A DNA stretch of 64,000 nt from IMG/VR virus record IMGVR_UViG_3300032288_002134, positions 1 to 64,000 of that record. One strand, given 5' to 3'. Origin of the DNA: a virus. A program made the translations under genes and the position numbers. The notes under the pieces are model-generated. The model saw only the letters and a list, made by a program, of their open reading frames with translations. It was not told the origin of the DNA and did not search any database. Each line of letters starts with the position of its first letter. Position 1 is the first letter of the stretch. Of the stretch, positions 1-64,000 are shown piece by piece.

Positions 1-333
1 GTCATAACTGAACAGAGGGTACATCTCTTTAATCTGAGCATTCGTTCTGGTCACTCTGATAGCATCTTTGTACTGCTCCTTCCATTTGTGATATGCTTTC
101 TCTTGTGATTCCAGATCCACAAATATGAACAATATCCGGTAGTACATTCTGCCCTTTACGATAGCTCTCTCTACCATTGCTTCACCGTATGCATCGTTGA
201 AGTACGGTGGCTTTAGCAGCTCCGGATTTTCTGTACTCATCACTTGGATGCAGTAGAAAAATTTGTCATTGTTTGTTTGGTTGAATGCTGTTACTGACAA
301 GCATACGAATAGAATTACAAATAGTGTTCTCAT
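1..333 (-). CDS. Secreted SPOR-like small protein, 3' end beyond window
   Basis: The reading frame is open from the ATG at 333 down to base 1, so at least 111 residues are present and the C-terminus is missing. Residues 1-17 form a hydrophobic signal peptide (MRTLFVILFVCLSVTAF). It is followed by a segment reading FYCIQVMSTENPELLK and, later, MYYRILFIFVDLESQEKAY. That order (xIQVxSxxNxE ... YYRIxxxxxxSxExA) is the signature of SPOR domains, which bind septal peptidoglycan stripped of stem peptides. The gene at 2061-2369 shares the signal peptide plus the CIQVM(S/N)T(E/D)N block, so the two look like paralogues. The SPOR assignment is by eye from the pattern only. The leader is AACACACATG. Confidence 0.6.
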   Translation of the reverse strand, partial: MRTLFVILFVCLSVTAFNQTNNDKFFYCIQVMSTENPELLKPPYFNDAYGEAMVERAIVKGRMYYRILFIFVDLESQEKAYHKWKEQYKDAIRVTRTNAQIKEMYPLFSYD

Positions 334-353
334 GTGTGTTGAATTTAAAAATT

Positions 354-749
354 TTAATTAAAGTTTTGAATATGAATACAGTCTTTATCCTTGTATACTT
401 TTACCATTATAGTGTAGTCATAACTTACAATGTTGTCGTTTACCTTAAACAGATAGCCTTGTATCTTACGTTGGAAATTGGCATTACCATCTTCTATCTC
501 AAGCATTATTGTTTTCTCTTCTTTCCCATCTTTGAACGAGACCTCAAGCCAATAGTACTCAAGGTCATCAGGATTCCATTCTGTATAATACATTGCACCA
601 TCTTCGTATGCCTCGTCTCTGTCTGTATAGCCTTTCTTTTCGCACCACTCTATCAGATGTTCTTCGTACTTGATGTATGTATCATCAGAGGTAAACCAAC
701 CCACATTCATTCCCTCGTGGGTCACGTCACATTTTCTTGCGTATCTCAT
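354..749 (-). CDS. Small phage protein with KCDVTHEGMNVGW and YYTEW motifs, function unknown
   Basis: 131 residues. The N-terminus reads RKCDVTHEGMNVGW, and a central block reads AMYYTEWNPDDLEYYW. I have the impression of other phage proteins that pair an N-terminal RKC-x-x-(T)GKGM-x-EGW segment with a YYTEW block. They have no described function. Only one of the cysteines expected of a zinc knuckle remains. The 3' half is hydrophilic and strand-rich. The start overlaps the stop of the upstream gene by 4 nt (ATGA), so translation is probably coupled. Confidence 0.65.
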   Translation of the reverse strand: MRYARKCDVTHEGMNVGWFTSDDTYIKYEEHLIEWCEKKGYTDRDEAYEDGAMYYTEWNPDDLEYYWLEVSFKDGKEEKTIMLEIEDGNANFQRKIQGYLFKVNDNIVSYDYTIMVKVYKDKDCIHIQNFN

Positions 750-985
750 GCTAATTGTTTTTCAAAGTTAATAATATTTTGTGTTGCTACCTTATCAAAT
801 TCTTTGGTGTCAATGCTCTCAAAAAATTCATAGTCATCAAATACATTCCCATCTTTAGTGACCGTTACATCTTCGATGATGTATTGAGAGTCCTCTCCTG
901 GTTCTTCAAGTGTTGCCTTATACCCTGGGCAGAAGATGTAATCGTTAATGGTTATTGTGAAACCAAGATAATCAAATGTAATCAT
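746..985 (-). CDS. Hypothetical acidic protein, 79 aa
   Basis: Not recognised. It is short, acidic and free of Lys/Arg clusters, with no membrane segment. The ATG at 985 follows an AT-rich leader, and the 3' end overlaps the next leftward gene by 4 nt. It belongs to the string of tiny leftward genes between 0.3 and 4.3 kb that probably act early on the host. Confidence 0.5.
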   Translation of the reverse strand: MITFDYLGFTITINDYIFCPGYKATLEEPGEDSQYIIEDVTVTKDGNVFDDYEFFESIDTKEFDKVATQNIINFEKQLA

Positions 986-1010
986 TTTTAAAAGTTTAAG
1001 TGTTTAGAAA

Positions 1011-1283
1011 TTAAGATAAAAAACTAAAATCAAAATCATTTATAAAATCCTCTGTTAAGGTCGGCAGCGATTCTTTTCTTAAATATTCGCCGTTAATAAC
1101 TAAGTTATCGAATGCCTTGCTACTACTGTTACCTTTTACATTATAACAAGCTCCATCGGTATCCATTAAAATAGTTGTTTCGCCATTAAATTCCTGAATA
1201 ATAACTAAGCACTCAGGCGTGAAAGTAAATAATTCGTTTGCTGTTTCGATTGTTACGTTGTTGTTTGTGATAATAATTTTCAT
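1011..1283 (-). CDS. Hypothetical protein, about 90 aa
   Basis: Not recognised. An in-frame codon at 1331 would add 16 residues that look like translated leader. The ATG at 1283 (MKIIITNNNVTIETANELF) follows an AT-rich leader and fits better. The beta-strand-rich text KIIITNNNVTIETANELFTFTPECLVIIQEFNGETTILMD resembles small phage proteins with repeated strands. No catalytic motif, signal peptide or membrane segment is visible. Confidence 0.45.
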   Translation of the reverse strand: MKIIITNNNVTIETANELFTFTPECLVIIQEFNGETTILMDTDGACYNVKGNSSSKAFDNLVINGEYLRKESLPTLTEDFINDFDFSFLS

Positions 1284-1340
1284 TTTTAAAAGTTTTAAAG
1301 TTAAAAAATATTGCAGTGTAAGATGCTGCACCCTATTGAT

Positions 1341-1580
1341 TTACTTTTCTGTTCCGTACTGCTCAATGTAGTATGCAACGTCATTCCAATTTACTCCGAA
1401 CTCAGCACTATGTTCTTGAATCATATCTATCAAGCACTGCTTTGCCTGTTCTTCGTTTACTTTATGTGTCGGATGTCTATAGTTTACAAAATCATCTGTA
1501 TCCCATTTGATAGACTCTTTTTTGTACTGCTCAAATTCTACGAGCAAATCTTCGTACATCTTTTTATAATTTTTTCTCAT
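1341..1580 (-). CDS. Hypothetical protein, 79 aa
   Basis: Not recognised. Residues 1-24 (MRKNYKKMYEDLLVEFEQYKK) look like an amphipathic helix or short coiled coil. The remainder is mixed charged with two tryptophans. The start is preceded by AACACC, the leader shared by many of the leftward genes. Confidence 0.5.
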   Translation of the reverse strand: MRKNYKKMYEDLLVEFEQYKKESIKWDTDDFVNYRHPTHKVNEEQAKQCLIDMIQEHSAEFGVNWNDVAYYIEQYGTEK

Positions 1581-1592
1581 GGTGTTAATTTT

Positions 1593-2048
1593 TTAAATGT
1601 TGAAATAAAATTCTTCTATGATATAATCTTTGTTCTCATATTCTTCGCCTCTGAAGGTGTATGTATCAGAGTCTTCGTTATACTCTATCTCATCCAGAAA
1701 ATCTTGAGGCACGTCATTTGTTTCATGTATTCCATCTGTGTTGTATTTTGTAATGCCGTATATCTCCATGCCTTCTTCACTATAATAGTGTTCAGCGGAG
1801 ACCTTAAACTGCTTACAAACCATTGCAACATCTTCTATATTCGGACACCATTTTGTTTCGTAATGGATTCCGTATTCATCCTTATAGATTTCAAAAAAGT
1901 ACCCACTTTTTATGTCAGATTCATGTATCTTCTGACCTTCGTTTGTCTTACTTTCTTGTGCTATCGCTTTGTCAATAGCAGCATTGAGTCTGTCAATGTT
2001 TTCTTTTTCTCCACTGAAGGAGACTGAATTTGAACACCAGTTTGGCAT
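1593..2048 (-). CDS. Api92-like (DUF1281-type) protein
   Basis: 151 residues starting MPNWCSNSVSFSGEKENID. The MPNWC-x-N start, followed by a strand, an (S/G)-x-x-E and a helix beginning I-x-x-L, is characteristic of the Api92-like ferredoxin-fold family. That family is found in phages, integrative elements and plasmids. The later WCPNIEDVAMVCKQF and YYSEEGMEIYGITKYN segments fit the second half of that fold (W-x-P, then A-x-x-(Y/H)-x-E-x-G). The molecular function of the family is unknown. The length is typical. Confidence 0.65.
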   Translation of the reverse strand: MPNWCSNSVSFSGEKENIDRLNAAIDKAIAQESKTNEGQKIHESDIKSGYFFEIYKDEYGIHYETKWCPNIEDVAMVCKQFKVSAEHYYSEEGMEIYGITKYNTDGIHETNDVPQDFLDEIEYNEDSDTYTFRGEEYENKDYIIEEFYFNI

Positions 2049-2060
2049 AGTTGTAATGTT

Positions 2061-2369
2061 TTAAATGTTAGATAATTTTGTCATTGTCTCTATCTGTTCT
2101 CTCTTTCTCTCTACTATTACTGGGTTGTACTTATTCTTTTGGAATGTGTTGCTTTCTCTCATGGCTATTCCAAAATTGGCATAGCAGAACATAACTCTGT
2201 ATGTATTTTTATCTGTCTTCTCTATCAGTGCTGTGTCACTGGTGAAGGCAAAACTTTCTTTCTGTACTTGGCTTATGTTGTCTGTGTTCATCACTTGAAT
2301 GCAAGCGCAATTTTGTGCTGATGCTTTGATTGTTAGCAGCGTTAAGGCTGCAAAGATTAACTTTCTCAT
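2061..2369 (-). CDS. Secreted SPOR-like small protein, paralogue of the gene at 1-333
   Basis: 102 residues from the ATG at 2369. An upstream in-frame start at 2483 would put 38 basic residues in front of a clear signal peptide and run through the leader, so I reject it. MRKLIFAALTLLTIKASAQ is a signal peptide with an ASA-Q cleavage site. CACIQVMNTDNISQVQ then matches the CIQVM-x-T-x-N block of the gene at 1-333, and TYRVMFCYANFGIAMRE matches its YYRILFIFVDLESQE block. Both blocks fall where a SPOR domain has its first and third strands. It is shorter than a full SPOR domain (about 70-75 residues) only at its end. The export and peptidoglycan-binding role is inferred. Confidence 0.55.
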   Translation of the reverse strand: MRKLIFAALTLLTIKASAQNCACIQVMNTDNISQVQKESFAFTSDTALIEKTDKNTYRVMFCYANFGIAMRESNTFQKNKYNPVIVERKREQIETMTKLSNI

Positions 2370-2434
2370 GTGTGTGTGATTTTTTGTGTGTGTTGAAAAT
2401 GTTTGCAGTTGTTCGGATGCTGCGCCCCGATTGA

Positions 2435-2983
2435 CTATAGAACTCTTTTGCGCAATGTATCTTTGAACTCGTCTGTGGCGCATAGTTCTTCAATAGTGCT
2501 GTACTCTACATCTTTTGTTTCTAATAAACTTATTCTTTTTTCTGTTGTGTAGTAGATGCCAGAGAATTTATATCTATCCTTTGCGCTGTACTCATCATAA
2601 AAACTTTCTCTTCTTATCTTTACTTCAATTGTCACGCAATCATTTTTATGTTCAGATACATAGAATGTACCATTATTTGTAAATTGTATCCTACAAATTT
2701 TTATTTCTCTGCTGTAAGGGTGTATATTAATCATTGTTCTATCTTCGGGTAAGTCTTCTCTCAGTAAGTCAGCAATTCTATGTAGCTCATTCTTTTGTAG
2801 GTCTGTCCAGATTTGGTATTGGATTTTTTCCTCCTCATCAAGTTGTTTAATTCGTTCTTTTTTGTCTTGTAGTGGCTTAACGTCTACTAAATTAAACTTT
2901 GTTTTCGGCTGTGTTGAAGCGTTTAGTTTTTCGAATTGTGCCGATAGCAATTCGATTGTTTTCTGTTGTGTGTTGGTTAACAT
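2435..2983 (-). CDS. Hypothetical protein, 182 aa
   Basis: Not recognised. Residues 1-70 are predicted helical and charged, with a probable coiled coil around residues 38-70 (KPLQDKKERIKQLDEEEK). Residues 80-165 look strand-rich, and a short basic helix closes the protein. No signal peptide or membrane segment is visible. It is the largest of the unrecognised leftward genes in the first 4.3 kb. Confidence 0.55.
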   Translation of the reverse strand: MLTNTQQKTIELLSAQFEKLNASTQPKTKFNLVDVKPLQDKKERIKQLDEEEKIQYQIWTDLQKNELHRIADLLREDLPEDRTMINIHPYSREIKICRIQFTNNGTFYVSEHKNDCVTIEVKIRRESFYDEYSAKDRYKFSGIYYTTEKRISLLETKDVEYSTIEELCATDEFKDTLRKRVL

Positions 2984-3073
2984 TTTTTAAAATTTAAATT
3001 GTTTATAATTTGGTTTGTCTCATCAGTGCATCGGAAACCATCTCAATGCATAGGGAGTAAAACTCCCTTTCGA

Positions 3074-3265
3074 CTATTCCAAATCTTCGTTATACTCAAA
3101 CGAGCCTGTCTCTATGTATTCAAAAATCTCTTCGAGATACACGAATTCGTAAGTCTTTGAGTCAGCGCAACAGATTGTAAAAGTCTGACGGTCGTGTATG
3201 TTTTCTTTTTTGTCCGGTATTATTGTACCGGCAGCAATCATTAACCAAAAAAATAGTTGTGTCAT
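3074..3265 (-). CDS. Small protein with N-terminal hydrophobic segment, 63 aa
   Basis: Residues 1-17 (MTQLFFWLMIAAGTIIP) form a signal peptide or membrane anchor. An acidic tail rich in Glu/Tyr follows, with a CC pair in the middle (TICCADSKTYEF). Export or membrane association is inferred. The leader is ACACAACACACC-ATG, one of the clearest copies of the leftward-gene leader. Confidence 0.45.
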   Translation of the reverse strand: MTQLFFWLMIAAGTIIPDKKENIHDRQTFTICCADSKTYEFVYLEEIFEYIETGSFEYNEDLE

Positions 3266-3277
3266 GGTGTGTTGTGT

Positions 3278-3499
3278 TTAAAATTTGAATGTGAATTTAA
3301 TATCTGATTTGTTACTATCTATCGAGTTTAAATAGTTTGATATATTTGTAAATTCATTATGATTTTTTACCCTCCAACTTTTTAAAAATGGGTAATTTTC
3401 ATGTATTTCAATATCCAATCCTATGCTTTCAATATATTTTGTAGCTTGATTGAAATTCATTTTTTGGGTTTCTTTTTTTATTTTTTCTGCTGTTATCAT
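3278..3499 (-). CDS. Hypothetical protein, 73 aa
   Basis: Not recognised. The N-terminus is mixed helix (KIKKETQKMNFNQATKYIES), and a short alpha/beta segment with FLKSWRVKNHNEF follows. The ATG at 3499 sits behind a leader nearly identical to that of the next upstream gene (3523-3747): TTTAAAACACACACCACACC. This supports its being a translated gene. Confidence 0.45.
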   Translation of the reverse strand: MITAEKIKKETQKMNFNQATKYIESIGLDIEIHENYPFLKSWRVKNHNEFTNISNYLNSIDSNKSDIKFTFKF

Positions 3500-3522
3500 G
3501 GTGTGGTGTGTGTTTTAAATTG

Positions 3523-3747
3523 TTAGCAATATTTAAAGTCTATTTTTGCATAGCACTTTGTGAGTGCTTCAAAATTCTTAATTTTATTTTCAAGTTCTAT
3601 TACTTCAGATTCATCAAGCTCATCTATATCCTCCCAATATCCGCTTATATCATAGCCTATCGCATCGTAAAAATGGGTAGTAAAATCGTATAAATTTTCT
3701 CTTGTTTGTTCGTACCTTTTTAATAGGCTGATAATTTTATTTCTCAT
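3523..3747 (-). CDS. Hypothetical protein, 74 aa
   Basis: Not recognised. It is predicted all-helical, basic at the N-terminus (RNKIISLLKRYEQTRENLYDF) and acidic in the middle (EDIDELDESEVIELENKI). The start carries the conserved ACACACACCACACC leader, which argues for real expression despite the small size. Confidence 0.45.
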   Translation of the reverse strand: MRNKIISLLKRYEQTRENLYDFTTHFYDAIGYDISGYWEDIDELDESEVIELENKIKNFEALTKCYAKIDFKYC

Positions 3748-3762
3748 GGTGTGGTGTGTGTT

Positions 3763-3984
3763 TTAAAGTGAATAATATTTTATAAATGCTTTAGCCGATA
3801 GTGTGTAAAACTCAGCGTACAAATCTGAGTTTTTTAAATTATCTTTAACCTGCTTGATATACATTTTTTTAGTCTCATTATCGCCCATCTCATAAAGTAG
3901 AATACTTTGTTCAAAGATTTTTTTTGCCTTTATAATTGTTACATCACAATTACAATTCTTTTCAATCCATTTTAAAGGTTTCAT
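3763..3984 (-). CDS. Hypothetical helical protein, 73 aa
   Basis: Not recognised. Predicted all-helical, with a Cys pair near the N-terminus (EKNCNCDV) and a Lys-rich middle. The AACATAACACC leader precedes the ATG. Confidence 0.4.
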   Translation of the reverse strand: MKPLKWIEKNCNCDVTIIKAKKIFEQSILLYEMGDNETKKMYIKQVKDNLKNSDLYAEFYTLSAKAFIKYYSL

Positions 3985-4003
3985 GGTGTTATGTTTTAAA
4001 TGT

Positions 4004-4096
4004 TTATAAAATGATTGCTAATAAATAGCAGTAAGTTAATATTATTGCAGTAATCATAAGACCGCAAAAGAAATTGTTTAATTCTGTTCTGTCCAT
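4004..4096 (-). CDS. 30-residue membrane microprotein
   Basis: A very short frame from the ATG at 4096 to the TAA at 4004. It encodes a hydrophilic start (MDRTELNNFF) followed by about 20 hydrophobic residues (CGLMITAIILTYCYLLAIIL), a single membrane span. Support comes from the leader TTTAAAACATTTTTAACACC-ATG, which matches its neighbours, and from the fact that it exactly fills the gap between 3984 and 4117. The function is unknown. Membrane association is read from the sequence. Confidence 0.4.
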   Translation of the reverse strand: MDRTELNNFFCGLMITAIILTYCYLLAIIL

Positions 4097-4116
4097 GGTG
4101 TTAAAAATGTTTTAAA

Positions 4117-4305
4117 TTATAAATTGCTTTGATATTCTAAAATTCCATTGATTGCAATCTGCAAAATGTCGTCATATTCTGACTCGTGAACATCGTTCCA
4201 GTCACCGTTACCGTTGTCTAAACTTTTACAGATTGAAACCAAAAGTTCCAAACTACATTTTTTTAGTTCGTCAATTTTAACGGTTCTAATGTTTATAATT
4301 TTCAT
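4117..4305 (-). CDS. Hypothetical protein, 62 aa
   Basis: Not recognised. It starts with a helix (KIINIRTVKIDELKKCSLELLVSI) and has an acidic middle (NGDWNDVHESEYDD). It is the most upstream small gene of the leftward string next to the gp88-like gene. Confidence 0.4.
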   Translation of the reverse strand: MKIINIRTVKIDELKKCSLELLVSICKSLDNGNGDWNDVHESEYDDILQIAINGILEYQSNL

Positions 4306-4368
4306 GTTAAGATGTTTTAATGATTAAAAAATATTTGCAGTTTTGGTAAGGTCTGCAAACTTTTATTT

Positions 4369-5100
4369 TTAATAGTCAGTTATAACAAAACCTGATTTGT
4401 CTTTTCGTGCGCTACCTTTAGCCTTTAAGCCTAAAATGACTCCTTTTGGGCAATCAAGCATCAAATCGTCGCGTGAATCCCCGTCTAATACTGTAAAACC
4501 TTTGTATGTTTTCGGTAGTTCCTTTGCGAAAACCATTGCGACGATGCCACCATTTTTTAGTATATCAATACACTGCTCTTCGTTATCCTCAGAACGTGAA
4601 AACGTCACAACATATCTGTGCAAAGTTTCTGTTATACGTTCACCTTGCTTTTGCCAAATTTTTGTGTAATCATAAAAGACTACATTTGGCGCAATGTCAT
4701 ACATTGAGCAAAGTTGCTCAACTAACTTAATGTCAGACGTTCCATTGAGTCTTACGGCCAATTCGCCTTTTGTTTTTTTAGCTTTTTTGTTTATTTCTGT
4801 GGCAATTTGTTCTAAAAACTTGAACCTATCTTTTAAGTAGAGTTCAGTTCTGTTAATTCTTGCACTTTGAACGTTTAAGTATACGCCACGTCCTGCGGTA
4901 TAAAGGCAAGCTTTTAAACAGCCTTCCGACGCCATAGGGCATAAATTAATACCTTTGCTGTTTTGCTTTGCGGGAGATAAGTACAAAATTAACGTTTCAC
5001 GTTCATTTTTAGCCGTTTTTGTGTTAGTTACACCGTCAGATAATAATTTTTTAACTGATTTGATTTCAGTTTTTGTCAATTCTAAAGTATTGCAATTCAT
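4369..5100 (-). CDS. gp88-family phage protein with conserved Cys triad
   Basis: 243 residues. It contains YLSPAKQNSKGINLCPMASEGCLKACLYTAGRG, with cysteines at about 54, 61 and 65, followed by VQSARINRTELYL. The CPMAS-x-GC-x-x-xC-x-x-x-GRG arrangement is that of the family named after mycobacteriophage gene product 88, found in many unrelated phages. The Cys spacing and the predicted alternating strand/helix order allow a metal or Fe-S site, but no biochemical role is established. It is the largest gene of the leftward 0-5 kb block and lies next to the noncoding control region, so it is probably transcribed first from there. Confidence 0.7.
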   Translation of the reverse strand: MNCNTLELTKTEIKSVKKLLSDGVTNTKTAKNERETLILYLSPAKQNSKGINLCPMASEGCLKACLYTAGRGVYLNVQSARINRTELYLKDRFKFLEQIATEINKKAKKTKGELAVRLNGTSDIKLVEQLCSMYDIAPNVVFYDYTKIWQKQGERITETLHRYVVTFSRSEDNEEQCIDILKNGGIVAMVFAKELPKTYKGFTVLDGDSRDDLMLDCPKGVILGLKAKGSARKDKSGFVITDY

Positions 5101-5392
5101 AATAATAAAAGTTTAAATAATTAAAAAAAATTGTTAGCGCGCTTTTCAGATTCGAACCAAAAAAAGTATTAAAATACTTTGCAGCCATGCAGCGCAAAAA
5201 TTGTTTTTTACCGTCATTTTTATATCTGATTTTCAAAATTCCCCTCAGATACATATCAAAACCTATCATTTTTTGATATCGCAAATATTAACTCGGGTTA
5301 ATATTACGTTTGTGCTTTTCACTAAAAGTTGAATGCCACAAAAAGAATAATACTAAAAAAGTATTTTTACGGTAACCGATTGTCAAAAAACT

Positions 5393-5443
5393 AAAGCAAT
5401 TAAACAAAGATGATGTAAAACTACATTATAAATTAATTGCTTT
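5393..5443. repeat. Two-tier inverted repeat (cruciform or structured RNA)
   Basis: Outer arms AAAGCAATTAA (5393-5403) and TTAATTGCTTT (5433-5443) are perfect 11-bp complements. Inside them ATGTA (5413-5417) and TACAT (5422-5426) form a second short stem. No T-run follows, so it is unlikely to be a simple terminator. Confidence 0.55.
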
Positions 5444-5783
5444 GCGAGTCTTATTTTTATGCTCTATTGAATCGCGTATATTGCCTTTTGCAATCGTATC
5501 TGTTGCGATTCTGATGTAAACATAAAACGACTTTTTTTATTATTCAAACTTTTAGCAAAATATTTTTTAAAATTGATAAAAATAAATTTCCACCAAATAA
5601 AAAAATATGTCCAAGATTGGCTGTTTATCGTGCTTTCAGCCGGAATGCCGATGAATACAGCGTTTGAAACCAAAAGATAGTAATAATCGGGCTTTCAGCG
5701 ATTGAAAAAAATTTTAAAAAAAAATTAAAATTGATAATAAAATGATTCAGTAATTAGGATTGTGAAGGCAAAAAAGAGAGGGT

Positions 5784-5913
5784 AACTATTCTGTCGAAAA
5801 TAGTTTTTTGGTAAAAAAATGCGTCTCCCAGTGCGCAAAAAAATGCAAAAAGTAAACTATAATTGAGAAAATAGTTTAGCGAAAAGTAAACTATAATTGA
5901 TAAAATAGTTTAC
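5784..5913. repeat. Three AACTAT...ATAGTT inverted repeats
   Basis: Copies lie at 5784-5805 (loop contains CTGTCGAAAA), 5853-5878 (TAAACTAT/ATAGTTTA) and 5886-5913 (GTAAACTAT/ATAGTTTAC). The last two differ by one base in a 10-nt loop (AATTGAGAAA and AATTGATAAA) and start 33 nt apart, so they form a tandem direct repeat of palindromes. Likely protein-binding operators or an origin component. Confidence 0.6.
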
Positions 5914-5930
5914 AAACAGAGCGATTAAGC

Positions 5931-6133
5931 ATATACGAAGTGTGCGAAGTGTGTGCGATTTGTGTAATGTATGCAATGCGATTAATTTATTATATATATG
6001 TTATAAGTTTAGTAACAGCGGAGAGCGAGAGCTACGAAGGTAACGACGTATACGAAGATGGTAGGTAGTAGTGATAAGGGACGTGAGCGTATACGAATGT
6101 AGTATATATATGTGCAGGTCATAGCATATACGA
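5931..6133. repeat. Four-copy RTATACGA iteron-like repeat
   Basis: The octamer RTATACGA occurs at 5931, 6048, 6089 and 6126. The two middle copies are extended to the palindrome CGTATACG. The last three are spaced 41 and 37 nt apart. I did not notice this word in the neighbouring coding sequence, but I did not count it across the window. Confidence 0.45.
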
Positions 6134-6309
6134 TGGCTACAGAAAAAGGCAAAAAATCGTAGATGGCAGGTCGAATGGCACACCCCCCTGCCTCAAAAAA
6201 AATCGGTTTTCGATTTTCGCTATAGCTCGTAAACTCGCTATAGTACCCAAACATTATTATTATCTGAATAAAATTTGTAACTTTACCGAAACCTTTTAAA
6301 ATTTATCAT

Positions 6310-6558
6310 ATGAAGCAGAAGTTGAGTATTAAGAACAGTATCTACCAAGGTGGGTACAATGGAGGTGGAAGTGGTTTAACTGTTCAGGGTGGAAGACTGA
6401 TCAACAATAGACCATGTGCCGAGTCCGGTATTGCTATTATGGCTAAAGCCAGGAAAGAAGCGAAGCGTCAGGAGAAGATTGAGACGATCGCTGAAGGCTA
6501 TGCTAGAGGAGAGATGAGGGTAGAGATGAAGGAGAATATCCTTGGATACCTCATGTAA
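6310..6558 (+). CDS. Hypothetical basic protein, 82 aa
   Basis: Not recognised. Residues 1-40 are Gly/Asn-rich (YQGGYNGGGSGLTVQGGRLINN), and residues 42-75 form a charged helix (KARKEAKRQEKIETIAEGYARGEMRVEMKE). It is the first rightward gene after the noncoding region. A Bacteroidota-like box (TAAAATTTG, one base longer than the usual spacing) lies at 6269-6277. It is followed by a strong terminator, so it appears to be transcribed as a single-gene unit. Confidence 0.55.
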   Translation: MKQKLSIKNSIYQGGYNGGGSGLTVQGGRLINNRPCAESGIAIMAKARKEAKRQEKIETIAEGYARGEMRVEMKENILGYLM

Positions 6559-6564
6559 AATCCA

Positions 6565-6621
6565 TGTCGATTTTTTTATGTACAGGGTGGCTGAAAAGTC
6601 ACCTTTTTTGTGTACACGACA
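6565..6621 (+). terminator. Rho-independent terminator inside a larger nested hairpin
   Basis: The core stem GGTGGCT (6586-6592) - GAAA - AGTCACC (6597-6603) is followed by six T. Two further nested arms surround it: TGTAC/GTACA (6579-6583 and 6612-6616) and TGTCG/CGACA (6565-6569 and 6617-6621). It ends the 6310-6558 gene. Confidence 0.75.
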
Positions 6622-6897
6622 TTTTTTTGTAGAGATTTCGTAGACTCTTTTATTACTTTATATTATATTATTCTTTATTTATGTCAATAATTGACATTAA
6701 AATGTCAATAAAATGTCAATAAGAATATAGTAAATACTATAGAATGTCGAAAATGTCGAAAAAAAAAACAGTTACAGATTTGGTGTTATGTTAAAGAATA
6801 TAAAAATATATAGAGAGTATATAGGAATTGAAAATCGGTATTCGGGATAAAACCCAAGATTACCGGTTTTATAAAAGTAGAAATTCCTATTGGTATG
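6622..6897. promoter_or_regulatory. Noncoding module A: phased ATGTC motifs, TGTCGAAAA pair and 26-mer
   Basis: ATGTCAAT occurs at 6681, 6702 and 6713 (the last two 11 nt apart), with an inverted copy (TTGACAT) at 6691-6697. TGTCGAAAA follows in tandem at 6745-6753 and 6754-6762. After 39 nt comes the 26-mer AAAAATATATAGAGAGTATA-TAGGAA (6802-6827). The same elements with the same 39-nt gap recur at 57238-57384. No gene is visible in the stretch. It sits just upstream of the groEL promoter. Replication initiation or co-regulation is inferred. Confidence 0.6.
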
Positions 6898-6928
6898 TTT
6901 GGTGGTTTAAAAAGAATTATTATCTTTG
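6898..6928 (+). promoter_or_regulatory. Bacteroidota-type promoter of the groEL operon
   Basis: TTTG at 6898-6901 and TATCTTTG (consensus TAnnTTTG) at 6921-6928 are separated by 19 nt, the canonical spacing for the primary sigma factor of Bacteroidota. The groEL ATG lies 48 nt downstream behind an AATTCAATTCAATTTAATT leader. Confidence 0.75.
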
Positions 6929-6975
6929 CTGCACGATAAATATTTTAACATTCTTTAATTCAATTCAATTTAATT

Positions 6976-8610
6976 ATGTTTGACAACACAGGTTACACTC
7001 CGAAGGATTTGTTGTTCGGAGACGATGCTAGAGCCAAGCTCATTAGTGGCATAAACAAGATTGCCAATGCGGTGAAGAGTACATTAGGTCCTGGAGGGAA
7101 TACGGTACTGATAGAGTCACCTCATCACACACATGGTATTACAGTTACGAAGGATGGTGTCACAGTTGCGAGAGCTGTGGACTTGTTTGATCCGGTGGAG
7201 AACCTTGCGGTAAGGATGATGAAGGAGGCAGCGGACAGGACTGCTACCAATGCAGGTGATGGTACTACGACAGCGATAGTGTTGACAGAGGCACTGGTGC
7301 TTGAGGGTATAAAGAGGCTTACGCCAGAGGTGAACAGGACAGAGGTGCTGAGGCACATGGGTGACATAACAGGGAGTATAGTAGAGCAGCTTCGTAAGAG
7401 GGCTAAGAAAGTGACGAACTCGTTATTGTTGGATGTGGCTACCATATCGGCTAATAATGACAAGGAGATAGGTCGGATAATATCCGAGGTGTATAAAGAG
7501 ATAGGGAGAACCGGTATCGTTACCGTTGAGAAATCACAGACCTATGAGACCTATGCAGAGACAACGAAAGGGATAAAGTTCGACAGAGGGTACACATCCA
7601 ATCTGTTTATCAACGACCATAAGAAAGACGAGTGCGTATTTGAGGATGTGATGGTGTTGGTTGCCGACATTGAGATAAGTAACATCCTGCAAGTAGAGAA
7701 CATACTAAAACCAATCATAACCGAGGGCAAAAAATTGCTCATCATTTCCCCCTGTAGCACTAACGTGGTGAATACACTGGCTGCCAATGTAGTGAAAGGC
7801 AATGTAAAGGTTTGTGCTGTTGCCCCACCAAACTTCGGGTACAAACAACATGAGCTGATGCAAGACATTGCTGTCAGTGTAGGTGCTACATACTTCAGCG
7901 AGAAGACCGGTGATGATCTGTCAATTATGAACTATGGAGACCTGGGTCATGCTGCCAAGGTCATCGTGTCCAAAGACAGCACTGTGATCCTTAAATCGGA
8001 GTTCAAGTCAAAGCCTGAGATGATTGACGAGAGAGTGAAGCAGTTATGGTCTGCTCACGCTGCTGCAAAGCGCAAGGCAGACAAAGACTTCATCCTTGAG
8101 CGTATCGCTTCGCTTACCGGTGGTATTGGTGTCATCTTCGTGGGTGGTAATACTGACCTGGAGCAGAAAGAGCTTTATGACAGAGTGGATGATGCGGTAT
8201 GTGCTGTGAGGTCTGCATTAGAGGAGGGTATCCTTCCAGGAGCAGGCAAGGCATTGTACGAGGTGAACGTGTTTGGTATCATGGGGGATAATCCAAGCCA
8301 TGAGAGAAAGGTGGCTGCGCATATCATCCATCATGCACTGTCAAGACCACTATGCCAGATCCTTGAGAACGTAGGGTTGAGAATAGAGCAGATATATGTT
8401 GACAACTGCGATGAGGGCTATGGGTATAATGTCAAGACAGAAGACTTTGGAGACCTTATCAAAATGGGGGTCGTTGACCCATTGAAGGTGACAAGGAGCG
8501 CACTCCAAAATGCTGTTAGCGTAGCGACAACAATTCTTAGCACTAATGCCATCGTCACAATGGCAAGAAGCTTTGAGATTGCTAACGTATCTAAAAACCC
8601 AATGCAATGA
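6976..8610 (+). CDS. groEL: Chaperonin GroEL (phage-encoded Cpn60)
   Basis: 544 residues, the usual Cpn60 length, collinear throughout. LGPGGNTVLI, TKDGVTVA and the ATP-binding GDGTTT (94-99) lie in the first equatorial and intermediate segments. DRGYTSNLFIN starts the apical domain. TGGIGVIFVGG and RVDDAVCAVRSALEEGILPGAG mark the return to the intermediate/equatorial domains and keep the catalytic Asp (E. coli D398 equivalent). The C-terminal GGM repeat found in most bacterial GroELs is missing; the protein ends FEIANVSKNPMQ. GroES follows five genes on in the same direction. It presumably folds phage proteins, with the phage GroES or the tandem GroES-like protein at 18718 as lid. Confidence 0.95.
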   Translation: MFDNTGYTPKDLLFGDDARAKLISGINKIANAVKSTLGPGGNTVLIESPHHTHGITVTKDGVTVARAVDLFDPVENLAVRMMKEAADRTATNAGDGTTTAIVLTEALVLEGIKRLTPEVNRTEVLRHMGDITGSIVEQLRKRAKKVTNSLLLDVATISANNDKEIGRIISEVYKEIGRTGIVTVEKSQTYETYAETTKGIKFDRGYTSNLFINDHKKDECVFEDVMVLVADIEISNILQVENILKPIITEGKKLLIISPCSTNVVNTLAANVVKGNVKVCAVAPPNFGYKQHELMQDIAVSVGATYFSEKTGDDLSIMNYGDLGHAAKVIVSKDSTVILKSEFKSKPEMIDERVKQLWSAHAAAKRKADKDFILERIASLTGGIGVIFVGGNTDLEQKELYDRVDDAVCAVRSALEEGILPGAGKALYEVNVFGIMGDNPSHERKVAAHIIHHALSRPLCQILENVGLRIEQIYVDNCDEGYGYNVKTEDFGDLIKMGVVDPLKVTRSALQNAVSVATTILSTNAIVTMARSFEIANVSKNPMQ

Positions 8611-8969
8611 GCTTAAACATTCTAGCCGAAAGGATACATAATGGGAATAAGAACAGAGGCTTTTGGGATGAGAAGCGTAACGTAGGCGAGATGCTTATGC
8701 TTGTCGTTACAGAGCTGTCAGAGGCTCTTGAAGCACATAGATCCGGAAAGATGTTCAATAAAGCCAACAAGATAAACTACGAGGGAGCAGAGGATATGAC
8801 TCAGGCGTTCAAAGATAATATCAAGGATACCTTTGAGGATGAGATAGCCGATGCGATAATACGCTTGTTGGATATGTGTGGTGGTCTAGGTATAGACATA
8901 GAGTTTCATGTGTTATCAAAAGTATTATATAACTCTACAAGACCATACAAGCATGGAAAGAAATATTGA
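8607..8969 (+). CDS. MazG-like nucleotide pyrophosphohydrolase
   Basis: 120 residues. ELSEALEAHR (about 34-43) and DTFEDEIADAIIRLLDMCGGLGID (about 72-95) give the paired E-x-x-E and E-x-x-D metal-binding helices of the all-alpha NTP pyrophosphatase superfamily. K-x-x-YN-x-x-RPYKHGKKY is the C-terminal nucleotide-site segment typical of the phage members. Such enzymes hydrolyse (d)NTPs or related nucleotides such as ppGpp, and help phage keep the host in a productive state. The start overlaps the groEL stop (ATGA). Confidence 0.8.
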   Translation: MSLNILAERIHNGNKNRGFWDEKRNVGEMLMLVVTELSEALEAHRSGKMFNKANKINYEGAEDMTQAFKDNIKDTFEDEIADAIIRLLDMCGGLGIDIEFHVLSKVLYNSTRPYKHGKKY

Positions 8970-8970
8970 A

Positions 8971-9177
8971 ATGGTAAACCATCCGGACCATTATGGAGGA
9001 AAAGATAACCAATACGAAGCAATAAAAGTAATAGAGGCTTGGAATCTTGACTTCCACCTTGGGAATGCCGTAAAGTATATCTCAAGAGCAGGTAAAAAAG
9101 AGTCTATGATACAAGACCTAGAGAAAGCAAAATGGTATCTTGAAAGAAAAATACAAATCTTAAAAACAAAATTCTAA
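8971..9177 (+). CDS. DUF3310 protein (SaV-like)
   Basis: About 68 residues reading VNHPDHYGG ... YEAIKVIEAWNLDFHLGNAVKYISRAGKK ... DLEKAKWYLERKI. This is the complete DUF3310 motif set (NHPxHY, LGNAxKYIxRAGKK, DLxKAxWYL). The family is common in phages next to nucleotide-metabolism genes, and its activity is undefined. I place the start at 8971 because it directly follows the upstream stop and has an A-rich leader. Starts at 8953 and 8908 are possible but extend into the MazG-like gene. The stop overlaps the next ATG. Confidence 0.8.
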   Translation: MVNHPDHYGGKDNQYEAIKVIEAWNLDFHLGNAVKYISRAGKKESMIQDLEKAKWYLERKIQILKTKF

Positions 9178-10022
9178 TGAAACATTCTCTCCACTCTTCG
9201 TTCTATCCACATATTGATGGGCGTAAGTTTACAGCAGTAGTAAAAAAGCTAAGACAGTTCTTTGATGAGAGAGGCTTTCTTGAGGTACATACTCAGAACA
9301 GACTTAGCATCCTATCTGCCTGTGAAGACCCATTTAACATCAGAACATTCTACTATAATCGAAACACCTATCCGCTTCCGCAGACTGGGCAGATGTGGCT
9401 TGAGCATGAGCTACTGAATAATCCAAAAGAGAAAGGGTTCTATTGTCTTTCGACAAGTTACAGAGATGAAGCCAATCCGATAGAGGGAAGACACTGCCTC
9501 ATCTTCCCAATGTTTGAGTTTGAGTTCCCAGGTAGTATGTCAAACCTCCACTTGATGGAGACAGAATTGTTAGAGTTTCTCGGTTTCAAAGACCATCAGA
9601 TTGCCAACTATGAAGATCTGTGCAAAGAATACAATGTCGAAATCATAGACTCAGAGGTAGAAGGCAAGATAGGAAATGAGAAGTCAAACGTATTCTCAAT
9701 CTTGAACTTTCCGGAAAGAACCAATCCATTCTGGAATATGGCAAGAGCCAATAACGGCAAAGCTAAAAAAATTGATGTCATCCTGTACGGACAAGAGACC
9801 ATTGGAAGCGCAGAGCGTTCTTGCGATAAGGAAGAGATGAGAAAGATATTCTTTGAGATTGAAGGAGGCAGATATGCCGATAAGCTATTCAGTCTTTTTG
9901 GATATGACAGAGTAATGACTGAGCTAAACGAGTTTCTATCAAATGACTTCTTCCAAAGAGTAGGTGGTGGTATTGGTATCACCAGACTTATCAGGGCAAT
10001 GGAGTTAAATAATATCTTATAG
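9177..10022 (+). CDS. Class II aminoacyl-tRNA synthetase/asparagine synthetase-like catalytic core
   Basis: 281 residues. It has class II motif 2 (STSYRDEANPIEGRH followed by FPMFEFEF; R96, E98) and motif 3 (GGGIGITRLIR, about 263-273). DVILYGQETIGSAERS corresponds to the block that in aspartyl/asparaginyl enzymes precedes motif 3. The N-terminal OB-fold anticodon-binding domain is absent; the protein begins directly with the catalytic fold. It therefore resembles the free-standing cores (archaeal asparagine synthetase-related, PoxA/EpmA-type) that adenylate an amino acid but need not charge tRNA. The substrate cannot be read from the sequence. It is embedded in the groEL-groES operon. Confidence 0.75.
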   Translation: MKHSLHSSFYPHIDGRKFTAVVKKLRQFFDERGFLEVHTQNRLSILSACEDPFNIRTFYYNRNTYPLPQTGQMWLEHELLNNPKEKGFYCLSTSYRDEANPIEGRHCLIFPMFEFEFPGSMSNLHLMETELLEFLGFKDHQIANYEDLCKEYNVEIIDSEVEGKIGNEKSNVFSILNFPERTNPFWNMARANNGKAKKIDVILYGQETIGSAERSCDKEEMRKIFFEIEGGRYADKLFSLFGYDRVMTELNEFLSNDFFQRVGGGIGITRLIRAMELNNIL

Positions 10023-10042
10023 ATTTGAATTTTAGGAATGTT

Positions 10043-10070
10043 AGGGGCTAGGGAAACCTAGTCCTTTTTT
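10043..10070 (+). terminator. Hairpin terminator before groES
   Basis: AGGGGCTAGG-GAAA-CCTAGTCCTT with two G-T pairs, then six or more T. A GAAA tetraloop closes the stem. No clear promoter box follows before groES, so it may only attenuate transcription between the synthetase-like gene and groES. Confidence 0.7.
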
Positions 10071-10091
10071 AAATTAAATCAAATTAAATTT

Positions 10092-10349
10092 ATGCAACCA
10101 ATAGGTAAATACATCGTGGTCTCCAATATTGACGAGGAGATAAAGACAGACTCAGGAATAATCCTTTCCGGAGAAGATGCCAATCAGTTCAGATACAAGA
10201 AAGGCAAAGTAATAAAGCCAGGTACTGACGTATCTGTCATCAAAGAAGGTGATGTAATCTACTATGACAAAGGGCAGTCATTCACTATGATCATCAACGA
10301 TGGTCAGTACACTATAATTCGGGAAGTTGATGTTGTTGTAGTTTCCTAG
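10092..10349 (+). CDS. groES: Co-chaperonin GroES
   Basis: 85 residues against about 95 for bacterial GroES. MQPIGKYIVVSNID corresponds to the first strands. KTDSGIILSGEDANQFRYKKGKVI is the mobile loop with the (G)I-hydrophobic-hydrophobic tripeptide that docks on GroEL. IKEGDVIYYDKGQSFTMIINDGQYTIIREVDVVVV covers the remaining barrel. The shortening is in the roof hairpin. It belongs to the groEL unit. The last 38 bp overlap the convergent regulator gene. Confidence 0.85.
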   Translation: MQPIGKYIVVSNIDEEIKTDSGIILSGEDANQFRYKKGKVIKPGTDVSVIKEGDVIYYDKGQSFTMIINDGQYTIIREVDVVVVS

Positions 10350-10755
10350 CCTCATTCATTTTCTTTATCATTTGCTTATATACCTTGTCGGTATAAGAAA
10401 CATTCTTTGCGAACATTGGATTATTTGTTACAGTCATTGGAACTAGATCTCCATTGAGCTTCTCATATATTCCATTGACGATATTCCTTCCCTTTTTAGA
10501 TAGCTGATAGAGTCTTCTTGAATTTTTATTTTCTCTGAATATTTCAATAAGACCTTTCTCTATCATGTTTTTTATCCTATTCTTATTCCAAGGCAATATC
10601 CCTTGGTAATCTTTTATTTTGATGTAGTCGAAATACCCTTCTGAGTATAAAAACAACAGCATATCCAACTCTTGTTGCGATATGTCATACTTTCTTTTGT
10701 AGAAATAAAATATTACTTTGTAATATTTCAGATAGTCTTTTGGAATTTTTGTCAT
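10312..10755 (-). CDS. Winged-helix (MarR-like) protein
   Basis: 147 residues. Residues 20-95 read as a winged helix: ISQQELDMLLFLYSEGYF (helix), NRIKNMIEKGLIEIFREN (recognition helix and first wing strand), SRRLYQLSKKGRNIVNGIYEKL (wing and long helix). This pattern of helix, recognition helix, Y-x-L-(S/T)-x-K-G is typical of MarR/PadR-type DNA-binding proteins. It is the only leftward gene inside the early rightward arm and overlaps groES tail-to-tail by 38 bp. Its transcript would be antisense to the groES 3' end. Regulation of the flanking units is inferred. Confidence 0.65.
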   Translation of the reverse strand: MTKIPKDYLKYYKVIFYFYKRKYDISQQELDMLLFLYSEGYFDYIKIKDYQGILPWNKNRIKNMIEKGLIEIFRENKNSRRLYQLSKKGRNIVNGIYEKLNGDLVPMTVTNNPMFAKNVSYTDKVYKQMIKKMNEARKLQQHQLPEL

Positions 10756-10778
10756 AAGATTAAATTTAATTAGATTTT

Positions 10779-10813
10779 TTTGTAAATATAATAAAGAAAA
10801 ACATTTATATTTG
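10779..10813 (+). promoter_or_regulatory. Promoter for the small basic protein genes
   Basis: TATATTTG (TAnnTTTG) at 10806-10813 with TTTG at 10779-10782. The spacing of 23 nt is longer than the optimal 19-21. The next ATG is at 10836, 23 nt downstream. Confidence 0.5.
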
Positions 10814-10835
10814 ACCTTAAAATAAATTTTGTACT

Positions 10836-11030
10836 ATGGCAAAAGAAAAAAGTTTATCTCAGAGGCTAAATGATATAAATTTTAGCAATAGCCAAATACC
10901 TTTGGTTACAAATTTGCAAGAAGGAAAGAAAAAAATGGGTCGTGGATCAAAAAGAACACAGAGTTCTACAAAGATACAAGGTCTACAGACACTAAAGAAT
11001 ACACTTGGAACGCAGTATATGAAAAAGTAA
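10836..11030 (+). CDS. Small basic protein, 64 aa
   Basis: Not recognised. It is Lys/Ser/Gln-rich with KEGKKKMGRGSKRTQSSTK-like clusters and looks disordered, as nucleic-acid-binding or virion-packaged proteins often do. It is the first of seven consecutive genes encoding proteins of 56-111 residues. Confidence 0.5.
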   Translation: MAKEKSLSQRLNDINFSNSQIPLVTNLQEGKKKMGRGSKRTQSSTKIQGLQTLKNTLGTQYMKK

Positions 11031-11060
11031 AGCAATTGTTAACAACTTAATTTTTAAAAA

Positions 11061-11231
11061 ATGAAAAAGACCTCTTCAACTCCAAACTTACCTATGTCTT
11101 CTCGTCTTCAGCCTCCTGGTGGAAGCGACAAAACAGCTCCAATGATGGGTGCTAAACCTAAAAAAGGTGCAACTAAGAAAGAAATGGGTGGTGCTACCAA
11201 AAAAGGAATGGCTAGCAAAAAGAAATACTAG
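11061..11231 (+). CDS. Very basic Lys/Gly/Ala-rich protein, 56 aa
   Basis: From the ATG at 11061 behind an A-rich leader (TTTTTAAAAA). The second half reads AKPKKGATKKEMGGATKKGMASKKKY. This low-complexity lysine-rich tail resembles histone H1/DNA-condensing tails. Its TAG overlaps the GTG of the next gene (TAGTG). The function is unknown; DNA or RNA binding is inferred from charge. Confidence 0.5.
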   Translation: MKKTSSTPNLPMSSRLQPPGGSDKTAPMMGAKPKKGATKKEMGGATKKGMASKKKY

Positions 11232-11494
11232 TGAAAATCGAAAGCCAAAAGCATATGGGGAGAAACCAACTTGTAGATAGGCTAGCATCGCAAGTTGGGT
11301 CTCTTCAAAAAGCCAAAAGTATTCTTATTAGCAGGGGTGACATGAAAAAAGATGGCACTCTTACCGAGGAAGGGCAAAAAAGAAATAAAATGACAGCTGA
11401 AGAACGTGCAATAGACAGAGCGTCTAAGAAATCAAAGCGTTCAAAGTCAGAATACACATACAATCCAATAACAAACAGAGCAACTTTAAAATAA
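11231..11494 (+). CDS. Small basic phage protein, conserved type, 87 aa
   Basis: Begins with GTG at 11231, overlapping the upstream stop by one base; an internal ATG lies at 11255. The order LVDRLASQVGS-x-x-x-AKSILISRGDMKKDGTLTEEGQKRNKMTAEERAIDRASK...YTYNPITNRATLK looks like a small family I associate with phages next to structural genes. The function is unknown. It is highly basic and mostly helical. Confidence 0.6.
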   Translation: MKIESQKHMGRNQLVDRLASQVGSLQKAKSILISRGDMKKDGTLTEEGQKRNKMTAEERAIDRASKKSKRSKSEYTYNPITNRATLK

Positions 11495-11501
11495 AACAAC
11501 T

Positions 11502-11678
11502 ATGGCAAAGGGAAAAAAGTCATTAGCCGAAAAATCAGAAAACGACATAGAATTACAATCGAAGATAGAGCAGCAAATAGAGCAACAAGTAGAGCAACAA
11601 GTAGAAGAAAAAAATCCTCACAACGAAGGAGTGACATCAAGAGATTATCGTAGCTTAATTAAAAAAGATGGCGAATAA
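11502..11678 (+). CDS. Small coiled-coil protein, 58 aa
   Basis: From the ATG at 11502. It has a Lys-rich start, then a Glu/Gln heptad stretch (SKIEQQIEQQVEQQVEEK), then NPHNEGVTSRDYRSLIKKDGE. The Gln-rich repeat is encoded by near-perfect triplet-hexamer repeats of AGAGCAACAA. The final codons overlap the start of the next gene (ATG at 11668). Function unknown. Confidence 0.5.
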   Translation: MAKGKKSLAEKSENDIELQSKIEQQIEQQVEQQVEEKNPHNEGVTSRDYRSLIKKDGE

Positions 11679-11958
11679 ATCATCAATGAAATGCAATAAT
11701 CCGGTAGCTTCTGATAGACCTGGAAAGAAAAACATGGTGAAAGCTTGTTCCGGTGGTCAAGAAAAACTGGTACACTTTGGTGCTAAGGGTTATGGTAACA
11801 ACTACTCCGATGCTGCAAGGAAAAGCTTCAAGGCAAGACATAAATGTGATAGCGCAGACGATAAACTAACAGCAAGATATTGGGCTTGCAAGCATCTGTG
11901 GGCAGGTAAAGGTGGATCAACAACAAGTAACCCTAAAAATAGACAAGGCAAATACTAA
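11668..11958 (+). CDS. Phage protein with KSFKARHKC and RYWACKHLW motifs, 96 aa
   Basis: AARKSFKARHKCDSADDKLTARYWACKHLW has two Cys and a His spaced as in a small metal-binding or nucleic-acid-binding motif, with further Cys at the N-terminus (MKCN, KACSGG). Similar KSFRARHKC/YWxC proteins occur in marine and gut phages near virion genes; no function is established. The stop (TAATG) overlaps the next ATG. Confidence 0.6.
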   Translation: MANKSSMKCNNPVASDRPGKKNMVKACSGGQEKLVHFGAKGYGNNYSDAARKSFKARHKCDSADDKLTARYWACKHLWAGKGGSTTSNPKNRQGKY

Positions 11959-12293
11959 TGAAAGACTCTTGTTACAAAAAAGTAAAAGCACAATACGATG
12001 TGTTTCCTTCAGCAAGGGCTTCACAGGCAATAGCCAAGTGTAGAAAGCAAAGCGGTAATGTAGTAAAGTCAGAAAAAGGCTCAAGCCTAAAGAGATGGGA
12101 GAAAGAAAATTGGGTTGACACAAGAACAGATAAACCTTGTGGCGCAGGTGGCAAGAATGAATATTGCAGACCTACAAAACGAGTAAGTTCAGAGACACCA
12201 AAGACAAAAAGCGAACTAACCTCATCTCAATTGAAAAGTAAAAAGGCTGAGAAGTCAAGAGTCGGAATGGGTAACAGAGTAACTAAAGCATAA
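11958..12293 (+). CDS. DUF5872 protein
   Basis: 111 residues. DSCYKKVKAQYDVFPSARASQAIAKCRK (1-30) followed by GSSLKRWEKENWVDTRTDKPCG...YCRPTKRVSSETPKT (about 60-90), then a Lys-rich tail ending RVGMGNRVTKA. These blocks match the DUF5872 pattern, a domain I associate with large DNA viruses of algae and with phages. No function is known. Its conserved Cys, Trp and Arg residues and strong positive charge are compatible with nucleic-acid binding. Confidence 0.7.
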   Translation: MKDSCYKKVKAQYDVFPSARASQAIAKCRKQSGNVVKSEKGSSLKRWEKENWVDTRTDKPCGAGGKNEYCRPTKRVSSETPKTKSELTSSQLKSKKAEKSRVGMGNRVTKA

Positions 12294-12297
12294 CACC

Positions 12298-12471
12298 ATG
12301 AAAGAAGAAAATAAAAGCAGAGGTCTAGGAGACACTGTAGAAAAAATAATGAAGGCAACCGGAATCAAAAAGGTTGTTGATGTTACAACAAAAGCAGTTG
12401 GTGTAAAAGACTGTGGTTGTGACAAAAGAAGAGATGCATTAAACAGAATCTTTCCATATAACAACAAATAA
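12298..12471 (+). CDS. Small GLGDTxEK...CGCDKRR protein, 57 aa
   Basis: MKEENKSRGLGDTVEKIMKATGIKKVVD...VGVKDCGCDKRRDALNRIFPY. The GLGD-x-(V/I)-x-K-x-x-K-x-x-GI start and CGC-x-x-RR-(D/E)-x-LN-x-x-FPY end recur, as far as I recall, in short proteins of Bacteroidota phages near head genes. The CGC pair suggests metal binding. Leader AACACC. Function unknown. Confidence 0.6.
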   Translation: MKEENKSRGLGDTVEKIMKATGIKKVVDVTTKAVGVKDCGCDKRRDALNRIFPYNNK

Positions 12472-12473
12472 AA

Positions 12474-12974
12474 ATGGCAAACGTAAGAATACAACCAGGT
12501 AGAGCATTGAATATTATAAATTCTGATGATGCTAATATTCCATTTCCTACAATTAACGCTACCGGAACAGATACTACTGCGCCTATTGGCAACCAACTAA
12601 TTGACAACACAAAAGATTTCGTTGCTTTAAACGTTTGTCCTGGAAATATTGTTTATAATACAACTTCTCAACTTGCTGCTACAATAATAGCCTATCCAAA
12701 TCCTTTAACTCCTGATACCATTGAACTTAATGCAAGCATCTTTACCGGTGCAGGTGACAATTATGTCATCTATCAATCAGGTCCTATGGCAGGGGGTGGC
12801 TCAAACTTCGGATGTGTCTTATATGTAGGAGGAGTAGGAAGCGTAAGAGTATTAACAACAGATCAAGACGATGTAACATTCTTTGGAGTACAGACAGGTA
12901 CATTTATGCCAGTGCAAGTAGTAAAGGTATTTGCAACAGGAACTTCAGCAACCGATATAGTAGCACTTTGGTAA
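12474..12974 (+). CDS. Probable virion-associated protein, 166 aa
   Basis: Not firmly recognised. It is strand-rich, acidic, Gly/Thr/Ala-rich and ends FMPVQVVKVFATGTSATDIVALW. That ending (MPVQVxxVxAT-GTTA-xxIVALW) is like small capsid decoration or tail proteins that close with a hydrophobic strand. It is followed without gap by an adhesin gene. Structural role inferred. Confidence 0.5.
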   Translation: MANVRIQPGRALNIINSDDANIPFPTINATGTDTTAPIGNQLIDNTKDFVALNVCPGNIVYNTTSQLAATIIAYPNPLTPDTIELNASIFTGAGDNYVIYQSGPMAGGGSNFGCVLYVGGVGSVRVLTTDQDDVTFFGVQTGTFMPVQVVKVFATGTSATDIVALW

Positions 12975-14018
12975 ATGATAATAGGGATAGCAAATATTAT
13001 TGGGTGTAAAAACACTAATGGATCTGGTCAGCCTCCATTGAATATTGTACCTCCTTCATTGTCCGGTAGTCCGGTAGTGGGGCAGGTATTAACTTGTTCT
13101 GATGGTACATGGACAGGAACAATACCTATAACATTTACCTATCAATGGCAAAGAAATGGATCTGATATAATAGGAGAAATATCATCCACATACACTTTAG
13201 TTCAAGCAGATGCAGGAACTTCCGTTTCTTGTACTGTTTACGCAACAAATATAGTCACTACTAATAGCGTTTCAAGCGATTCATTGTCAATAATGGATGC
13301 TAACGCACAGGCTTTTCTTACAGCAGCAAGCATAACAGATGCAACCATATCAAGTGCAATAAATTCATTAGTTGTAGGATTTAAGACTAATGGAATATGG
13401 GGCAAAATGCAAGCTATCTACCCTTTCGTAGGTGGCACTGCTTCCACTCATAAATGGAACTTGAAAAATCCATTAGATACTGATGCAGCATTTAGATTAG
13501 TTTTCAATGGTGGATGGACACATACAAGTAATGGTATAACAGGAAATGCAGTTAATGCTTTTGCTAATAGTTTTTTAAATGCTTCTGTTACTATTTTAAA
13601 TAATGGGTCAATAGGTATTTATGTAAGAACAAATATCAATGAGATGGCTTATGATTTTACAAATATAGTAGGTGGTACAGAACAGTCAGTTATATCAAGA
13701 TGGTCAACTAACTTATTCTATGTAAATTCGGGTTCTGCTACCTATCCAAATGCTGCTAATACAGATTCAAGAGGATTGTTTAGTATGTGTTATAATAGCA
13801 AAGTTTTAGGTTATAAAAATAGTACATTACTGATAACAGAGAATAAAGCATCTACCGGAGCAAACAATACTTTCAAGATTGGGGGTACTGGATTCAGTAA
13901 TTATTCTTCTAAAAATTATGCGTTTGCTTATATTGCAGACGAACTAAATGCAACAGAAATAACTTCTTTGTATAATTATATTCAAACATTTCAAACTACA
14001 CTCGGAAGACAGGTATGA
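12975..14018 (+). CDS. Adhesin/receptor-binding protein with Ig-like and LamG-like domains
   Basis: 347 residues. The segment at about 17-105 (PPSLSGSPVVGQVLTCSDGTWTG...FTYQWQRNGSDIIGEISSTYTLVQADAGTSVSCTVYATN) is a bacterial Ig-like repeat. The C-terminal 200 residues end AYIADELNATEITSLYNYIQTFQTTLGRQV, the typical end of LamG/concanavalin-like domains on phage fibres. It probably contacts host surface glycans as a fibre or head adhesin. The stop overlaps the next gene by 4 nt. Confidence 0.7.
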   Translation: MIIGIANIIGCKNTNGSGQPPLNIVPPSLSGSPVVGQVLTCSDGTWTGTIPITFTYQWQRNGSDIIGEISSTYTLVQADAGTSVSCTVYATNIVTTNSVSSDSLSIMDANAQAFLTAASITDATISSAINSLVVGFKTNGIWGKMQAIYPFVGGTASTHKWNLKNPLDTDAAFRLVFNGGWTHTSNGITGNAVNAFANSFLNASVTILNNGSIGIYVRTNINEMAYDFTNIVGGTEQSVISRWSTNLFYVNSGSATYPNAANTDSRGLFSMCYNSKVLGYKNSTLLITENKASTGANNTFKIGGTGFSNYSSKNYAFAYIADELNATEITSLYNYIQTFQTTLGRQV

Positions 14019-14233
14019 TACTAGTCGGGTTTTTAACAGAATATCAACGTAATGAATTAGTTGGACAATTGTATGACGAAGACAGTTATTTCAATCCTAT
14101 TCAAGACTTCAATGACAATTGGATTATTTCACAAGAAGAGATGGATTTTTGTACAAACATTGAATTTTTTTGGGTAAAAGAATTACCTTTGATAGAATTT
14201 ATTCCTAAAGAACAACCTTTTCCACCTTTATAA
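14015..14233 (+). CDS. Small acidic protein, possible fibre accessory, 72 aa
   Basis: Not recognised. It is acidic and aromatic (EEMDFCTNIEFFWVKELPLIEF), ends Pro-rich, and is translationally coupled (ATGA) to the adhesin gene. Its position and composition would fit a fibre-assembly factor, but nothing proves it. Confidence 0.45.
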   Translation: MILVGFLTEYQRNELVGQLYDEDSYFNPIQDFNDNWIISQEEMDFCTNIEFFWVKELPLIEFIPKEQPFPPL

Positions 14234-14242
14234 ATTATAATC

Positions 14243-14572
14243 ATGGACAACAATTCTTTAATAGACATATCAGCAGCAGCAGGTCTTTTTCTTTTTACCA
14301 GTACTGAAGTAGGAATAGAGTCTACAGTATTTGAAATTATCAGTAAGTTTGGTGTAGTTGCCGTACTTTGGTTTTGGCTTCGTGATATGAAGATACAAAT
14401 GAAAGAGCAGCTTACAACATTTAGCACAGAGACAGAGAAGCTAAGAATAGAACACCAAGGAAACTTAAAAGAGGTTAGCGAAATCCATAAGGACTTTCGT
14501 GATAGAATGGAAAAACAAATAACAGTAAAAGACGAGCAGATCAAAACGCTTCAAGATAAACTAAAAGATTAA
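14243..14572 (+). CDS. Membrane-anchored coiled-coil protein, holin/spanin candidate
   Basis: 109 residues. One membrane span at about 29-46 (EIISKFGVVAVLWFWLRD) is followed by a highly charged coiled coil to the end (KIQMKEQL...DKLKD). This one-span plus long helix layout is shared by several phage lysis proteins such as BhlA-type holins and i-spanins. The amidase gene lies 0.5 kb downstream. A terminator ends the unit. Confidence 0.55.
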   Translation: MDNNSLIDISAAAGLFLFTSTEVGIESTVFEIISKFGVVAVLWFWLRDMKIQMKEQLTTFSTETEKLRIEHQGNLKEVSEIHKDFRDRMEKQITVKDEQIKTLQDKLKD

Positions 14573-14600
14573 AATGTGGTTTTTTTGGGTATTTAATAGG

Positions 14601-14630
14601 AAAAAGGTTGCCGACAAGTAGCCTTTTTTT
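14601..14630. terminator. Bidirectional terminator between convergent genes
   Basis: AAAAAGG...CCTTTTTTT with the inner stem extended by GGTT/AGCC. A A-run on one side and a T-run on the other lets it act for both the rightward holin-candidate gene and the leftward gene at 14630-14965. Confidence 0.65.
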
Positions 14631-14965
14631 TATTTTAACAATTTAACGCTTTTGGATATCTCGTTAACTGTTACAGATGTGATAAGTATCCAATTGATAC
14701 AAGCCTCTACAATCTTTTCAGTATTCTGATTGCTCAACTTTAATCTTACAGCCACTTCTTTTTTAATCTCAGCAAGATAAGAATCGTTTACTCCTGCTTT
14801 TATTTCATCAATAGCTTGTGGCATTTGACGAACCAACTGAGGGATAGAGAATAACTTACCAGATAATCCAAGAATCTCTCTGAACTCTACTTTTTTGTCA
14901 TCCAGGATAACGCCAATCTCGTTAATTAGATCAGCTACGATGCCAACACAATTTTTTAAGTACAT
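14630..14965 (-). CDS. Hypothetical helical protein, 111 aa
   Basis: Not recognised. All-helical. EILGLSGKLFSIPQLVRQMPQAIDEIKAGVNDSYLAEIKKEV is followed by a hydrophobic segment INWILITSVTVNEI that is short for a membrane span. It is the only leftward gene between 10.8 and 51 kb, ending in the shared terminator. Function unknown. Confidence 0.5.
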   Translation of the reverse strand: MYLKNCVGIVADLINEIGVILDDKKVEFREILGLSGKLFSIPQLVRQMPQAIDEIKAGVNDSYLAEIKKEVAVRLKLSNQNTEKIVEACINWILITSVTVNEISKSVKLLK

Positions 14966-15090
14966 AATTTTTGATTTTAATAGTTATAAAAAACCCTATC
15001 ACCTTACAGGGCAACAGGGATAACAAATTTTTAATCATTAAACTTTGAAACAAATATAATATTAAAATTTTAAAAATCAATTTTTAATAT

Positions 15091-15098
15091 TACTTTTG
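15091..15098 (+). promoter_or_regulatory. -7 box upstream of the amidase gene
   Basis: TACTTTTG fits TAnnTTTG. It lies 19 nt before the amidase ATG in an A/T-rich gap between divergent genes. No TTTG is present at the expected -33 position, so confidence is limited. Confidence 0.4.
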
Positions 15099-15116
15099 TT
15101 TTTACAAAATAATCTT

Positions 15117-15764
15117 ATGAAACAAACCACACTTTTTATTGATGCAGGGCATGGAGGATTAGACCCAATGACAAAGGAATACCTTACACCTCCTTCTATT
15201 GGTAAGAAAACACTTCATACCAATGGCAAGCCATATCATTATAATGGTTGGTTTTATGAGGGTCATTTTAATAGACAGATAGCAACTGAGTTTATATCAG
15301 AAGCAACAAAAGCTGGATTCTATTGTATTCCGGTTTATCATCCTTGGAAGGATAACGCAATGAAAGACAGAACAGACTTTGCTAATCAGCAGGCAATGAG
15401 ACTACAGACTCAGTCTATGTTTTTATCTTTTCATGCTAATGCTGCCGGATCTACATCAGGACCTCAAACATTTGCAGAAGGAGTATGTTCTTTTGTTTAT
15501 AAGCTAGGAACAGAAACAGCAATATTAGCATTGGATATAACTCAAAATTTAGAGAAAGTATTTGATACCTATGGAAGCAAGCGTAGAGCCGGTTTAGTTT
15601 TTGATAACTCTTTACACATGACAAGCCAAACTGCAATGCCGGCAATATTATTTGAACTTGGCTTTTTTGATAATCCAAACAATGCAGACTTGCTTGTAAA
15701 TCCGCAATTTAGAACACTTATTATAAAATCAATGGTAGAAACATTAAAAACAAAGCTACCGTAA
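15117..15764 (+). CDS. N-acetylmuramoyl-L-alanine amidase (endolysin)
   Basis: 215 residues, a complete Amidase_3 domain. IDAGHGG (zinc ligand H12), E48 in YEGHFN, SFHANA (H106) and ILFELGFFDN (catalytic E180) are all present. It cuts the amide between N-acetylmuramate and L-Ala in peptidoglycan. There is no signal peptide, so it needs a holin; the candidate is at 14243. The ATG at 15117 is chosen over an in-frame TTG at 15096 because the latter lies inside the promoter box. Confidence 0.88.
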   Translation: MKQTTLFIDAGHGGLDPMTKEYLTPPSIGKKTLHTNGKPYHYNGWFYEGHFNRQIATEFISEATKAGFYCIPVYHPWKDNAMKDRTDFANQQAMRLQTQSMFLSFHANAAGSTSGPQTFAEGVCSFVYKLGTETAILALDITQNLEKVFDTYGSKRRAGLVFDNSLHMTSQTAMPAILFELGFFDNPNNADLLVNPQFRTLIIKSMVETLKTKLP

Positions 15765-15779
15765 ATCTAATCTAATCAA

Positions 15780-16016
15780 ATGGAAGACTTAAAAATGTAC
15801 GTTTTAAAAGAAGAGCTTGACAAGATTCAAGGTATGAACTCTGATTTTGCTAAAGCAAAGATGGCATTAGGCGAATTAGAGTTGAACAAACAAGGTATTT
15901 TAAATCAGGTAAATGCCATGAAGATGGAATTTGCTGAGTATGAAAAGATGTTAATATCAAAATACGGTCAAGATTCCGTTATAAACTTGCAAACAGGCGA
16001 AGTAACTAAAAAATAA
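15780..16016 (+). CDS. Small coiled-coil protein, 78 aa
   Basis: Not recognised. Continuous helix with heptad-like spacing (LKEELDKIQGMNSDFAKAKMALGELELNKQGILNQVNAMKMEF), then a short tail. Leader CTAATCAA-ATG. It sits between the amidase and a fibre gene, so a lysis or fibre accessory role is possible. Confidence 0.5.
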   Translation: MEDLKMYVLKEELDKIQGMNSDFAKAKMALGELELNKQGILNQVNAMKMEFAEYEKMLISKYGQDSVINLQTGEVTKK

Positions 16017-16038
16017 GTATAATTTAAACCAACATTAA

Positions 16039-17613
16039 ATGGCTAAGATAAGTACATACCCAGGACCTTCTTCCCCATCACTATCTGATATGCTGATAGG
16101 CACAGATGTGAATGACATGAACATGACTAAGAACTTTTCAATATTAGATATATTGTCTGTTTCTGGTTCAACTGCTTATGTACCTTATACAGGAGCTACA
16201 GGAAATGTTGACTTAGGCTCTTATACTTTAACTACAGATATTTTGTATGCCACTACAAGCGTAGATACAAGTACAATTACATTCTCAGGTTCTTCATTTG
16301 TAATAGCTGATACCGGTTTTACTAATATTGGCTTAAATATAGACTTAGCTTCAAACAAATATTACTTAGGGGATACTATAGGATCATTAAATTCTACTAC
16401 TATTGTTGTTGATGACTCTAATAGCAGAATAGAACTTAATGGTTCTATATATACCAATGGGTCAGTAGGAACTGCTGGTCGAATATTAACAAGTCAAGGT
16501 GCAGGTCTTCCGGCAACTTGGGCTTTACCTAATTTTGTTCCATACACAGGAGCTACTGGAGATGTTTATCTTAATAATTTTAATATTACAGCAAATTCTT
16601 TTGTTGTCCTCGGAGGCAGTTCAAATCAATTTTTAAAAGCTGATGGATCTACAGATAGCAATGTAGTTCCATATACCGGTGGGAATAATGACGTATTTCT
16701 TCCTGGATATGGATTTTACGCCAACGAGTTTGTTGTTTATGGAGGAACATACACACAGTTTCTTAAAGCAGATGGCTCAATTGATAGTAATGCCTATGCT
16801 CTTGCGTCTTCTATAACAGGTCTTGTTCCATATACAGGAGCTACAGGAAATGTTGACTTAGGTGCTAATAGAATAATAACAGATGCAGTTTTAGCAAGAG
16901 CAAGTACAGGAATACTTTATTTGTCTCCATCGCCTTTTGATTTTGTAGGTGCAAAGTTTGATTTTCCAACATCAGTTTATTCATTTGGAGATTATACTTC
17001 CCTTAGTGGTGGTACATATATTAAAATTGACGATGCTAATACTAGAATAGAATTAAGTAAAGGTATATACACTAATGGGAGTGAGGGTACAATAGGTGAT
17101 GTTTTAGTTAGTCAAGGTGCAGGTCTTCCGGCTCAATGGACTTCTGCACTAGCACCTGTTTATGGTTCTTTTTATGATGTTAATTCACAAACTACATTGG
17201 GTACTACAGAAGAACTGATGCAGTTTGGAACGACTGATATATCAGTAGGTGTAACAATTGTAAATAATGGTCTTGGAGATCCAACGAGAATAACAGTTGC
17301 ATCAACAGGTGTTTATAATATTCAATTCTCGGCACAACTTACAAAAACAGGTGGTTCTACAGGAGATGTTTATATATATCTTAAAAAGAATGGAATTATA
17401 GTTCCAAATTCAAATACTCAATTAACATTAGCAAATAACGGTCATTATGTTGTTGCATCGTGGAATTTCTTTGTTCAATTAAATGCAGGACAATATGCTG
17501 AAATAGCATGGTATTCTACAAACGCAAATGTTGAGTTGCATTACAATGCAATACCTGTAGTTGGACTTCCTGCAATACCTTCAATAATACTTACAGTAAA
17601 CAGAGTAAGCTAA
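16039..17613 (+). CDS. Tail fibre with VPYTGAT repeats and C1q/TNF-like head
   Basis: 524 residues. The N-terminus (ISTYP-x-x-SPSLSDMLIGTDVND...NFSILDIL) resembles the attachment segment of Bacteroidota phage fibres. (V/F)(V)PYTGATG(N/D)V units occur at about 50, 170 and 267, with a further VPYTGGNNDV. The C-terminal 140 residues (YGSFYDVNSQTT...GVYNIQFSAQLTK...AGQYAEIAWYS) resemble a C1q/TNF-like jelly roll, a common trimeric receptor-binding head. It likely determines host range. Confidence 0.75.
   Translation: MAKISTYPGPSSPSLSDMLIGTDVNDMNMTKNFSILDILSVSGSTAYVPYTGATGNVDLGSYTLTTDILYATTSVDTSTITFSGSSFVIADTGFTNIGLNIDLASNKYYLGDTIGSLNSTTIVVDDSNSRIELNGSIYTNGSVGTAGRILTSQGAGLPATWALPNFVPYTGATGDVYLNNFNITANSFVVLGGSSNQFLKADGSTDSNVVPYTGGNNDVFLPGYGFYANEFVVYGGTYTQFLKADGSIDSNAYALASSITGLVPYTGATGNVDLGANRIITDAVLARASTGILYLSPSPFDFVGAKFDFPTSVYSFGDYTSLSGGTYIKIDDANTRIELSKGIYTNGSEGTIGDVLVSQGAGLPAQWTSALAPVYGSFYDVNSQTTLGTTEELMQFGTTDISVGVTIVNNGLGDPTRITVASTGVYNIQFSAQLTKTGGSTGDVYIYLKKNGIIVPNSNTQLTLANNGHYVVASWNFFVQLNAGQYAEIAWYSTNANVELHYNAIPVVGLPAIPSIILTVNRVS
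16186..17132 (+). repeat. Direct repeats inside the fibre gene
   Basis: A 32-nt word is identical at 16186-16217 and 16831-16862 (encoding YTGATGNVDLG), and a 23-nt word is identical at 16492-16514 and 17110-17132 (encoding SQGAGLPA). Both pairs lie in phase, about 0.6 kb apart, so recombination between them would remove or duplicate one fibre module without a frameshift. Confidence 0.75.
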
Positions 17614-17645
17614 ATATATTATAAAACAAATTCAAATATTACAAA

Positions 17646-18491
17646 ATGATAATTCAAAAACTAACAAACGGTAATTTAATAATACCAGTAAGAGCTACAA
17701 GAGCTGACAATCCAAATTATTGTGTAGTCCAACAAACTGGAGTACAATTATATTTAGAAGAAAGTTTTATAAGAGTAGTTCAAAATGATAATATTGTAGG
17801 TTTTATTGCTACATCAGATGTAACTGATACTCAGATATTGCCAAATGCGCCAGTACCATTTACCGGAACTACATTTGACTTGCTTGACTTGCTTGCTACT
17901 AGCTTTTTTATTTTATCTACTGACCTTGCTGGCATTCAAGCAGAAGTTGATGCACTTCAAGACCTTTTAAACTATAAGGTTTATACAGCTTTATTAACTC
18001 AATCAGGAGATGGCACAAGTACTTTCACAGTCGGACCATTGAGTGTAGGCAAAACATATGAAATAACAAACTACCAAGCAGGTGACGATTTTACGAATGT
18101 AGCTAACATAATTAGCGGTACAATCAATACAAATGGTTGTATATTTATAGCGACAGGTACATCTCCTCTTGATTGGTCTAATGGTACAGAAGTAACAGAC
18201 ACTTCAGCTCCAGTTTCTACTATCCTGAAAAACACTTTGATTGGTGTTCCGGTTTGGAGTTATGATTCCGTTGGTACTTATAAATTAACACTATTAGGTG
18301 GCTTTTATGGAAATGTTACATTAACTGTAGGAAATCAATTCAATGCAGATGCTTATTGTATATCTACCACAAGTACTTATACACAAGATGAAATAAACAT
18401 ATTCACTTCGCTGTTAACTAATATCGGAGGTGGCGATGATGGAGTTTTAGAAAATACTTATATAGAAATAAGAGTATATCCAATAGTATAA
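17646..18491 (+). CDS. Fibre or baseplate-like structural protein, 281 aa
   Basis: The middle reads KTYEITNYQAGDDFTNVANIISGTINTNGCIFIATGTSPLDWSNGT. This is a phage fibre module (Y-x-I-x-x-Y-x-x-GDDFTNV...G-x-x-FIATGTxPxxW-x-NGT) seen in many Bacteroidota phage tail proteins. A short coiled coil (DLAGIQAEVDALQDLLN) lies before it. The stop overlaps the next ATG. Confidence 0.6.
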   Translation: MIIQKLTNGNLIIPVRATRADNPNYCVVQQTGVQLYLEESFIRVVQNDNIVGFIATSDVTDTQILPNAPVPFTGTTFDLLDLLATSFFILSTDLAGIQAEVDALQDLLNYKVYTALLTQSGDGTSTFTVGPLSVGKTYEITNYQAGDDFTNVANIISGTINTNGCIFIATGTSPLDWSNGTEVTDTSAPVSTILKNTLIGVPVWSYDSVGTYKLTLLGGFYGNVTLTVGNQFNADAYCISTTSTYTQDEINIFTSLLTNIGGGDDGVLENTYIEIRVYPIV

Positions 18492-18718
18492 TGGACATTA
18501 GAAAAATATCAATAGGTCCTGATTATAAGAATAATGCAATGCACTACATTGTAGGTCAAAAGATTTTAAATGACAGCAATGAGATACATCTTATAAAAAG
18601 AGATTGTGATAATTTTTCAATCAAGATATATATCATAAATAAGAAGGGAGAAATAGTTCTTTGGAAAGAATTTAATAGAACAATACCAATTTCAATCGAA
18701 TTTAATATAGACTTTTAA
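18491..18718 (+). CDS. Hypothetical protein, 75 aa
   Basis: Not recognised. Beta-rich, basic, with repeated hydrophobic strands (NFSIKIYIINKKGEIVLWKEF). Overlaps its neighbours at both ends, so it is cotranslated with the fibre-type protein and the tandem GroES-like protein. Confidence 0.5.
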   Translation: MDIRKISIGPDYKNNAMHYIVGQKILNDSNEIHLIKRDCDNFSIKIYIINKKGEIVLWKEFNRTIPISIEFNIDF

Positions 18719-19281
18719 TGAAATCTCCATATCAATTTATAGTAAAACCTATAAATGGGAGTAGATATAACAATGTAAAGACAATTGCAGGTGTTGAATT
18801 TATCGTCAACACCTCTGAGGAGGAGCATAAATTCTCCAATCGTCATGCAGAAGTTATAGAGACTCCTATTGATTATAAAGGACCAATCAAGAATGGTGAC
18901 ATTCTGATAGTCCATCACAATGTTTTTAAATTTTATAATGACATAAAAGGAAGGCGCAAAAGCGGAAAGAGCTTTTTTAAAGAAGACCTTTTTTTTATTG
19001 ACGATGAACAGTTCTTTTTATATAATAGTGAAGGAAAGTGGAATGCTCACGACAGATATTGTTTTGTGAAACCACTACCGGCAATAGAAAGTTATATAAA
19101 GAAGCCGTTCTCTTTAGAGCCGTTAATGGGTACAATGAAATACCCTAATGAATATTTAAGAAGTAAGGGTGTCAACGAAGGGGATACAGTCTGCTTCGCT
19201 CCAACGGGGGAGTATGAATTTGAAATTGATGGTGAAAAGCTATATAGGATGTTCGATCACTTTGTAACTATGAAGCTATGA
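18718..19281 (+). CDS. Tandem GroES-like fold protein
   Basis: 187 residues that can be read as two GroES-type barrels. In copy one, YQFIVKPI (about 5-12) matches the first strand. KTIAGVEFIVNTSEEEHKFSNRHAEVIE matches the mobile loop plus the strand after it, and IKNGDILIVHHNVFKFYND matches the VGDIVIFNDGYGVK segment. In copy two, RYCFVKPLPAIE, LEPLMGTMKYP and VNEGDTVCFAPTGEYEFEIDGEKLYRMFDHFVTMKL repeat the order. Plant-type Cpn20 shows that double GroES proteins can work as chaperonin lids. It lies directly before the terminase genes, so it could serve virion assembly. This is pattern reading, not a search result. Confidence 0.5.
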   Translation: MKSPYQFIVKPINGSRYNNVKTIAGVEFIVNTSEEEHKFSNRHAEVIETPIDYKGPIKNGDILIVHHNVFKFYNDIKGRRKSGKSFFKEDLFFIDDEQFFLYNSEGKWNAHDRYCFVKPLPAIESYIKKPFSLEPLMGTMKYPNEYLRSKGVNEGDTVCFAPTGEYEFEIDGEKLYRMFDHFVTMKL

Positions 19282-19556
19282 ATGTAAGAGAGACTAAACT
19301 TAGGATAATAGCTGCCGGACAAAAGGCGATAGACGAGCTTATAAAAGTTGCTGAGGAAAAGATAATAAATCAGGATGGAGATGATATCTCTGCCGACAAG
19401 TTAAAGAATGCAGCAGCGACAAAAAGATTGGCTATTTTTGATGCCTTTGAGATACTTAACAAGATAGAATCCGAGAAAGAGAATATAGAAAACCTTGAAA
19501 AGGGGATTAGTAAAGTAGAATCAAAACAAGGCTTTGCGGAAAGAAGATCAAGATAA
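19278..19556 (+). CDS. Terminase small subunit candidate
   Basis: 92 residues, all-helical and charged (NVRETKLRIIAAGQKAIDELIKVAEEK...NAAATKRLAIFDAFEILNKIE). It overlaps the large terminase gene by 23 nt, the usual location of a small terminase subunit. No HTH is obvious, so the assignment rests on size, helicity and position. Confidence 0.45.
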   Translation: MNVRETKLRIIAAGQKAIDELIKVAEEKIINQDGDDISADKLKNAAATKRLAIFDAFEILNKIESEKENIENLEKGISKVESKQGFAERRSR

Positions 19557-21783
19557 TCAACTATACAGAGTAGTAGAAGGGTTGATACCAAATGCTGCTT
19601 TAAATAACAAGAACAGAGTTCGCTCATGGCTTTATGGCTATAATGAGCAATATGATGTTGTTGTTATTTCCAAGACAGGTCAGATAGGTCAGATAATAAA
19701 CATTTCCGGACTGAATATCGCTCTACCTCCTCCTCCTGAAAGATGTCATAGAAGAAGTGATGTAGCTTCAGAGCAATATTGGGAGCGATTGCCTATGCCA
19801 AAAGAACTTGAACGAATAAATTCTATATTCAATTGGAATGATAAGTCTGCCGACTTTAAAAATAAGTGGGTTGACTATATCGAACAAGAGTTTGACTATA
19901 GAGAGCAAGGTTTTTGGTTCAAGAATAAAGGTGTTTCTTGTTATATTACCGGTTCTCATTATATGTATCTCCAATGGTCTAGTATTGACGTAGGTTACCC
20001 TGACTTTCGAGAAGCTAATAGAATATTCTTTTTGTTTTGGGAGGCTTGCAAGGCAGACCAAAGGTCGTTTGGAATGATATACCTCAAGATAAGACGTTCT
20101 GGTTTCTCTTTTATGTCATCTTCAGAGTGCGTTAACTTAGCCACATTAGCGAAAGATGCCAGGTTAGGTATATTATCTAAGACCGGTGCTGATGCTAAGA
20201 AGATGTTTACCGATAAAGTCGTTCCTATAAATAACAAGCTACCTTTCTTCTTCAAGCCTATCATGGATGGTATGGATAAGCCAAAGACAGAGTTGGCTTT
20301 TCGTGTTCCTGCATCCAAGATATCAAAAAAGAATATGCACGAAATAGGTAACAATGACATAATGGGATTGGATACCACTATAGACTGGAAGAACACAGAA
20401 GAGAACTCTTATGATGGCGAAAAGTTATTGTTCCTGGCACATGATGAATCAGGTAAGTGGGTAAAACCAAATAATATCCTGAATAATTGGCGTGTAACAA
20501 AGACTTGTTTGCGTTTAGGTAGTAAGATAATAGGCAAGTGTATGATGGGGTCAACATCGAATGCTTTATCAAAAGGTGGTGACAACTTCAAGAAGTTATA
20601 CGAGGATTCAAACATAGCAGTAAGGAACGCTAACGGACAAACAAAGAGTGGTATGTATGCTTTGTTTATTCCTATGGAATGGAATATGGAGGGCTTCATA
20701 GATGTCTATGGTATGCCGGTGTTTAAAAAGCCTGTAGAACCCATAAAAGGGGTTGATGGTGGCACTGTAAAGAATGGGGCGGTAGATTATTGGGAAAACG
20801 AGGTAGAGTCTCTTAAAAACGATTCAGATGCATTAAACGAGTTCTATAGACAGTTTCCAAGAACAGAGTCTCATGCGTTCAGAGATGAAAGTAAGCAGGC
20901 TTTGTTTAACTTGACAAAGATATATCAGCAGATTGACTATAATGATTCTTTGATAATGGATCATTATGTAACTAGAGGATCGTTTTCATGGAAGGATGGC
21001 ATAAAAGATACTAAGGTTATATGGACACCAAATAGGAACGGTCGTTTCCTTATTAGTTGGTTTCCAAAATCGAATTATCAAAACAATGTTTATACTCAGA
21101 ATGGAATAAAGTTTCCAGGTAATGAATACTTAGGGTCTTTCGGTTGTGACTCTTATGATATATCAGCAGTAGTAGGTGGCAGAGGGTCAAATGGTTCATT
21201 ACATGGTATGACAAAGTTTCACATGGATGATGCACCGGTAAATGAGTTTTTTTTAGAATATATAGCTAGACCACAGACAGCAGAGATATTTTTTGAAGAT
21301 GTTTTAATGGCGTGTGTTTTTTACGGAATGCCAATATTGATAGAGAATAATAAACCAAGGTTATTGTACCATTTTAAGAATAGAGGATATAGAGGATTTT
21401 GCATGAACAGACCTGACAGACCATTGGCAAAACTAACAAAGACAGAGCGTGAATTAGGTGGTATCCCTAACTCTTCTGAGGATGTTAAGCAGGCTCATGC
21501 TTCAGCGATAGAAAGCTATATCGAAAAGTATATTGGTTATGACCAAACAGGAACGTATAGAGACACAGACCAAATAGGGTCAATGTATTTTGCAAGGACA
21601 TTAGAAGATTGGGCAAAGTTTGATATTAACGATAGAACTAAATTTGATGCATCTATAAGCTCAGGACTAGCTATAATGGCTAACCAAAAGCACCTTTATA
21701 TGCCGGAAAAGAAAGAATCAAAAATTATTATTAACTTTGCGAGATATGCAAACGATGGGTTAACAAGTCAACTAATCAAATGA
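19534..21783 (+). CDS. terL: Terminase large subunit
   Basis: 749 residues. YITGSHYMYLQW and DVGYPDFREANRIFFLFWEACKAD are blocks I associate with crAss-like and related Bacteroidota phages. A Walker A variant KIRRSGFSF lies at about 185-192. Walker B is LFLAHDE (about 300-305), and MMGSTSNA is the coupling motif. The RNase H-like nuclease region has GCDSYD (D539) and a later Glu (ILIENNKPR). It packages DNA into proheads. The frame opens after a TAG at 19516 and has no ATG before conserved sequence, so the start is probably the TTG at 19534. Confidence 0.85.
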   Translation: MRKEDQDNQLYRVVEGLIPNAALNNKNRVRSWLYGYNEQYDVVVISKTGQIGQIINISGLNIALPPPPERCHRRSDVASEQYWERLPMPKELERINSIFNWNDKSADFKNKWVDYIEQEFDYREQGFWFKNKGVSCYITGSHYMYLQWSSIDVGYPDFREANRIFFLFWEACKADQRSFGMIYLKIRRSGFSFMSSSECVNLATLAKDARLGILSKTGADAKKMFTDKVVPINNKLPFFFKPIMDGMDKPKTELAFRVPASKISKKNMHEIGNNDIMGLDTTIDWKNTEENSYDGEKLLFLAHDESGKWVKPNNILNNWRVTKTCLRLGSKIIGKCMMGSTSNALSKGGDNFKKLYEDSNIAVRNANGQTKSGMYALFIPMEWNMEGFIDVYGMPVFKKPVEPIKGVDGGTVKNGAVDYWENEVESLKNDSDALNEFYRQFPRTESHAFRDESKQALFNLTKIYQQIDYNDSLIMDHYVTRGSFSWKDGIKDTKVIWTPNRNGRFLISWFPKSNYQNNVYTQNGIKFPGNEYLGSFGCDSYDISAVVGGRGSNGSLHGMTKFHMDDAPVNEFFLEYIARPQTAEIFFEDVLMACVFYGMPILIENNKPRLLYHFKNRGYRGFCMNRPDRPLAKLTKTERELGGIPNSSEDVKQAHASAIESYIEKYIGYDQTGTYRDTDQIGSMYFARTLEDWAKFDINDRTKFDASISSGLAIMANQKHLYMPEKKESKIIINFARYANDGLTSQLIK

Positions 21784-24215
21784 AAGACATAGTAATAGAT
21801 ATACAGTATTCAGATTTCCCTAACCAATGGGCTACAGATGCAGAAAAGGCTTCTGAAGGGTATGGCTTACAGGTAGGACAAGCAATTCAATATGAATGGT
21901 TTAGAAAAGATGGTACTTCGTGTAGATACTATAGTCGCTGGAGAGATTACCATAGGGTAAGACTCTATGCAAGGGGCGAACAACCGATAGGAAAGTATAA
22001 AGACGAACTTGCTATAGATGGTGACTTGTCTTATCTTAATATAGACTGGACTCCTGTTCCGGTCATACCAAAGTTTGTTGACATCGTTGTCAATGGAATG
22101 ACAGAGAGGTTATTCAAGCCAAAAGCATACGCTCAAGATGCTATGTCCTTGGCTAAAAGGAATAAGTATCAGGAAATGATTGAGACTCAGATGGCAGGTA
22201 AACCTGTCCTTGAGAAGGTACAACAACTTACTGGTATCAATCCATTTATGATGAACCCTGAACAGCTTCCTCAAAACGATGAGGAGCTTTCATTGTATAT
22301 GCAGATACATTATAAGCCTGCAATAGAGATAGCGGAAGAGGTTGCAATAAATACAATATTTGACGAGAACCACTACGATGACATAAGAAAAAGACTTGAT
22401 TATGACATGACCGTTATCGGTATTGGCATAGCAAAGCATGAGTTTTTATTAGGTGAAGGTGTAAAAATATCTTATGTTGATCCTGCTAACATGGTATATA
22501 GTTATACTGAAGACCCATTCTTCAAGGATTGTTTCTATTGGGGTGAGATAAAGACAGTTCCATTAACAGAACTTTATAAGATAAACCCAAAACTAACAAA
22601 GGATGACTTACAGCAAATATCAAAATATAGCCAAGGATGGTATGACTATTATAATGTTGCTCGTTATTATGAGAATAGCTTATTCTTCAGAGACACTTGC
22701 ACGTTATTGTATTTCAACTATAAGACAACCAAAAAGGTTGTATATAAAAAGAAAAAGTTAGAGGGTGGTGGTGAAAGAGTAATACCAAAAGATGATACGT
22801 TTAATCCTCCGACAGAGATGATGGAAGAGGGTAACTTTGAAAAGTTAGAAAAGACTATTGATGTATGGTACGAAGGTGTCATGGTCATGGGAACTAACTA
22901 TCTTTTGAAGTGGCAGATGGCAGAGAATATGGTAAGACCAAAATCTTCAAGCCAACACGCCATGCCAATGTATGTAGCTTGCGCTCCAAGAATGTACAAG
23001 GGAGTAATAGAGTCATTAGTAAGAAGGATGATACCTTTTGCTGACCTTATACAGATAACCCACTTAAAGTTACAACAAGTAATAAACAGGATAGTACCTG
23101 ATGGTGTATTCATTGATGCCGATGGTCTTAACGAGGTTGACCTAGGTACAGGTAACGCCTATAATCCGGAAGATGCTTTGCGTTTGTATTTTCAAACAGG
23201 TAGTGTTATTGGTAGGAGCTTTACTCAGGATGGTGACTTTAACAATGCGAGAGTTCCCATAACTCAACTTACGTCAAACTCTGGTGCTGCCAAAACACAA
23301 ATGTTGATAGCTAACTACCAACACTATATGGATATGATTAGGACTGTAACAGGTCTTAATGAGGCAAGGGATGGATCTACGCCAGACCCTAACTCTTTGG
23401 TTGGTTTACAAAAGATGGCTGCCCTTAACTCAAATACTGCGACAAGGCATATATTGGATAGCGGTCTATATATCTACAGGACATTAGCAGAGGCTATAAC
23501 ATACAGAGTAGCTGACGTATTAGAATACTCTGATTTTAAAGATGATTTTGCCACAAGGATAGGTCGTTATAATGTATCAATACTTGATGACATAAAGGAA
23601 CTTTATCTTTATGACTTTGGTATCTTTATTGAGGTATCTCCGGATGAAGAGCAGAAAGCACAATTGGAAGCAAATATACAAGTTGCTTTGGCAAAAGGTG
23701 GTATAGACTTAGAAGATGCTATAGACATCAGAGAGCTGAAGAATATAAAACTTGCTAATCAATTACTTAAAGTAAAGCGTGTAAAAAACAAAGAGCAGCA
23801 ACAGCAACAGCAAATGCAATTGCAAGCTATGCAGGCACAACAAGCTATGCAGGTACAACAGATGGCTTCTGAGACTGCTATGAAAAAGATACAGATGGAG
23901 GCTCAGTCAAAAGTACAAGTATTCCAGGCACAGGCAGAAGTAGAGATGAAAAAGATGCAGTTTGAAGCTAATTTAAAATCTCAGTTGATGGCAGAGGAAT
24001 ACCAATACAACATGGAAATGTATAATATGGAATCAGGTACATTGACTGATAGAGACAAGATGAAAGAGGAAGAGAAGAAGAAAAGGATAGGTATTCAGAA
24101 TACTCAACAGTCAAAATTGATAAACCAAAGAAAGAATAATCTACCTCCTATGAACTTTGAATCTAACGAAGATAGTTTGGATGGATTTGATTTAGCAGAA
24201 TTTAATCCTAGATAA
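21780..24215 (+). CDS. Portal protein
   Basis: 811 residues directly after terL (ATGA overlap). Residues 20-60 (YEWFRKDGTSCRYYSRWRDYHRVRLYARGEQPIGKYK) and FVDIVVNGMTERLF are blocks typical of portal proteins in crAss-like and related phages. The middle has PANMVYSYTEDPFFKDCFYWGE. The last 160 residues are a Gln/Met/Glu-rich coiled coil (EQQQQQQMQLQAMQAQQAMQ), the barrel/tail helix region. It forms the ring through which DNA enters the capsid. Confidence 0.8.
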   Translation: MKDIVIDIQYSDFPNQWATDAEKASEGYGLQVGQAIQYEWFRKDGTSCRYYSRWRDYHRVRLYARGEQPIGKYKDELAIDGDLSYLNIDWTPVPVIPKFVDIVVNGMTERLFKPKAYAQDAMSLAKRNKYQEMIETQMAGKPVLEKVQQLTGINPFMMNPEQLPQNDEELSLYMQIHYKPAIEIAEEVAINTIFDENHYDDIRKRLDYDMTVIGIGIAKHEFLLGEGVKISYVDPANMVYSYTEDPFFKDCFYWGEIKTVPLTELYKINPKLTKDDLQQISKYSQGWYDYYNVARYYENSLFFRDTCTLLYFNYKTTKKVVYKKKKLEGGGERVIPKDDTFNPPTEMMEEGNFEKLEKTIDVWYEGVMVMGTNYLLKWQMAENMVRPKSSSQHAMPMYVACAPRMYKGVIESLVRRMIPFADLIQITHLKLQQVINRIVPDGVFIDADGLNEVDLGTGNAYNPEDALRLYFQTGSVIGRSFTQDGDFNNARVPITQLTSNSGAAKTQMLIANYQHYMDMIRTVTGLNEARDGSTPDPNSLVGLQKMAALNSNTATRHILDSGLYIYRTLAEAITYRVADVLEYSDFKDDFATRIGRYNVSILDDIKELYLYDFGIFIEVSPDEEQKAQLEANIQVALAKGGIDLEDAIDIRELKNIKLANQLLKVKRVKNKEQQQQQQMQLQAMQAQQAMQVQQMASETAMKKIQMEAQSKVQVFQAQAEVEMKKMQFEANLKSQLMAEEYQYNMEMYNMESGTLTDRDKMKEEEKKKRIGIQNTQQSKLINQRKNNLPPMNFESNEDSLDGFDLAEFNPR

Positions 24216-24264
24216 ATACAATTTAAAATAATTTTTATAATTTTGTCAAATAAAATCTAATCAA

Positions 24265-25338
24265 ATGGAATTTAAAGTAAGAGAAGTAAAACTAGACGAA
24301 CCAAAAAGCGTTCAAGAGATAGAAAAAGAATTGATTGAAAAACATGAACAATCTTTGGATCAACAACAAGAGTCACAGATTATCATGGATAATCCTCAAG
24401 ATGTTGAACTAAGAGAAGAAGATGTTCTTTCATATATAGGTAAAAGATATAACAAGCAGATAAACTCTTTTGATGAGTTAATGTCAGAGCGTAACAATTC
24501 TGAAGAACTACCTGAAGATGTTGCTGCTTTTTTGAAGTATAAAAAAGAAACAGGCAGAGGCTTTGATGACTTTCTCAAGTTGAGAAAAGATTTTGATGCT
24601 ATGCCTGAAGATCAATTGTTAAAAGACTATTTAGTATCCACTCAAGAAGGTCTTGATGCCGATGACATTGAGTCTATGATGGATGACTATAGATATGATG
24701 AGGATTATGATGATGAGTCTCATATCAAAAAGACTAAGATAGCAAGAAAGAAAGCTATTAACGAAGCGAAAAAATTTTTTAATTCTCAGAAAGAGCAATA
24801 TAAAATGCCACTTGAGTCAAGTCCGGCTAATATGTCTAGAGAGGAGAAGGAGGAATTTGAATCGTATCGTCAATATATTAAGCAATCTAAAACTTACGAA
24901 GAGGAGATTAGCCGTAAACGTGAATGGTTTGAACAAAAAACAAACGAAATTTTCGGTTCAGAATTCAAAGGTTTTGAATTTAGTCTGAACAACAAAAAGG
25001 TTTCTTTCTCCCCTGGCGATGCCAATGAGTTAAAAAGATTACATTCTAATCCTTCTGGTTTTATCGGGAAGTTCCTGGATGAGAATGGTATGATTAAAGA
25101 TGCTCAAGGGTATCATAGAGCTTTAGCTGTTGCTATGAATCCAGAACGCTTTGCCAAGTTCTTTTACGAACAAGGTCAAGCAGATGCGACAGATGACCTT
25201 ATGAAGAAGACAAAAAATATAAATATGTCTGAGCGTAAGGCTACTGAAGCAACAAAAACAAATGATGGCTTCCAAGTGAAAGAACTTAATCCGGATCATG
25301 GAAAAAGTCTAAAAATTAAAAGCATTAGAAAATTTTAA
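24265..25338 (+). CDS. Scaffold-like protein upstream of the capsid gene
   Basis: 357 residues, very acidic and helical in its first half (DADDIESMMDDYRYDEDYDDES) with a basic C-terminus (GKSLKIKSIRKF). This charge split, together with a position between portal and capsid genes, is typical of capsid scaffolding proteins. A box TAATTTTG at 24238-24245 could promote it. Leader CTAATCAA-ATG. Confidence 0.6.
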   Translation: MEFKVREVKLDEPKSVQEIEKELIEKHEQSLDQQQESQIIMDNPQDVELREEDVLSYIGKRYNKQINSFDELMSERNNSEELPEDVAAFLKYKKETGRGFDDFLKLRKDFDAMPEDQLLKDYLVSTQEGLDADDIESMMDDYRYDEDYDDESHIKKTKIARKKAINEAKKFFNSQKEQYKMPLESSPANMSREEKEEFESYRQYIKQSKTYEEEISRKREWFEQKTNEIFGSEFKGFEFSLNNKKVSFSPGDANELKRLHSNPSGFIGKFLDENGMIKDAQGYHRALAVAMNPERFAKFFYEQGQADATDDLMKKTKNINMSERKATEATKTNDGFQVKELNPDHGKSLKIKSIRKF

Positions 25339-25350
25339 AAATTAAAAATC

Positions 25351-26781
25351 ATGGCTTTATTAAACAATCCTACGTTTGCGTTGCAACCATCTGCGGAAAG
25401 GATGGTTTTGTCAACAAACTACATTACTAACTTTAACTTTTTAAATCAGTATCTTCCAGATACTTACGAGAAAGAATTTGAGCGTTATGGTAACAGAACT
25501 ATTGCCTCTTTCTTGCGTATGGTAGGTGCTGAAATGCCTTCTAATTCAGACCAAGTAAGATGGGCTGAACAAGGTCGTTTGCACATTAAATATAGACTTT
25601 GTAATGCTACTGCTGTTGCCGGTGGTGTTGGTACTTTTACTATTACTGACCCTGGTGCTACAACTGCTGCTATCCGTATCGGTCAAACGGTATTTATTCA
25701 AAACAATGCCACAGGTGTATCAAATAAAGCAGTAGTAACTGCTGCTGCCGGTTTGGTTATTACTGTTGCATTTTACGAAGCTGTTGTTAACATTGTTAAC
25801 ACTAATGTTTGTACTATCTTTATCTACGGTTCTGAATTTAGAAAAGGAACTACAGGTATGGTTGGTTCAATCGAAAGCGAAGATACTATTTTTTCTAACA
25901 AGCCAATAATTATCAAAGACAGATATATTGTCAATGGTTCTGACATGGCTCAGATTGGTTGGGTTGAAGTAACAACTGAAAACGGGGCTACAGGGTATCT
26001 TTGGTATTTGAAGAGCGAGCATGAGACAAGACTTCGTTTTGAAGACTACCTTGAAACATCTATGATTGAGACTGTTCCTGCTGAAGTTGGTTCAGGTGCT
26101 ATTTCAGTATTAGGTGTAGTCGGTCAAGCCGGATCTGCTGGTTCAGAAGGAGTATTTTTTGTTGTTAACAATCGTGGTAACGTATGGGGTGCAGGTACAC
26201 CAACCACTTTGCCTGATTGGGATACTATCGTTCAACGTCTTGACTTCCAAGGTGCTATCGAAGAGAATGTTGTATTTGTAAATCGTCAATTCAGCTTTGA
26301 CATTGATGGTATGCTTGCCGGATTAAACGGTGCAAGTACAGCTGCTCCTGCTACTCCTTCATTTGGTGCTTCTTATGGTCTGTTTGACAATGACATGACT
26401 ATGGCTTTGAACCTTGGCTTCTCAGGTTTCAGACGTGGTTATGACTTCTACAAGTCAGATTGGAAATACTTGAATGACCCAACCATGCGTGGTGGTCTTT
26501 CTACTGCTGTTACGGCTGCCGGTACAGTAACAGGTCTTCTTGTTCCTGCTGGTTCTACAAGTGTTTATGACCAAATCATGGGTAAAAACGCTAAGAGACC
26601 ATTCTTACACGTTAGATATCGTGCTACAGAGACAGAAGATAGACGTTACAAGACTTGGATCACAGGTTCTGCCGGTGGTGCTGCCAATAGCGATTTAGAT
26701 GCTATGGAGGTAAACTTCTTGTCTGAGCGTTGTATTTGTACTCTTGGTGCTAACAACTTTGTATTGTTTAGATACGGATAG
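25351..26781 (+). CDS. Major capsid protein
   Basis: 476 residues, HK97-type layout by position and texture: N-terminal helix (LPDTYEKEFERYGNRTIASFLRMVGAEMPSNSDQVRWAEQGRLHIKY), then a long strand-rich domain, and a hydrophobic C-terminus (ERCICTLGANNFVLFRYG). The N-terminal block resembles capsid proteins of crAss-like relatives. A strong terminator follows immediately, as expected for a highly expressed gene. GC-ending codons and Gly/Ala content are higher than in the neighbours. Confidence 0.75.
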   Translation: MALLNNPTFALQPSAERMVLSTNYITNFNFLNQYLPDTYEKEFERYGNRTIASFLRMVGAEMPSNSDQVRWAEQGRLHIKYRLCNATAVAGGVGTFTITDPGATTAAIRIGQTVFIQNNATGVSNKAVVTAAAGLVITVAFYEAVVNIVNTNVCTIFIYGSEFRKGTTGMVGSIESEDTIFSNKPIIIKDRYIVNGSDMAQIGWVEVTTENGATGYLWYLKSEHETRLRFEDYLETSMIETVPAEVGSGAISVLGVVGQAGSAGSEGVFFVVNNRGNVWGAGTPTTLPDWDTIVQRLDFQGAIEENVVFVNRQFSFDIDGMLAGLNGASTAAPATPSFGASYGLFDNDMTMALNLGFSGFRRGYDFYKSDWKYLNDPTMRGGLSTAVTAAGTVTGLLVPAGSTSVYDQIMGKNAKRPFLHVRYRATETEDRRYKTWITGSAGGAANSDLDAMEVNFLSERCICTLGANNFVLFRYG

Positions 26782-26802
26782 TCGTAAGTCCATTATATTT
26801 TG

Positions 26803-26831
26803 GAGAGTGTCAGAAATGGCACTCTCTTTTT
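26803..26831 (+). terminator. Terminator after the capsid gene
   Basis: GAGAGTG (26803-26809) pairs with CACTCTC (26820-26826) over a 10-nt loop, followed by TTTTT. It isolates expression of the capsid gene from the following virion genes. Confidence 0.8.
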
Positions 26832-26857
26832 AAAAATCTAATTAAATTAAATCAATT

Positions 26858-27607
26858 ATGTCAGAAGTAAAAAAAGCTACGCCTTTAGATAAGGTATATA
26901 GATTAAAAAATGGAACTCCATTAGCATATACATTAGCATCAAGGAATCATCCTCGCTTCCCTTTGTTATGGTTTGATGAAAAAAATAACGTAAACAGACC
27001 ATTAAGATATGCTTCAAATCAAAAGTCTCCTTTTGAGGATGAGCAAGATGGAAATGCTATTCTTGAGCCAATTATATTTGACGATGGATTTTTGACTGTT
27101 CCAAAAAATAATCCGGTATTGCAAGCATTTTTGCATTATCATCCTTTGAATGGTAGGATATTTGAAGAAGTAGATAAGGAAAGAGAAGCAAAAGACGAAG
27201 TAGATGAATTGAATATAGAAGTAGATGCTTTGCTTTCAGCTAGACAGTTAAGTATAGAGCAAGTTGAGATGATGACAAGGGTATTGTTTGATAGAGACCC
27301 AAGTTATATCACTACTGCGGAACTAAGAAGAGATATTCTTGTTTTTGCTAAGAACAATCCAAAAGAGTTTTTGCAAATATTGAATGATCCTGAATTGAAT
27401 TATCAGGCAAAAATAAAAACATTCTTTGAGAATAAGTTATTGGTATTCCGTAATGCCGACAAAGAGATTTGGTTCAATACTGCTACTAACAAGAAAAAGA
27501 TGTGTTCTATACCATACGGTACAGACCCTTATGAGTTTGCCGGTTTGTATTTAAAGAGTGACGATGGTTTAGATTACTTGAAGATGTTAGAGACGTTTTT
27601 AGTGTAA
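26858..27607 (+). CDS. Virion-module protein of unknown function, 249 aa
   Basis: Not firmly recognised. First 110 residues are mixed (VYRLKNGTPLAYTLASRNHPRFPLLWFDE), the rest helical (DELNIEVDALLSARQLSIEQVEMMTRVLF...AELRRDILVFAKNNPKEFLQIL). Its position after the capsid gene, and its lone location between two terminators, suggests a head completion or head-associated protein. Confidence 0.5.
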   Translation: MSEVKKATPLDKVYRLKNGTPLAYTLASRNHPRFPLLWFDEKNNVNRPLRYASNQKSPFEDEQDGNAILEPIIFDDGFLTVPKNNPVLQAFLHYHPLNGRIFEEVDKEREAKDEVDELNIEVDALLSARQLSIEQVEMMTRVLFDRDPSYITTAELRRDILVFAKNNPKEFLQILNDPELNYQAKIKTFFENKLLVFRNADKEIWFNTATNKKKMCSIPYGTDPYEFAGLYLKSDDGLDYLKMLETFLV

Positions 27608-27632
27608 TTAAATAATATATTTTTTAGTTTTG

Positions 27633-27673
27633 AAAAGAGGGTTTTATTTTATTCCCTCTTTTTTTTATATTTG
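27633..27673 (+). terminator. Terminator followed at once by a -7 promoter box
   Basis: AAAAGAGGG and CCCTCTTTT (27654-27662) form a 9-bp stem over a 12-nt loop with a T-run. TATATTTG (27666-27673) begins inside the T-run and precedes the ATG at 27688 by 14 nt. Termination of one unit and start of the next are thus stacked in 41 nt. No -33 element is seen. Confidence 0.65.
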
Positions 27674-27687
27674 TAAAAAATAAGCAA

Positions 27688-28659
27688 ATGATAAACTCGG
27701 TAAGAAACACAGTTCTGTCCGTTGCTAACAAAAACAACTACGGATATATCTCTCCACAAGACTTCAACCTATATGCCAAGCAGGCACAGATGGAGATTTA
27801 TGAAGAATACTTTGGTGCTTATAATAAGATTATAAACATGGAGAATGCTCGTATGGCAGGCACAGACTATGCCGATATAGAGCAACCTGTCGCTGAAGTA
27901 TTGGAGACGTTTTTGACTTCAAACTTTATCATTCCAATATTTACTCCATCCGGCATTGTAACCAATCAATATTATGCCCCATCTTTTATCACAGTAGGTA
28001 ATGATTACTACTTGATAAACAAGTTGTTATGTTATACAAGGTTACTTGTAAGTGGTGTAAATAGTAATATATCACCGGCTTATGTCTTGATAGATCCGGC
28101 AGCAAATTATTTGACAGCAGGTGTTTCTGTAGGTGACATTATAGTTAATACTACTACATATCAATCTGCCAATGTTACTGCCATATTGAATGCCACTACA
28201 TTAAATATATCAGATAGTATATTCACTGTTATTGGTCAAGGTTATGCCATCTATTCTGCATCTAGTGCGAACGAGGCAGAGAAGGTCTCTGTAGGCAAGA
28301 TAACAATGTTGAATACTTCGCTGCTTACTGCACCATCAAATATGTATCCGGCTTATACAATGTCTAACAACATATTGACATTGTACCCTAATACCATTAA
28401 AGGTTATGGTGCAACTAATATTGTCTATTTCAGATATCCAAAAGACCCTAAGTGGACTTATATAACTCTTGCAAATGGAGAGCCTGTATTCGATCAAACG
28501 CAATTAGACTATCAGGACTTTGAGCTTCCTTTGGAGGATGAGTATAAGTTGGCTGTGAAGATATTACAATACTGTGGTATGTCTATAAGGGAAACTGAAC
28601 TTACTCAGTTTGGAATGGTTCAAGAACAACAACAAGGAACAATACTTAATCCGCAATAA
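27688..28659 (+). CDS. Head-tail connector-region protein, 323 aa
   Basis: Residues 1-50 (VRNTVLSVANKNNYGYISPQDFNLYAKQAQMEIYEEYFGAYNK) and the C-terminal DYQDFELPLEDEYKLAVKILQYCGMSIRE resemble connector or tail-adaptor proteins of crAss-like relatives. A strand-rich insert occupies the middle. It is the first of a pair with the next gene, both upstream of the tail hub. Confidence 0.6.
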   Translation: MINSVRNTVLSVANKNNYGYISPQDFNLYAKQAQMEIYEEYFGAYNKIINMENARMAGTDYADIEQPVAEVLETFLTSNFIIPIFTPSGIVTNQYYAPSFITVGNDYYLINKLLCYTRLLVSGVNSNISPAYVLIDPAANYLTAGVSVGDIIVNTTTYQSANVTAILNATTLNISDSIFTVIGQGYAIYSASSANEAEKVSVGKITMLNTSLLTAPSNMYPAYTMSNNILTLYPNTIKGYGATNIVYFRYPKDPKWTYITLANGEPVFDQTQLDYQDFELPLEDEYKLAVKILQYCGMSIRETELTQFGMVQEQQQGTILNPQ

Positions 28660-28661
28660 TT

Positions 28662-29585
28662 ATGCCGTACATACCTCCGTTTCAATACTATACCAACAAT
28701 GGCAACGCACCTCAAGATGCTAATTGGGGTTCATACCAATATGTCAGTTTGCAAGATATTGTGAACAACTTCTTGTTGATGTATACCGGAAATCATTCTT
28801 TGGTAAACAACGAAGAGCGATATAAAATTCTGTTTCACGCTAAAAGAGCGATACAAGAATTGAATTATGATGCTTTTAAGGAAATAAAAGTATTGGAACT
28901 TAGCGTATGTGACCAATTAAGATATGTTCTACCTCCGGACTATGTGAACTGGGTTAGGATATCATTATACCAAGATGGATGGTTAAGACCATTGACAGAG
29001 AATATACAGACATTGTCATCAAGGGCTTATCTTCAAGACCACAACTGTAACATTTTGTTTGACCAAAACGGTAATATCCTTGAGCCACAGTTCTCAAACA
29101 TTGACTATGACAGGATTAAGAAAACTAAGAAGAGTATCTATCTGAATCAAGGCAACCAATTTAACGGTCAGGAAGGTTGGTGCGTTGATGGGATGTGGTA
29201 TTTTGATTATGGTATTGGTGGTGCTGTAGGATTAAACACAGAGACAGCTAACTTTAACCCTACGTTTAATGTTGACAAGAAAGCCGGAGTTATAAACTTT
29301 GACTCTCATGTAGCCGGTCATACTATAATTCTTGAGTATGTCTCTGATGGTATGGAGAATGGTGACAACTCTGCTATCAGCGTAAACAAGTTATTTGAGC
29401 AGTATGTGTATGCTTATATAAGATATGAGATACTAAACTCTAAGGTAGGCGTTCAGGAATACATTGTGGCAAGAGCGAGAAAAGAGAGAGGTGCTTTGCT
29501 TCGCAATGCCAAGATAAGAATAAGTAATATGCACCCTGGCAGGTTATTGATGAACCTAAGAGGATTGGATAAAGTAATAAAATAA
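28662..29585 (+). CDS. Tail accessory/adaptor protein (gp4-like), 307 aa
   Basis: Contains VSLQDIVNNFLLMYTGNHSLVNN...ILFHAKRAIQELNYDAFKEIKVLELSVCDQLRYVLPPDYVNWVRISLYQDGWLRPL. The helix-rich start with KRAIQELNYD, then LPPDYVNWVR, is the pattern of podovirus ring/tail accessory proteins analogous to P22 gp4. It likely binds the portal and the tail hub. The next ATG is 4 nt after its stop. Confidence 0.65.
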   Translation: MPYIPPFQYYTNNGNAPQDANWGSYQYVSLQDIVNNFLLMYTGNHSLVNNEERYKILFHAKRAIQELNYDAFKEIKVLELSVCDQLRYVLPPDYVNWVRISLYQDGWLRPLTENIQTLSSRAYLQDHNCNILFDQNGNILEPQFSNIDYDRIKKTKKSIYLNQGNQFNGQEGWCVDGMWYFDYGIGGAVGLNTETANFNPTFNVDKKAGVINFDSHVAGHTIILEYVSDGMENGDNSAISVNKLFEQYVYAYIRYEILNSKVGVQEYIVARARKERGALLRNAKIRISNMHPGRLLMNLRGLDKVIK

Positions 29586-29588
29586 GAC

Positions 29589-32500
29589 ATGGCAAATTTT
29601 ACCAGGAATTTTGTTTTAGGCAAAATGAATAAGACATTCGATGAGCGTGTAGTTCCTGAAGGGGAATACATAGATGCCATGAATGTTCGTATGGGTTCTA
29701 CCGAAAAGTCAGAGGTTGGTGTTATCGAAAACACGAAAGGCAACTTGCCATTGACTACGTTGACGTACACTGATGGAACTCCATTAAGCACAGAAGCAAG
29801 ATGTATAGGAGCAATTGATGATAGTGCGAGAGAGACAATCTATTGGTTTGTGCATGATCCCAATTTTTCTAAATCAAATACCGGTAAGTTAGATTTGGTA
29901 GTGTCTTATAACATTTCTACTTTGATATTGACCTATCACATTGTCAGTGTTGACGATGGTGGTGGTGTTAATACTACGTTGAATTTCAATCCACAATACT
30001 TAATAACAGGTGTTGATTTGATTGAGAATCTTATTTTTTGGACCGATGACTATAACCAACCGAGATTTATAAATATTAACCGTAACTATGACAACCCTGA
30101 TGGAGCAGGCATTGACTATAATGGTCAGCCTGCTATATTAGCGGAATCTATTTTGGTTATTAAGAAGCCACCGGTAACATCTCCATCAATAACGCTATTA
30201 AATACTATAGGTCAAGAGAATTATTTAAGCGATAGGTTTATATGCTTTGCTTATAGGTATAAGTATGCCGATGGTGAATACAGTGCTACGTCACAATGGT
30301 CAGAGCCGGCATTTGTACCACAGTCATTTAACTTCAGTTCAAATAATTATTTGAACGAAGGAATGACAAATGAATATAATGCAGTAGATATTTTTTATAA
30401 CTCTGGAGGTCCTTTGGTTGTTGGTATAGATTTATTATTTAAACAAGCGACAAATAATATAATTAAGGTAATTGAGAAGATTGATAAAGTGGTTGCAGGA
30501 CTTTCCGACAATACTACTTATTCGTATTTTTTTAATAATAGTAAAATTTTTACTATTCTTTCTGAGTCAGAGTTGCTGAGGTTATACGATAATGTACCAA
30601 GGCTTGCGAAGGCTCAGACTGTTATGGGCAACAGGTTGATGTATGGCAACTATGTTGATGGATATGACGTACCTACAAGAATGGATTATTATACACAGTT
30701 AGTTTCAGAAAATATAAATATTACAGAAGTGCCAACTTCTTTAGATTCAGTGACATATAATATAGATACAACTCATATTGTATTAAATGCTGCATTGAAT
30801 ATATTTTTAGCAGGAATTAATTTTAATTCAGGATCTTCTATTGAATTAAATATAACAATAATTCATGATTCTTTTACGGGAACTCCTATAACACATACAG
30901 AGCAAACTCCTGCTACAAATATACAATTTTCAATATATCTTCAAAATAATTATACATCTGTTTATGATTTTGCAACAAGTGTTGAATTTCAAGAAGCTAT
31001 AGGAACTTCGTTGCCAGGTGGTAATATACAAGTTGTTTACAATCCAACACCTGGAGGAGATAATTCATGCGATGGAAACACGTTAACAGATAGATTTAAC
31101 TGTTTTTTACCTTTAACATTAGATGCTTTTATAAAATATGAAAGCGGAATAAATGCTCCAGGGCAAGCTATTTTAATTACAACATCTCCATCTTCTGATA
31201 TTATAACATTATCTATTTTGGCAATGAGATATGTTGATAATCCATCAAGTATAACTCAATCTTTTTATGAATATTATAGAATAACAAATTATAATGTTTA
31301 TTATTCAACTTTAGGTGTTCCAAAAAGTCTTCATAGTAATAGAGGTTATGAGATTGGTATCATTTATATGGATGAGTTTAATAGAGCTACTACAACTTTT
31401 TGTAGTCCTAATAACACTGTATTTGTACCATGTGAATATTCTAAATATGCAAATTCAGTTACAGTAAATATACCTCCTACACAAGTTGCTCCACCTTGGG
31501 CTAAGAGATATAAGTTTGTATGTAAGGCTGACATGGCAGGATATGAAACAATATATTCATATATTTATTATAAAAATAATAGTTCTTTTTGGTTTTTATT
31601 ATTAGGAGAAAGTGCAAGAAAGGTAGAAGTTGGAGATAGGCTTATAGTAAAAGCAGATTCTTCAGGACCTACAAATCAGTGTATTTATGTTACGGTATTA
31701 GAGAAAGAAGCAAAGCAAGCAAACACTATACCTTCATTAAATAGTAATCCTGAAGGAGTGTATATGAAAATAATTTCAACTGAATTAAATGTCTCTTTAC
31801 CTACAGTTACAAGATATTCAAATGATGAAATTAAATCAGTCTCACAAGGTGTTCCAGAATTAGAATTATTAGTAAATATACCTGGTACAAATCCATTACA
31901 ACCAACATGGACATATATTGATTTTGCAAATGGAATACCAAGAGGTAGTAAAGTATCATTTGGTTTATATTCAAGAATACCTGGAGATTTATTTTGCAAT
32001 CAAAGAAATTTCCCACTTAATGCACAATATTCAAGCTTTATAAAAGATTTTACATCTAATGCTGATTACGATAGTTTTTATGATTGGTTTGTTTCAAGTA
32101 ATATTGAATATTATATTGGAGGTAATTTTTTACCAGGATTAGGACCAATACCAAATCCACCTTTTCCTGGTTATAATCCAGAATACGATGTAGTTTATAG
32201 ATTTGATAGAAATGTAATTACAAACAAGTTAGTATTAAGATTTAAAGGATTAAAGGCGTGTAATGCTTGGTTTCCAAATGAATATACATCTTCCTTAAAT
32301 AAAATGTATTATAGTGTAACATATCCATTAAATATTAATCCTTTTATCTTTGAAACGATGCCATTGGATACATTACCTGATGTGTTCTATGAAAACAATC
32401 TATCTTTCCCTATTGATGTAGATGGTAATCACTTGTCTAATGGTGCTGCCGGAGACCAATCACAGGACATAGCATTGGGCATACCTGCTATCATACAGAC

Positions 32501-34244
32501 AGACTTCTTCAACTGCTTTGCTTTCGGTAACGGTGCAGAGAGCTACAAGATAAGAGACTCCATAATAGGCAGAGACTTTAACTTAGGAAACAGAATAACA
32601 ACAGTAGCAGCGCAAGACTATAAAGAGTCAAGGCGCATAGCTGACATTACATATAGTGGTGTGTACAACCCTGAGACCAATGTAAACAAACTCAATGAGT
32701 TTAACTCAGGTCTTTTGAACTACAAGAACCTTGAACTGTCATTCGGTGCTATCCAAAAGATGGATGGAAGGGAGACTGATGTATTAGTTCTTCAAGAGGA
32801 CAAGATATCTTATGTGTTAGCCGGTAAGAACCTATTGTCTGATGCTGCTGCCGGTGGTGCTATCACCTCTGTTCCGGAGGTTTTAGGTACACAGATAGCA
32901 AGGACAGAGAAGTATGGTATTAGTTTCAATCCGGAAAGCTATGTTCAATGGGGTTACGATAGATTCTTTACGGATGCCAAGCGTGGTGCTGTACTACAGC
33001 TAAGAGGTAACTCATACAACAGCGATCAGCTTGCTGCAATCTCTGACATGAACATGAGGACATGGTTTAGAGATGAGTTTAATAACTCTTTCAACACTCA
33101 GAAGTTGGGCGGTTATGACCCTTACATGAATGAGTATGTGTTGACTATAAATGACATAGACCTTCCGTTTGAGGTAGAGTGTATCAAGTGTGGTACTACT
33201 CAGACCTTTACTTTTGCTCAAGGCGAAAAGGGTAAAACTATATATAACTATTGCATTGACACAGGAGTATATATAGGTAATGTTACAATTGATTGGTTTT
33301 TAACGTCTATAGATCCTACGTCAAACTTTGTCATAGATGCTACTTATAATGGTATAACTTATTCTAGTGGAGTTCAAAACTCTGCCGGTCAGCTTACATT
33401 CTTAAAGTATCTTACTGAAGGATTAGTGGATATTCAATTGACAGTAACAGGTAATGCGGTAATAAACATCACAGTTGCTTGTCCGGTAAAAGAGCCTTTG
33501 AATTTAGTTCAGGTAGTGTTGACAAACAACTACGAAGCAGGCACAGGTCTTGTTACTCAGTTCTATTATACCAATCCACCATACATCTCACCTACCGGAT
33601 ACAACTTCTTCACTTTCTTGAGTGGTCCAAGTAATCCATTGGTATCATTGTATAGCATCACGTCTGGATTTGTGGGAACAGGAATAATGCCTCCTGAAGG
33701 AGCAACTATGACATTGCAGACAAACATAAATTTCCCTTGGGCTTCTTTTGTATTCGACACTGCTACAGATAGGTTTAAGTATCACAGATCAACAACTTTG
33801 TATAATAACAATAGTGTTGACATGAATGCTTTACTTGCCGTAGCTTCTACTGCGATGCCAATAAGCAATCCTAGTAGTGGCATATATAATGCCCCATTCA
33901 CTGTACCTCCTTCAGTAAATGGAGACTATCTTTATCTGATATGGGATTTGAGGTCATCTACTGAGGTTCAGCTTTGTCAAAGTGATTCGCTTGAGGATGT
34001 GTGCTGTAATTGTATTCCATGTACAGAGACTTGCTCTTATTATGTATTTACCAATCCTGAGACAGCGACAGAGAATGCTATTATAGAGTTTCCATTAGGT
34101 ACTTGCTTTGAGCCTGTATTATTCACTCAGACATTAGAACCTGGTAACTCAATAGGATTTTGCTTATTAAATGATGATAATAATTATGTTATAATACAAG
34201 GCAATCCAATCGTTTATATGGACAATTGCTATTGTGGTTTTTAA
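29589..34244 (+). CDS. Tail hub/stabilisation-type protein, 1551 aa
   Basis: Opens FTRNFVLGKMNKTFDERVVPEGEYIDAMNVRMGSTE, an N-terminal block (K-x-D-ER-x-(V/L)-x-xGEYxDAxNV) I associate with podovirus tail stabilisation proteins of crAss-like phages. The rest is long, strand-rich, beta-propeller-like sequence. The C-terminal 80 residues carry Cys clusters (DVCCNCIPCTETC, CYCGF). The part encoded by about 30.7-32.4 kb is visibly more AT-rich than the flanks, suggesting an exchanged module. It would sit at the tail tip or hub. Confidence 0.65.
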   Translation: MANFTRNFVLGKMNKTFDERVVPEGEYIDAMNVRMGSTEKSEVGVIENTKGNLPLTTLTYTDGTPLSTEARCIGAIDDSARETIYWFVHDPNFSKSNTGKLDLVVSYNISTLILTYHIVSVDDGGGVNTTLNFNPQYLITGVDLIENLIFWTDDYNQPRFININRNYDNPDGAGIDYNGQPAILAESILVIKKPPVTSPSITLLNTIGQENYLSDRFICFAYRYKYADGEYSATSQWSEPAFVPQSFNFSSNNYLNEGMTNEYNAVDIFYNSGGPLVVGIDLLFKQATNNIIKVIEKIDKVVAGLSDNTTYSYFFNNSKIFTILSESELLRLYDNVPRLAKAQTVMGNRLMYGNYVDGYDVPTRMDYYTQLVSENINITEVPTSLDSVTYNIDTTHIVLNAALNIFLAGINFNSGSSIELNITIIHDSFTGTPITHTEQTPATNIQFSIYLQNNYTSVYDFATSVEFQEAIGTSLPGGNIQVVYNPTPGGDNSCDGNTLTDRFNCFLPLTLDAFIKYESGINAPGQAILITTSPSSDIITLSILAMRYVDNPSSITQSFYEYYRITNYNVYYSTLGVPKSLHSNRGYEIGIIYMDEFNRATTTFCSPNNTVFVPCEYSKYANSVTVNIPPTQVAPPWAKRYKFVCKADMAGYETIYSYIYYKNNSSFWFLLLGESARKVEVGDRLIVKADSSGPTNQCIYVTVLEKEAKQANTIPSLNSNPEGVYMKIISTELNVSLPTVTRYSNDEIKSVSQGVPELELLVNIPGTNPLQPTWTYIDFANGIPRGSKVSFGLYSRIPGDLFCNQRNFPLNAQYSSFIKDFTSNADYDSFYDWFVSSNIEYYIGGNFLPGLGPIPNPPFPGYNPEYDVVYRFDRNVITNKLVLRFKGLKACNAWFPNEYTSSLNKMYYSVTYPLNINPFIFETMPLDTLPDVFYENNLSFPIDVDGNHLSNGAAGDQSQDIALGIPAIIQTDFFNCFAFGNGAESYKIRDSIIGRDFNLGNRITTVAAQDYKESRRIADITYSGVYNPETNVNKLNEFNSGLLNYKNLELSFGAIQKMDGRETDVLVLQEDKISYVLAGKNLLSDAAAGGAITSVPEVLGTQIARTEKYGISFNPESYVQWGYDRFFTDAKRGAVLQLRGNSYNSDQLAAISDMNMRTWFRDEFNNSFNTQKLGGYDPYMNEYVLTINDIDLPFEVECIKCGTTQTFTFAQGEKGKTIYNYCIDTGVYIGNVTIDWFLTSIDPTSNFVIDATYNGITYSSGVQNSAGQLTFLKYLTEGLVDIQLTVTGNAVINITVACPVKEPLNLVQVVLTNNYEAGTGLVTQFYYTNPPYISPTGYNFFTFLSGPSNPLVSLYSITSGFVGTGIMPPEGATMTLQTNINFPWASFVFDTATDRFKYHRSTTLYNNNSVDMNALLAVASTAMPISNPSSGIYNAPFTVPPSVNGDYLYLIWDLRSSTEVQLCQSDSLEDVCCNCIPCTETCSYYVFTNPETATENAIIEFPLGTCFEPVLFTQTLEPGNSIGFCLLNDDNNYVIIQGNPIVYMDNCYCGF

Positions 34245-34254
34245 AATTTAATCA

Positions 34255-35202
34255 ATGCCTACTCAACAAACATACTACCTTAACGGTCCTACATTAGCAA
34301 CTGCTACAGCAGTGTTCTTAGATTCGGGAATGACTACCTGCGCTCCGGATGGATACTACTTTGATGGCACTATAGCAAGACAGCAATTTAGTTGTAGCCT
34401 ACTACCGGCAGAGGCTTGTCCTACTTGTGGTGATCCATGTAAGGATTCGATAGACGAGCTTGTATCTAACGAAGGTGTTTACTATGTTACCTTTGATGCA
34501 GGTACGACCATATATGATACCGGTGCTATAATAATTGCATTTGCAGTTGATAGCGGTTCAGTTAATGGTATAAGAGTAAACTTTGATGGTGTATTATACA
34601 ATGAGCTTAGTTCTCCAATATATGGCTACTTAGCAGGAACGCCAAGTACAGCATTTACTTATATAGGTACTGTTGCAAATGATTGTGGTATAGAAGGCAC
34701 TACATTTACTTTGGATGAATATGCTTATCTACCTCCTCCTCCTGCTTATGTTCCAATGGGTAGCACTACAAACATAACTGTTACAGCAGGAGAGATGCAG
34801 TTGACTCCAGGAGATCCTGGCGTATGTATCATGGTTATACCTAAGCCTACTACAATACCAAATACCATTGACATAACGATTGTCGGTCCTTGTCCTACGT
34901 CAACTGCCATCATAAGTGTGTCATGTCCGGTAAAGCTACCATCATTCCAAAGTACATTGGGAGTAACTGCGGTTGTTACTGCTATCTTTTGTATCTTACC
35001 TTTTGCTTATACCTACTATGTAGCTCCGGTAAATGGTGATGGTGTAACATTAGGATTGTACGACTGGGTATTCTCGGATATAAACGGAGCGAATGTGTTA
35101 CCTGATGGGTTCTACCGATCTCCGGCAGTACCTGTTCCTTTTGACACCTATGAGGTACAGAACGGTGTTATCGTAGCGTTCCATAGTTATTGTGCATTAT
35201 AA
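34255..35202 (+). CDS. Cysteine-rich structural protein, 315 aa
   Basis: Strand-rich. EACPTCGDPCKDSID contains a Cys cluster like that ending the upstream hub protein (CCNCIPCTETC), and VSCPVKLPSF resembles VACPVKEPLN of the hub. These shared blocks suggest that the two proteins carry related domains and act together. Tail tip or fibre role inferred. Confidence 0.5.
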   Translation: MPTQQTYYLNGPTLATATAVFLDSGMTTCAPDGYYFDGTIARQQFSCSLLPAEACPTCGDPCKDSIDELVSNEGVYYVTFDAGTTIYDTGAIIIAFAVDSGSVNGIRVNFDGVLYNELSSPIYGYLAGTPSTAFTYIGTVANDCGIEGTTFTLDEYAYLPPPPAYVPMGSTTNITVTAGEMQLTPGDPGVCIMVIPKPTTIPNTIDITIVGPCPTSTAIISVSCPVKLPSFQSTLGVTAVVTAIFCILPFAYTYYVAPVNGDGVTLGLYDWVFSDINGANVLPDGFYRSPAVPVPFDTYEVQNGVIVAFHSYCAL

Positions 35203-35212
35203 AAAATAAAAC

Positions 35213-36037
35213 ATGGCAGTAATAGAAAATTTTTATACATTAACTTATAGTCAGGCTGTTACCGGTTGGGTATCATTCTATTCCTTCAATCCGGATTGGA
35301 TGATAGGGATGAATCAATATTTCTATACCTTCAAAGGTGGCAATCTATACAGACATAGCGTTAATACGTTCAGAAATACATTTTATCAGCCTTGGTGGAC
35401 TTTAATGGGAGATAAGGCAGGTTCATTTACTCCTACGTCATTGACGAGTGTGTTCAATAATATACCACTTGAGAATAAGTTGTTCAAGACTTTAAACCTT
35501 GAGGGTGACTCTGTATGGGATGCCACACTTACAACGGACATACAGTCATCAGGATTTATTGACAGCAAATGGTTTGAGAAGAAAGAGCAGTCGTACTTTG
35601 CCTTTGTAAGAAATGACAAGACCGGTGAGTTGTCTATACGAAGCACGAATGGTATCGGTAAGAGCTATCAAGTGAATGTAGCAGGTGATACCATAGACTT
35701 CTCTATCAATCCATTGGTTGACATTGGGTCTATTATAAGCATAGGTGACTACTTGTATTTCTCATTGCCTCCTTATACTGCTATACAGTTAGCAGGTAGC
35801 GTATTGCAGATAAACAGAAACTATCCGGCAGGTATAAACCAATTAGTGATAGACATCACTATTCCTGGTGCTATTCCTATTCCGGTACAAGATGCTTATT
35901 ATCTGTACACTAAGAACTCTGTGGCAGAGTCACATGGTGTATTGGGTCACTACTGTGTGTTCAAGATTGACAATTTCTCAAAAGATAAAATAGAATTATT
36001 TGCAGTTGAGTCAGAAGTTATGAAAAGTTATCCATAA
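35213..36037 (+). CDS. Structural protein of the tail region, 274 aa
   Basis: Opens AVIENFYTLTYSQAVTGWVSFYSFNPDWMIGMNQYFYTFKGGNLYRH. The SF-x-PD-W-x-x-x-NxxFYTFKxGxLYRH block resembles proteins found downstream of tail hubs in crAss-like relatives. Beta-rich throughout. No enzymatic motif. Confidence 0.55.
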   Translation: MAVIENFYTLTYSQAVTGWVSFYSFNPDWMIGMNQYFYTFKGGNLYRHSVNTFRNTFYQPWWTLMGDKAGSFTPTSLTSVFNNIPLENKLFKTLNLEGDSVWDATLTTDIQSSGFIDSKWFEKKEQSYFAFVRNDKTGELSIRSTNGIGKSYQVNVAGDTIDFSINPLVDIGSIISIGDYLYFSLPPYTAIQLAGSVLQINRNYPAGINQLVIDITIPGAIPIPVQDAYYLYTKNSVAESHGVLGHYCVFKIDNFSKDKIELFAVESEVMKSYP

Positions 36038-36053
36038 TTTATATCTTTGTTTT

Positions 36054-36458
36054 ATGGAAGTTAGAAAGATACAACACGATGACTATGACAATATTCTTGT
36101 CAAATGGTGGAACGACTGGGCGTGGGATGCTCCAACGAGAGACTTCCTACCGGACAATGGTGAAGGTGGTATCATAATCTATGACGAAGATATACCTGTT
36201 TGTGCCGGATACATATATGTGACCAACTCAAAGGTGGCATGGGTAGATTGGGTCATATCGAACAAGGAATATAAAAAAAAGCCACAAAGAAGTGAGGCAA
36301 TTAAGTTATTGGTATTAACTTTGACAGAAATAAGTACTAACTTAGGGAGCAAATATTGTTACGCATTGATTAAACATAAAAGCCTTATAGAGGTCTATCA
36401 AGAACTTGGATATATCAAGGGAGATGACTATGTAGGGGAAATGATAAAAATAATATAA
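36054..36458 (+). CDS. GNAT-type N-acetyltransferase
   Basis: 134 residues. VRKIQHDDYDNILVKWWNDW (strand and helix), GGIIIYDEDIPVCAGYIYVTNSKVAWVDWVISNKEYKKKPQRSEAIKLLVLTLTEISTNLGSKYCYALIKHKSLIEVYQELGYIKGD reads as the GNAT order of strands 2-4, the acetyl-CoA loop region (KKKPQRSEA in place of Q/RxxGxG/A), helix, and Y-x-x-LGY at the end. Substrate unknown. TATCTTTG at 36042-36049 ends 4 nt before the ATG. Confidence 0.65.
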   Translation: MEVRKIQHDDYDNILVKWWNDWAWDAPTRDFLPDNGEGGIIIYDEDIPVCAGYIYVTNSKVAWVDWVISNKEYKKKPQRSEAIKLLVLTLTEISTNLGSKYCYALIKHKSLIEVYQELGYIKGDDYVGEMIKII

Positions 36459-36460
36459 CT

Positions 36461-37312
36461 ATGGCAGCAGGAACGGCAGCAATTATCGGAGCAGTATCTA
36501 GTGGTGTAGGTGCTGTGATGTCTTTCGCTCAGGTAGCGGAACAGCAAAAGAATATACAGAAGGCGCAAGAGTCAGCAGCAAAATTCATGTCTGAGGCTCG
36601 CAAAAAGATTGAGGTCAACTATATGGACCAACTATCTATAAACAAAGAGCCGTATGAGCTACAGAGAGAGGCTCTGTTGTCATCAGGTGCGCAGGCTATA
36701 CAAGCAGCAGCCGAAGGTGACAGAGGCGCAGCAGCAGCAGCCGGAAGGGTTCAGATGGCACAGACTGAGGCTCAAGGTCAGATAAGAACAGAGATGGGTA
36801 AGGAGCTATCCGACTTAGAGAAGCTATCAGCTCAGGAGGAGTCAAGACTTAGAGATATAGGTGTACAGTTGGACTTAGGTGAGGTTGAGGGAGCGCAGAG
36901 AGCTATGGCTGATGCTGAGGAGGCAAAGGCTAGGTCTATGACACAAGGCTTTCAAGGATTACAAGGCATAGCTACAAACGTAGCACAACTCGTTCCATTG
37001 TATATGCAGACAGGAGCAGGCAAGGCTTATGATAAGTCTGAGGCTGCTTACAAAAATGCTGCTGCTACAGAAGGTGGTTTATCTAAAGCGTTTTATGACA
37101 AAAATAATAATCCATTGTCATATCAACAAGCGATGTCAATAGCTAAAGGTGAATCAGGATTAGGTACTATGCAGCCAAATAGATTCTATGATTATACTAT
37201 TGGTAGAGGTAAGGATTATTTCAATGTAGATTGGTCTCAATCACCAACAGGATATAATCCAAATCAAAATCAAAATCAAGCTCCAACAATGATAGCTCCT
37301 TGGTTAAAATAA
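36461..37312 (+). CDS. Internal virion (ejection) protein, 283 aa
   Basis: N-terminal hydrophobic Gly/Ala segment (AAGTAAIIGAVSSGVGAVMSFAQVAEQQ) then a long Ala/Glu/Gln coiled coil (AAAAGRVQMAQTEAQGQIRTEMG). This layout is that of small podovirus internal core proteins such as T7 gp14, which are ejected and insert in the host envelope. It is followed by three larger genes in the same direction, completing a typical core-protein set. Confidence 0.65.
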   Translation: MAAGTAAIIGAVSSGVGAVMSFAQVAEQQKNIQKAQESAAKFMSEARKKIEVNYMDQLSINKEPYELQREALLSSGAQAIQAAAEGDRGAAAAAGRVQMAQTEAQGQIRTEMGKELSDLEKLSAQEESRLRDIGVQLDLGEVEGAQRAMADAEEAKARSMTQGFQGLQGIATNVAQLVPLYMQTGAGKAYDKSEAAYKNAAATEGGLSKAFYDKNNNPLSYQQAMSIAKGESGLGTMQPNRFYDYTIGRGKDYFNVDWSQSPTGYNPNQNQNQAPTMIAPWLK

Positions 37313-37337
37313 ATAGGATTGGTAATAAGTTTAAATT

Positions 37338-38687
37338 ATGAGAGAGGATTATATAGATTTCTTATTTTATCTAGCAAAACAAGAAAAATATCCTGGAAGC
37401 AGAGATGAGTTTGTAGAAAAAATACAGACCGATGACTCTTATTTTAAATATGCTCTCTATATGGCTAGGAATAATAAAGATCAATACAAAGGTACTGACG
37501 AAGAGTTCTCTATTGCCATAGGTAAAACAAAGCCTCAAAGCACTCAGCCAGAAACGGTAGCTACAGAAGAAACTGCTAAGGCAGAACCTACTACAACAGA
37601 GCCTGCTAAGGTAGAACCTACTAAGGTAGAGCCTCAGGCAACTGAGACTGTAACTGCTAAGGTAGAAGAGCCGGTAAAAGAGGTAGAAGCTCCAAAAGAT
37701 GAGGTTGTAAAGAAAGAAATGCCTATTGGTGAGAACCTACTTCCTATTACCGAGAAGACAGAGGTCAAATCTGTTGAGACACCAAGTAACAAATTAGTTG
37801 TAAAGTCAGAGAAGAAAGAGGAAGTAAAAGAGAAGCCAAAGCCAGAGGGTAAACCTCAGATGCAGGTAAAGGATATAACGAAAGAAGAGCCTAAGAACTT
37901 GAAAGTTAAACTAAGGGATATTGAAACAGTTCCTTTTGAACCTAGCAAGAAATATAAGCCTTATGGTGAGAAAGGTCCTGATGTCTATTATTATGAAGAC
38001 TACGACCAATATGTAATAAAAGAAGGAGACAAGAATATCATAGCTAAGAAAGGCTCTGATAAATATAACGAGCTTGATAGTAAAATTGGAGAATCTGTAA
38101 AGGGAACTAAATATGGGAAAGGAGAATGTCCTGAGTATCAAGGTGGCTGTCCAAAAAATATAGATGAAGTAAGAGAGTATTTTCAAAAAAAAGGTAGAGG
38201 TAGCTATGAAACAATTATTGTTGATAAAGAAGCAAATTTAGTGGAAGAAATTGATGGTTTTCTAACTCAATTGAATCCTGAAACAAAAAAAATTGAAAGA
38301 CTTGAATATCCTAGTTCTATGATAGAATCATACGAAAGTGGAGAATATAAGAGAATAGGTAAAACACGCAGATACGTTGCAGAAGAACCCCCTAAAAGCG
38401 AAAGATTTAGTATATATAAACCTTTTGGAGAAAATGGAAGATCATTTATATATGATAATAATACAGAGGTTATAATGCAAGAAACGGATGATAAAATAAT
38501 GTCAAAAGATGGTAAACCTATGACTACATGGATAGATATACCAATGCCAGAACCAGAATACAAAGAAGCAAAAGCTCTTATAGAAGGTCTTAAATTTCAA
38601 AAAGAGAAAGGTTCTAAGAATACTTTTGTACCTTTGACAACAACACCAGGAATGCAAGAATGGTCACCTATTCCAAATAAAAAATAA
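37338..38687 (+). CDS. Internal virion protein candidate with E/K/P-rich repeats, 449 aa
   Basis: Residues 1-55 (MREDYIDFLFYLAKQEKYPGSRDEFVEKIQTDDSYFKYALYMARNNKDQYKGTDEEF) hold two copies of an F-x-x-x-I/F-like helical motif related to the start of the giant protein downstream. A repetitive TAKAEPTTTEPAKVEPTKVEP linker spans about 70-150. The C-terminal part has two YKP(Y/F)GE-K/N-G blocks (about 210 and 355), i.e. an internal duplication. Probably part of the internal core. Confidence 0.55.
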   Translation: MREDYIDFLFYLAKQEKYPGSRDEFVEKIQTDDSYFKYALYMARNNKDQYKGTDEEFSIAIGKTKPQSTQPETVATEETAKAEPTTTEPAKVEPTKVEPQATETVTAKVEEPVKEVEAPKDEVVKKEMPIGENLLPITEKTEVKSVETPSNKLVVKSEKKEEVKEKPKPEGKPQMQVKDITKEEPKNLKVKLRDIETVPFEPSKKYKPYGEKGPDVYYYEDYDQYVIKEGDKNIIAKKGSDKYNELDSKIGESVKGTKYGKGECPEYQGGCPKNIDEVREYFQKKGRGSYETIIVDKEANLVEEIDGFLTQLNPETKKIERLEYPSSMIESYESGEYKRIGKTRRYVAEEPPKSERFSIYKPFGENGRSFIYDNNTEVIMQETDDKIMSKDGKPMTTWIDIPMPEPEYKEAKALIEGLKFQKEKGSKNTFVPLTTTPGMQEWSPIPNKK

Positions 38688-38694
38688 ATAATAT

Positions 38695-40659
38695 ATGCCA
38701 ACATATTTCGGTTACGTTGAAAGAGAAGCGGATAGCTATATAAATTGGGCAGAGATAGGCAAGGGTATCTCTGACACTGTCAATGAGATAGACAAGGTAA
38801 GGAACGAGAAGAAAGCAGCACTTGACCAGGTGTCAAGAGACTTCCAAACAAAGCTCTCCGAATACCCTTCCGGTCAGGATAAGAATGCAAATAGATTTGC
38901 ATATAACTATAGCGACAATGCTTCTCAGTTTATGCTTATGCAACAGAGACTTTTAAAGCAAGGTAAGCTAAAACTAAAAGACTATCTTAACAATACTCAG
39001 AACATAATGGATGACACTGAGACTGCTTTCTCTTTGGTAAAGACATATCAGGAGCAGTACGGTAAAAAGATGGAGCAGTACCGGAATGGAGAGATATCAA
39101 TAGCAGAGGTAGAGAACTTTGCTCTTATGGAAAGTTTTGGTGGCTTTACAGACACTGACTTGTATATCAATCCACTAGATGGCTCTGTAAATCTTGCAAA
39201 GTCAAAAATAGAAAGAGTAGCTGGGAAAGAGGTAAGGACAATGGCTGAAGGTCAGGAAAATGTTATGAGTGTAGGAGTAATGAAGCAACTAATGAATACT
39301 CCTATACCAAGATATAACATGGAGAAACAAAGTACAGCCATAGCGGATGGTCTTGGAAAAGAGATACAGATAATGATGGAAGGTGGCTTAATAACATCTT
39401 ATGAGGATATAAGAAGACGTATCTCTACAAAAGGCGCACTACAATCAAATGATCCGGATGTAATTTCAGAGGCTTTGATAAATGCAGGTATAAATACAAG
39501 TGGTATATCTCTTACTGAGATTACTAAGAAAGAAGACCCAACGACAAAGGCACAAATAGAAGTAAAGACAACAAAGACATTTGATGGTAGAGAGGATGAG
39601 TTAGCATCTGAATATGTAAGGATAAAAGGTAAACCTAAAGAACAACGTACTCAAGATGAAAGTAATTTATTTTTTCAAGTAGAGAAGTCTTTAAAAGACA
39701 GTGAAAAAATGATTGCTTCTTATGATGAAACTTTAAGAGGAATTGTACAATCTAACCTTAACACGCCATATAATTATATGTCTGCATTGAGGGATAACAA
39801 TGTAAAAAACTCACAGAATAAGCAATTGTACAATGGTTATACTTTCGATGCTAAAGAGAGAGATAAGAATCCAAATTTGATTTTGGCAAAATATGAAAAT
39901 GGAACTATAACCTATGAGCTTACTCCTGAACAAAAGAAGGATGCTGAAGATGCTGTGATGGAACAAGCCGAGATGAGGCTAGATATAAAAGAGGAATACA
40001 AGGCTACCTATAAGACTCCGGAACAGATAGCTGAAGAAAATGCTATAAAGCGTCAGGAGTTAGCGATTAAACAACAACAAGCTAATAATCGAGAGATTCC
40101 CGAATGGCAATATAAAGCAGCTAAAGAAGATAAAGAAATTGTATATGCTGCTAGGCTTATTGCAAATTTATATAATGGAACAGATGCTGAAGTAGAAACA
40201 GCTATTGAGCATTTTAAAGGAGACGAATCTTTGGGCATAAAAGACATAATAAGAACTGATGAAGGAATTAAAATAATATATGATTGGACCGATCCAAACA
40301 GAATACCAAAAGGAGAGGATTATTTTTCTTTTTATACATCAGGAACTGATAATCCTGTAGGTAATTTACAATTTTACGATCGTATTTCAAAAGCATTAAC
40401 ACCTTCAAAGCAAAAAGATAGAGAAGGGTTTATTAATAGAGGTAGAGAGGTATTAAAACCATACGAAGGACATCCTAACTTAAAGGTTTTAGCAAATCCT
40501 AAAAGCCTTTGGTGGGATATGGATGGTAAAGTTGGCGAAACTCCAATTATAAAAGAAAGATTAAATAGAAGATTAGGATTATCAGGAGCTTATGTGACTG
40601 GTTCAGCAGCAGGTACAGGGGGAACAGGTGGTGCAAGCAGATTCAATAAAAATAAATAA
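38695..40659 (+). CDS. Internal virion protein candidate, 654 aa
   Basis: Almost entirely helical and highly charged, with a disordered Gly/Ala end (GSAAGTGGTGGASRF). No enzymatic motif. It lies between the repeat-rich protein and the giant polyvalent protein, corresponding in position to mid-size podovirus core proteins such as T7 gp15. Codons in the last third become AT-richer. Confidence 0.55.
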   Translation: MPTYFGYVEREADSYINWAEIGKGISDTVNEIDKVRNEKKAALDQVSRDFQTKLSEYPSGQDKNANRFAYNYSDNASQFMLMQQRLLKQGKLKLKDYLNNTQNIMDDTETAFSLVKTYQEQYGKKMEQYRNGEISIAEVENFALMESFGGFTDTDLYINPLDGSVNLAKSKIERVAGKEVRTMAEGQENVMSVGVMKQLMNTPIPRYNMEKQSTAIADGLGKEIQIMMEGGLITSYEDIRRRISTKGALQSNDPDVISEALINAGINTSGISLTEITKKEDPTTKAQIEVKTTKTFDGREDELASEYVRIKGKPKEQRTQDESNLFFQVEKSLKDSEKMIASYDETLRGIVQSNLNTPYNYMSALRDNNVKNSQNKQLYNGYTFDAKERDKNPNLILAKYENGTITYELTPEQKKDAEDAVMEQAEMRLDIKEEYKATYKTPEQIAEENAIKRQELAIKQQQANNREIPEWQYKAAKEDKEIVYAARLIANLYNGTDAEVETAIEHFKGDESLGIKDIIRTDEGIKIIYDWTDPNRIPKGEDYFSFYTSGTDNPVGNLQFYDRISKALTPSKQKDREGFINRGREVLKPYEGHPNLKVLANPKSLWWDMDGKVGETPIIKERLNRRLGLSGAYVTGSAAGTGGTGGASRFNKNK

Positions 40660-40670
40660 AATATAATAAA

Positions 40671-43600
40671 ATGAACGAAGAGGCAGTAAAATACGCTTTT
40701 GATTTATTTGTAAAAGATGGATATGGTGATAATATAGATGATTTTAGAAATCTAATGAAATCAGATCCAAAAGCAATTGATTATGTTTTTAATTTATTTG
40801 TAAAAAATGGATATGGTGATAATATAAATGATTTTAAAAATCTATTAGGAATTACTCAATCCCAAGCAATCACTCCAAAAAAAAAAGGAGAGAGTATGGT
40901 ATCCGACTCGGAAGTTTCTTCTTCGGGTTTACCATCGGGTGAACAGCCTAAGCTTGAAGAGATACCTTTCTCTTTGGATTATCAGAAGCAACAGCAGCAA
41001 GTACCATTTAAGCCTTCAACTCCGGTAACTCAACCTGAGCAGAAAAGAGACGTGTCTAAACTAAAAGAATATGATACTACTCAACAGTATGACAGATATG
41101 GTGTGCCTGTTACTCAGTTTCCTACAGCACAAAGAGAAGAGTATTTAGCTAAACCGGTACAGCAGATTGAGACAAAAGTCAAGTTTGAAGAAAAGAAAGA
41201 GGAGCTTGAGAAACAAGTACCTGGTTTCTTAAAGCCATCTGTAGAGACAATAGACAAAAACTTTTTAGCTAGAACTTCACTTCCAATAATAAGCGATTTA
41301 AACAGACAATACAAAGAAGCAGGTTTTGAGTTTTCAGGCAATCCTGCTGATAAAACATATTTAATAGCAAAAGCTCCAAATGGACAAACATTAAATATCA
41401 ATTTAGGATATTTTAATAATGCAGGATATATAAATGATATATCAGATGAAGCAGAAAGGTTAAAAGTTTTTATCAAAGAAAATTCTCCATCTATACCGAC
41501 TGAAAAAGTAAATAAATTACAAAAGGAATACGAGGAAGGTAAGCAAGAATTTCTTACACAAAAACAAATAGATGAATCGAATAAATCTCTTTCAAAAGAT
41601 TTAGAAGATTATGGCAAAAGAAATTTATCTTATACTCAGAGTTTAGATAATTTAAAAAAATCAATTGATGAATTTAATGCAATACCTGAAAGTCAAAGAA
41701 ATACTCCTGAATATATAAATAGAAGAAATGAAATTCAAAAACAAACTGATATATTGATTTCAGAGGAGAACAGTCTTAAGCAATTTGAGAAAGATATAGA
41801 AGCTAAACAAAGTAATTTAAAAAAGTCACTAGGAGAATATACAAAGTATAAAGAAAATCAAGGTACTTTTGCAGGTGGTATTTGGAATTCAATATCAAAT
41901 ACAATAAGTTCAATGGTCGCAGGAACTGTTGCTGCCGGATCTGATATTATAACAGGGGCAACTCCTGCTGAATGGTTATTAGGTAAAGAAGAATATGAAA
42001 AGCAATTCACTCAGATTGCCAAAGAAAAATATGGAATAGAAGGAGATAAATTTGATGACATAATAAGAAATGATAAGTTAACAGAAGGAAGAGCAGCTCT
42101 TATAAATAGTGAATTAAAAGACAGAGTAAAGAAAGAACGAAAATATGGCAAAGAAGGGGAAGAAGGTGTAATAAAATATCTAAGAGGTAGTGTGTATGAT
42201 TTATTGGCAGATAAAAGCACTACTGAACAATGGGCTGAATTAAAAAATAAATCATTTATACCTCAAGCTATATTGGGTGTTAGTGGTAGCCTTCCAAATA
42301 TGTTGATGCCTGGGGGTTGGATAGGTCGTGCTTTAGGTACTTTTATATCTACTTCTGATGGTGTATTTAAAGAAATGGAAAATAGTCCTAATTTCCAAAA
42401 TATATCTGAAAATGAAAAATGGGCTGTTGCTGCTCCTTTAGGAATGGCTTCTGCTACATTAGAAGAGATAGGTTTATCTTCATTGTTAAAAGGAACTAAT
42501 ATAACAAAATATATAACAAAGATGGCATTAGACAAAGCAGGTGCTAATGTTACTCCAAATATATTTAAAGGATTAGTAAAAAAAGAAGTTCAGGATTTAA
42601 TATCTAATGGTACTCTAAAAGTAGTAAATGGTTTTTTAGCTGAAGCAGAAACAGGTGCTTTGCAAACAATAGCGGAATTTTCAATAAAGGATATATACAA
42701 TACGGTAAAAGATAAAAAAGACGAAAACGGAAACCCTGTAAAGATGTTTGATACGCCTGATACTGTAACTGAATGGGTTACTGATGTATTGTATGGAGGT
42801 GCTGTTGAAGGTGTTGGAGGTCTTATGATTTCATCTGGTATGGCTGCTGCAAGTGCTTTTAATAATGACAATTTTGTCAATATGGATAGCGATACTTTCA
42901 AGGCATTTGTTAATTCTTCAAATGATTTGAATGTAGAAAAAGCATTTATATCTGATTTGAAAAATAAGATTGCATCTGGAGATATGACAATGGCTGAAGG
43001 CAAGGATTTATTAAATAAATATAGACAAGCCAAAGGACTATTAAATTCATTGCCTAGCGAATTGGATGAAAAAGATAAAAGAGTAGCTTTAGATTTATTG
43101 AGTAAAAGAAAAAAGTTAGAGGATAAGATCCAAGGAAAAGATACAGCATTAGCTAAACCTATTCAGAATAGAATTGATCAAATTAACGAACAACTAAATC
43201 AAATAACAGAGAATGCCATTCAAAAGCAAACAGCAGGTGAAGTACCTGTACAGCCAGAAGCCGGAGTTGGCGAAGAAGTGGTCCAAGGAAAACCCGAAAC
43301 AGGACTTGAAGTCACTTCCGAACAAGTTGTCACCGAAGAAAAGCCAAAAGAAGAGGTAGTAACACCTGAAGGTGTAGTAGAAAAAAAAGATATACAAGTT
43401 TACAGAGGTACATCTACTGGAAATAAATCTGATAAAGACGGAGTATCTTACCATACAACAGATAGAGGGTATGCAGCGTTTTATGAAACAGGAAAAGAAA
43501 AGCCTGATAATAAAGCTTTAGAAGAACTTGAAGCCTTAACTCCTCCGAATAAACCAAATAAAGTAGAATTATCAACTGAAGAGGAAGTAGATGCTTATGT

Positions 43601-46600
43601 TGATCAATGGATTTCTGACTATGAAGACGCAAAAAGATTCAAACCTGAGACTAAAATACCTTCAAGAGAAGAAGCTATATCAGAAATGAAACAGAGCGGT
43701 TATCCAATATTTCTTACTCAAGAAGAGGTTGATAACGAAAACAAAAAACAAGAGAAAAAATATAATTCTGATTTAGAGAAATACAATCAAAAGAAATTAG
43801 AACTTGAAGATAAGGCTAAAAATTATTTATCACCCAAAAAAATATCTGGCAATTTCTTTAATCTTGGGATTGATTTTTCAAAAATGAATCCTCAACAGAT
43901 ATTTGAAAAATTGAAATCATTAGGAATATCAAGTGTGTTTAAAGGCGGTAATTTTTTAGACAATTATCATTCTGACTTAACAGAATATGCAAGAAAAAAT
44001 AACATAGATTTCTATGATGGCATAACCGGTGGTGTTCAAGGTAGTATGAATACTGCTCCTCAAGAGATAATTGAAGTTTCTAAATTAGAACAAGCACCTG
44101 CTGAGGTAAAGACTCCTGAGCAGGAAGCTGACCTATTGGAGGAATTACTGACCGGAAAGAAGAAAGAGCCGGCAATGACACCTCAAGTGGAAACAATGAC
44201 ACCTGGGGAAAAAGTAATGACACCTGAAGCGAAAGCGGAAGAAGAGATGATAGTTCAGCCTGAGTTTACCGAGCAGGATCAGGCAAGGAAGAGAGAGCTT
44301 GAAGATGCTCTGAAGAAGGCTGACAAGCGTAAGAAGAATGTTATGGTAGGTGAGGTGTCAATGCCAAAGGCTGAGGTTAAAGCAGAGCTTGATGCATTGA
44401 GACAGAAGGAGCAGGCTGTTGTTGAGGCAGAAGTTCAATCTATAGAAAAAATGTTATCAGCTCCTGAGCAAAAAGACAAAGGAAAGATAAGACAAGCTGT
44501 AACAAATGCAGTTAAGGCTATTGCTAAAATATTACCGAATACAAAGATAGTATTACACGAAACTAGTCAAGATTATGTAAACGCTACCGGTGATACTGAC
44601 AATGCATCAGGATTATATGTACCAAGCGCAGATGGAGGTACTATTCATATAAACTTATCTAATGCCAATACAAGAACAGTAGGGCATGAGGTATTTCATG
44701 CTACATTACTCAGAGGTATTAAGACAGATGCTGAAGCTCAGAGATTAGCGAAAGCAATGATAGGAGCTGTAGCTAAGTCATTAAAACAATCAGGCGCAAA
44801 TCAAGAGTTATTAAATGAACTTGAAAATTTCTTGTCTAACTATGATGAGAATATTCAAAATGAGGAATACTTAGCTGAAGTATTTGGATATCTCGCTGAT
44901 GGATACCCACAGTTGACAGCACCTGAAAAAAGTATTATCAATAGATTCATTGAGAGAATAATGAAACTGTTTGGCTTAAAGCCAATGACAGACAAAGAGG
45001 TTATTGATTTTATGAATACCCTATCAAGGAAGGTAGCTACCGGTGAAGAGATAACAGAGAAAGAAGCAGGTATTACAAAAAGAACTAAAGGAATATCTAA
45101 TATAACAAAAAGATTTCAAGCAAATTTTATAGATCCTATTTCAAGACTTTCATTTGTTTATGATAAAAATAGTGAAAAATTTGAAAATTTAAAAAAGCAA
45201 GGATTTATAACTACAGATAAATCATTATCTGATTTTAATGGGAAATTTATATTCCTACATCAACCTGATGCAGCTTTTTCAGGTATGATTTATAAAAATA
45301 ATGAACTTCTTGTTGAGGGAAAAGGAGGTGTTTTTTATCCTATTAAATTCCATGAAGATGGATATTTTTGGGCAAGTACATCAAAAACTGCCAAAAAAAT
45401 GGCAGACGATTTAAATAAAGTATTAAAACAAAACAATGGAATTATTTATATGGCATTAACCTCTGCGCCATATGATAAACTAATGTCAAGCACAACAATG
45501 TCAAATGCAATACTTGATTTTTTCTCATCAAAAGCATTTGATAAAAATTTTAATATAACTCAAAAACAATTAAAAAATGCACTAATATTAGCTGCAAATA
45601 ATGTAAAAGAAAAACAAAAAAAAGATAAAAAAACGGGAGAAATTACTACTAAAACTATAGGGTTAAATTTAAATATAAAACAAAATATTTCTTTAGAAAA
45701 CATTCAAACTTTAATTAAAGAAAAATTAAATCCTGATAATAGTTCATTTGCAGATAGAAAGAATTTTGCTGAAGAGTTAATAAGAATAATGGCTGAGAAT
45801 ATTAAAGAAGATTCTAAGGCTATTGAACAATTTGGTAAATTATTCTCTGAAGGAATTCAAAATAAATATTTTAAAGGAATAACAAAAACAGGTAAATTAA
45901 GCATTAGTGCTGCAAATATGACTCAAGCACTATCTGAAATGTTTACTGAACCAATTTTAAAAGAAGGAATTGATAGAGAAAAAGGAGGTCAAGTATATGC
46001 TATATTAGAATTGAATGGTAAAGTTAAACCTGTTGAATCTAATAAACACGAATCATATCCTATGGCTATACAGTCAGAAGGAAGTGAAAAAGTAAAAGTT
46101 CATGTTCTGAATGATAGACAGAATTGGTATGATGTATTTGAAGATTTTGAAACAAATGACATAGTAACTGAAGATAGAAAAAATAAAATATATCCTACTT
46201 CAGGAGTTTCGACAAGAGGATTAAAATTAAATACATCAAAAGTTGATGGCATATCACCTCGTCAGCAGAAATCTACTGAAATAACAACAGATAAAGATGC
46301 TAAACCTGGCTTTGAAAAAGCTCTTAATTCGCTTAATGAAACTGAACAACAAAGAGAAGAATGGAGAAAAACGCATAAAGTAAATCAAAAACAAAAACGT
46401 AATCCCATAGTAGAACAAGCTGTAAAAGATTATTATAATGAAAAAATAACTCAAGAAGAATATCTTGATATAGTTTCTAAAAACCAACCTATTAAATCTT
46501 TTAAAAATGTTCCAAAATTACCAACTTTAAGAGAAATAACAAATTCTTTAGACAGCTCTAAAGTTGCCACAGGTATAATTGGATTAACTAAAAATTTAGA

Positions 46601-49600
46601 AGATGGAGAAAAAGTAGCTTGCAGATTAGATATACCTGCATATGAAGATTTTGATACTTGGGTTGTTTCTATACATGATGGAAATAAAGAAGGAAAATCA
46701 ATTGCATACGGTCAGACAGCTGTACTAAAAAATGTTGATTTTAAAACATTTCCTGGACCTGCAATGAAAATTGCAATGGGTACTCAAAGTAAATCTACAA
46801 TTGCTAGAATGTTTGGTAATTGGGTTAATGAAGATCCAGAATCAGTTCATGCAAGAGCAAAAGAACTAATGAATGACCCTGCTTGGACACAAGTAGGAAT
46901 GAATCCATTTAGATATAGTTGGTTTTATGATAAGGCAGATGGAACGCCTATTTCTACAGCTGATGAAGTTATTCAAGTGGGTGCATTAGTATTGGCTAAA
47001 AATGCAAAAAAAGTATCTACTAAAGATATAATGTTTGAAACTAAATCATCAACAGGATTATCAATAAGGTTTCAAAAAAATAATTCACAAGAAATTGTAA
47101 AACAAGCAAGAGCTAATGGTATATCAGATGCAGGCATAAGAGCCTATTTTAAAAAGAATGGTTTGTCTGATATTGAAATTGATGAATTACTTGAAGGAGA
47201 AAAAGGAGCAGGCAAAAAAATTGAGCTTTCTGAAGAGACTCTTCCTGGATACACCAAACTGATGAACAGAATAAATGGTCTCATCTCAAGGGGTAGAAAA
47301 AGCGGAAAGTCTGATGATGTAATAATGCAAGGTGTTATTGCCAATGTAGAAGCAAACTCACCGGAATATGCCAATGCTACCGATCAACAGCGTGAGCAGA
47401 TAATTCGTGACATCAGAAAGATGTTCGGAAAGAAAGAAAAGGCAGCACCATCAGCAGAGAAAATAACCGGTAAACCTAAATCTAAAAAGGTTACTGTAAA
47501 TGAAATGGCTGCACTCAAAGACCAAATAAGATTAGAGGCAAGAGCTGCTAGAGAAGCTAAGGGTGATCTTAATGCTAAACGTAAAATGTTAGCTGAGGCT
47601 ATCAATAAACTCGTTGCTAAAGGTACTATTACCTTAAGACAAGCTAACGCTATTATCAAAAGGGTGAACCTGGTCAACCTTGACAATCCTATAATGGTTG
47701 AGAGATTACTTAATTATGCAGAAAAAGTATTTAAAGATGCTGAATATGCGGATAAATTAAGCGAAGCAAATAAATTATTTTCATCTATAAAGCAATCGTC
47801 AAAGTCAAAAGAAAAGAATGCTGATTTAGTAACTCTTGCAAAAGAATTTTTAGGAATAGACCCATCTATGGTTGAGAATATAGATGAGTATATTCAAAAG
47901 GCTTCTGAGTTAGATAGTAGTTTAAAAGGTTCTAAGGCTACGGCAAAAGGTATGTCTGCTTCTGAAATGATAAACATACAAGAAGCTACTGAATACATAT
48001 CTGAAACAATAAAAGCTCAGGAGCAAAAGATAAAAGAACAGACTGCTGCTGAGATAGAGTCTACAATGGGTGTAGATGCATCTGATTTGACTTATGAACA
48101 AATGCTTGAGTTACTTGAAGATGAAAGTAAACCTATCAATAAAGATAAAGAAAAGGTTATCAGGAGTTTAGTTAATAAAATGTTTGATACATATTCAAGT
48201 ATTATCGAATATATGTTTAAGACTGGTAAAAATCCTTTTGTTGTTTATGATGAGAATCTAAAATACGAACCGGTAACATTTAAAGAATCGGATAAGCAGA
48301 TTGTTCGTGAATTTATGAAAATGGATCTCGGTAAGCTCAGTGTCAGAGAGGCATTGAAAGCTATGGATGCATTAAATAACTTTATTGTCAATCGTTCAGT
48401 TGCCAATATGGGTTCTGTAGTAGCCCAATATAAAGCAAAACAAAACGCTGAAATAGTTGACAAAAAAAATATAAGAAGCAAACCTGTAAAGTATTTATGG
48501 AGTAATACTTTGGGTAAAATGCTATTTGACAATTTTGCTTCATTCCCATTATTGATAGAAAGATTCTTTAAAAGTAAAGACATTGGTTTGTATGTATCCA
48601 GAATGATGGGTTTAAATGATTTGTTTAATGGTGCTTCTTCTGCAAAAACGATAACCGGTGTTGTAGTTAAAAACTATCTTGACCTATTCTCAAAAACAAA
48701 ACCAAATGGTAAAGTATTTAATGATGCTTTTAACTTGGTAGAAAGGGGAATGGTTGCATTCATGTCAAGACACAAGATAGGAACGGATGCTCAGATAAAA
48801 GAAGAATTTAATGACAGAAAAAATGAAATTGAAGAGTCTATAAAAGCATTGTCTACAGGTACTAAAAGAGAACAGGAAAAAGCTAAGGTTTATAAAGAAG
48901 TATATGACAAGTTGTTTAAAGATGCAAAGAACGCAGATGACATCAGAAATAATGCGGATAATAAAAATATAGAAGCTGTAGATTGGTGGGTTAACGAATG
49001 GAAAAATCATTATGATGAGTTAGCTGATGTATCATTAAAAATATACAATACAAAACTGGATAAGGATTCTTATTACACCACCGATAGATATTCTAAATTG
49101 GAAGGGGTAGAAAAAGAAATAGATCTTGAGGATAATGTTTCAGCATTTAGCTTTAACAATGGAAATATATCTGAAAAGAAAGCAGGATCTTTAATGGAGA
49201 CAAGAGATAAGAAATCGGGTCTTCCAAAAAATAAAGATGGAGAAGTCACAAGGTTTGTTGATTTATCTTTTGATGCCGTAAATGCAAATTCATTATACGA
49301 TGCACTGACAGACATTAAAACTGCCTATGCTATTAAACAAGTAAAAGCATTTATGAAAACAGATGCTTTCAAAAGAATTGTACCTGATAAAGAAGAAAGA
49401 GATATATTAGGAAATAGAATAAACTTAGCTGTTAGAAATTTAAGAAATCAAAAATTATTTGATTCAAGTACAATGAGTAAAGCTGTAAAGGGATTAAATA
49501 AATTTTCAAGCATTGGGTCTACAATGGCATTAGCCGGTATAGTGCAACCTTTTAAACAAACTATTCCTATAGCATTTAATACTGCTATAAATACAGGTAG

Positions 49601-50996
49601 ATTTTTTGATTTATTACGGATACTAACAAATTCAGATGTAAAAGATTTTATTAACAATTCAGGATATTCAATAGCAAATAGAGGTATAGAATCAAGTGTT
49701 CACCTTGAAAGTATAAATAAAAAATTAGATGAGGCTGCAAAGACAAAAGCTGAATATTTAGGTAATAAAATATTAGAATTGAATGAGATGTATATGAAAC
49801 TTTTCTTGGCGAATCCTGATGCTTGGATAGCTAGAGCATCTTGGATGGCTTATTATGAAAAAGGGTTAAGAAAACAAGGTCTATACAAAACAACTGAAAC
49901 AATAAAAACAGCTTCAGGAACTCGTGAGGTTACTAAAAAAGGAATTGATTATAGTAAGCATAAAATAAACAAAGAAGCTGCTGATTATGCTCAGATGATG
50001 ATTGACAGACAGCAAAACATAACCGATACTAGATTGGCAGGTTCTATATATTCAGGTGAAAATGCCTTCCAAACTATGATGACAAAAATATTTTTGCCAC
50101 TCGCCAGTTTTAGAATAAATCAACATTTGAGAATGTCTAATGACTTAGCAACTACATTTAGTAAAACTACAAGTTGGCAAGAAAAAAGAGAAGCATTAAC
50201 ATCTCTTTCAGGTGCAATAGTAGAAATGATTGTATTTAGAGCCATAGGAATAGGTGCTAGTTATTTATTTTTTGAATTAGCATCAATGATAAGAGGAGAA
50301 GAAGAAGATGAGGAGAAAAAGAAAAGAAAAGAAAAAATGGCTTCAAATACATTAAAAGGTATATTAACTGGAGCTGTAACAGATATATTATCTCCTATTC
50401 CTGTTACAGATTATCCGGTAAAGTATTCTGTTAATGCTGCAATGGATTTCACTCAGGATTTGATTGGAATGGGTGATGAAGATAAACTATCTTTATATGT
50501 TGAAAATATTCCTTCATTTTCAAGTGTATTAGGGACTGCCGGTATCTTTTTAGATAAAGTAGCAGATATAAAAGAAACAGCTCAAATGGCTGCTACAGGT
50601 AAGTTTGAACAAGATGTATTTGGTAAAAAAATTGAGAAAGAGATAAGCGAAAAGGACAGACAAATATTAGCATGGTCTTTAATCCCATCAATACTCACAA
50701 ATACTATATTACCTGGTGCGCCAGAGACAAATAATATTATGAGTAAAGTTAAAAAAGCTATTAAGAAAGAAGGTAAAACTGCCGATCAAAAAGAAAAATA
50801 TGATGCATTTGGTGGGCATTCTTCTGAAAAAGAATTTAGAACGGAAAATCCTGAAAAGTACATGGAATCTTTGCAGCCAGGTGGTAGTTTATATGAATAC
50901 AAAATGAGAGAAAATCAGAAAAAAATGGAAGAACTTCCAGAGAAATTACAAAAAAAGATGGAGGAGACTATGAAAAAAGCAAATAAAATGCAGTAA
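40671..50996 (+). CDS. Giant polyvalent internal virion protein with metallopeptidase motif, 3441 aa
   Basis: Domain order by eye. Residues 5-60: two copies of Y-x-F-(D/N)-LFVK-(D/N)-GYGDNI-(D/N)-DF. About 400-440: hydrophobic, possibly membrane-active, segment (GGIWNSISNTISSMVAGTVAAG). About 908-940: YRGTSTG...VSYHTTDRGYAAFY, like an ADP-ribosyltransferase or LPD-type domain (R912). 1339-1343: HEVFH (HExxH) with EEYLAEVFGYL near 1396 as third-ligand helix, a zinc peptidase. About 1480-2130: two large domains of the kind found in phage polyvalent proteins. Then helical repeats and a last hydrophobic stretch near 3190. Such proteins are packaged and injected with DNA. The gene ends the rightward arm. 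Confidence 0.7.
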   Translation: MNEEAVKYAFDLFVKDGYGDNIDDFRNLMKSDPKAIDYVFNLFVKNGYGDNINDFKNLLGITQSQAITPKKKGESMVSDSEVSSSGLPSGEQPKLEEIPFSLDYQKQQQQVPFKPSTPVTQPEQKRDVSKLKEYDTTQQYDRYGVPVTQFPTAQREEYLAKPVQQIETKVKFEEKKEELEKQVPGFLKPSVETIDKNFLARTSLPIISDLNRQYKEAGFEFSGNPADKTYLIAKAPNGQTLNINLGYFNNAGYINDISDEAERLKVFIKENSPSIPTEKVNKLQKEYEEGKQEFLTQKQIDESNKSLSKDLEDYGKRNLSYTQSLDNLKKSIDEFNAIPESQRNTPEYINRRNEIQKQTDILISEENSLKQFEKDIEAKQSNLKKSLGEYTKYKENQGTFAGGIWNSISNTISSMVAGTVAAGSDIITGATPAEWLLGKEEYEKQFTQIAKEKYGIEGDKFDDIIRNDKLTEGRAALINSELKDRVKKERKYGKEGEEGVIKYLRGSVYDLLADKSTTEQWAELKNKSFIPQAILGVSGSLPNMLMPGGWIGRALGTFISTSDGVFKEMENSPNFQNISENEKWAVAAPLGMASATLEEIGLSSLLKGTNITKYITKMALDKAGANVTPNIFKGLVKKEVQDLISNGTLKVVNGFLAEAETGALQTIAEFSIKDIYNTVKDKKDENGNPVKMFDTPDTVTEWVTDVLYGGAVEGVGGLMISSGMAAASAFNNDNFVNMDSDTFKAFVNSSNDLNVEKAFISDLKNKIASGDMTMAEGKDLLNKYRQAKGLLNSLPSELDEKDKRVALDLLSKRKKLEDKIQGKDTALAKPIQNRIDQINEQLNQITENAIQKQTAGEVPVQPEAGVGEEVVQGKPETGLEVTSEQVVTEEKPKEEVVTPEGVVEKKDIQVYRGTSTGNKSDKDGVSYHTTDRGYAAFYETGKEKPDNKALEELEALTPPNKPNKVELSTEEEVDAYVDQWISDYEDAKRFKPETKIPSREEAISEMKQSGYPIFLTQEEVDNENKKQEKKYNSDLEKYNQKKLELEDKAKNYLSPKKISGNFFNLGIDFSKMNPQQIFEKLKSLGISSVFKGGNFLDNYHSDLTEYARKNNIDFYDGITGGVQGSMNTAPQEIIEVSKLEQAPAEVKTPEQEADLLEELLTGKKKEPAMTPQVETMTPGEKVMTPEAKAEEEMIVQPEFTEQDQARKRELEDALKKADKRKKNVMVGEVSMPKAEVKAELDALRQKEQAVVEAEVQSIEKMLSAPEQKDKGKIRQAVTNAVKAIAKILPNTKIVLHETSQDYVNATGDTDNASGLYVPSADGGTIHINLSNANTRTVGHEVFHATLLRGIKTDAEAQRLAKAMIGAVAKSLKQSGANQELLNELENFLSNYDENIQNEEYLAEVFGYLADGYPQLTAPEKSIINRFIERIMKLFGLKPMTDKEVIDFMNTLSRKVATGEEITEKEAGITKRTKGISNITKRFQANFIDPISRLSFVYDKNSEKFENLKKQGFITTDKSLSDFNGKFIFLHQPDAAFSGMIYKNNELLVEGKGGVFYPIKFHEDGYFWASTSKTAKKMADDLNKVLKQNNGIIYMALTSAPYDKLMSSTTMSNAILDFFSSKAFDKNFNITQKQLKNALILAANNVKEKQKKDKKTGEITTKTIGLNLNIKQNISLENIQTLIKEKLNPDNSSFADRKNFAEELIRIMAENIKEDSKAIEQFGKLFSEGIQNKYFKGITKTGKLSISAANMTQALSEMFTEPILKEGIDREKGGQVYAILELNGKVKPVESNKHESYPMAIQSEGSEKVKVHVLNDRQNWYDVFEDFETNDIVTEDRKNKIYPTSGVSTRGLKLNTSKVDGISPRQQKSTEITTDKDAKPGFEKALNSLNETEQQREEWRKTHKVNQKQKRNPIVEQAVKDYYNEKITQEEYLDIVSKNQPIKSFKNVPKLPTLREITNSLDSSKVATGIIGLTKNLEDGEKVACRLDIPAYEDFDTWVVSIHDGNKEGKSIAYGQTAVLKNVDFKTFPGPAMKIAMGTQSKSTIARMFGNWVNEDPESVHARAKELMNDPAWTQVGMNPFRYSWFYDKADGTPISTADEVIQVGALVLAKNAKKVSTKDIMFETKSSTGLSIRFQKNNSQEIVKQARANGISDAGIRAYFKKNGLSDIEIDELLEGEKGAGKKIELSEETLPGYTKLMNRINGLISRGRKSGKSDDVIMQGVIANVEANSPEYANATDQQREQIIRDIRKMFGKKEKAAPSAEKITGKPKSKKVTVNEMAALKDQIRLEARAAREAKGDLNAKRKMLAEAINKLVAKGTITLRQANAIIKRVNLVNLDNPIMVERLLNYAEKVFKDAEYADKLSEANKLFSSIKQSSKSKEKNADLVTLAKEFLGIDPSMVENIDEYIQKASELDSSLKGSKATAKGMSASEMINIQEATEYISETIKAQEQKIKEQTAAEIESTMGVDASDLTYEQMLELLEDESKPINKDKEKVIRSLVNKMFDTYSSIIEYMFKTGKNPFVVYDENLKYEPVTFKESDKQIVREFMKMDLGKLSVREALKAMDALNNFIVNRSVANMGSVVAQYKAKQNAEIVDKKNIRSKPVKYLWSNTLGKMLFDNFASFPLLIERFFKSKDIGLYVSRMMGLNDLFNGASSAKTITGVVVKNYLDLFSKTKPNGKVFNDAFNLVERGMVAFMSRHKIGTDAQIKEEFNDRKNEIEESIKALSTGTKREQEKAKVYKEVYDKLFKDAKNADDIRNNADNKNIEAVDWWVNEWKNHYDELADVSLKIYNTKLDKDSYYTTDRYSKLEGVEKEIDLEDNVSAFSFNNGNISEKKAGSLMETRDKKSGLPKNKDGEVTRFVDLSFDAVNANSLYDALTDIKTAYAIKQVKAFMKTDAFKRIVPDKEERDILGNRINLAVRNLRNQKLFDSSTMSKAVKGLNKFSSIGSTMALAGIVQPFKQTIPIAFNTAINTGRFFDLLRILTNSDVKDFINNSGYSIANRGIESSVHLESINKKLDEAAKTKAEYLGNKILELNEMYMKLFLANPDAWIARASWMAYYEKGLRKQGLYKTTETIKTASGTREVTKKGIDYSKHKINKEAADYAQMMIDRQQNITDTRLAGSIYSGENAFQTMMTKIFLPLASFRINQHLRMSNDLATTFSKTTSWQEKREALTSLSGAIVEMIVFRAIGIGASYLFFELASMIRGEEEDEEKKKRKEKMASNTLKGILTGAVTDILSPIPVTDYPVKYSVNAAMDFTQDLIGMGDEDKLSLYVENIPSFSSVLGTAGIFLDKVADIKETAQMAATGKFEQDVFGKKIEKEISEKDRQILAWSLIPSILTNTILPGAPETNNIMSKVKKAIKKEGKTADQKEKYDAFGGHSSEKEFRTENPEKYMESLQPGGSLYEYKMRENQKKMEELPEKLQKKMEETMKKANKMQ

Positions 50997-51001
50997 AAGT
51001 G

Positions 51002-51382
51002 CTAATACCTCACATACTTTGTTCCTTTCTGCTTATCGAAATACATCATTAGTTCGTCAATACATTCAGTAAGTGGGGCATCACAGCCCCACATTACTGT
51101 ACCTGTAATATCATTCGCCTTAGCATAGATAATGCCATCCTCACAAGCCCATATCACTATAGGATTGAGTCTCTTGTCGCACAGCTTAACCATTCTTTTT
51201 GCCGGTATAGGCAGAGGGTAGGCATTGTAGATAGTCCTTACTCTCTCCCTTACCTCGGCATAGGCTATGAGTTTCTTGTCAACATTGAATACTTTATAGT
51301 CAATGTCGTTATCATCAAGCTTTTGATACGATCCGTTGAATACGGATACAAAGCAATCAATGGCTTTTTTCTTTTTGCTCAT
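51002..51382 (-). CDS. Hypothetical protein, 126 aa
   Basis: Not recognised. MSKKKKAIDCFVSVF start, mixed alpha/beta, with NAYPLPIPAKRMVKLCDKRLNPIVIWACEDGIIYAKAND in the middle. It is the last gene of the leftward 51-64 kb block and ends 5 nt from the convergent giant gene. Its start overlaps the upstream gene; both begin MSK-x-KKA, suggesting that their starts arose by duplication or share function. Confidence 0.5.
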   Translation of the reverse strand: MSKKKKAIDCFVSVFNGSYQKLDDNDIDYKVFNVDKKLIAYAEVRERVRTIYNAYPLPIPAKRMVKLCDKRLNPIVIWACEDGIIYAKANDITGTVMWGCDAPLTECIDELMMYFDKQKGTKYVRY

Positions 51383-51719
51383 TTGATTTTACTCTTTCTA
51401 TTGATTCAAGTGCTAGCTTATTTACTTCCTCTATAAACCAATCTACCTCCATAGGTGGTATAAGAGCCATTACTGACATTATTACTGTCATGGCTTCTAC
51501 GTTATTGAAATTATAAGCGTGTAGTTCAGCTAACTGTTCTTTTGTGACCTTACGTTCAAGACCTACTAAGAAGTTTTTCATAAATTGTCTTAGGTTCTTA
51601 TACTTGTACTTGTCCTCTCTACCCATTCTGTCGGGTTCAAGTTCTGTGATGGCATAACAACCTGCATTGAGGCAGCTTATAAGTAGATATAAGTCTGCTG
51701 CTTTTTTACTTTTACTCAT
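51357..51719 (-). CDS. Hypothetical helical protein, 120 aa
   Basis: Not recognised. MSKSKKAADLYLLISCLNAGCYAITELE then helices with DRMGREDKYKYKNLRQFMKNFLVGLERK. No membrane span. Overlaps the next leftward gene by 26 nt. Leader AAATTCAA-ATG. Confidence 0.5.
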   Translation of the reverse strand: MSKSKKAADLYLLISCLNAGCYAITELEPDRMGREDKYKYKNLRQFMKNFLVGLERKVTKEQLAELHAYNFNNVEAMTVIMSVMALIPPMEVDWFIEEVNKLALESIERVKSNEQKEKSH

Positions 51720-51764
51720 TTGAATTTGATTTTATTTAATTAAAAAATATATGCGCCACGTTAT

Positions 51765-51785
51765 GAGGCTTAGCGATTAGTTAGC
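51765..51785. repeat. GAGGYTTAGCGATTAGTTAGC repeat, copy 1
   Basis: This 21-mer, with one pyrimidine change, also occurs at 59441-59461. Each copy lies just past the 3' end of a leftward gene (51793-52464 and 59472-59696). The base pairs beyond it (cgccacgttat here, cgccataacgt there) are inverted complements of one another. Confidence 0.65.
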
Positions 51786-51792
51786 ACCAATA

Positions 51793-52464
51793 CTACCATC
51801 CTGCACATTTGAGAATATGTAGTCCTAATTTTGGCTCAACACAATTATTTAATAAGGTTCTTTTATCCCCTTTGTAATTGTGCCAATCTTTTATTTCATA
51901 CCCTTTTGCATCCATTTTTATTTTTAGCGTTATACCTTTATTGTTGCCAGTATCATTAGTTTTTATTTCTATTTTAGGTATTTCAAAGTTTGTCCAAAAT
52001 GAATGTCTGCCAATATATTGCGGAGTTATAAGTGGTTCGTACCAACTTTTTACATTTTCTACTACAAATTTTATTTCTTTTCCTTTTGTATATTGTTGCA
52101 AAAACAATATTTCTTCATACAATTTCATATCAGGAAATAATGCTTTACCCTTACCATTGCAATATGCTTTAAATCTCATTCTGCTATGTGTTGGACAAGG
52201 CGGTGAACACCATATAAAATCATAATTCATAAAATTATCTTGTAAATATTGATGAGCATCGGCAACAATCACCTTATCGTTTGGATAAAAGTCTTGATAT
52301 ATTTTAGCAATACTCTCATTATATTCAACTGCGGTTACTTCTACATTTTCCCAAAGTTTGCGATTACCTCCTATGCCACAATACAGATTAAGAACCCGTA
52401 CTGGTGCTAACAGCACATTGCCAAAAGTGGGGGTTTCCGTTTTCAAATCAAGTTTATCTTTCAT
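51793..52464 (-). CDS. Short C5 cytosine DNA methyltransferase-like protein, copy 1
   Basis: 223 residues. VRVLNLYCGIGGNR is the AdoMet-binding motif I, DFIWCSPPCPTHSRMRF holds the catalytic PC (C90, with PCP in place of the usual PCQ), and FVVENVKSW is the ENV motif. The large target-recognition domain of Dcm enzymes is absent, so specificity is unclear. It is clearly paralogous to 60278-60919 (shared VLNLY, EVTAVE, DAHQYL, DFIW-S-PPCPTHSR-RF). It may protect phage DNA from restriction. No cognate endonuclease is present. Confidence 0.75.
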   Translation of the reverse strand: MKDKLDLKTETPTFGNVLLAPVRVLNLYCGIGGNRKLWENVEVTAVEYNESIAKIYQDFYPNDKVIVADAHQYLQDNFMNYDFIWCSPPCPTHSRMRFKAYCNGKGKALFPDMKLYEEILFLQQYTKGKEIKFVVENVKSWYEPLITPQYIGRHSFWTNFEIPKIEIKTNDTGNNKGITLKIKMDAKGYEIKDWHNYKGDKRTLLNNCVEPKLGLHILKCAGW

Positions 52465-52530
52465 ATTAAATTTAGTTTTTCAATTAAAGTTTAGTGGTAC
52501 AATGCCCCACCTTCGGCAATCTGCAAAACG

Positions 52531-52770
52531 TTATCCTTTAAATATTTCTACTTTTATTCCTTTGTCTGTCAGCTCTTTATGTCTGTACTCTTGTAGTTTT
52601 GTCGCTTTACCTCCAGGTGTCTTCACCTCTATGAATAGAACATCAGAGTTCGGTGGTATGGCGATAAGATCTGGTATGCCATTCTTGTTTGTCTTAGTCA
52701 GCTTGATGACGTAGTATCCTTGAGCCTCCAATTCTTTAATCTTCTTGGTCTGTATCTGTTGCTCCGTCAT
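52531..52770 (-). CDS. VRR-NUC nuclease
   Basis: 79 residues, a complete stand-alone VRR-NUC domain. GIPDLIAIPPNSDVLFIEVKTPGGKATKLQEYRHKEL gives the catalytic D34, E48-x-K50 and Q60 typical of this PD-(D/E)XK branch. Phage members act as structure-specific (junction or flap) endonucleases. It lies 100-200 bp from the helicase-side genes of the replication block. Confidence 0.85.
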   Translation of the reverse strand: MTEQQIQTKKIKELEAQGYYVIKLTKTNKNGIPDLIAIPPNSDVLFIEVKTPGGKATKLQEYRHKELTDKGIKVEIFKG

Positions 52771-52818
52771 ATACCATTGTTATTATTGAGAAGATTAAAA
52801 ATATAAGTATAGCCATTG

Positions 52819-53109
52819 TCACGACATTATAACCTGTTTGTAGAATTCATTCGCCTCAGCAGAGTCCATGACTAATTTCTCAAGTTTCTCTCTGTCTTCA
52901 AAGTCTATGGCGAACCTGTAAGCGGAGAAGAATTGGTATGGGTAGCAGGTATTGTCAAGGTCTATCTCATGCAGTTGAAATGCCAGTAGCCCTTGAGGTA
53001 GCACAACGGTGGCAAAGATAATATGGTATTCTTCACCTTCCTTTACCCATTTGCTCAAAGGTATGTCATTGGGTCTTGCAATGTCATCAATACATATACA
53101 TCTTATCAT
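52819..53109 (-). CDS. Conserved Bacteroidota phage protein, 96 aa
   Basis: MIRCICIDDIARPNDIPLSKWVKEGEEYHIIF...LLAFQLHEIDL...FFSAYRFAI. The CIDD-x-x-(R/K)PN-(D/E)-IP-x-SKW-(I/V)-K-x-GEEY start and (F/Y)-x-A-x-RF end are blocks I have seen in phages and prophages of Bacteroidota. It probably adopts a small SH3-like barrel. No function established. Confidence 0.6.
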   Translation of the reverse strand: MIRCICIDDIARPNDIPLSKWVKEGEEYHIIFATVVLPQGLLAFQLHEIDLDNTCYPYQFFSAYRFAIDFEDREKLEKLVMDSAEANEFYKQVIMS

Positions 53110-53393
53110 TTTTTTGTTGATTTTTTATTGTGACCATTTCTTGCTCTGTTGGTGCTTTTGGACTCAGAGACAAGCTTTCCTGATTTGGTATGGCTCATGT
53201 CTTTGCCATCACCGTTGCCGTATGTACCGGCATCTCTGTTTTTACGATTGAGTTCTACCCTGTAGTTCTTACGCTCCTCTGTCTCGTGGTATGCCTTGTC
53301 GTAGGCAAGCTTCTTCTTCCTGCGTTCTTCTGACATACCAAGTTTGTCATAAGATGGGTGCTTACCGGCTAATGAGTTCTTTTTACTTTTCAT
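53106..53393 (-). CDS. Small basic phage protein, 95 aa
   Basis: YDKAYHETEERKNYRVELNRKNRDAGTYGNGDGKDMSHTKSGKLVSESKSTNRARNG. This is a family I recognise from marine and gut phages by its GTYGNGDGKDxSH and NRARNG blocks. Strongly basic, helical N-terminus. Nucleic-acid binding is likely from composition; the role is unknown. Overlaps both neighbours by a few bases. Confidence 0.6.
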   Translation of the reverse strand: MKSKKNSLAGKHPSYDKLGMSEERRKKKLAYDKAYHETEERKNYRVELNRKNRDAGTYGNGDGKDMSHTKSGKLVSESKSTNRARNGHNKKSTKK

Positions 53394-54610
53394 AGTGTTC
53401 TTCTAAAATGGTTAACGGTATAATCTTTTTTCTTTGTCACTGCTCTATATACATCGTATTCGATGCCTCCCTTTGCGAATATCCAATAGACGTTGTTCTC
53501 AAGCCTCTCCTTGGTGGTCATACGGTCTTTAGACTGCCAATAACTCGTTGCGCTGAAGTCTATGTTGTAGTAGACCAAGAACTCTGCGTTACGCAGGGAA
53601 ATCCCCTCACGCCCAGAAACAATCTGCAATGCGATCGACTTGTCGGTGTTGTTGAACTCGTCAAGCTCTGTAGTCAAACTATCATCAAAAACATCTTTTA
53701 ACGCAGTTAGTTCCGCTTTGAATTTATAGAAGATACCAATCTTCTTACCGGCAAAATGCTCCTTTATAAAATCAGCCTTTGACGTGTCTATTATCATGGA
53801 ATTTCCACTCTCAAATTTTATCGTGCCGGAGTATAATTGGTGTAATTTCATCATCAACTTAACTGGAGTATCTGCCAGGATAACTTCCTCTCTACCTTCT
53901 ACTACTAAACTTTTCTTGAGCTTATTTATCAGGAAGTAGGTCGAATCTTTTAGCTCCACCTCTAATACCTCCTCTGTCACGTTTGAGGCGAACCCTGCCT
54001 CCTTTTGAGTATAGGAGATGGTGTATAGCTTCATCATTTTTAAGATGGTCTCCTTGCCATTGGAATAGTCTCTGATGAACAGGCTGTTTATCTTCTTCTC
54101 CTTCACGTCAACGTAGTCGTTGGCAAACCTGTAGAAGTTAGCGTATTGTTCAAACGGATTACCTTTGATGCCATATACCTGATGGTACATCTGAGAGTAA
54201 GACTCCGGTGTAGGTGTTCCGGACAATAGTATTACTTTCATTCTGTTCTTGCTCAGGATAGCTTTGATGTCTTTGGCTCTCTTGTTTGGTTTAGGGAATG
54301 CTCCCATGCCATGTGCTTCGTCAAGGATTAGCATATCCCATTTTTGATTGTCTATGGTATGAAGGCTCTCGTAGTTTATGACTGTTATGTTGTATGCAGG
54401 AGATAGCATTTCGTAGTCTGCTGTGATTGTGCTTATTGCTTTTTTCTTTGTGATGAACAGTACGTTTTTTTCGTTCATTTGCTGTGCTATGCCAAGGCTT
54501 GTGAGTGTCTTACCGGTTCGTACCTCCATTGCAAGGTATAAGAAATTATACTTCCTTAGTATTTCACAGCCTTCAGATATGATGTTCTTTTGATAGTCTC
54601 TAAATTCCAT
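53390..54610 (-). CDS. SF2 (SNF2/DEAD-type) DNA helicase
   Basis: 406 residues from the ATG at 54610 (MEFRDYQKNI); the in-frame ATG at 54643 lies deeper in the upstream gene. FRDYQ is the Q-like motif, EVRTGKT (30-35) Walker A, LDEAH (96-100) motif II, and LLSGTPTPES (about 128-137) motif III. A second RecA-like domain ends with REGISLRNAEFLVYYNIDFSATSYWQSKDRMTTKER, carrying motifs V and VI. Translocates on DNA in replication or repair. It overlaps the upstream gene by 11 nt. Confidence 0.85.
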   Translation of the reverse strand: MEFRDYQKNIISEGCEILRKYNFLYLAMEVRTGKTLTSLGIAQQMNEKNVLFITKKKAISTITADYEMLSPAYNITVINYESLHTIDNQKWDMLILDEAHGMGAFPKPNKRAKDIKAILSKNRMKVILLSGTPTPESYSQMYHQVYGIKGNPFEQYANFYRFANDYVDVKEKKINSLFIRDYSNGKETILKMMKLYTISYTQKEAGFASNVTEEVLEVELKDSTYFLINKLKKSLVVEGREEVILADTPVKLMMKLHQLYSGTIKFESGNSMIIDTSKADFIKEHFAGKKIGIFYKFKAELTALKDVFDDSLTTELDEFNNTDKSIALQIVSGREGISLRNAEFLVYYNIDFSATSYWQSKDRMTTKERLENNVYWIFAKGGIEYDVYRAVTKKKDYTVNHFRRTL

Positions 54611-54827
54611 TTTCTTGTTCGTATAGTTTTTTGTAATAGGCAAGGCTGTTCACTGCTCTGTCGTACACTTCTTTATGTGTCTTATATTTTTTTACCAATA
54701 CAGTAGTTACAGCCTTACCTCTTCCGGTAGTTTTTTCGATCTTGGTATCCAAGATACTCAATATCATGGCACACTTTTCTACCATCTCCTTGTTTGAATA
54801 CCCTGGTATCCTTTCAAATATATCCAT
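54600..54827 (-). CDS. Hypothetical helical protein, 75 aa
   Basis: Not recognised. Helices with a Lys/Thr-rich loop (KIEKTTGRGKAVTTVLVKKYKTHKEVYDRAV). It lies between primase-helicase and SF2 helicase genes and overlaps the latter, so a replication accessory role is likely by context only. Confidence 0.5.
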   Translation of the reverse strand: MDIFERIPGYSNKEMVEKCAMILSILDTKIEKTTGRGKAVTTVLVKKYKTHKEVYDRAVNSLAYYKKLYEQENGI

Positions 54828-54843
54828 CAGAAATCTATGTGTG

Positions 54844-57219
54844 TTATTCTTTAAAGATTATCCATCTACCCATTTGATCTCTACCTTCTTCCGGAATTAA
54901 ATCTTTAAATGTAGCATAGGAGATAAGCCATTTATAAAATTTTGTTCTACTTATTGTCATCTTTGCTTTTGGTCCATAGTCCGGATGTTCCTCCACAAAG
55001 TTATAATATAAATCATTTTTATACAGCCTTTCATCTGTTTTCAATAAATAATTTTTCTCAGTCTTATCCACAAGACCACACCACTCTATGAACTCATGGC
55101 AGGTCTCTGCTGATAACTTACGGACATTCAGGTTGATTAGCTTGGCTTTTACTAAGCCGGTGTCAAGATAGTTCCTAAGACAGTTTATCATGTAGTTGTC
55201 AAACTCACACCAGTCTATGTCATCCCAATCCCCGAACATAAGCTTGCCGAACTCATCCAATGGAGTGAAACTCTTGGAGTAGTATTGGTGTAACTCAAGC
55301 TCCCACTTACGTCTCTCAAAGGAATTGCCTGCTCCTTTTATGGCATAGTTGGTAGTGATGGCTATCTTAGGTGACTTACTCAATGGTATCTTTATGGCAT
55401 CCTTGTTCTTCTTCTCAAGGGTCAGACCCTCAGTGATGAGAGAGAATAGTCGCTCAAACTCAAAGTGCTTCTTCACGTCATCGAATACCAATATCTGAGT
55501 GTCTGCCGATACAAGCTGATAGGCAAATGATTTCTCAAAGTTGAACAGCTTACCATCTATGGTTACTACCTTTTTCATTTTACCTAAAGCATTGATGATG
55601 AGACCTTTGCCAGTGCCACCTTCAGGATTATCGGAGATGACCTCATCGTTAAGTATGACTGCCGGACAGAACGAAAGGTTCTTGAAGCCATGCATCAGGA
55701 ATCCTATTGTGCTTTCCATTGATGCAATCCTGTTGGAGTCATTCCGGTTAATGTTGTAGATAAACTTTTTAAAGTCGCATTGATCGGAGATGTTACATAG
55801 GGAGAAGTTACGGTCAATGACATGGTCTTTCCATACATAGCCACCAAGGTCAAGGTAATCTATTGGTCTTATCTCCTCCTTTGTAATCTTGACAGCGCAG
55901 TTCTTGTAGTACAAGTATGAACTTGTCTTGGTATCTTCAATGAAGTATATTTCTATTGTGGCGAGCAGAGATAAGAACTCCTCCTTGAAGAATCTGGTGT
56001 TGTCGGCAAAGTAATTATAGACACTGACATCGTCAATCTCAAGTAGGTAGTTTAGGACAAAGTCTTTTATCTCCTTCTCAGAGGTGTGGTCTATCAGGTT
56101 ATTTGTTACCTTTATGAAGATATGGTTCTTGCTACCTTCCGGAAAGTATTTGTAGAAGCCTGAGTCCTCCAAGAAGTTCTTGAAGAGGATATGTTCTATC
56201 CTTGTTGAGCCTTTGTCGTTCTTAGACCAAAAGGTAAAGATAGAGTTCTCTTGTTCTACTTTGTTAAGCACTGCATCTATGACATCAACTTCAAGGCTTG
56301 ACTCTTGTAGCTGATATCTAAGTTCGTTTTTTGTTGCTCCCCTCCGAAGTTTTGCTCTTATGTTATTTATCTTCTCTTCGTCTTCGTAGTACTTTGTTCC
56401 AAAGTTAGCTACGTTCTTATAGGCAGAGTCTACCAATTGTGCTATCTCTCTATGGTCAAAGCCATCGGTAGCATATTGGTTTAGTACATACAAGGCAAGG
56501 CTTTTGTTTATACCAAAGTCATTCATAGCCATCGCCAGTACATATCCATTGTGGTTTCGCTGACCTTCAATCATAGGGTACTTCTTATACCACCACTTGA
56601 CAAGGATGTCCACTATCTTGTTCTCATCTGTTATCGGGATGGTTGGCTTGTCTCTGTACTTGTTCACCTCTGTGTATTCAATCTCTTCTATGATATCCCA
56701 TACGGAGGACTTGTCATTCACATGAATCAATGGGTCGTATGACTCGTAGCATACACGAGACACGTTCTTGGATGTCTTGTCAAAGTATTCTGAGTTGAAA
56801 TACTTCTCTAATGAGTTGAAGTAGTTGACGTGGTTGTCCGGATCTGCCGGTATCTTTACCAATACCTTCAGCCCATTGCCGGAAGGCGATATGAATACCG
56901 AAAAGACATACTTGTTTTTGGATAGTATCTCCTTGTCGTTTAGTAAGTCCTTCTGTTTATTGTACCCATCGAAGTCAAGACAGATAAGACCAGAATGCTC
57001 AAGAAGGGAATTGTCTAATCTCTTTTTAAATGTTCCGGAGAAGCATATCGCAGGTAGCAATTTTTTTATCTCATTGCGCTCATTTTTATTCTTCTCACTG
57101 CGTATTCTTTTGACGATTTCTTTAGATGCCCCATCTCGGATTCGCACTAATATCGCATTTACGTCTCTGTAGAAAGGAGTATCAGTGTCCTTAATATTTT
57201 TAAATATAGTTACATTCAT
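54844..57219 (-). CDS. Primase-helicase (BT4734-type primase, PriCT-like, SF3-like helicase)
   Basis: 791 residues. Residues 1-165: BT4734-like/archaeo-eukaryotic primase-type domain (SGLICLDFDGY and FSVFISPSGNGLKVLVKIPAD contain the catalytic acidic and basic residues). About 190-270: PriCT-like helical region (EGQRNHNGYVLAMAMNDFGI). About 500-670: P-loop helicase with Walker A GGTGKG (534-539), Walker B QILVFDDVKK and sensor 1 ITTN. It starts the phage replisome by priming and unwinding. Its upstream region carries module B and a separate terminator, so it has its own promoter. Confidence 0.85.
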   Translation of the reverse strand: MNVTIFKNIKDTDTPFYRDVNAILVRIRDGASKEIVKRIRSEKNKNERNEIKKLLPAICFSGTFKKRLDNSLLEHSGLICLDFDGYNKQKDLLNDKEILSKNKYVFSVFISPSGNGLKVLVKIPADPDNHVNYFNSLEKYFNSEYFDKTSKNVSRVCYESYDPLIHVNDKSSVWDIIEEIEYTEVNKYRDKPTIPITDENKIVDILVKWWYKKYPMIEGQRNHNGYVLAMAMNDFGINKSLALYVLNQYATDGFDHREIAQLVDSAYKNVANFGTKYYEDEEKINNIRAKLRRGATKNELRYQLQESSLEVDVIDAVLNKVEQENSIFTFWSKNDKGSTRIEHILFKNFLEDSGFYKYFPEGSKNHIFIKVTNNLIDHTSEKEIKDFVLNYLLEIDDVSVYNYFADNTRFFKEEFLSLLATIEIYFIEDTKTSSYLYYKNCAVKITKEEIRPIDYLDLGGYVWKDHVIDRNFSLCNISDQCDFKKFIYNINRNDSNRIASMESTIGFLMHGFKNLSFCPAVILNDEVISDNPEGGTGKGLIINALGKMKKVVTIDGKLFNFEKSFAYQLVSADTQILVFDDVKKHFEFERLFSLITEGLTLEKKNKDAIKIPLSKSPKIAITTNYAIKGAGNSFERRKWELELHQYYSKSFTPLDEFGKLMFGDWDDIDWCEFDNYMINCLRNYLDTGLVKAKLINLNVRKLSAETCHEFIEWCGLVDKTEKNYLLKTDERLYKNDLYYNFVEEHPDYGPKAKMTISRTKFYKWLISYATFKDLIPEEGRDQMGRWIIFKE

Positions 57220-57406
57220 GTCGTTTTATTATTTTTTATGTCGAAAAAATGTCAGTTTAATGTCAATATATTTATTATAACTTATTGATTTTCTTTTCTT
57301 ATGTCGAAAATGTCGAAAATAGAAATGAAATGAAATTCATAGAATTTTATAAATAGTAAAAAATATATAGAGAGTATATAGGAAAAAAATTCGGTTTTTC
57401 GGTTGG
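57220..57406. promoter_or_regulatory. Noncoding module B: phased ATGTC motifs, TGTCGAAAA pair and 26-mer
   Basis: ATGTC occurs at 57238, 57249 and 57260, exactly 11 nt apart. TGTCGAAAA lies at 57239-57247 and in tandem at 57302-57310 and 57311-57319. After 39 nt comes the 26-mer at 57359-57384, identical to 6802-6827. Elements and gap match module A in the same orientation, though the gene here is transcribed in the opposite direction. No TAnnTTTG box is seen on the minus strand. Confidence 0.6.
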
Positions 57407-57434
57407 GTAAAAAAGGGGAAGCCTAAACTTCCCC
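57407..57434 (-). terminator. Terminator of the SSB-like gene
   Basis: On the minus strand GGGGAAG (57434-57428) pairs with CTTCCCC (57421-57415) over a 6-nt loop, and a run of six T follows. It separates the SSB-like/ThyX unit from the primase unit. Confidence 0.75.
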
Positions 57435-57466
57435 CTAACACACATGAGACACACACACAATAATTT

Positions 57467-57769
57467 TTAAAATGGCAAATCTTCATCAGGTTCTTCTGAC
57501 TTTGTCTTTTTGGAAGACTGTGCCTTATTTGTTATTTGTTTGGCTTCTGTGACACTTTCACCACCTTTCGGGGTGTATGTATCCAACTCTAAATAAAAGT
57601 TGCCTGTACGGGCTTTTTTTACGTTCAAGTTTATCCAGCCATTTTTTTCATGTTGTTTCATAAACCTGATGGCATCATCAAGTTTGACTGAGAGTCTTCC
57701 GACTACGAACTCTGGAGCATTTTCGTTTCTCTTAAATGAGAATCCATCGGCAAATAATTTTTCTTCCAT
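57467..57769 (-). CDS. Single-stranded DNA-binding-type protein
   Basis: 100 residues. The body is strand-rich and basic (NGWINLNVKKARTGNFYLELDTYTPKG), then a disordered linker, ending SEEPDEDLPF. An acidic tail closing with D-x-(L/I/P)-PF is the hallmark of SSB proteins, used to recruit partner enzymes. The OB fold itself is not obvious at this length. Location between ThyX and primase fits. Leader TTTAATCAA-ATG. Confidence 0.65.
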   Translation of the reverse strand: MEEKLFADGFSFKRNENAPEFVVGRLSVKLDDAIRFMKQHEKNGWINLNVKKARTGNFYLELDTYTPKGGESVTEAKQITNKAQSSKKTKSEEPDEDLPF

Positions 57770-57797
57770 TTGATTAAATTTTAGAATGTGAAAATAA

Positions 57798-58433
57798 TTA
57801 AAAATTTAGAGCTTTAGAAATGTTTGGAAACTTTTCTGTGAATATATTTTTTATCTCATCGGCTATCTCTCGGTGTTCAAGTTGGGTATGTTCATCGCAT
57901 CTGATTTGCAAGTAGTGTATCCAACTTCTGACAGAGCCTTTCATGTACAGCGTGGTCTGAGTTGCCAATGGCAGAATCATCCTGGCGCATTCTCTTGCTA
58001 TGTCATTGTCAATCATTGCATTGTATAACTCTTGTGCTTGTGCTATCAGGCTCTCAATCTTTTGTCCGAAGTATAGTTGGTCTTCCAGATCTGCGAGATT
58101 CTCGGATGACTGTCTGTTGGTTTTACCTTTGTATCTCAGATTGATTGATTCAATACCTGTGGCTTTAGAATAACGCTGTGAGAACTCTTGGAAGGAGAAC
58201 GACCGGTGTCTAAGAATCTGTTGCGCTATCGCCCTGCTTGTGACTATCTCAACGGTCATATCAACCATCTCAAAGGGAGACCAATGTTTGTTTTTAATGA
58301 GGTAGCTGATTAGTCTGTCGGATGTTTCTGTGTTGTGTTGGTTTTCCGGATTGCTCACCCTTGCTGTATAGACAATAAGTTGTTCCGGAGTCATATTCGC
58401 TGCCTGTGTGAGGCTTATGAGCTTTGCTTTCAT
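57798..58433 (-). CDS. thyX: Flavin-dependent thymidylate synthase
   Basis: 211 residues. The ThyX signature RHRSFSFQEFSQRY (R75-x-R77, S80, S85, R87) is intact, preceded by HWSPFEMVDMTVEIVTSRAIAQQILRH. The C-terminal part carries RSWIHYLQIRCDEHTQLEHREIADEI, the substrate-binding Arg and helix. Makes dTMP from dUMP using methylenetetrahydrofolate and FAD. Supplies thymidine for this AT-rich genome. Its ATG overlaps the upstream stop. Confidence 0.93.
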   Translation of the reverse strand: MKAKLISLTQAANMTPEQLIVYTARVSNPENQHNTETSDRLISYLIKNKHWSPFEMVDMTVEIVTSRAIAQQILRHRSFSFQEFSQRYSKATGIESINLRYKGKTNRQSSENLADLEDQLYFGQKIESLIAQAQELYNAMIDNDIARECARMILPLATQTTLYMKGSVRSWIHYLQIRCDEHTQLEHREIADEIKNIFTEKFPNISKALNF

Positions 58434-58669
58434 ATTAAAATTTTATCTAAGTTAATGTTTTTGTTTTCAAGGATACCATAGAACTCTTCAAATACCTTAT
58501 CAAGTAGTTCGTGACTATCCATCTGTTTGTGGTCTAATTGGTTTTCAATTTGCTTCCTGATGCTTCGTATCTCCCATAAGGCTAAAGCCATGTCAAGTGC
58601 TTGGACACATCTCATGTGCGCTACAGAGTCATCGAAGTCATCAAGGTTAAATTCTAATATTGCTTTCAT
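58430..58669 (-). CDS. Hypothetical acidic helical protein, 79 aa
   Basis: Not recognised. MKAILEFNLDDFDDSVAHMRCVQALDMALALWEIRSIRKQIEN resembles small phage proteins that begin with an (I/L)-x-F-(D/N)LDD-x-D motif and a long helix. Coupled (ATGA) to thyX. Confidence 0.55.
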   Translation of the reverse strand: MKAILEFNLDDFDDSVAHMRCVQALDMALALWEIRSIRKQIENQLDHKQMDSHELLDKVFEEFYGILENKNINLDKILI

Positions 58670-58717
58670 ATCGTTTTGTTGATGTTACCATTTCGTTGAT
58701 GTCAACGCTACGGTTGT

Positions 58718-58957
58718 TTATAAATCTTTGTTTAGTTCGTTGTACACTTCAAACCACCAATCAAAGGTAGAGTTAAGTTCGGTGTTGAATGGATTTGAAT
58801 GTGGATTACCGGATAAGACAGTTCTAACTGTTAACCTTGCTGCTTTAATTGCAATCAAAGTGCATAGAATCTCATTTCCGCAATCGGTATCTTCATCCTG
58901 GAGCAGGTTTTTAAACTCTGCTATTAGTTGTTCTGCTTTTTCTTTCGGATTAATCAT
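58718..58957 (-). CDS. Small helical protein, 79 aa
   Basis: From the ATG at 58957 (MINPKEKAEQLIAEFKNLL); a farther in-frame start at 59044 would run into the upstream gene. NPKEKAEQL-(I/V)-x-x-F starts a family found, as I recall, in Bacteroidota phages, with Cys and Trp later (DCGNEIL...FDWWFEVYNEL). Function unknown. Confidence 0.5.
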   Translation of the reverse strand: MINPKEKAEQLIAEFKNLLQDEDTDCGNEILCTLIAIKAARLTVRTVLSGNPHSNPFNTELNSTFDWWFEVYNELNKDL

Positions 58958-59159
58958 AATATTTTTTAAAAGTTGTGTTATAATAATCTTCGTATGATTT
59001 ATATTTTTCCCAAAAATCATCTTGCCTAGCAATTCTTGTAGCATCTATTATCTGCTCTTTCTCCATTTTTATGACTTTTTCTATTAGCCATGGAGGTAAC
59101 TGGAATTTAAGTGAAGACCATTCTTCAATTAACCATTCTACTGCTGTTAGTTTTTCCAT
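58950..59159 (-). CDS. TAVEWL-type small phage protein, 69 aa
   Basis: MEKLTAVEWLIEEWSSL...KMEKEQIIDA...SYEDYYNTTF. The TAVEWL(I/V)E start, MEKEQI-(I/M)-x-A helix and YYNxTF end are blocks I recognise from small proteins of Bacteroidota phages and prophages. No known function. Overlaps the next gene by 8 nt. Confidence 0.6.
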   Translation of the reverse strand: MEKLTAVEWLIEEWSSLKFQLPPWLIEKVIKMEKEQIIDATRIARQDDFWEKYKSYEDYYNTTFKKYYD

Positions 59160-59182
59160 GTTATTTGTTTTAAGTTATCAGG

Positions 59183-59198
59183 GGGACATTGATGTCCC
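59183..59198 (-). other. Perfect hairpin between tRNA-like gene and next gene
   Basis: GGGACAT (59183-59189) and ATGTCCC (59192-59198) flank a TG loop. It lies 12 nt beyond the tRNA-like element on the leftward transcript. It could stop or process the RNA; no T-run follows. Confidence 0.45.
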
Positions 59199-59210
59199 TC
59201 TGTGAAAAAT

Positions 59211-59293
59211 AGTCAGGACAGGATTCGAACCTGCATCCCCATACTATTGGGTAAACGGATTTGCACCGTATGTTAACTTTACACTACCTGACT
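59211..59293 (-). tRNA. tRNA-like gene with shortened anticodon arm (Cys GCA or Leu CAA reading)
   Basis: 83 nt. The acceptor stem AGTCAGG/CCTGACT is a perfect 7 bp, the T arm GCAGG-TTCGAAT-CCTGT is canonical, the D stem is GTGT/ACAT with a loop lacking the usual GG, and the variable arm is a CCCA/TGGG hairpin. The anticodon stem is only ACGG/CCGT around TGCAAAT. Canonical counting gives anticodon CAA with a non-U at position 33. Restoring two missing bases (A and T) would give the standard Cys loop TTGCAAA. No CCA is encoded. Confidence 0.5.
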
Positions 59294-59362
59294 TTACCGT
59301 TCCTGCCTACTTTATGTACATACGGTAAAAGATGCATCCTCATAACCTTCGGGCAGGTAAGT

Positions 59363-59418
59363 TATTAGTTAGGACATAATTTGAACATCTATTGCCCATG
59401 CCATTCCGCCACCTGACA
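59363..59418 (-). pseudogene. Truncated tRNA-like remnant
   Basis: On the minus strand TGTCAGG-TG-GCGGAATGG resembles the acceptor and D arm of class II (Leu) tRNAs. It is followed after a short gap by TTCAAAT as T loop and CCTAACT as partner acceptor strand, with mismatches. The anticodon and variable arms are missing. It lies 70 nt from the better tRNA-like element and shares its CAGGT acceptor start. Confidence 0.3.
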
Positions 59419-59440
59419 TAAAAAATATCCGCCATAACGT

Positions 59441-59461
59441 GAGGTTTAGCGATTAGTTAGC
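59441..59461. repeat. GAGGYTTAGCGATTAGTTAGC repeat, copy 2
   Basis: See 51765-51785. Here the repeat sits between the tRNA-like remnant and the 3' end of the gene at 59472. Additional palindromic words of the same flavour (CCGCTAACAAGCGG at 59557-59570 inside the gene, CGCCAACCGCCC near 59730 upstream of it) surround this gene only. Confidence 0.6.
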
Positions 59462-59471
59462 GGTAATGCGC

Positions 59472-59696
59472 CTAACCATGTATAGGTTTATTACAAGTTG
59501 CGCAAATATACTTACCATTCATTTCATAACATTGTGAAGTAGTACAGGCGCACATACCGCTAACAAGCGGTTGGCGCAATGCTACTTCACGGTACTTTGA
59601 CAATGCTTGGCAAAAAGCCCAGTGTTCTCTTTGAAGGTCTTTGTCCTCTAAACAAACCTCAATCTTGTTTTCAAGCCATTTTATATATTCTTCCAT
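59472..59696 (-). CDS. Small protein with C-terminal zinc-ribbon-like Cys set, 74 aa
   Basis: Helical N-terminus (MEEYIKWLENKIEVCLEDKDLQREHWAFCQALSKY), then CACTTSQCYEMNGKYICATCNKPIHG. The pairs CAC/C and C-x-x-C are spaced like a small zinc ribbon. The DNA encoding residues about 42-50 contains a CCGCT/AGCGG hairpin with outer GCGC arms. Flanking repeats and higher GC suggest it is a transferred cassette. Function unknown. Confidence 0.5.
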   Translation of the reverse strand: MEEYIKWLENKIEVCLEDKDLQREHWAFCQALSKYREVALRQPLVSGMCACTTSQCYEMNGKYICATCNKPIHG

Positions 59697-59849
59697 TCTA
59701 TTGATATTTAGTTGTTAATAATACGCACTTCGCCAACCGCCCATCCGTTATAAAAAAAGGCTGATGTCGTAATTACAGATGCTATCCATAAATACAGCGA
59801 ATTAAAGAAACATCATTTTCGCCACACCTTTTATCCTATTATGGTACGG

Positions 59850-60281
59850 TTAAATATCTTTCGCCACCTTCACTATGTGCTGCCAGTACATACAAGATTC
59901 ACCGTATCCTCTGAGCTTCGCCCATTCTTCATATGGCTTGTAACATACTGATTTATAGTGGTAGTACAAGAACTTTGCATGGTCTATATATCCCTCTATG
60001 ACCGTACTGTATTTCCTCCATTCCACTCCGGCTCTATCAGTAAAGCATTCGCCTCTGAATGCCTCCGGAAAGTATCTGATACCAAAATGATTGTTACTAT
60101 GTGCTGAGATATATGACTTACCACCACCGGATTCGACCAATGCCTGCGCTAATTGTATGGAGGTCGGTACTCCATACACATACTCACAAACCTTTGCTAT
60201 TGGGTAGTATTTGATAGTGTACTCTTCCTGACTTTTTGGTGTAAGGAAAAGCACCAAAGCGATTTTATAAAATATTGTCAT
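59850..60281 (-). CDS. Glucosaminidase (GH73-type) peptidoglycan hydrolase, copy 1
   Basis: 143 residues. Residues 1-15 form a short hydrophobic start (MTIFYKIALVLFLTP). YGVPTSIQLAQALVESGGGKS (catalytic E50) and SNNHFGI-(R/K) are the FlgJ/GH73 blocks, followed by YSTVIEGYIDHAKFL and a C-terminal YGES-x-x-YWQHI. It cuts the glycan between GlcNAc and MurNAc. Its N-terminus overlaps the methyltransferase stop by 4 nt. Paralogous with 63195-63746. Confidence 0.8.
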   Translation of the reverse strand: MTIFYKIALVLFLTPKSQEEYTIKYYPIAKVCEYVYGVPTSIQLAQALVESGGGKSYISAHSNNHFGIRYFPEAFRGECFTDRAGVEWRKYSTVIEGYIDHAKFLYYHYKSVCYKPYEEWAKLRGYGESCMYWQHIVKVAKDI

Positions 60282-60919
60282 AGTTCAAATAAACTTTTTT
60301 GATTTGAGATTTTGCTATTGTGAATACCTCTTGCGGTATTATAGATAGTCAATCCCACCTCATAGTCAACTAAATTTCTTGCAATCTTATCTATCCTTTG
60401 TTCTCCTTTGTATTTCTTGAAGTCAACACCATGAAATTCACAGAGTCTATTCACCTCATCTTTCCCTTCGATGATACCACTCTCTCTTTCACCTAAGTTA
60501 CTTGGCAGGTTAAAGTTAGTCCAATAAAGATGTCTTCCTCTTTTCTTTGCCGGTATCAATGGGTCATAGTATGGTATCACATTCTCAACAACCCATTTAC
60601 CATTAAACCAATTGTCTAAGAATATAACTTCTTGGTATAGTGTCATGTCCGGATATTCCGGAGTAGTAGTATCTTTTCTTGCAAACCTTGATCTGGAATG
60701 GGTAGGGCATGGAGGACTGCTCCAAATGAAATCAAAATCCTTATAGTTTTCAAGCAGGTATTGATGTGCATCACCCATCACCACCCTATCGTCAGGAAAT
60801 CTTTCTTGATACATCTTTACTAACTCAGGGTCTATCTCTACGGCAGTCACCTCGCAGTCTGTCCAAAGTAATCTGTTGCCACCCAAACAAGCATAAAGGT
60901 TTAAAACTTTATAACTCAT
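60278..60919 (-). CDS. Short C5 cytosine DNA methyltransferase-like protein, copy 2
   Basis: 213 residues from the ATG at 60919 (MSYKVLNLYACLGGNR; leader AACACT). An in-frame codon at 60952 runs into the neighbour and is rejected. Motif I LNLYACLGGN, EVTAVEIDPELV, DFIWSSPPCPTHSRSRF (catalytic C71) and VVENVIPYYDPL are present. No target-recognition domain. Closely related to copy 1 in the catalytic half, diverged at the C-terminus. Confidence 0.75.
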   Translation of the reverse strand: MSYKVLNLYACLGGNRLLWTDCEVTAVEIDPELVKMYQERFPDDRVVMGDAHQYLLENYKDFDFIWSSPPCPTHSRSRFARKDTTTPEYPDMTLYQEVIFLDNWFNGKWVVENVIPYYDPLIPAKKRGRHLYWTNFNLPSNLGERESGIIEGKDEVNRLCEFHGVDFKKYKGEQRIDKIARNLVDYEVGLTIYNTARGIHNSKISNQKSLFEL

Positions 60920-60923
60920 AGTG

Positions 60924-61223
60924 TTAAGGATTATATTTGTCAGATAAAGCATTTACCATAGCTGAGTGACAATCTTCTGCGTTAGCATAATAGCAATTAC
61001 CCAACCTGCTGTCAATCACCATCTCATTCCCTTCCTCTATGTGAAAGCACCATCTCCCATCGGGTATGTTTATCAACTCAATGGTCAACAACCTTTCAAG
61101 AAATCTTGCCTTTACATAGTACGCTGTATTACCATCAAGTCCTTCATGGTATTTGTAGTATTTAAAAGCCTTCACATTCAATGGAGTCTTAGACACATTT
61201 TTTGGCTTATAGAACTTCAGCAT
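60924..61223 (-). CDS. Hypothetical protein, 99 aa
   Basis: Not recognised. Basic start (KFYKPKNVSKTPLNVKAFKYYKYH), beta-rich middle (WCFHIEEGNEMVIDSRLGNCYY) and short helix. Lies between methyltransferase 2 and the exonuclease, 2 nt from the latter. Confidence 0.5.
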   Translation of the reverse strand: MLKFYKPKNVSKTPLNVKAFKYYKYHEGLDGNTAYYVKARFLERLLTIELINIPDGRWCFHIEEGNEMVIDSRLGNCYYANAEDCHSAMVNALSDKYNP

Positions 61224-61225
61224 AG

Positions 61226-61957
61226 CTATAATCTTTCAAAGATGAAATAATTAGCAATGTCATCTTTAGGACTCTCCCCAAAGTACTTTCGGTACATCTC
61301 AATGGCTTTGCCTACCTTACGCTCACCCGATTGGATGAACTCTACCGTAGGCTCAAAGATACCAAGTTGCGCAGTGACCTTGTCAATCACCAGGAACACC
61401 AGAGGCTTACCGAAAAGTTGTTGGTAGACGTAGCATTGGCTGTCGTAGTTATAATTTCGTGCAGACCATTTGAATTTGTTGATGTCGCTTGTAGTTTTTA
61501 GGTCTATCAAACTATCATCGCAAACGATGTCCGCTTTGCCTTTCCACATCTCCCCTTGTATCTCTCCATATGCAGGCTGTTCAAATACATTCCCATCTCT
61601 GAAAATCATATCGTAAAAAGTGATGTTGGCTTTCATCACCCCGACTAACTTCTCTATATCCTCCATCTCTTTCTTTAGCAGGCAGAAGTCTATATTATTG
61701 ATCTCGCAGAAGGATTTGTATTCCTTGGTAGTTCTTGTGCTGACATCACAGTAAAGCATCTGAGATGCCTTCTCAGGCTCTAATATCAGCTGATGGAAGT
61801 ATCTCCCCTCGGCAAAGGATTTGTTGTCCTCTCTGACTTTGCCGAAGTCCTGTGGGTTATTCAGCAGGACTCCGACATCAGAGTTAGACAAAAACTTTTT
61901 ACCTATGCCAGAGTAATACTCAGCATCATTCTTTAAAAGTTCTATTGTCTTATCCAT
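61226..61957 (-). CDS. PD-(D/E)XK exonuclease (RecB/lambda-exo-like)
   Basis: 243 residues. GRYFHQLILEP (H55), WKGKADIVCDDSLIDLKTT (D143, D152-x-K154) and YDSQCYVYQQLF (Q174, Y-x-Q) give the full RecB-type nuclease motif order (H, D, D/E-x-K, QxxxY). Resects double-strand ends in phage recombination. It overlaps by 8 nt the annealing-protein gene, completing a classic exonuclease/annealase pair. Confidence 0.85.
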   Translation of the reverse strand: MDKTIELLKNDAEYYSGIGKKFLSNSDVGVLLNNPQDFGKVREDNKSFAEGRYFHQLILEPEKASQMLYCDVSTRTTKEYKSFCEINNIDFCLLKKEMEDIEKLVGVMKANITFYDMIFRDGNVFEQPAYGEIQGEMWKGKADIVCDDSLIDLKTTSDINKFKWSARNYNYDSQCYVYQQLFGKPLVFLVIDKVTAQLGIFEPTVEFIQSGERKVGKAIEMYRKYFGESPKDDIANYFIFERL

Positions 61958-62588
61958 TGCTTACGATTTTAGCGATTTCGCTTTTAATGTCAGCGGAAAT
62001 AGTGTACTTACGGCTTAGTTGCTGAAGGATTTTCTCTATGCCTAACGACTTATTGTCGGCAACATATTTAGATACCTTTGTCCAATTGTCAGAGCCTTTG
62101 ACTAACTCAGATACCTCATCAACAGAAGCAGTCTTCTTCTGTACCGGAGCAACCTCACCTTCCGGTAAGTCCTCACCAGAGTAGATGTAGATACCCAATC
62201 CGAACATTGCCAAGTTCTTCACCAAGCAGCGCATAATGGTCTTGTTGATATCGAACATAGTAGCAGCCTCAACGGTCTTGTTGCCGTACTTGGTGGCATA
62301 CTCATAGTCTTCAGACTTCATAGCTTTATTTGCCCCATCCATCACCGGCAGCCACATGGTATGCGACTTGTCTCCGATAGTCACCTTGGTGAATACCATA
62401 TACCCAGTGATTGGGTCATAGACATAAGGGTAGCCATGGAAGAACAACACCTCGTAGCTTGCATCGGGATAGTGTTTCATTACCTCTGACCAAGCATAAG
62501 TCCACGATAGGTAGGTAAGGTCTTTTTTCTTCTCAGTCTTGTCGTTGAGATTGATAGCCGAGAGTGTTTGGAATACATTGTGTGTCAT
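61950..62588 (-). CDS. Single-strand annealing protein (DUF1071/Sak3-like)
   Basis: 212 residues. LSWTYAWSEVMKHYPDASYEVLFF...TKVTIGDKSHTMWLPVMDGANKAMK...VEAATMFDINKTIMRCLVKNLAMFGLGIYIYSGEDLP is the full DUF1071 pattern, a Rad52-like annealing family. Residues 150-212 are a linker and small helical tail. Anneals complementary single strands made by the adjacent exonuclease. Leader AACACC-ATG. Confidence 0.85.
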   Translation of the reverse strand: MTHNVFQTLSAINLNDKTEKKKDLTYLSWTYAWSEVMKHYPDASYEVLFFHGYPYVYDPITGYMVFTKVTIGDKSHTMWLPVMDGANKAMKSEDYEYATKYGNKTVEAATMFDINKTIMRCLVKNLAMFGLGIYIYSGEDLPEGEVAPVQKKTASVDEVSELVKGSDNWTKVSKYVADNKSLGIEKILQQLSRKYTISADIKSEIAKIVSNG

Positions 62589-62607
62589 GGTGTTAAAAAT
62601 TTAATGG

Positions 62608-62922
62608 TTAAATAAATGTTGAATCTTCAATACGTTTCATTACTTTAAAGTAGTCATCATCGGAATCAACCAGTGCTTGCGCTCTCTTGACTCCTTTCTG
62701 TATGTTAGCCATATGGATATTGAATCCATGCTTCTGACCTGCCAATACCATCATCTCTCTGATTGCAGAGACTCTCATCTGTCTCTTACTGCACATATAG
62801 TACAGCAGTTGTTTGGCATCCACTATACTTCTGTTCTTAGTGGAGCTAAAGAAGTCCTTCTCTTCAATCCTAAATACCTTTAGGATGTCTGCGAGGTACT
62901 TATCGAATATTTTGTGTTTCAT
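62608..62922 (-). CDS. DnaA domain IV-like DNA-binding protein
   Basis: 104 residues. FFSSTKNRSIVDAKQLLYYMCSKRQMRVSAIREMM...NIHMANIQKGVKRAQALVDSDDDY reads like the C-terminal helix-turn-helix domain of DnaA: (R-x-x-x-(I/V)-x-(A/E)-(R/K)-Q-x-x-x-Y-(L/M)-x-x-(K/R), a second helix, and a final helix around H-x-x-(I/V)-x-x-(G/A)-x-x-(K/R)-(I/A)). No AAA+ part is present. It may recognise the phage origin; see modules A and B. Assignment is by pattern. Confidence 0.6.
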   Translation of the reverse strand: MKHKIFDKYLADILKVFRIEEKDFFSSTKNRSIVDAKQLLYYMCSKRQMRVSAIREMMVLAGQKHGFNIHMANIQKGVKRAQALVDSDDDYFKVMKRIEDSTFI

Positions 62923-62966
62923 TTAGTAGTTCTTTTAATGATTAAACGATGCGTAAATATAATAAT

Positions 62967-63182
62967 TTATTTGTATTCTTCTATATTTTCTCTAATAAAA
63001 TCTTTGATAATAAATATCAATAACTTTGTTGTCATGAATATAGAGCCGAACACAAACAGATACATTAGAAAGCATTCTTTTGCTTTGATAAACTCAAACG
63101 AATTGATAATCAAGAATATATACAATGCTAAAAGCATTATGATCTGGAATATACCAAGGATTATATCTATTACTCTTCTCAT
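62967..63182 (-). CDS. Two-span membrane protein, 71 aa
   Basis: Hydrophobic helices at about 5-27 (IDIILGIFQIIMLLALYIFLIIN) and 37-58 (CFLMYLFVFGSIFMTTKLLIFIIKD) with a charged tail. Lies next to a secreted glucosaminidase. Size and topology fit a holin, but a superinfection or host-membrane function is equally possible. Confidence 0.5.
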   Translation of the reverse strand: MRRVIDIILGIFQIIMLLALYIFLIINSFEFIKAKECFLMYLFVFGSIFMTTKLLIFIIKDFIRENIEEYK

Positions 63183-63194
63183 GTTATTGGTTTA

Positions 63195-63746
63195 TTAGTT
63201 ATCGAATCTGTTTAGTTTATATCTCTCTATGACTGAGATAAGAATCTTATCATAGCTTTTGTTGGTGGCATAGCCACACTTCTTCAGACCTCTTGCCCAT
63301 CCTTTGTAGTCATCGCACCGGAGCTTGAACAAGTGGTTGTATCTCTCATTCATCAGTAGCTTTGAATGGTCTCTGAACGAATACCATGCAGTCTTATACA
63401 CCACAAACTTATCTTTAGGACTATCGTCATGGTAGATGGCATACTTTTCTTTTCTGCCTTTCCTCCATTTCATACCAAAATGATTGTTACATTTGACCGA
63501 CAGCGAACTTGTACCGGAATTTGACTCTACTATACCCTGCGCCAGGGTTATGCTTGCAGGGATACCATACAGACTCTGCTCTGTCAGTGCAGTCTTTAGG
63601 TACTTGTCCACATAGGCTTGAACCTTATCCACTTTCTTGAGTGTAGACTTCTGTTTGTTGTATGACTCAGTTGCAATGGGGTATTTTCTACCCCTTGCAA
63701 AACTGAAACAAACCAATAGACATATAACAAAAAATATTATTCTCAT
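63195..63746 (-). CDS. Secreted glucosaminidase (GH73-type), copy 2
   Basis: 183 residues. Residues 1-18 form a signal peptide (MRIIFFVICLLVCFSFARG). YGIPASITLAQGIVESNSGTS (catalytic E74), KCNNHFGMKW and FVVYKTAWYSFRDHSKLL, then GWARGLKKCGYATNKSYDKILISVIERY are the complete GH73/FlgJ motif set. An exported muramidase-type enzyme could act in lysis or remodel the wall. It overlaps the next upstream gene by 4 nt. Confidence 0.85.
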   Translation of the reverse strand: MRIIFFVICLLVCFSFARGRKYPIATESYNKQKSTLKKVDKVQAYVDKYLKTALTEQSLYGIPASITLAQGIVESNSGTSSLSVKCNNHFGMKWRKGRKEKYAIYHDDSPKDKFVVYKTAWYSFRDHSKLLMNERYNHLFKLRCDDYKGWARGLKKCGYATNKSYDKILISVIERYKLNRFDN

Positions 63747-63943
63747 ACCAATTCGTTTTTAGATTCGTGAATGCTATTCTCTGAATACCAACCTATTAAC
63801 CCATCAATCTTGTACAGAAACTTGTACGACTCTGTGAACTTGATGTCTGTAATGGTGGTGGTGATTGGCTTTGCAATACCAGTGCTGAAGGTTACAACAT
63901 CACCGATGTTGAACTTACTTTCAAACTTGATTATGGTTGTCAT
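63743..63943 (-). CDS. Small SH3-like-barrel type protein, 66 aa
   Basis: FESKFNIGDVVTF...ITTTITDIKF...YKFLYKIDGLIGWYSENSIHE. The KF-x-x-GD-V-V start and (Y)-x-(I/L)-x-G-x-x-G-WYSE-x-x-I end are common to short phage proteins that resemble DUF2158/YodC-like barrels. Function unknown. Confidence 0.55.
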   Translation of the reverse strand: MTTIIKFESKFNIGDVVTFSTGIAKPITTTITDIKFTESYKFLYKIDGLIGWYSENSIHESKNELV

Positions 63944-63944
63944 G

Positions 63945-64000
63945 CTAATGGTTTTTTGGTTCGTTAAAATTATTATTGTCTTTCATTATTGCCTTAGTCA
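63945..64000 (-). CDS. C-terminal end of a leftward gene cut by the window
   Basis: An open frame enters from the window end and stops at TAG 63945-63947; it reads ...KAIMKDNNNFNEPKNH. Too short to identify. It would be cotranslated with the 63743-63943 gene. Confidence 0.3.
   Translation of the reverse strand, partial: TKAIMKDNNNFNEPKNH

Follow-up and report, generated by a model that had tools for sequence, protein, structure and literature searches.

Paired, co-oriented iteron-like modules beside the groEL and primase genes as putative replication origins of an uncultured phage

Results

Two modules of the same build in the phage sequence

The sequence under study, called the window throughout, is the whole 64,000-nucleotide stretch at positions 1 to 64,000 of IMG/VR virus record IMGVR_UViG_3300032288_002134. 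It carries two non-coding modules, module A ahead of the phage groEL gene and module B between the start of a primase-helicase gene and a small ORF which we call ssb-like from its position and length (Table 1). The first-pass annotation had described each module as a set of ATGTC boxes at 11-nt steps followed by a direct tandem, a gap of 39 nt and an identical 26-mer (AAAAATATATAGAGAGTATATAGGAA), and all of these parts were recovered, with the gap of 39 nt present in both A and B. In the phage's own modules TAGG stands 77 nt after the start of the tandem. For stability, the C-free stretch of module B ranks near the very bottom of all 40-nt windows in the sequence (rank fraction 0.0002). An IHF-like site is clear only in module B, no such match being present in module A of the window, and the right-hand inverted boxes seen in relatives (below) were not recognisable in the window's own modules.

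Table 1. Positions of the module parts and of the neighbouring genes and signals in the window
Feature	Positions	Strand	Remark
Intrinsic-terminator-like hairpin and T-run	6585-6609	+	after ORF82, upstream of module A
Module A left boxes	6681-6719	+	ATGTCAA at 6681, 6702 and 6713; inverted TTGACAT at 6691
Module A 9-nt tandem ATGTCGAAAATGTCGAAAA	6744-6762	+	motif present in 105/115 dereplicated relatives
Module A C-free A/T/G stretch	6776-6835	+	60 nt; presumed unwinding region
Module A 26-mer	6802-6827	+	identical to module B copy; ends TAGGAA
groEL promoter, TTTG-N19-TATCTTTG	6898-6928	+	Bacteroidota-type; separate from module
Phage groEL	6976-8610	+	neighbour gene of module A
Primase-helicase	54844-57219	-	BT4734-like N, Walker A GGTGKG, DUF5906; proposed initiator
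Primase residues 716-791	54847-55074	-	winged-helix-like domain tracking box type; codon of residue 785 at 54865-54867
Module B left boxes	57238-57270	+	57238, 57249, 57260; 11-nt period; adjoin primase start
TAACTTATTGATT in module B	57278-57290	+	23 nt upstream of tandem; reverse complement matches IHF consensus
Module B 9-nt tandem ATGTCGAAAATGTCGAAAA	57301-57319	+	
Module B C-free stretch	57339-57391	+	53 nt
Module B 26-mer	57359-57384	+	identical to module A copy
Intrinsic-terminator-like element	57409-57435	-	against leftward transcripts from ssb side; kept in 50/54 B modules
Small ssb-like ORF	57467-57769	-	beyond module B
Exonuclease and Sak-like ssDNA annealing protein	61226-62588	-	61226-61957 and 61950-62588; beside DnaA_C gene
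Small DnaA domain-IV-like protein	62608-62922	-	conserved along with modules

A search of the whole 64,871-base record found TGTCGAAAATGTCGAAAA at 6745-6762 and 57302-57319 only, and the motif is thus not scattered through the genome. The shorter TGTCGAAAA occurs six times on the + strand (5792, 6745, 6754, 57239, 57302 and 57311), five times inside the modules, and has no copies on the - strand of the window. In 20 sequences simulated from the window with a Markov-1 model, the longest direct repeat without mismatches reached 15-19 nt, so the shared 26-mer is far beyond chance. The separation of 50 kb given in the first-pass annotation is correct along the linear record; on a circular genome, such as the one annotated for the relative MW202828, the short way from one module to the other would be approximately 14.3 kb.

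Several other features of the window were recorded. The lone TGTCGAAAA at 5792 lies in an ORF-poor region of 1.2 kb (5100-6300) which also contains a pair of 34-nt units in tandem (5845-5912). The early region has a non-coding direct repeat of 42 nt (51744-51785 and 59420-59461, 81% identical, ending in GAGGYTTAGCGATTAGTTAGC) with its copies 7.7 kb apart, and an Rfam tRNA match of 42.7 bits was obtained at 59210-59293 (-), where ARAGORN made no call. Small leftward ORFs share a repeated leader at their start codons (3493-3522, 3741-3770 and 3979-3998, the reverse of ATCATGGTGTGGTGTGTGTTTTAAA), which might serve them as a common promoter or translation signal.

Conservation of the modules in related phages

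Scanning IMG/VR with the 18-mer returned 47 contigs, most of which shared the layout; the module nearly always directly preceded a phage groEL and pointed the same way as that gene, and in three of the 47 it was beside the primase. Among 84,980 cellular genomes there were 64 matches to the 18-mer, none with the module layout, and cellular genomes were therefore rejected as carriers. Both modules were present at homologous places in the circular genome MW202828, whose primase is 75% identical. To keep the sample unbiased, 115 dereplicated regions upstream of groEL or the primase were retrieved by protein and not by motif, and the tandem (28 bits) was found in 105 of them compared with 2 of 575 shuffles. 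The layout is thus shared by a large group of uncultured viruses.

A loose tandem pattern gave two matches in 25 of 34 long records, one in the other nine and never more than two, while the reversed control pattern gave none in the same records; for six distant records a loose TGAC-type pattern was too unspecific for counting copies. The paired tandems were always on the same strand, one module preceding groEL and the other located between the ssb-like gene and the primase. The shared absolute orientation of the two copies, first remarked in the window where the adjoining genes run in opposite directions, is thus a property of the relatives too. On the coordinates of the 34 records, and with circularity assumed, the pairs are 8.7-15.9 kb apart by the short way.

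The annotation had also held that fixed spacing matters. This was borne out by the distance from the tandem start to TAGG(G), of which the 39-nt gap forms part and which is 76-77 nt to TAGGG in 63 of 88 relatives. The 26-mer keeps its position and composition in relatives and not its sequence; matches to it elsewhere were mostly unrelated or coding, and it was discarded as a conserved core. A run of 44 nt with no C on the module strand was present in 79/105 modules versus 51/20,000 random segments. In the relatives ATGTCGATTTT boxes lie about 11 nt apart in module orientation, and reverse-oriented boxes follow beyond TAGGG in 59/70. Between boxes and tandem, TAACTTATTGATTATTAATACT (YAAN4YTGATW) was separated from the tandem by exactly 22/23 or 33 nt in 80/105 (0.8% when shuffled, 0 on the opposite strand), the two distances differing by one helical turn. 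The IHF consensus is WATCARNNNNTTR, and the reverse complement of TAACTTATTGATTATTAATACT matches it; since the conserved element of 22 nt is longer than this consensus, another binder is possible.

In eight relatives with primases 66-71% identical (L436, L438, L442, L443, L448, L471, L474 and L480) no module was visible before the primase, and these phages may have an origin at another place or of another type. No module-carrying isolate was found, isolated phages of Flavobacterium, Maribacter and Cellulophaga having been compared by their primases alone, which are only distantly related.

Co-variation of the boxes with the primase-helicase

Among distant relatives the box sequence changes, and it does so jointly at the two sites, the forms being TGTCGATA, TGTTGAAA, TGACAAGA and TGYTCAAA, in a tandem of 8- or 9-nt units. 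Identity of the primase C-terminal domain was 83-96% in three close pairs of phages with the same box, 63-66% in two more distant same-box pairs and 34% in one; between box types the domain was 38-53% identical, and the rest of the protein mostly 60-95%. At matched divergence, among 67 dereplicated primases, segment 716-791 had the strongest link to box type (1/1000 permutations), followed by segment 181-255 (20/1000).

Within this segment residue 785 (Arg/Lys) co-changes with base 4 of the box (C/T) and ranks first of the 791 residues. On a tree of 89 sequences built without the C-terminal domain, five of the six changes at residue 785 fell on branches where base 4 flips, a result reached in 0/20,000 length-weighted random placements; one of the five coincident changes is at the root, which leaves four to five independent events. 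The tree set consisted of 64 C-Arg and 21 T-Lys combinations, a single gap and three exceptions. Another 28 primases, held out and less than 95% identical to any of those used, were scored with the same calling rule, and 23/27 followed the relation (C-Arg 13, C-Lys 1, T-non-Arg 10, T-Arg 3, with one evident miscall). The relation is broken in the TGAC 8-nt subgroup, where L408 and L566 carry Lys, and in some mixed-box phages. Box calls in these comparisons were automatic, and shared ancestry was handled by branch counting and not by a full model. An arginine opposite the guanine of a C:G pair is chemically sensible.

By Pfam, BT4734-like_N and PriCT_1 were found in 11/11 primases and DUF5906 in 7/11, while no Toprim domain was detected in the primase, BT4734-like_N being there instead. 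The AlphaFold model of the primase was poor (mean pLDDT 48), too weak for domain claims, and it is in this low-confidence model that an H-H-E-E order is seen at residues 734-790. When the weak C-terminal model (about 70-85 residues) was compared with known structures it gave Z 7.4 against RFX5 and Z 6.5 against the P4 origin-binding domain 1ka8 (73 residues, rmsd 2.9), scores below the trusted level which count merely as compatible. A PDB sequence search gave no match with a C-terminal-domain query that was approximate, having been typed from relatives. On the co-variation in sequence, the C-terminal domain of the primase-helicase is most likely the box reader.

Two iteron-type origins as the probable function

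The first-pass annotation had favoured an origin, an iteron set or a chromosome-organising site over a plain promoter. An origin bound by an initiator is the reading supported by the co-oriented pairs, the fixed spacing, the restriction to viral genomes and the way in which the boxes co-vary with the C-terminal domain of the primase, and we consider it probable that modules A and B are two co-oriented iteron-type origins read by a P4-alpha-like primase-helicase. As in the sequence anatomy of iteron origins, direct repeats stand beside an A/T-rich stretch, and as in SPP1 two distant sites share the same initiator boxes. An inflection of GC skew had been put forward as a further sign, but the skew follows gene direction and gave no consistent origin signal, its sign at 4-fold sites differing among 8 genomes; it was rejected as an indicator of origin or fork direction.

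From these computational results we infer replication from modules A and B, and further binding, unwinding, initiation and a division of labour between the copies, along the following lines. The phage would keep two iteron origins in the same orientation, separated by about 9-16 kb along the shorter arc. The winged-helix C-terminal domain of the primase-helicase would bind the 8- or 9-nt boxes, the tandem above all, and a bend at the IHF-like site, made by IHF/HU or another protein, would fold the left boxes onto the tandem. The C-free A/T-rich stretch would then melt at a fixed distance from the tandem, after which the helicase part would load and the primase part would prime. Module A lies where early and late genes diverge; module B, before the primase gene, may allow auto-regulation. 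By analogy with oriL and oriR of SPP1, theta replication may begin at one copy, while the other may serve as a second origin or may arrest forks when the phage switches to recombination-dependent synthesis of concatemers; the Sak-like protein and the exonuclease could take part in that synthesis.

It is possible, although we would not count on it, that only module B beside the primase fires, and that the other copy is a non-initiating site, a fork barrier or a helper like P4 crr. P4 needs a second cis region, which offers a parallel. For oriR, the second of the SPP1 sites, a role in blocking forks is assumed (PMC3485210). However, A and B both have the full anatomy, equal spacing and an equal C-free stretch, and no feature that we found marks either as inactive. 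This alternative is a sub-case of the two-origin explanation, and the confidence we place in the one overlaps with that in the other.

Comparison with known replication systems

Bacillus phage SPP1 has two origins 12 kb apart and one initiator, with a theta start at one origin and a presumed fork block at the other ahead of recombination-dependent synthesis (PMC3485210). The resemblance to oriL/oriR and G38P lies in the two sites served by one initiator, and in replication genes that come together with genes for an exonuclease and an annealing protein; it is a likeness of organisation. Among the differences, the phage modules are co-oriented with a fixed inner spacing, and where SPP1 divides the work between an origin-binding protein, a helicase loader and a replicative helicase, the phage is proposed to have its boxes read by a domain of the primase-helicase itself.

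In the alpha protein of satellite phage P4 a winged helix binds the origin repeats, after which the protein unwinds and primes (PMC4234260). The phage would share with P4 a multifunctional primase-helicase that reads an iteron origin, and its C-terminal domain gives the weak match to 1ka8, but alpha has a Toprim-type primase (PMC4234260) where the phage protein has an N-terminal BT4734-like domain with PriCT_1. As it has no Toprim domain, we class the phage primase as working like P4 alpha and not as a member of its family. Proteins of the pRN1 ORF904 / BIP-1 type combine a primase, an SF3-type helicase and a C-terminal winged helix in one chain, as the phage protein may do, but the origins proposed for them are large stem-loops that lack iterons (PMC4234260), in contrast to the iteron-like boxes of the phage modules.

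Transcription signals at the modules

The groEL promoter lies downstream of module A, and TANNTTTG is present on the groEL side in 51/51 A modules, while within the A modules it occurs in 4 (+) and 1 (-) of 51. In the B modules TANNTTTG was not found on the - strand from the tandem to the primase (0/54), and a TTTG-N19-TANNTTTG promoter is not recognised inside the module. Downstream of groEL a class-II aminoacyl-tRNA-synthetase-like ORF (PF00152) is encoded at 9177-10022 (+) and is retained there in close relatives only, and a crAss-type muzzle protein and muzzle C-terminal domain are encoded as two ORFs at 29589-34244 and 35213-36037 (PF25731, PF25729). At the level of sequence, the type of the groEL promoter and the crAss-type muzzle proteins point to Bacteroidota hosts.

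The modules could on this evidence be elements of transcription control, with the DnaA-domain-IV-like protein or the primase regulating groEL and the primase operon and with no role as origins. Each module is directly before a gene start and behind a terminator-like element, and the primase promoter is left unaccounted for by the lack of a Bacteroidota -7 motif from tandem to primase in the 54 B modules. However, the modules keep a single absolute orientation, which agrees with the direction of the neighbour gene at one of them and opposes it at the other, so a plain promoter does not fit; groEL has its own host-type promoter, and the boxes co-vary with the replicative primase-helicase and not with the small protein. 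We regard transcription control as unlikely to be the whole function.

The DnaA-domain-IV-like protein

The small protein at 62608-62922 had been suggested as the binder of the modules. Its fold agrees with this: all 40 relatives match PF08299 at E up to 0.01, although the window's own protein, at 22.8 bits, is below the gathering cut-off of 31.5, and the model (pLDDT 94.5, no AAA+ domain) superimposes on DNA-bound DnaA domain IV (1j1v) with Z 14.6 and rmsd 1.6 over 93 residues. Together with the observation that TGTCGATAA is one position off the reverse complement of TTATCCACA, these matches would allow the boxes to be diverged DnaA boxes of an oriC-like origin, bound by this protein or by host DnaA. 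Against this, the recognition-helix motif stays HSTIIHGYKKAK while the box shifts from TGTCGATA to TGTTGAAA to TGACAAGA, and DnaA_C sites show at most 2 co-changes with the box versus 5 for primase residue 785; as its sites do not co-vary with the boxes, the small protein is probably not the specificity reader and was rejected in that role. An 8-nt tandem in L334, L335, L338, L361, L365 and L328 accompanies a DnaA_C subfamily with HSTIIHGYKKAK-like motifs.

The basal unwinding system of bacterial oriC also has tandem 9-nt boxes by an A/T-rich stretch, and the phage box resembles a DnaA box, but the box orientation is opposite, there is no DnaA-trio periodicity, and the phage protein is without AAA+ (PMC8287927). 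A DnaA-trio arrangement was rejected on the box orientation and on the periodicity, in which lag-2 alternation dominates and lag 3 is below the shuffles. An oriC-like origin is accordingly very improbable. That the modules are packaging, partition or chromosome-organising sites is hardly credible in spite of the two co-oriented copies and their confinement to viral genomes, given the co-variation with the primase-helicase, the position beside replication genes and the lack of any recognisable partition gene in the set of proteins scanned.

Discussion

In the papers searched, no origin is described for this phage group, and no paper was found on crAss-like phages with iteron origins or on the 18-mer. 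If modules A and B are two initiator-bound origins, the finding bears on the suggestion that archaeo-eukaryotic-type primase-SF3-winged-helix proteins use stem-loop origins (PMC4234260). We tentatively propose, as a more specific scheme, that these tailed phages, as a whole group, have paired origins of equal build which are obligatorily co-oriented, can function only together and are served by a self-contained BT4734-type primase-helicase as initiator, that wing residue 785 sets base 4 of every box, and that joint change of residue and boxes would give rise to mutually incompatible replicons. The reason why both copies keep the same orientation is a question which the modules raise. Co-evolution of initiator and origin could be tested here with a small domain and short oligonucleotides. 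The modules would pinpoint two origins in each of many uncultured genomes, with a candidate reader protein and residue named.
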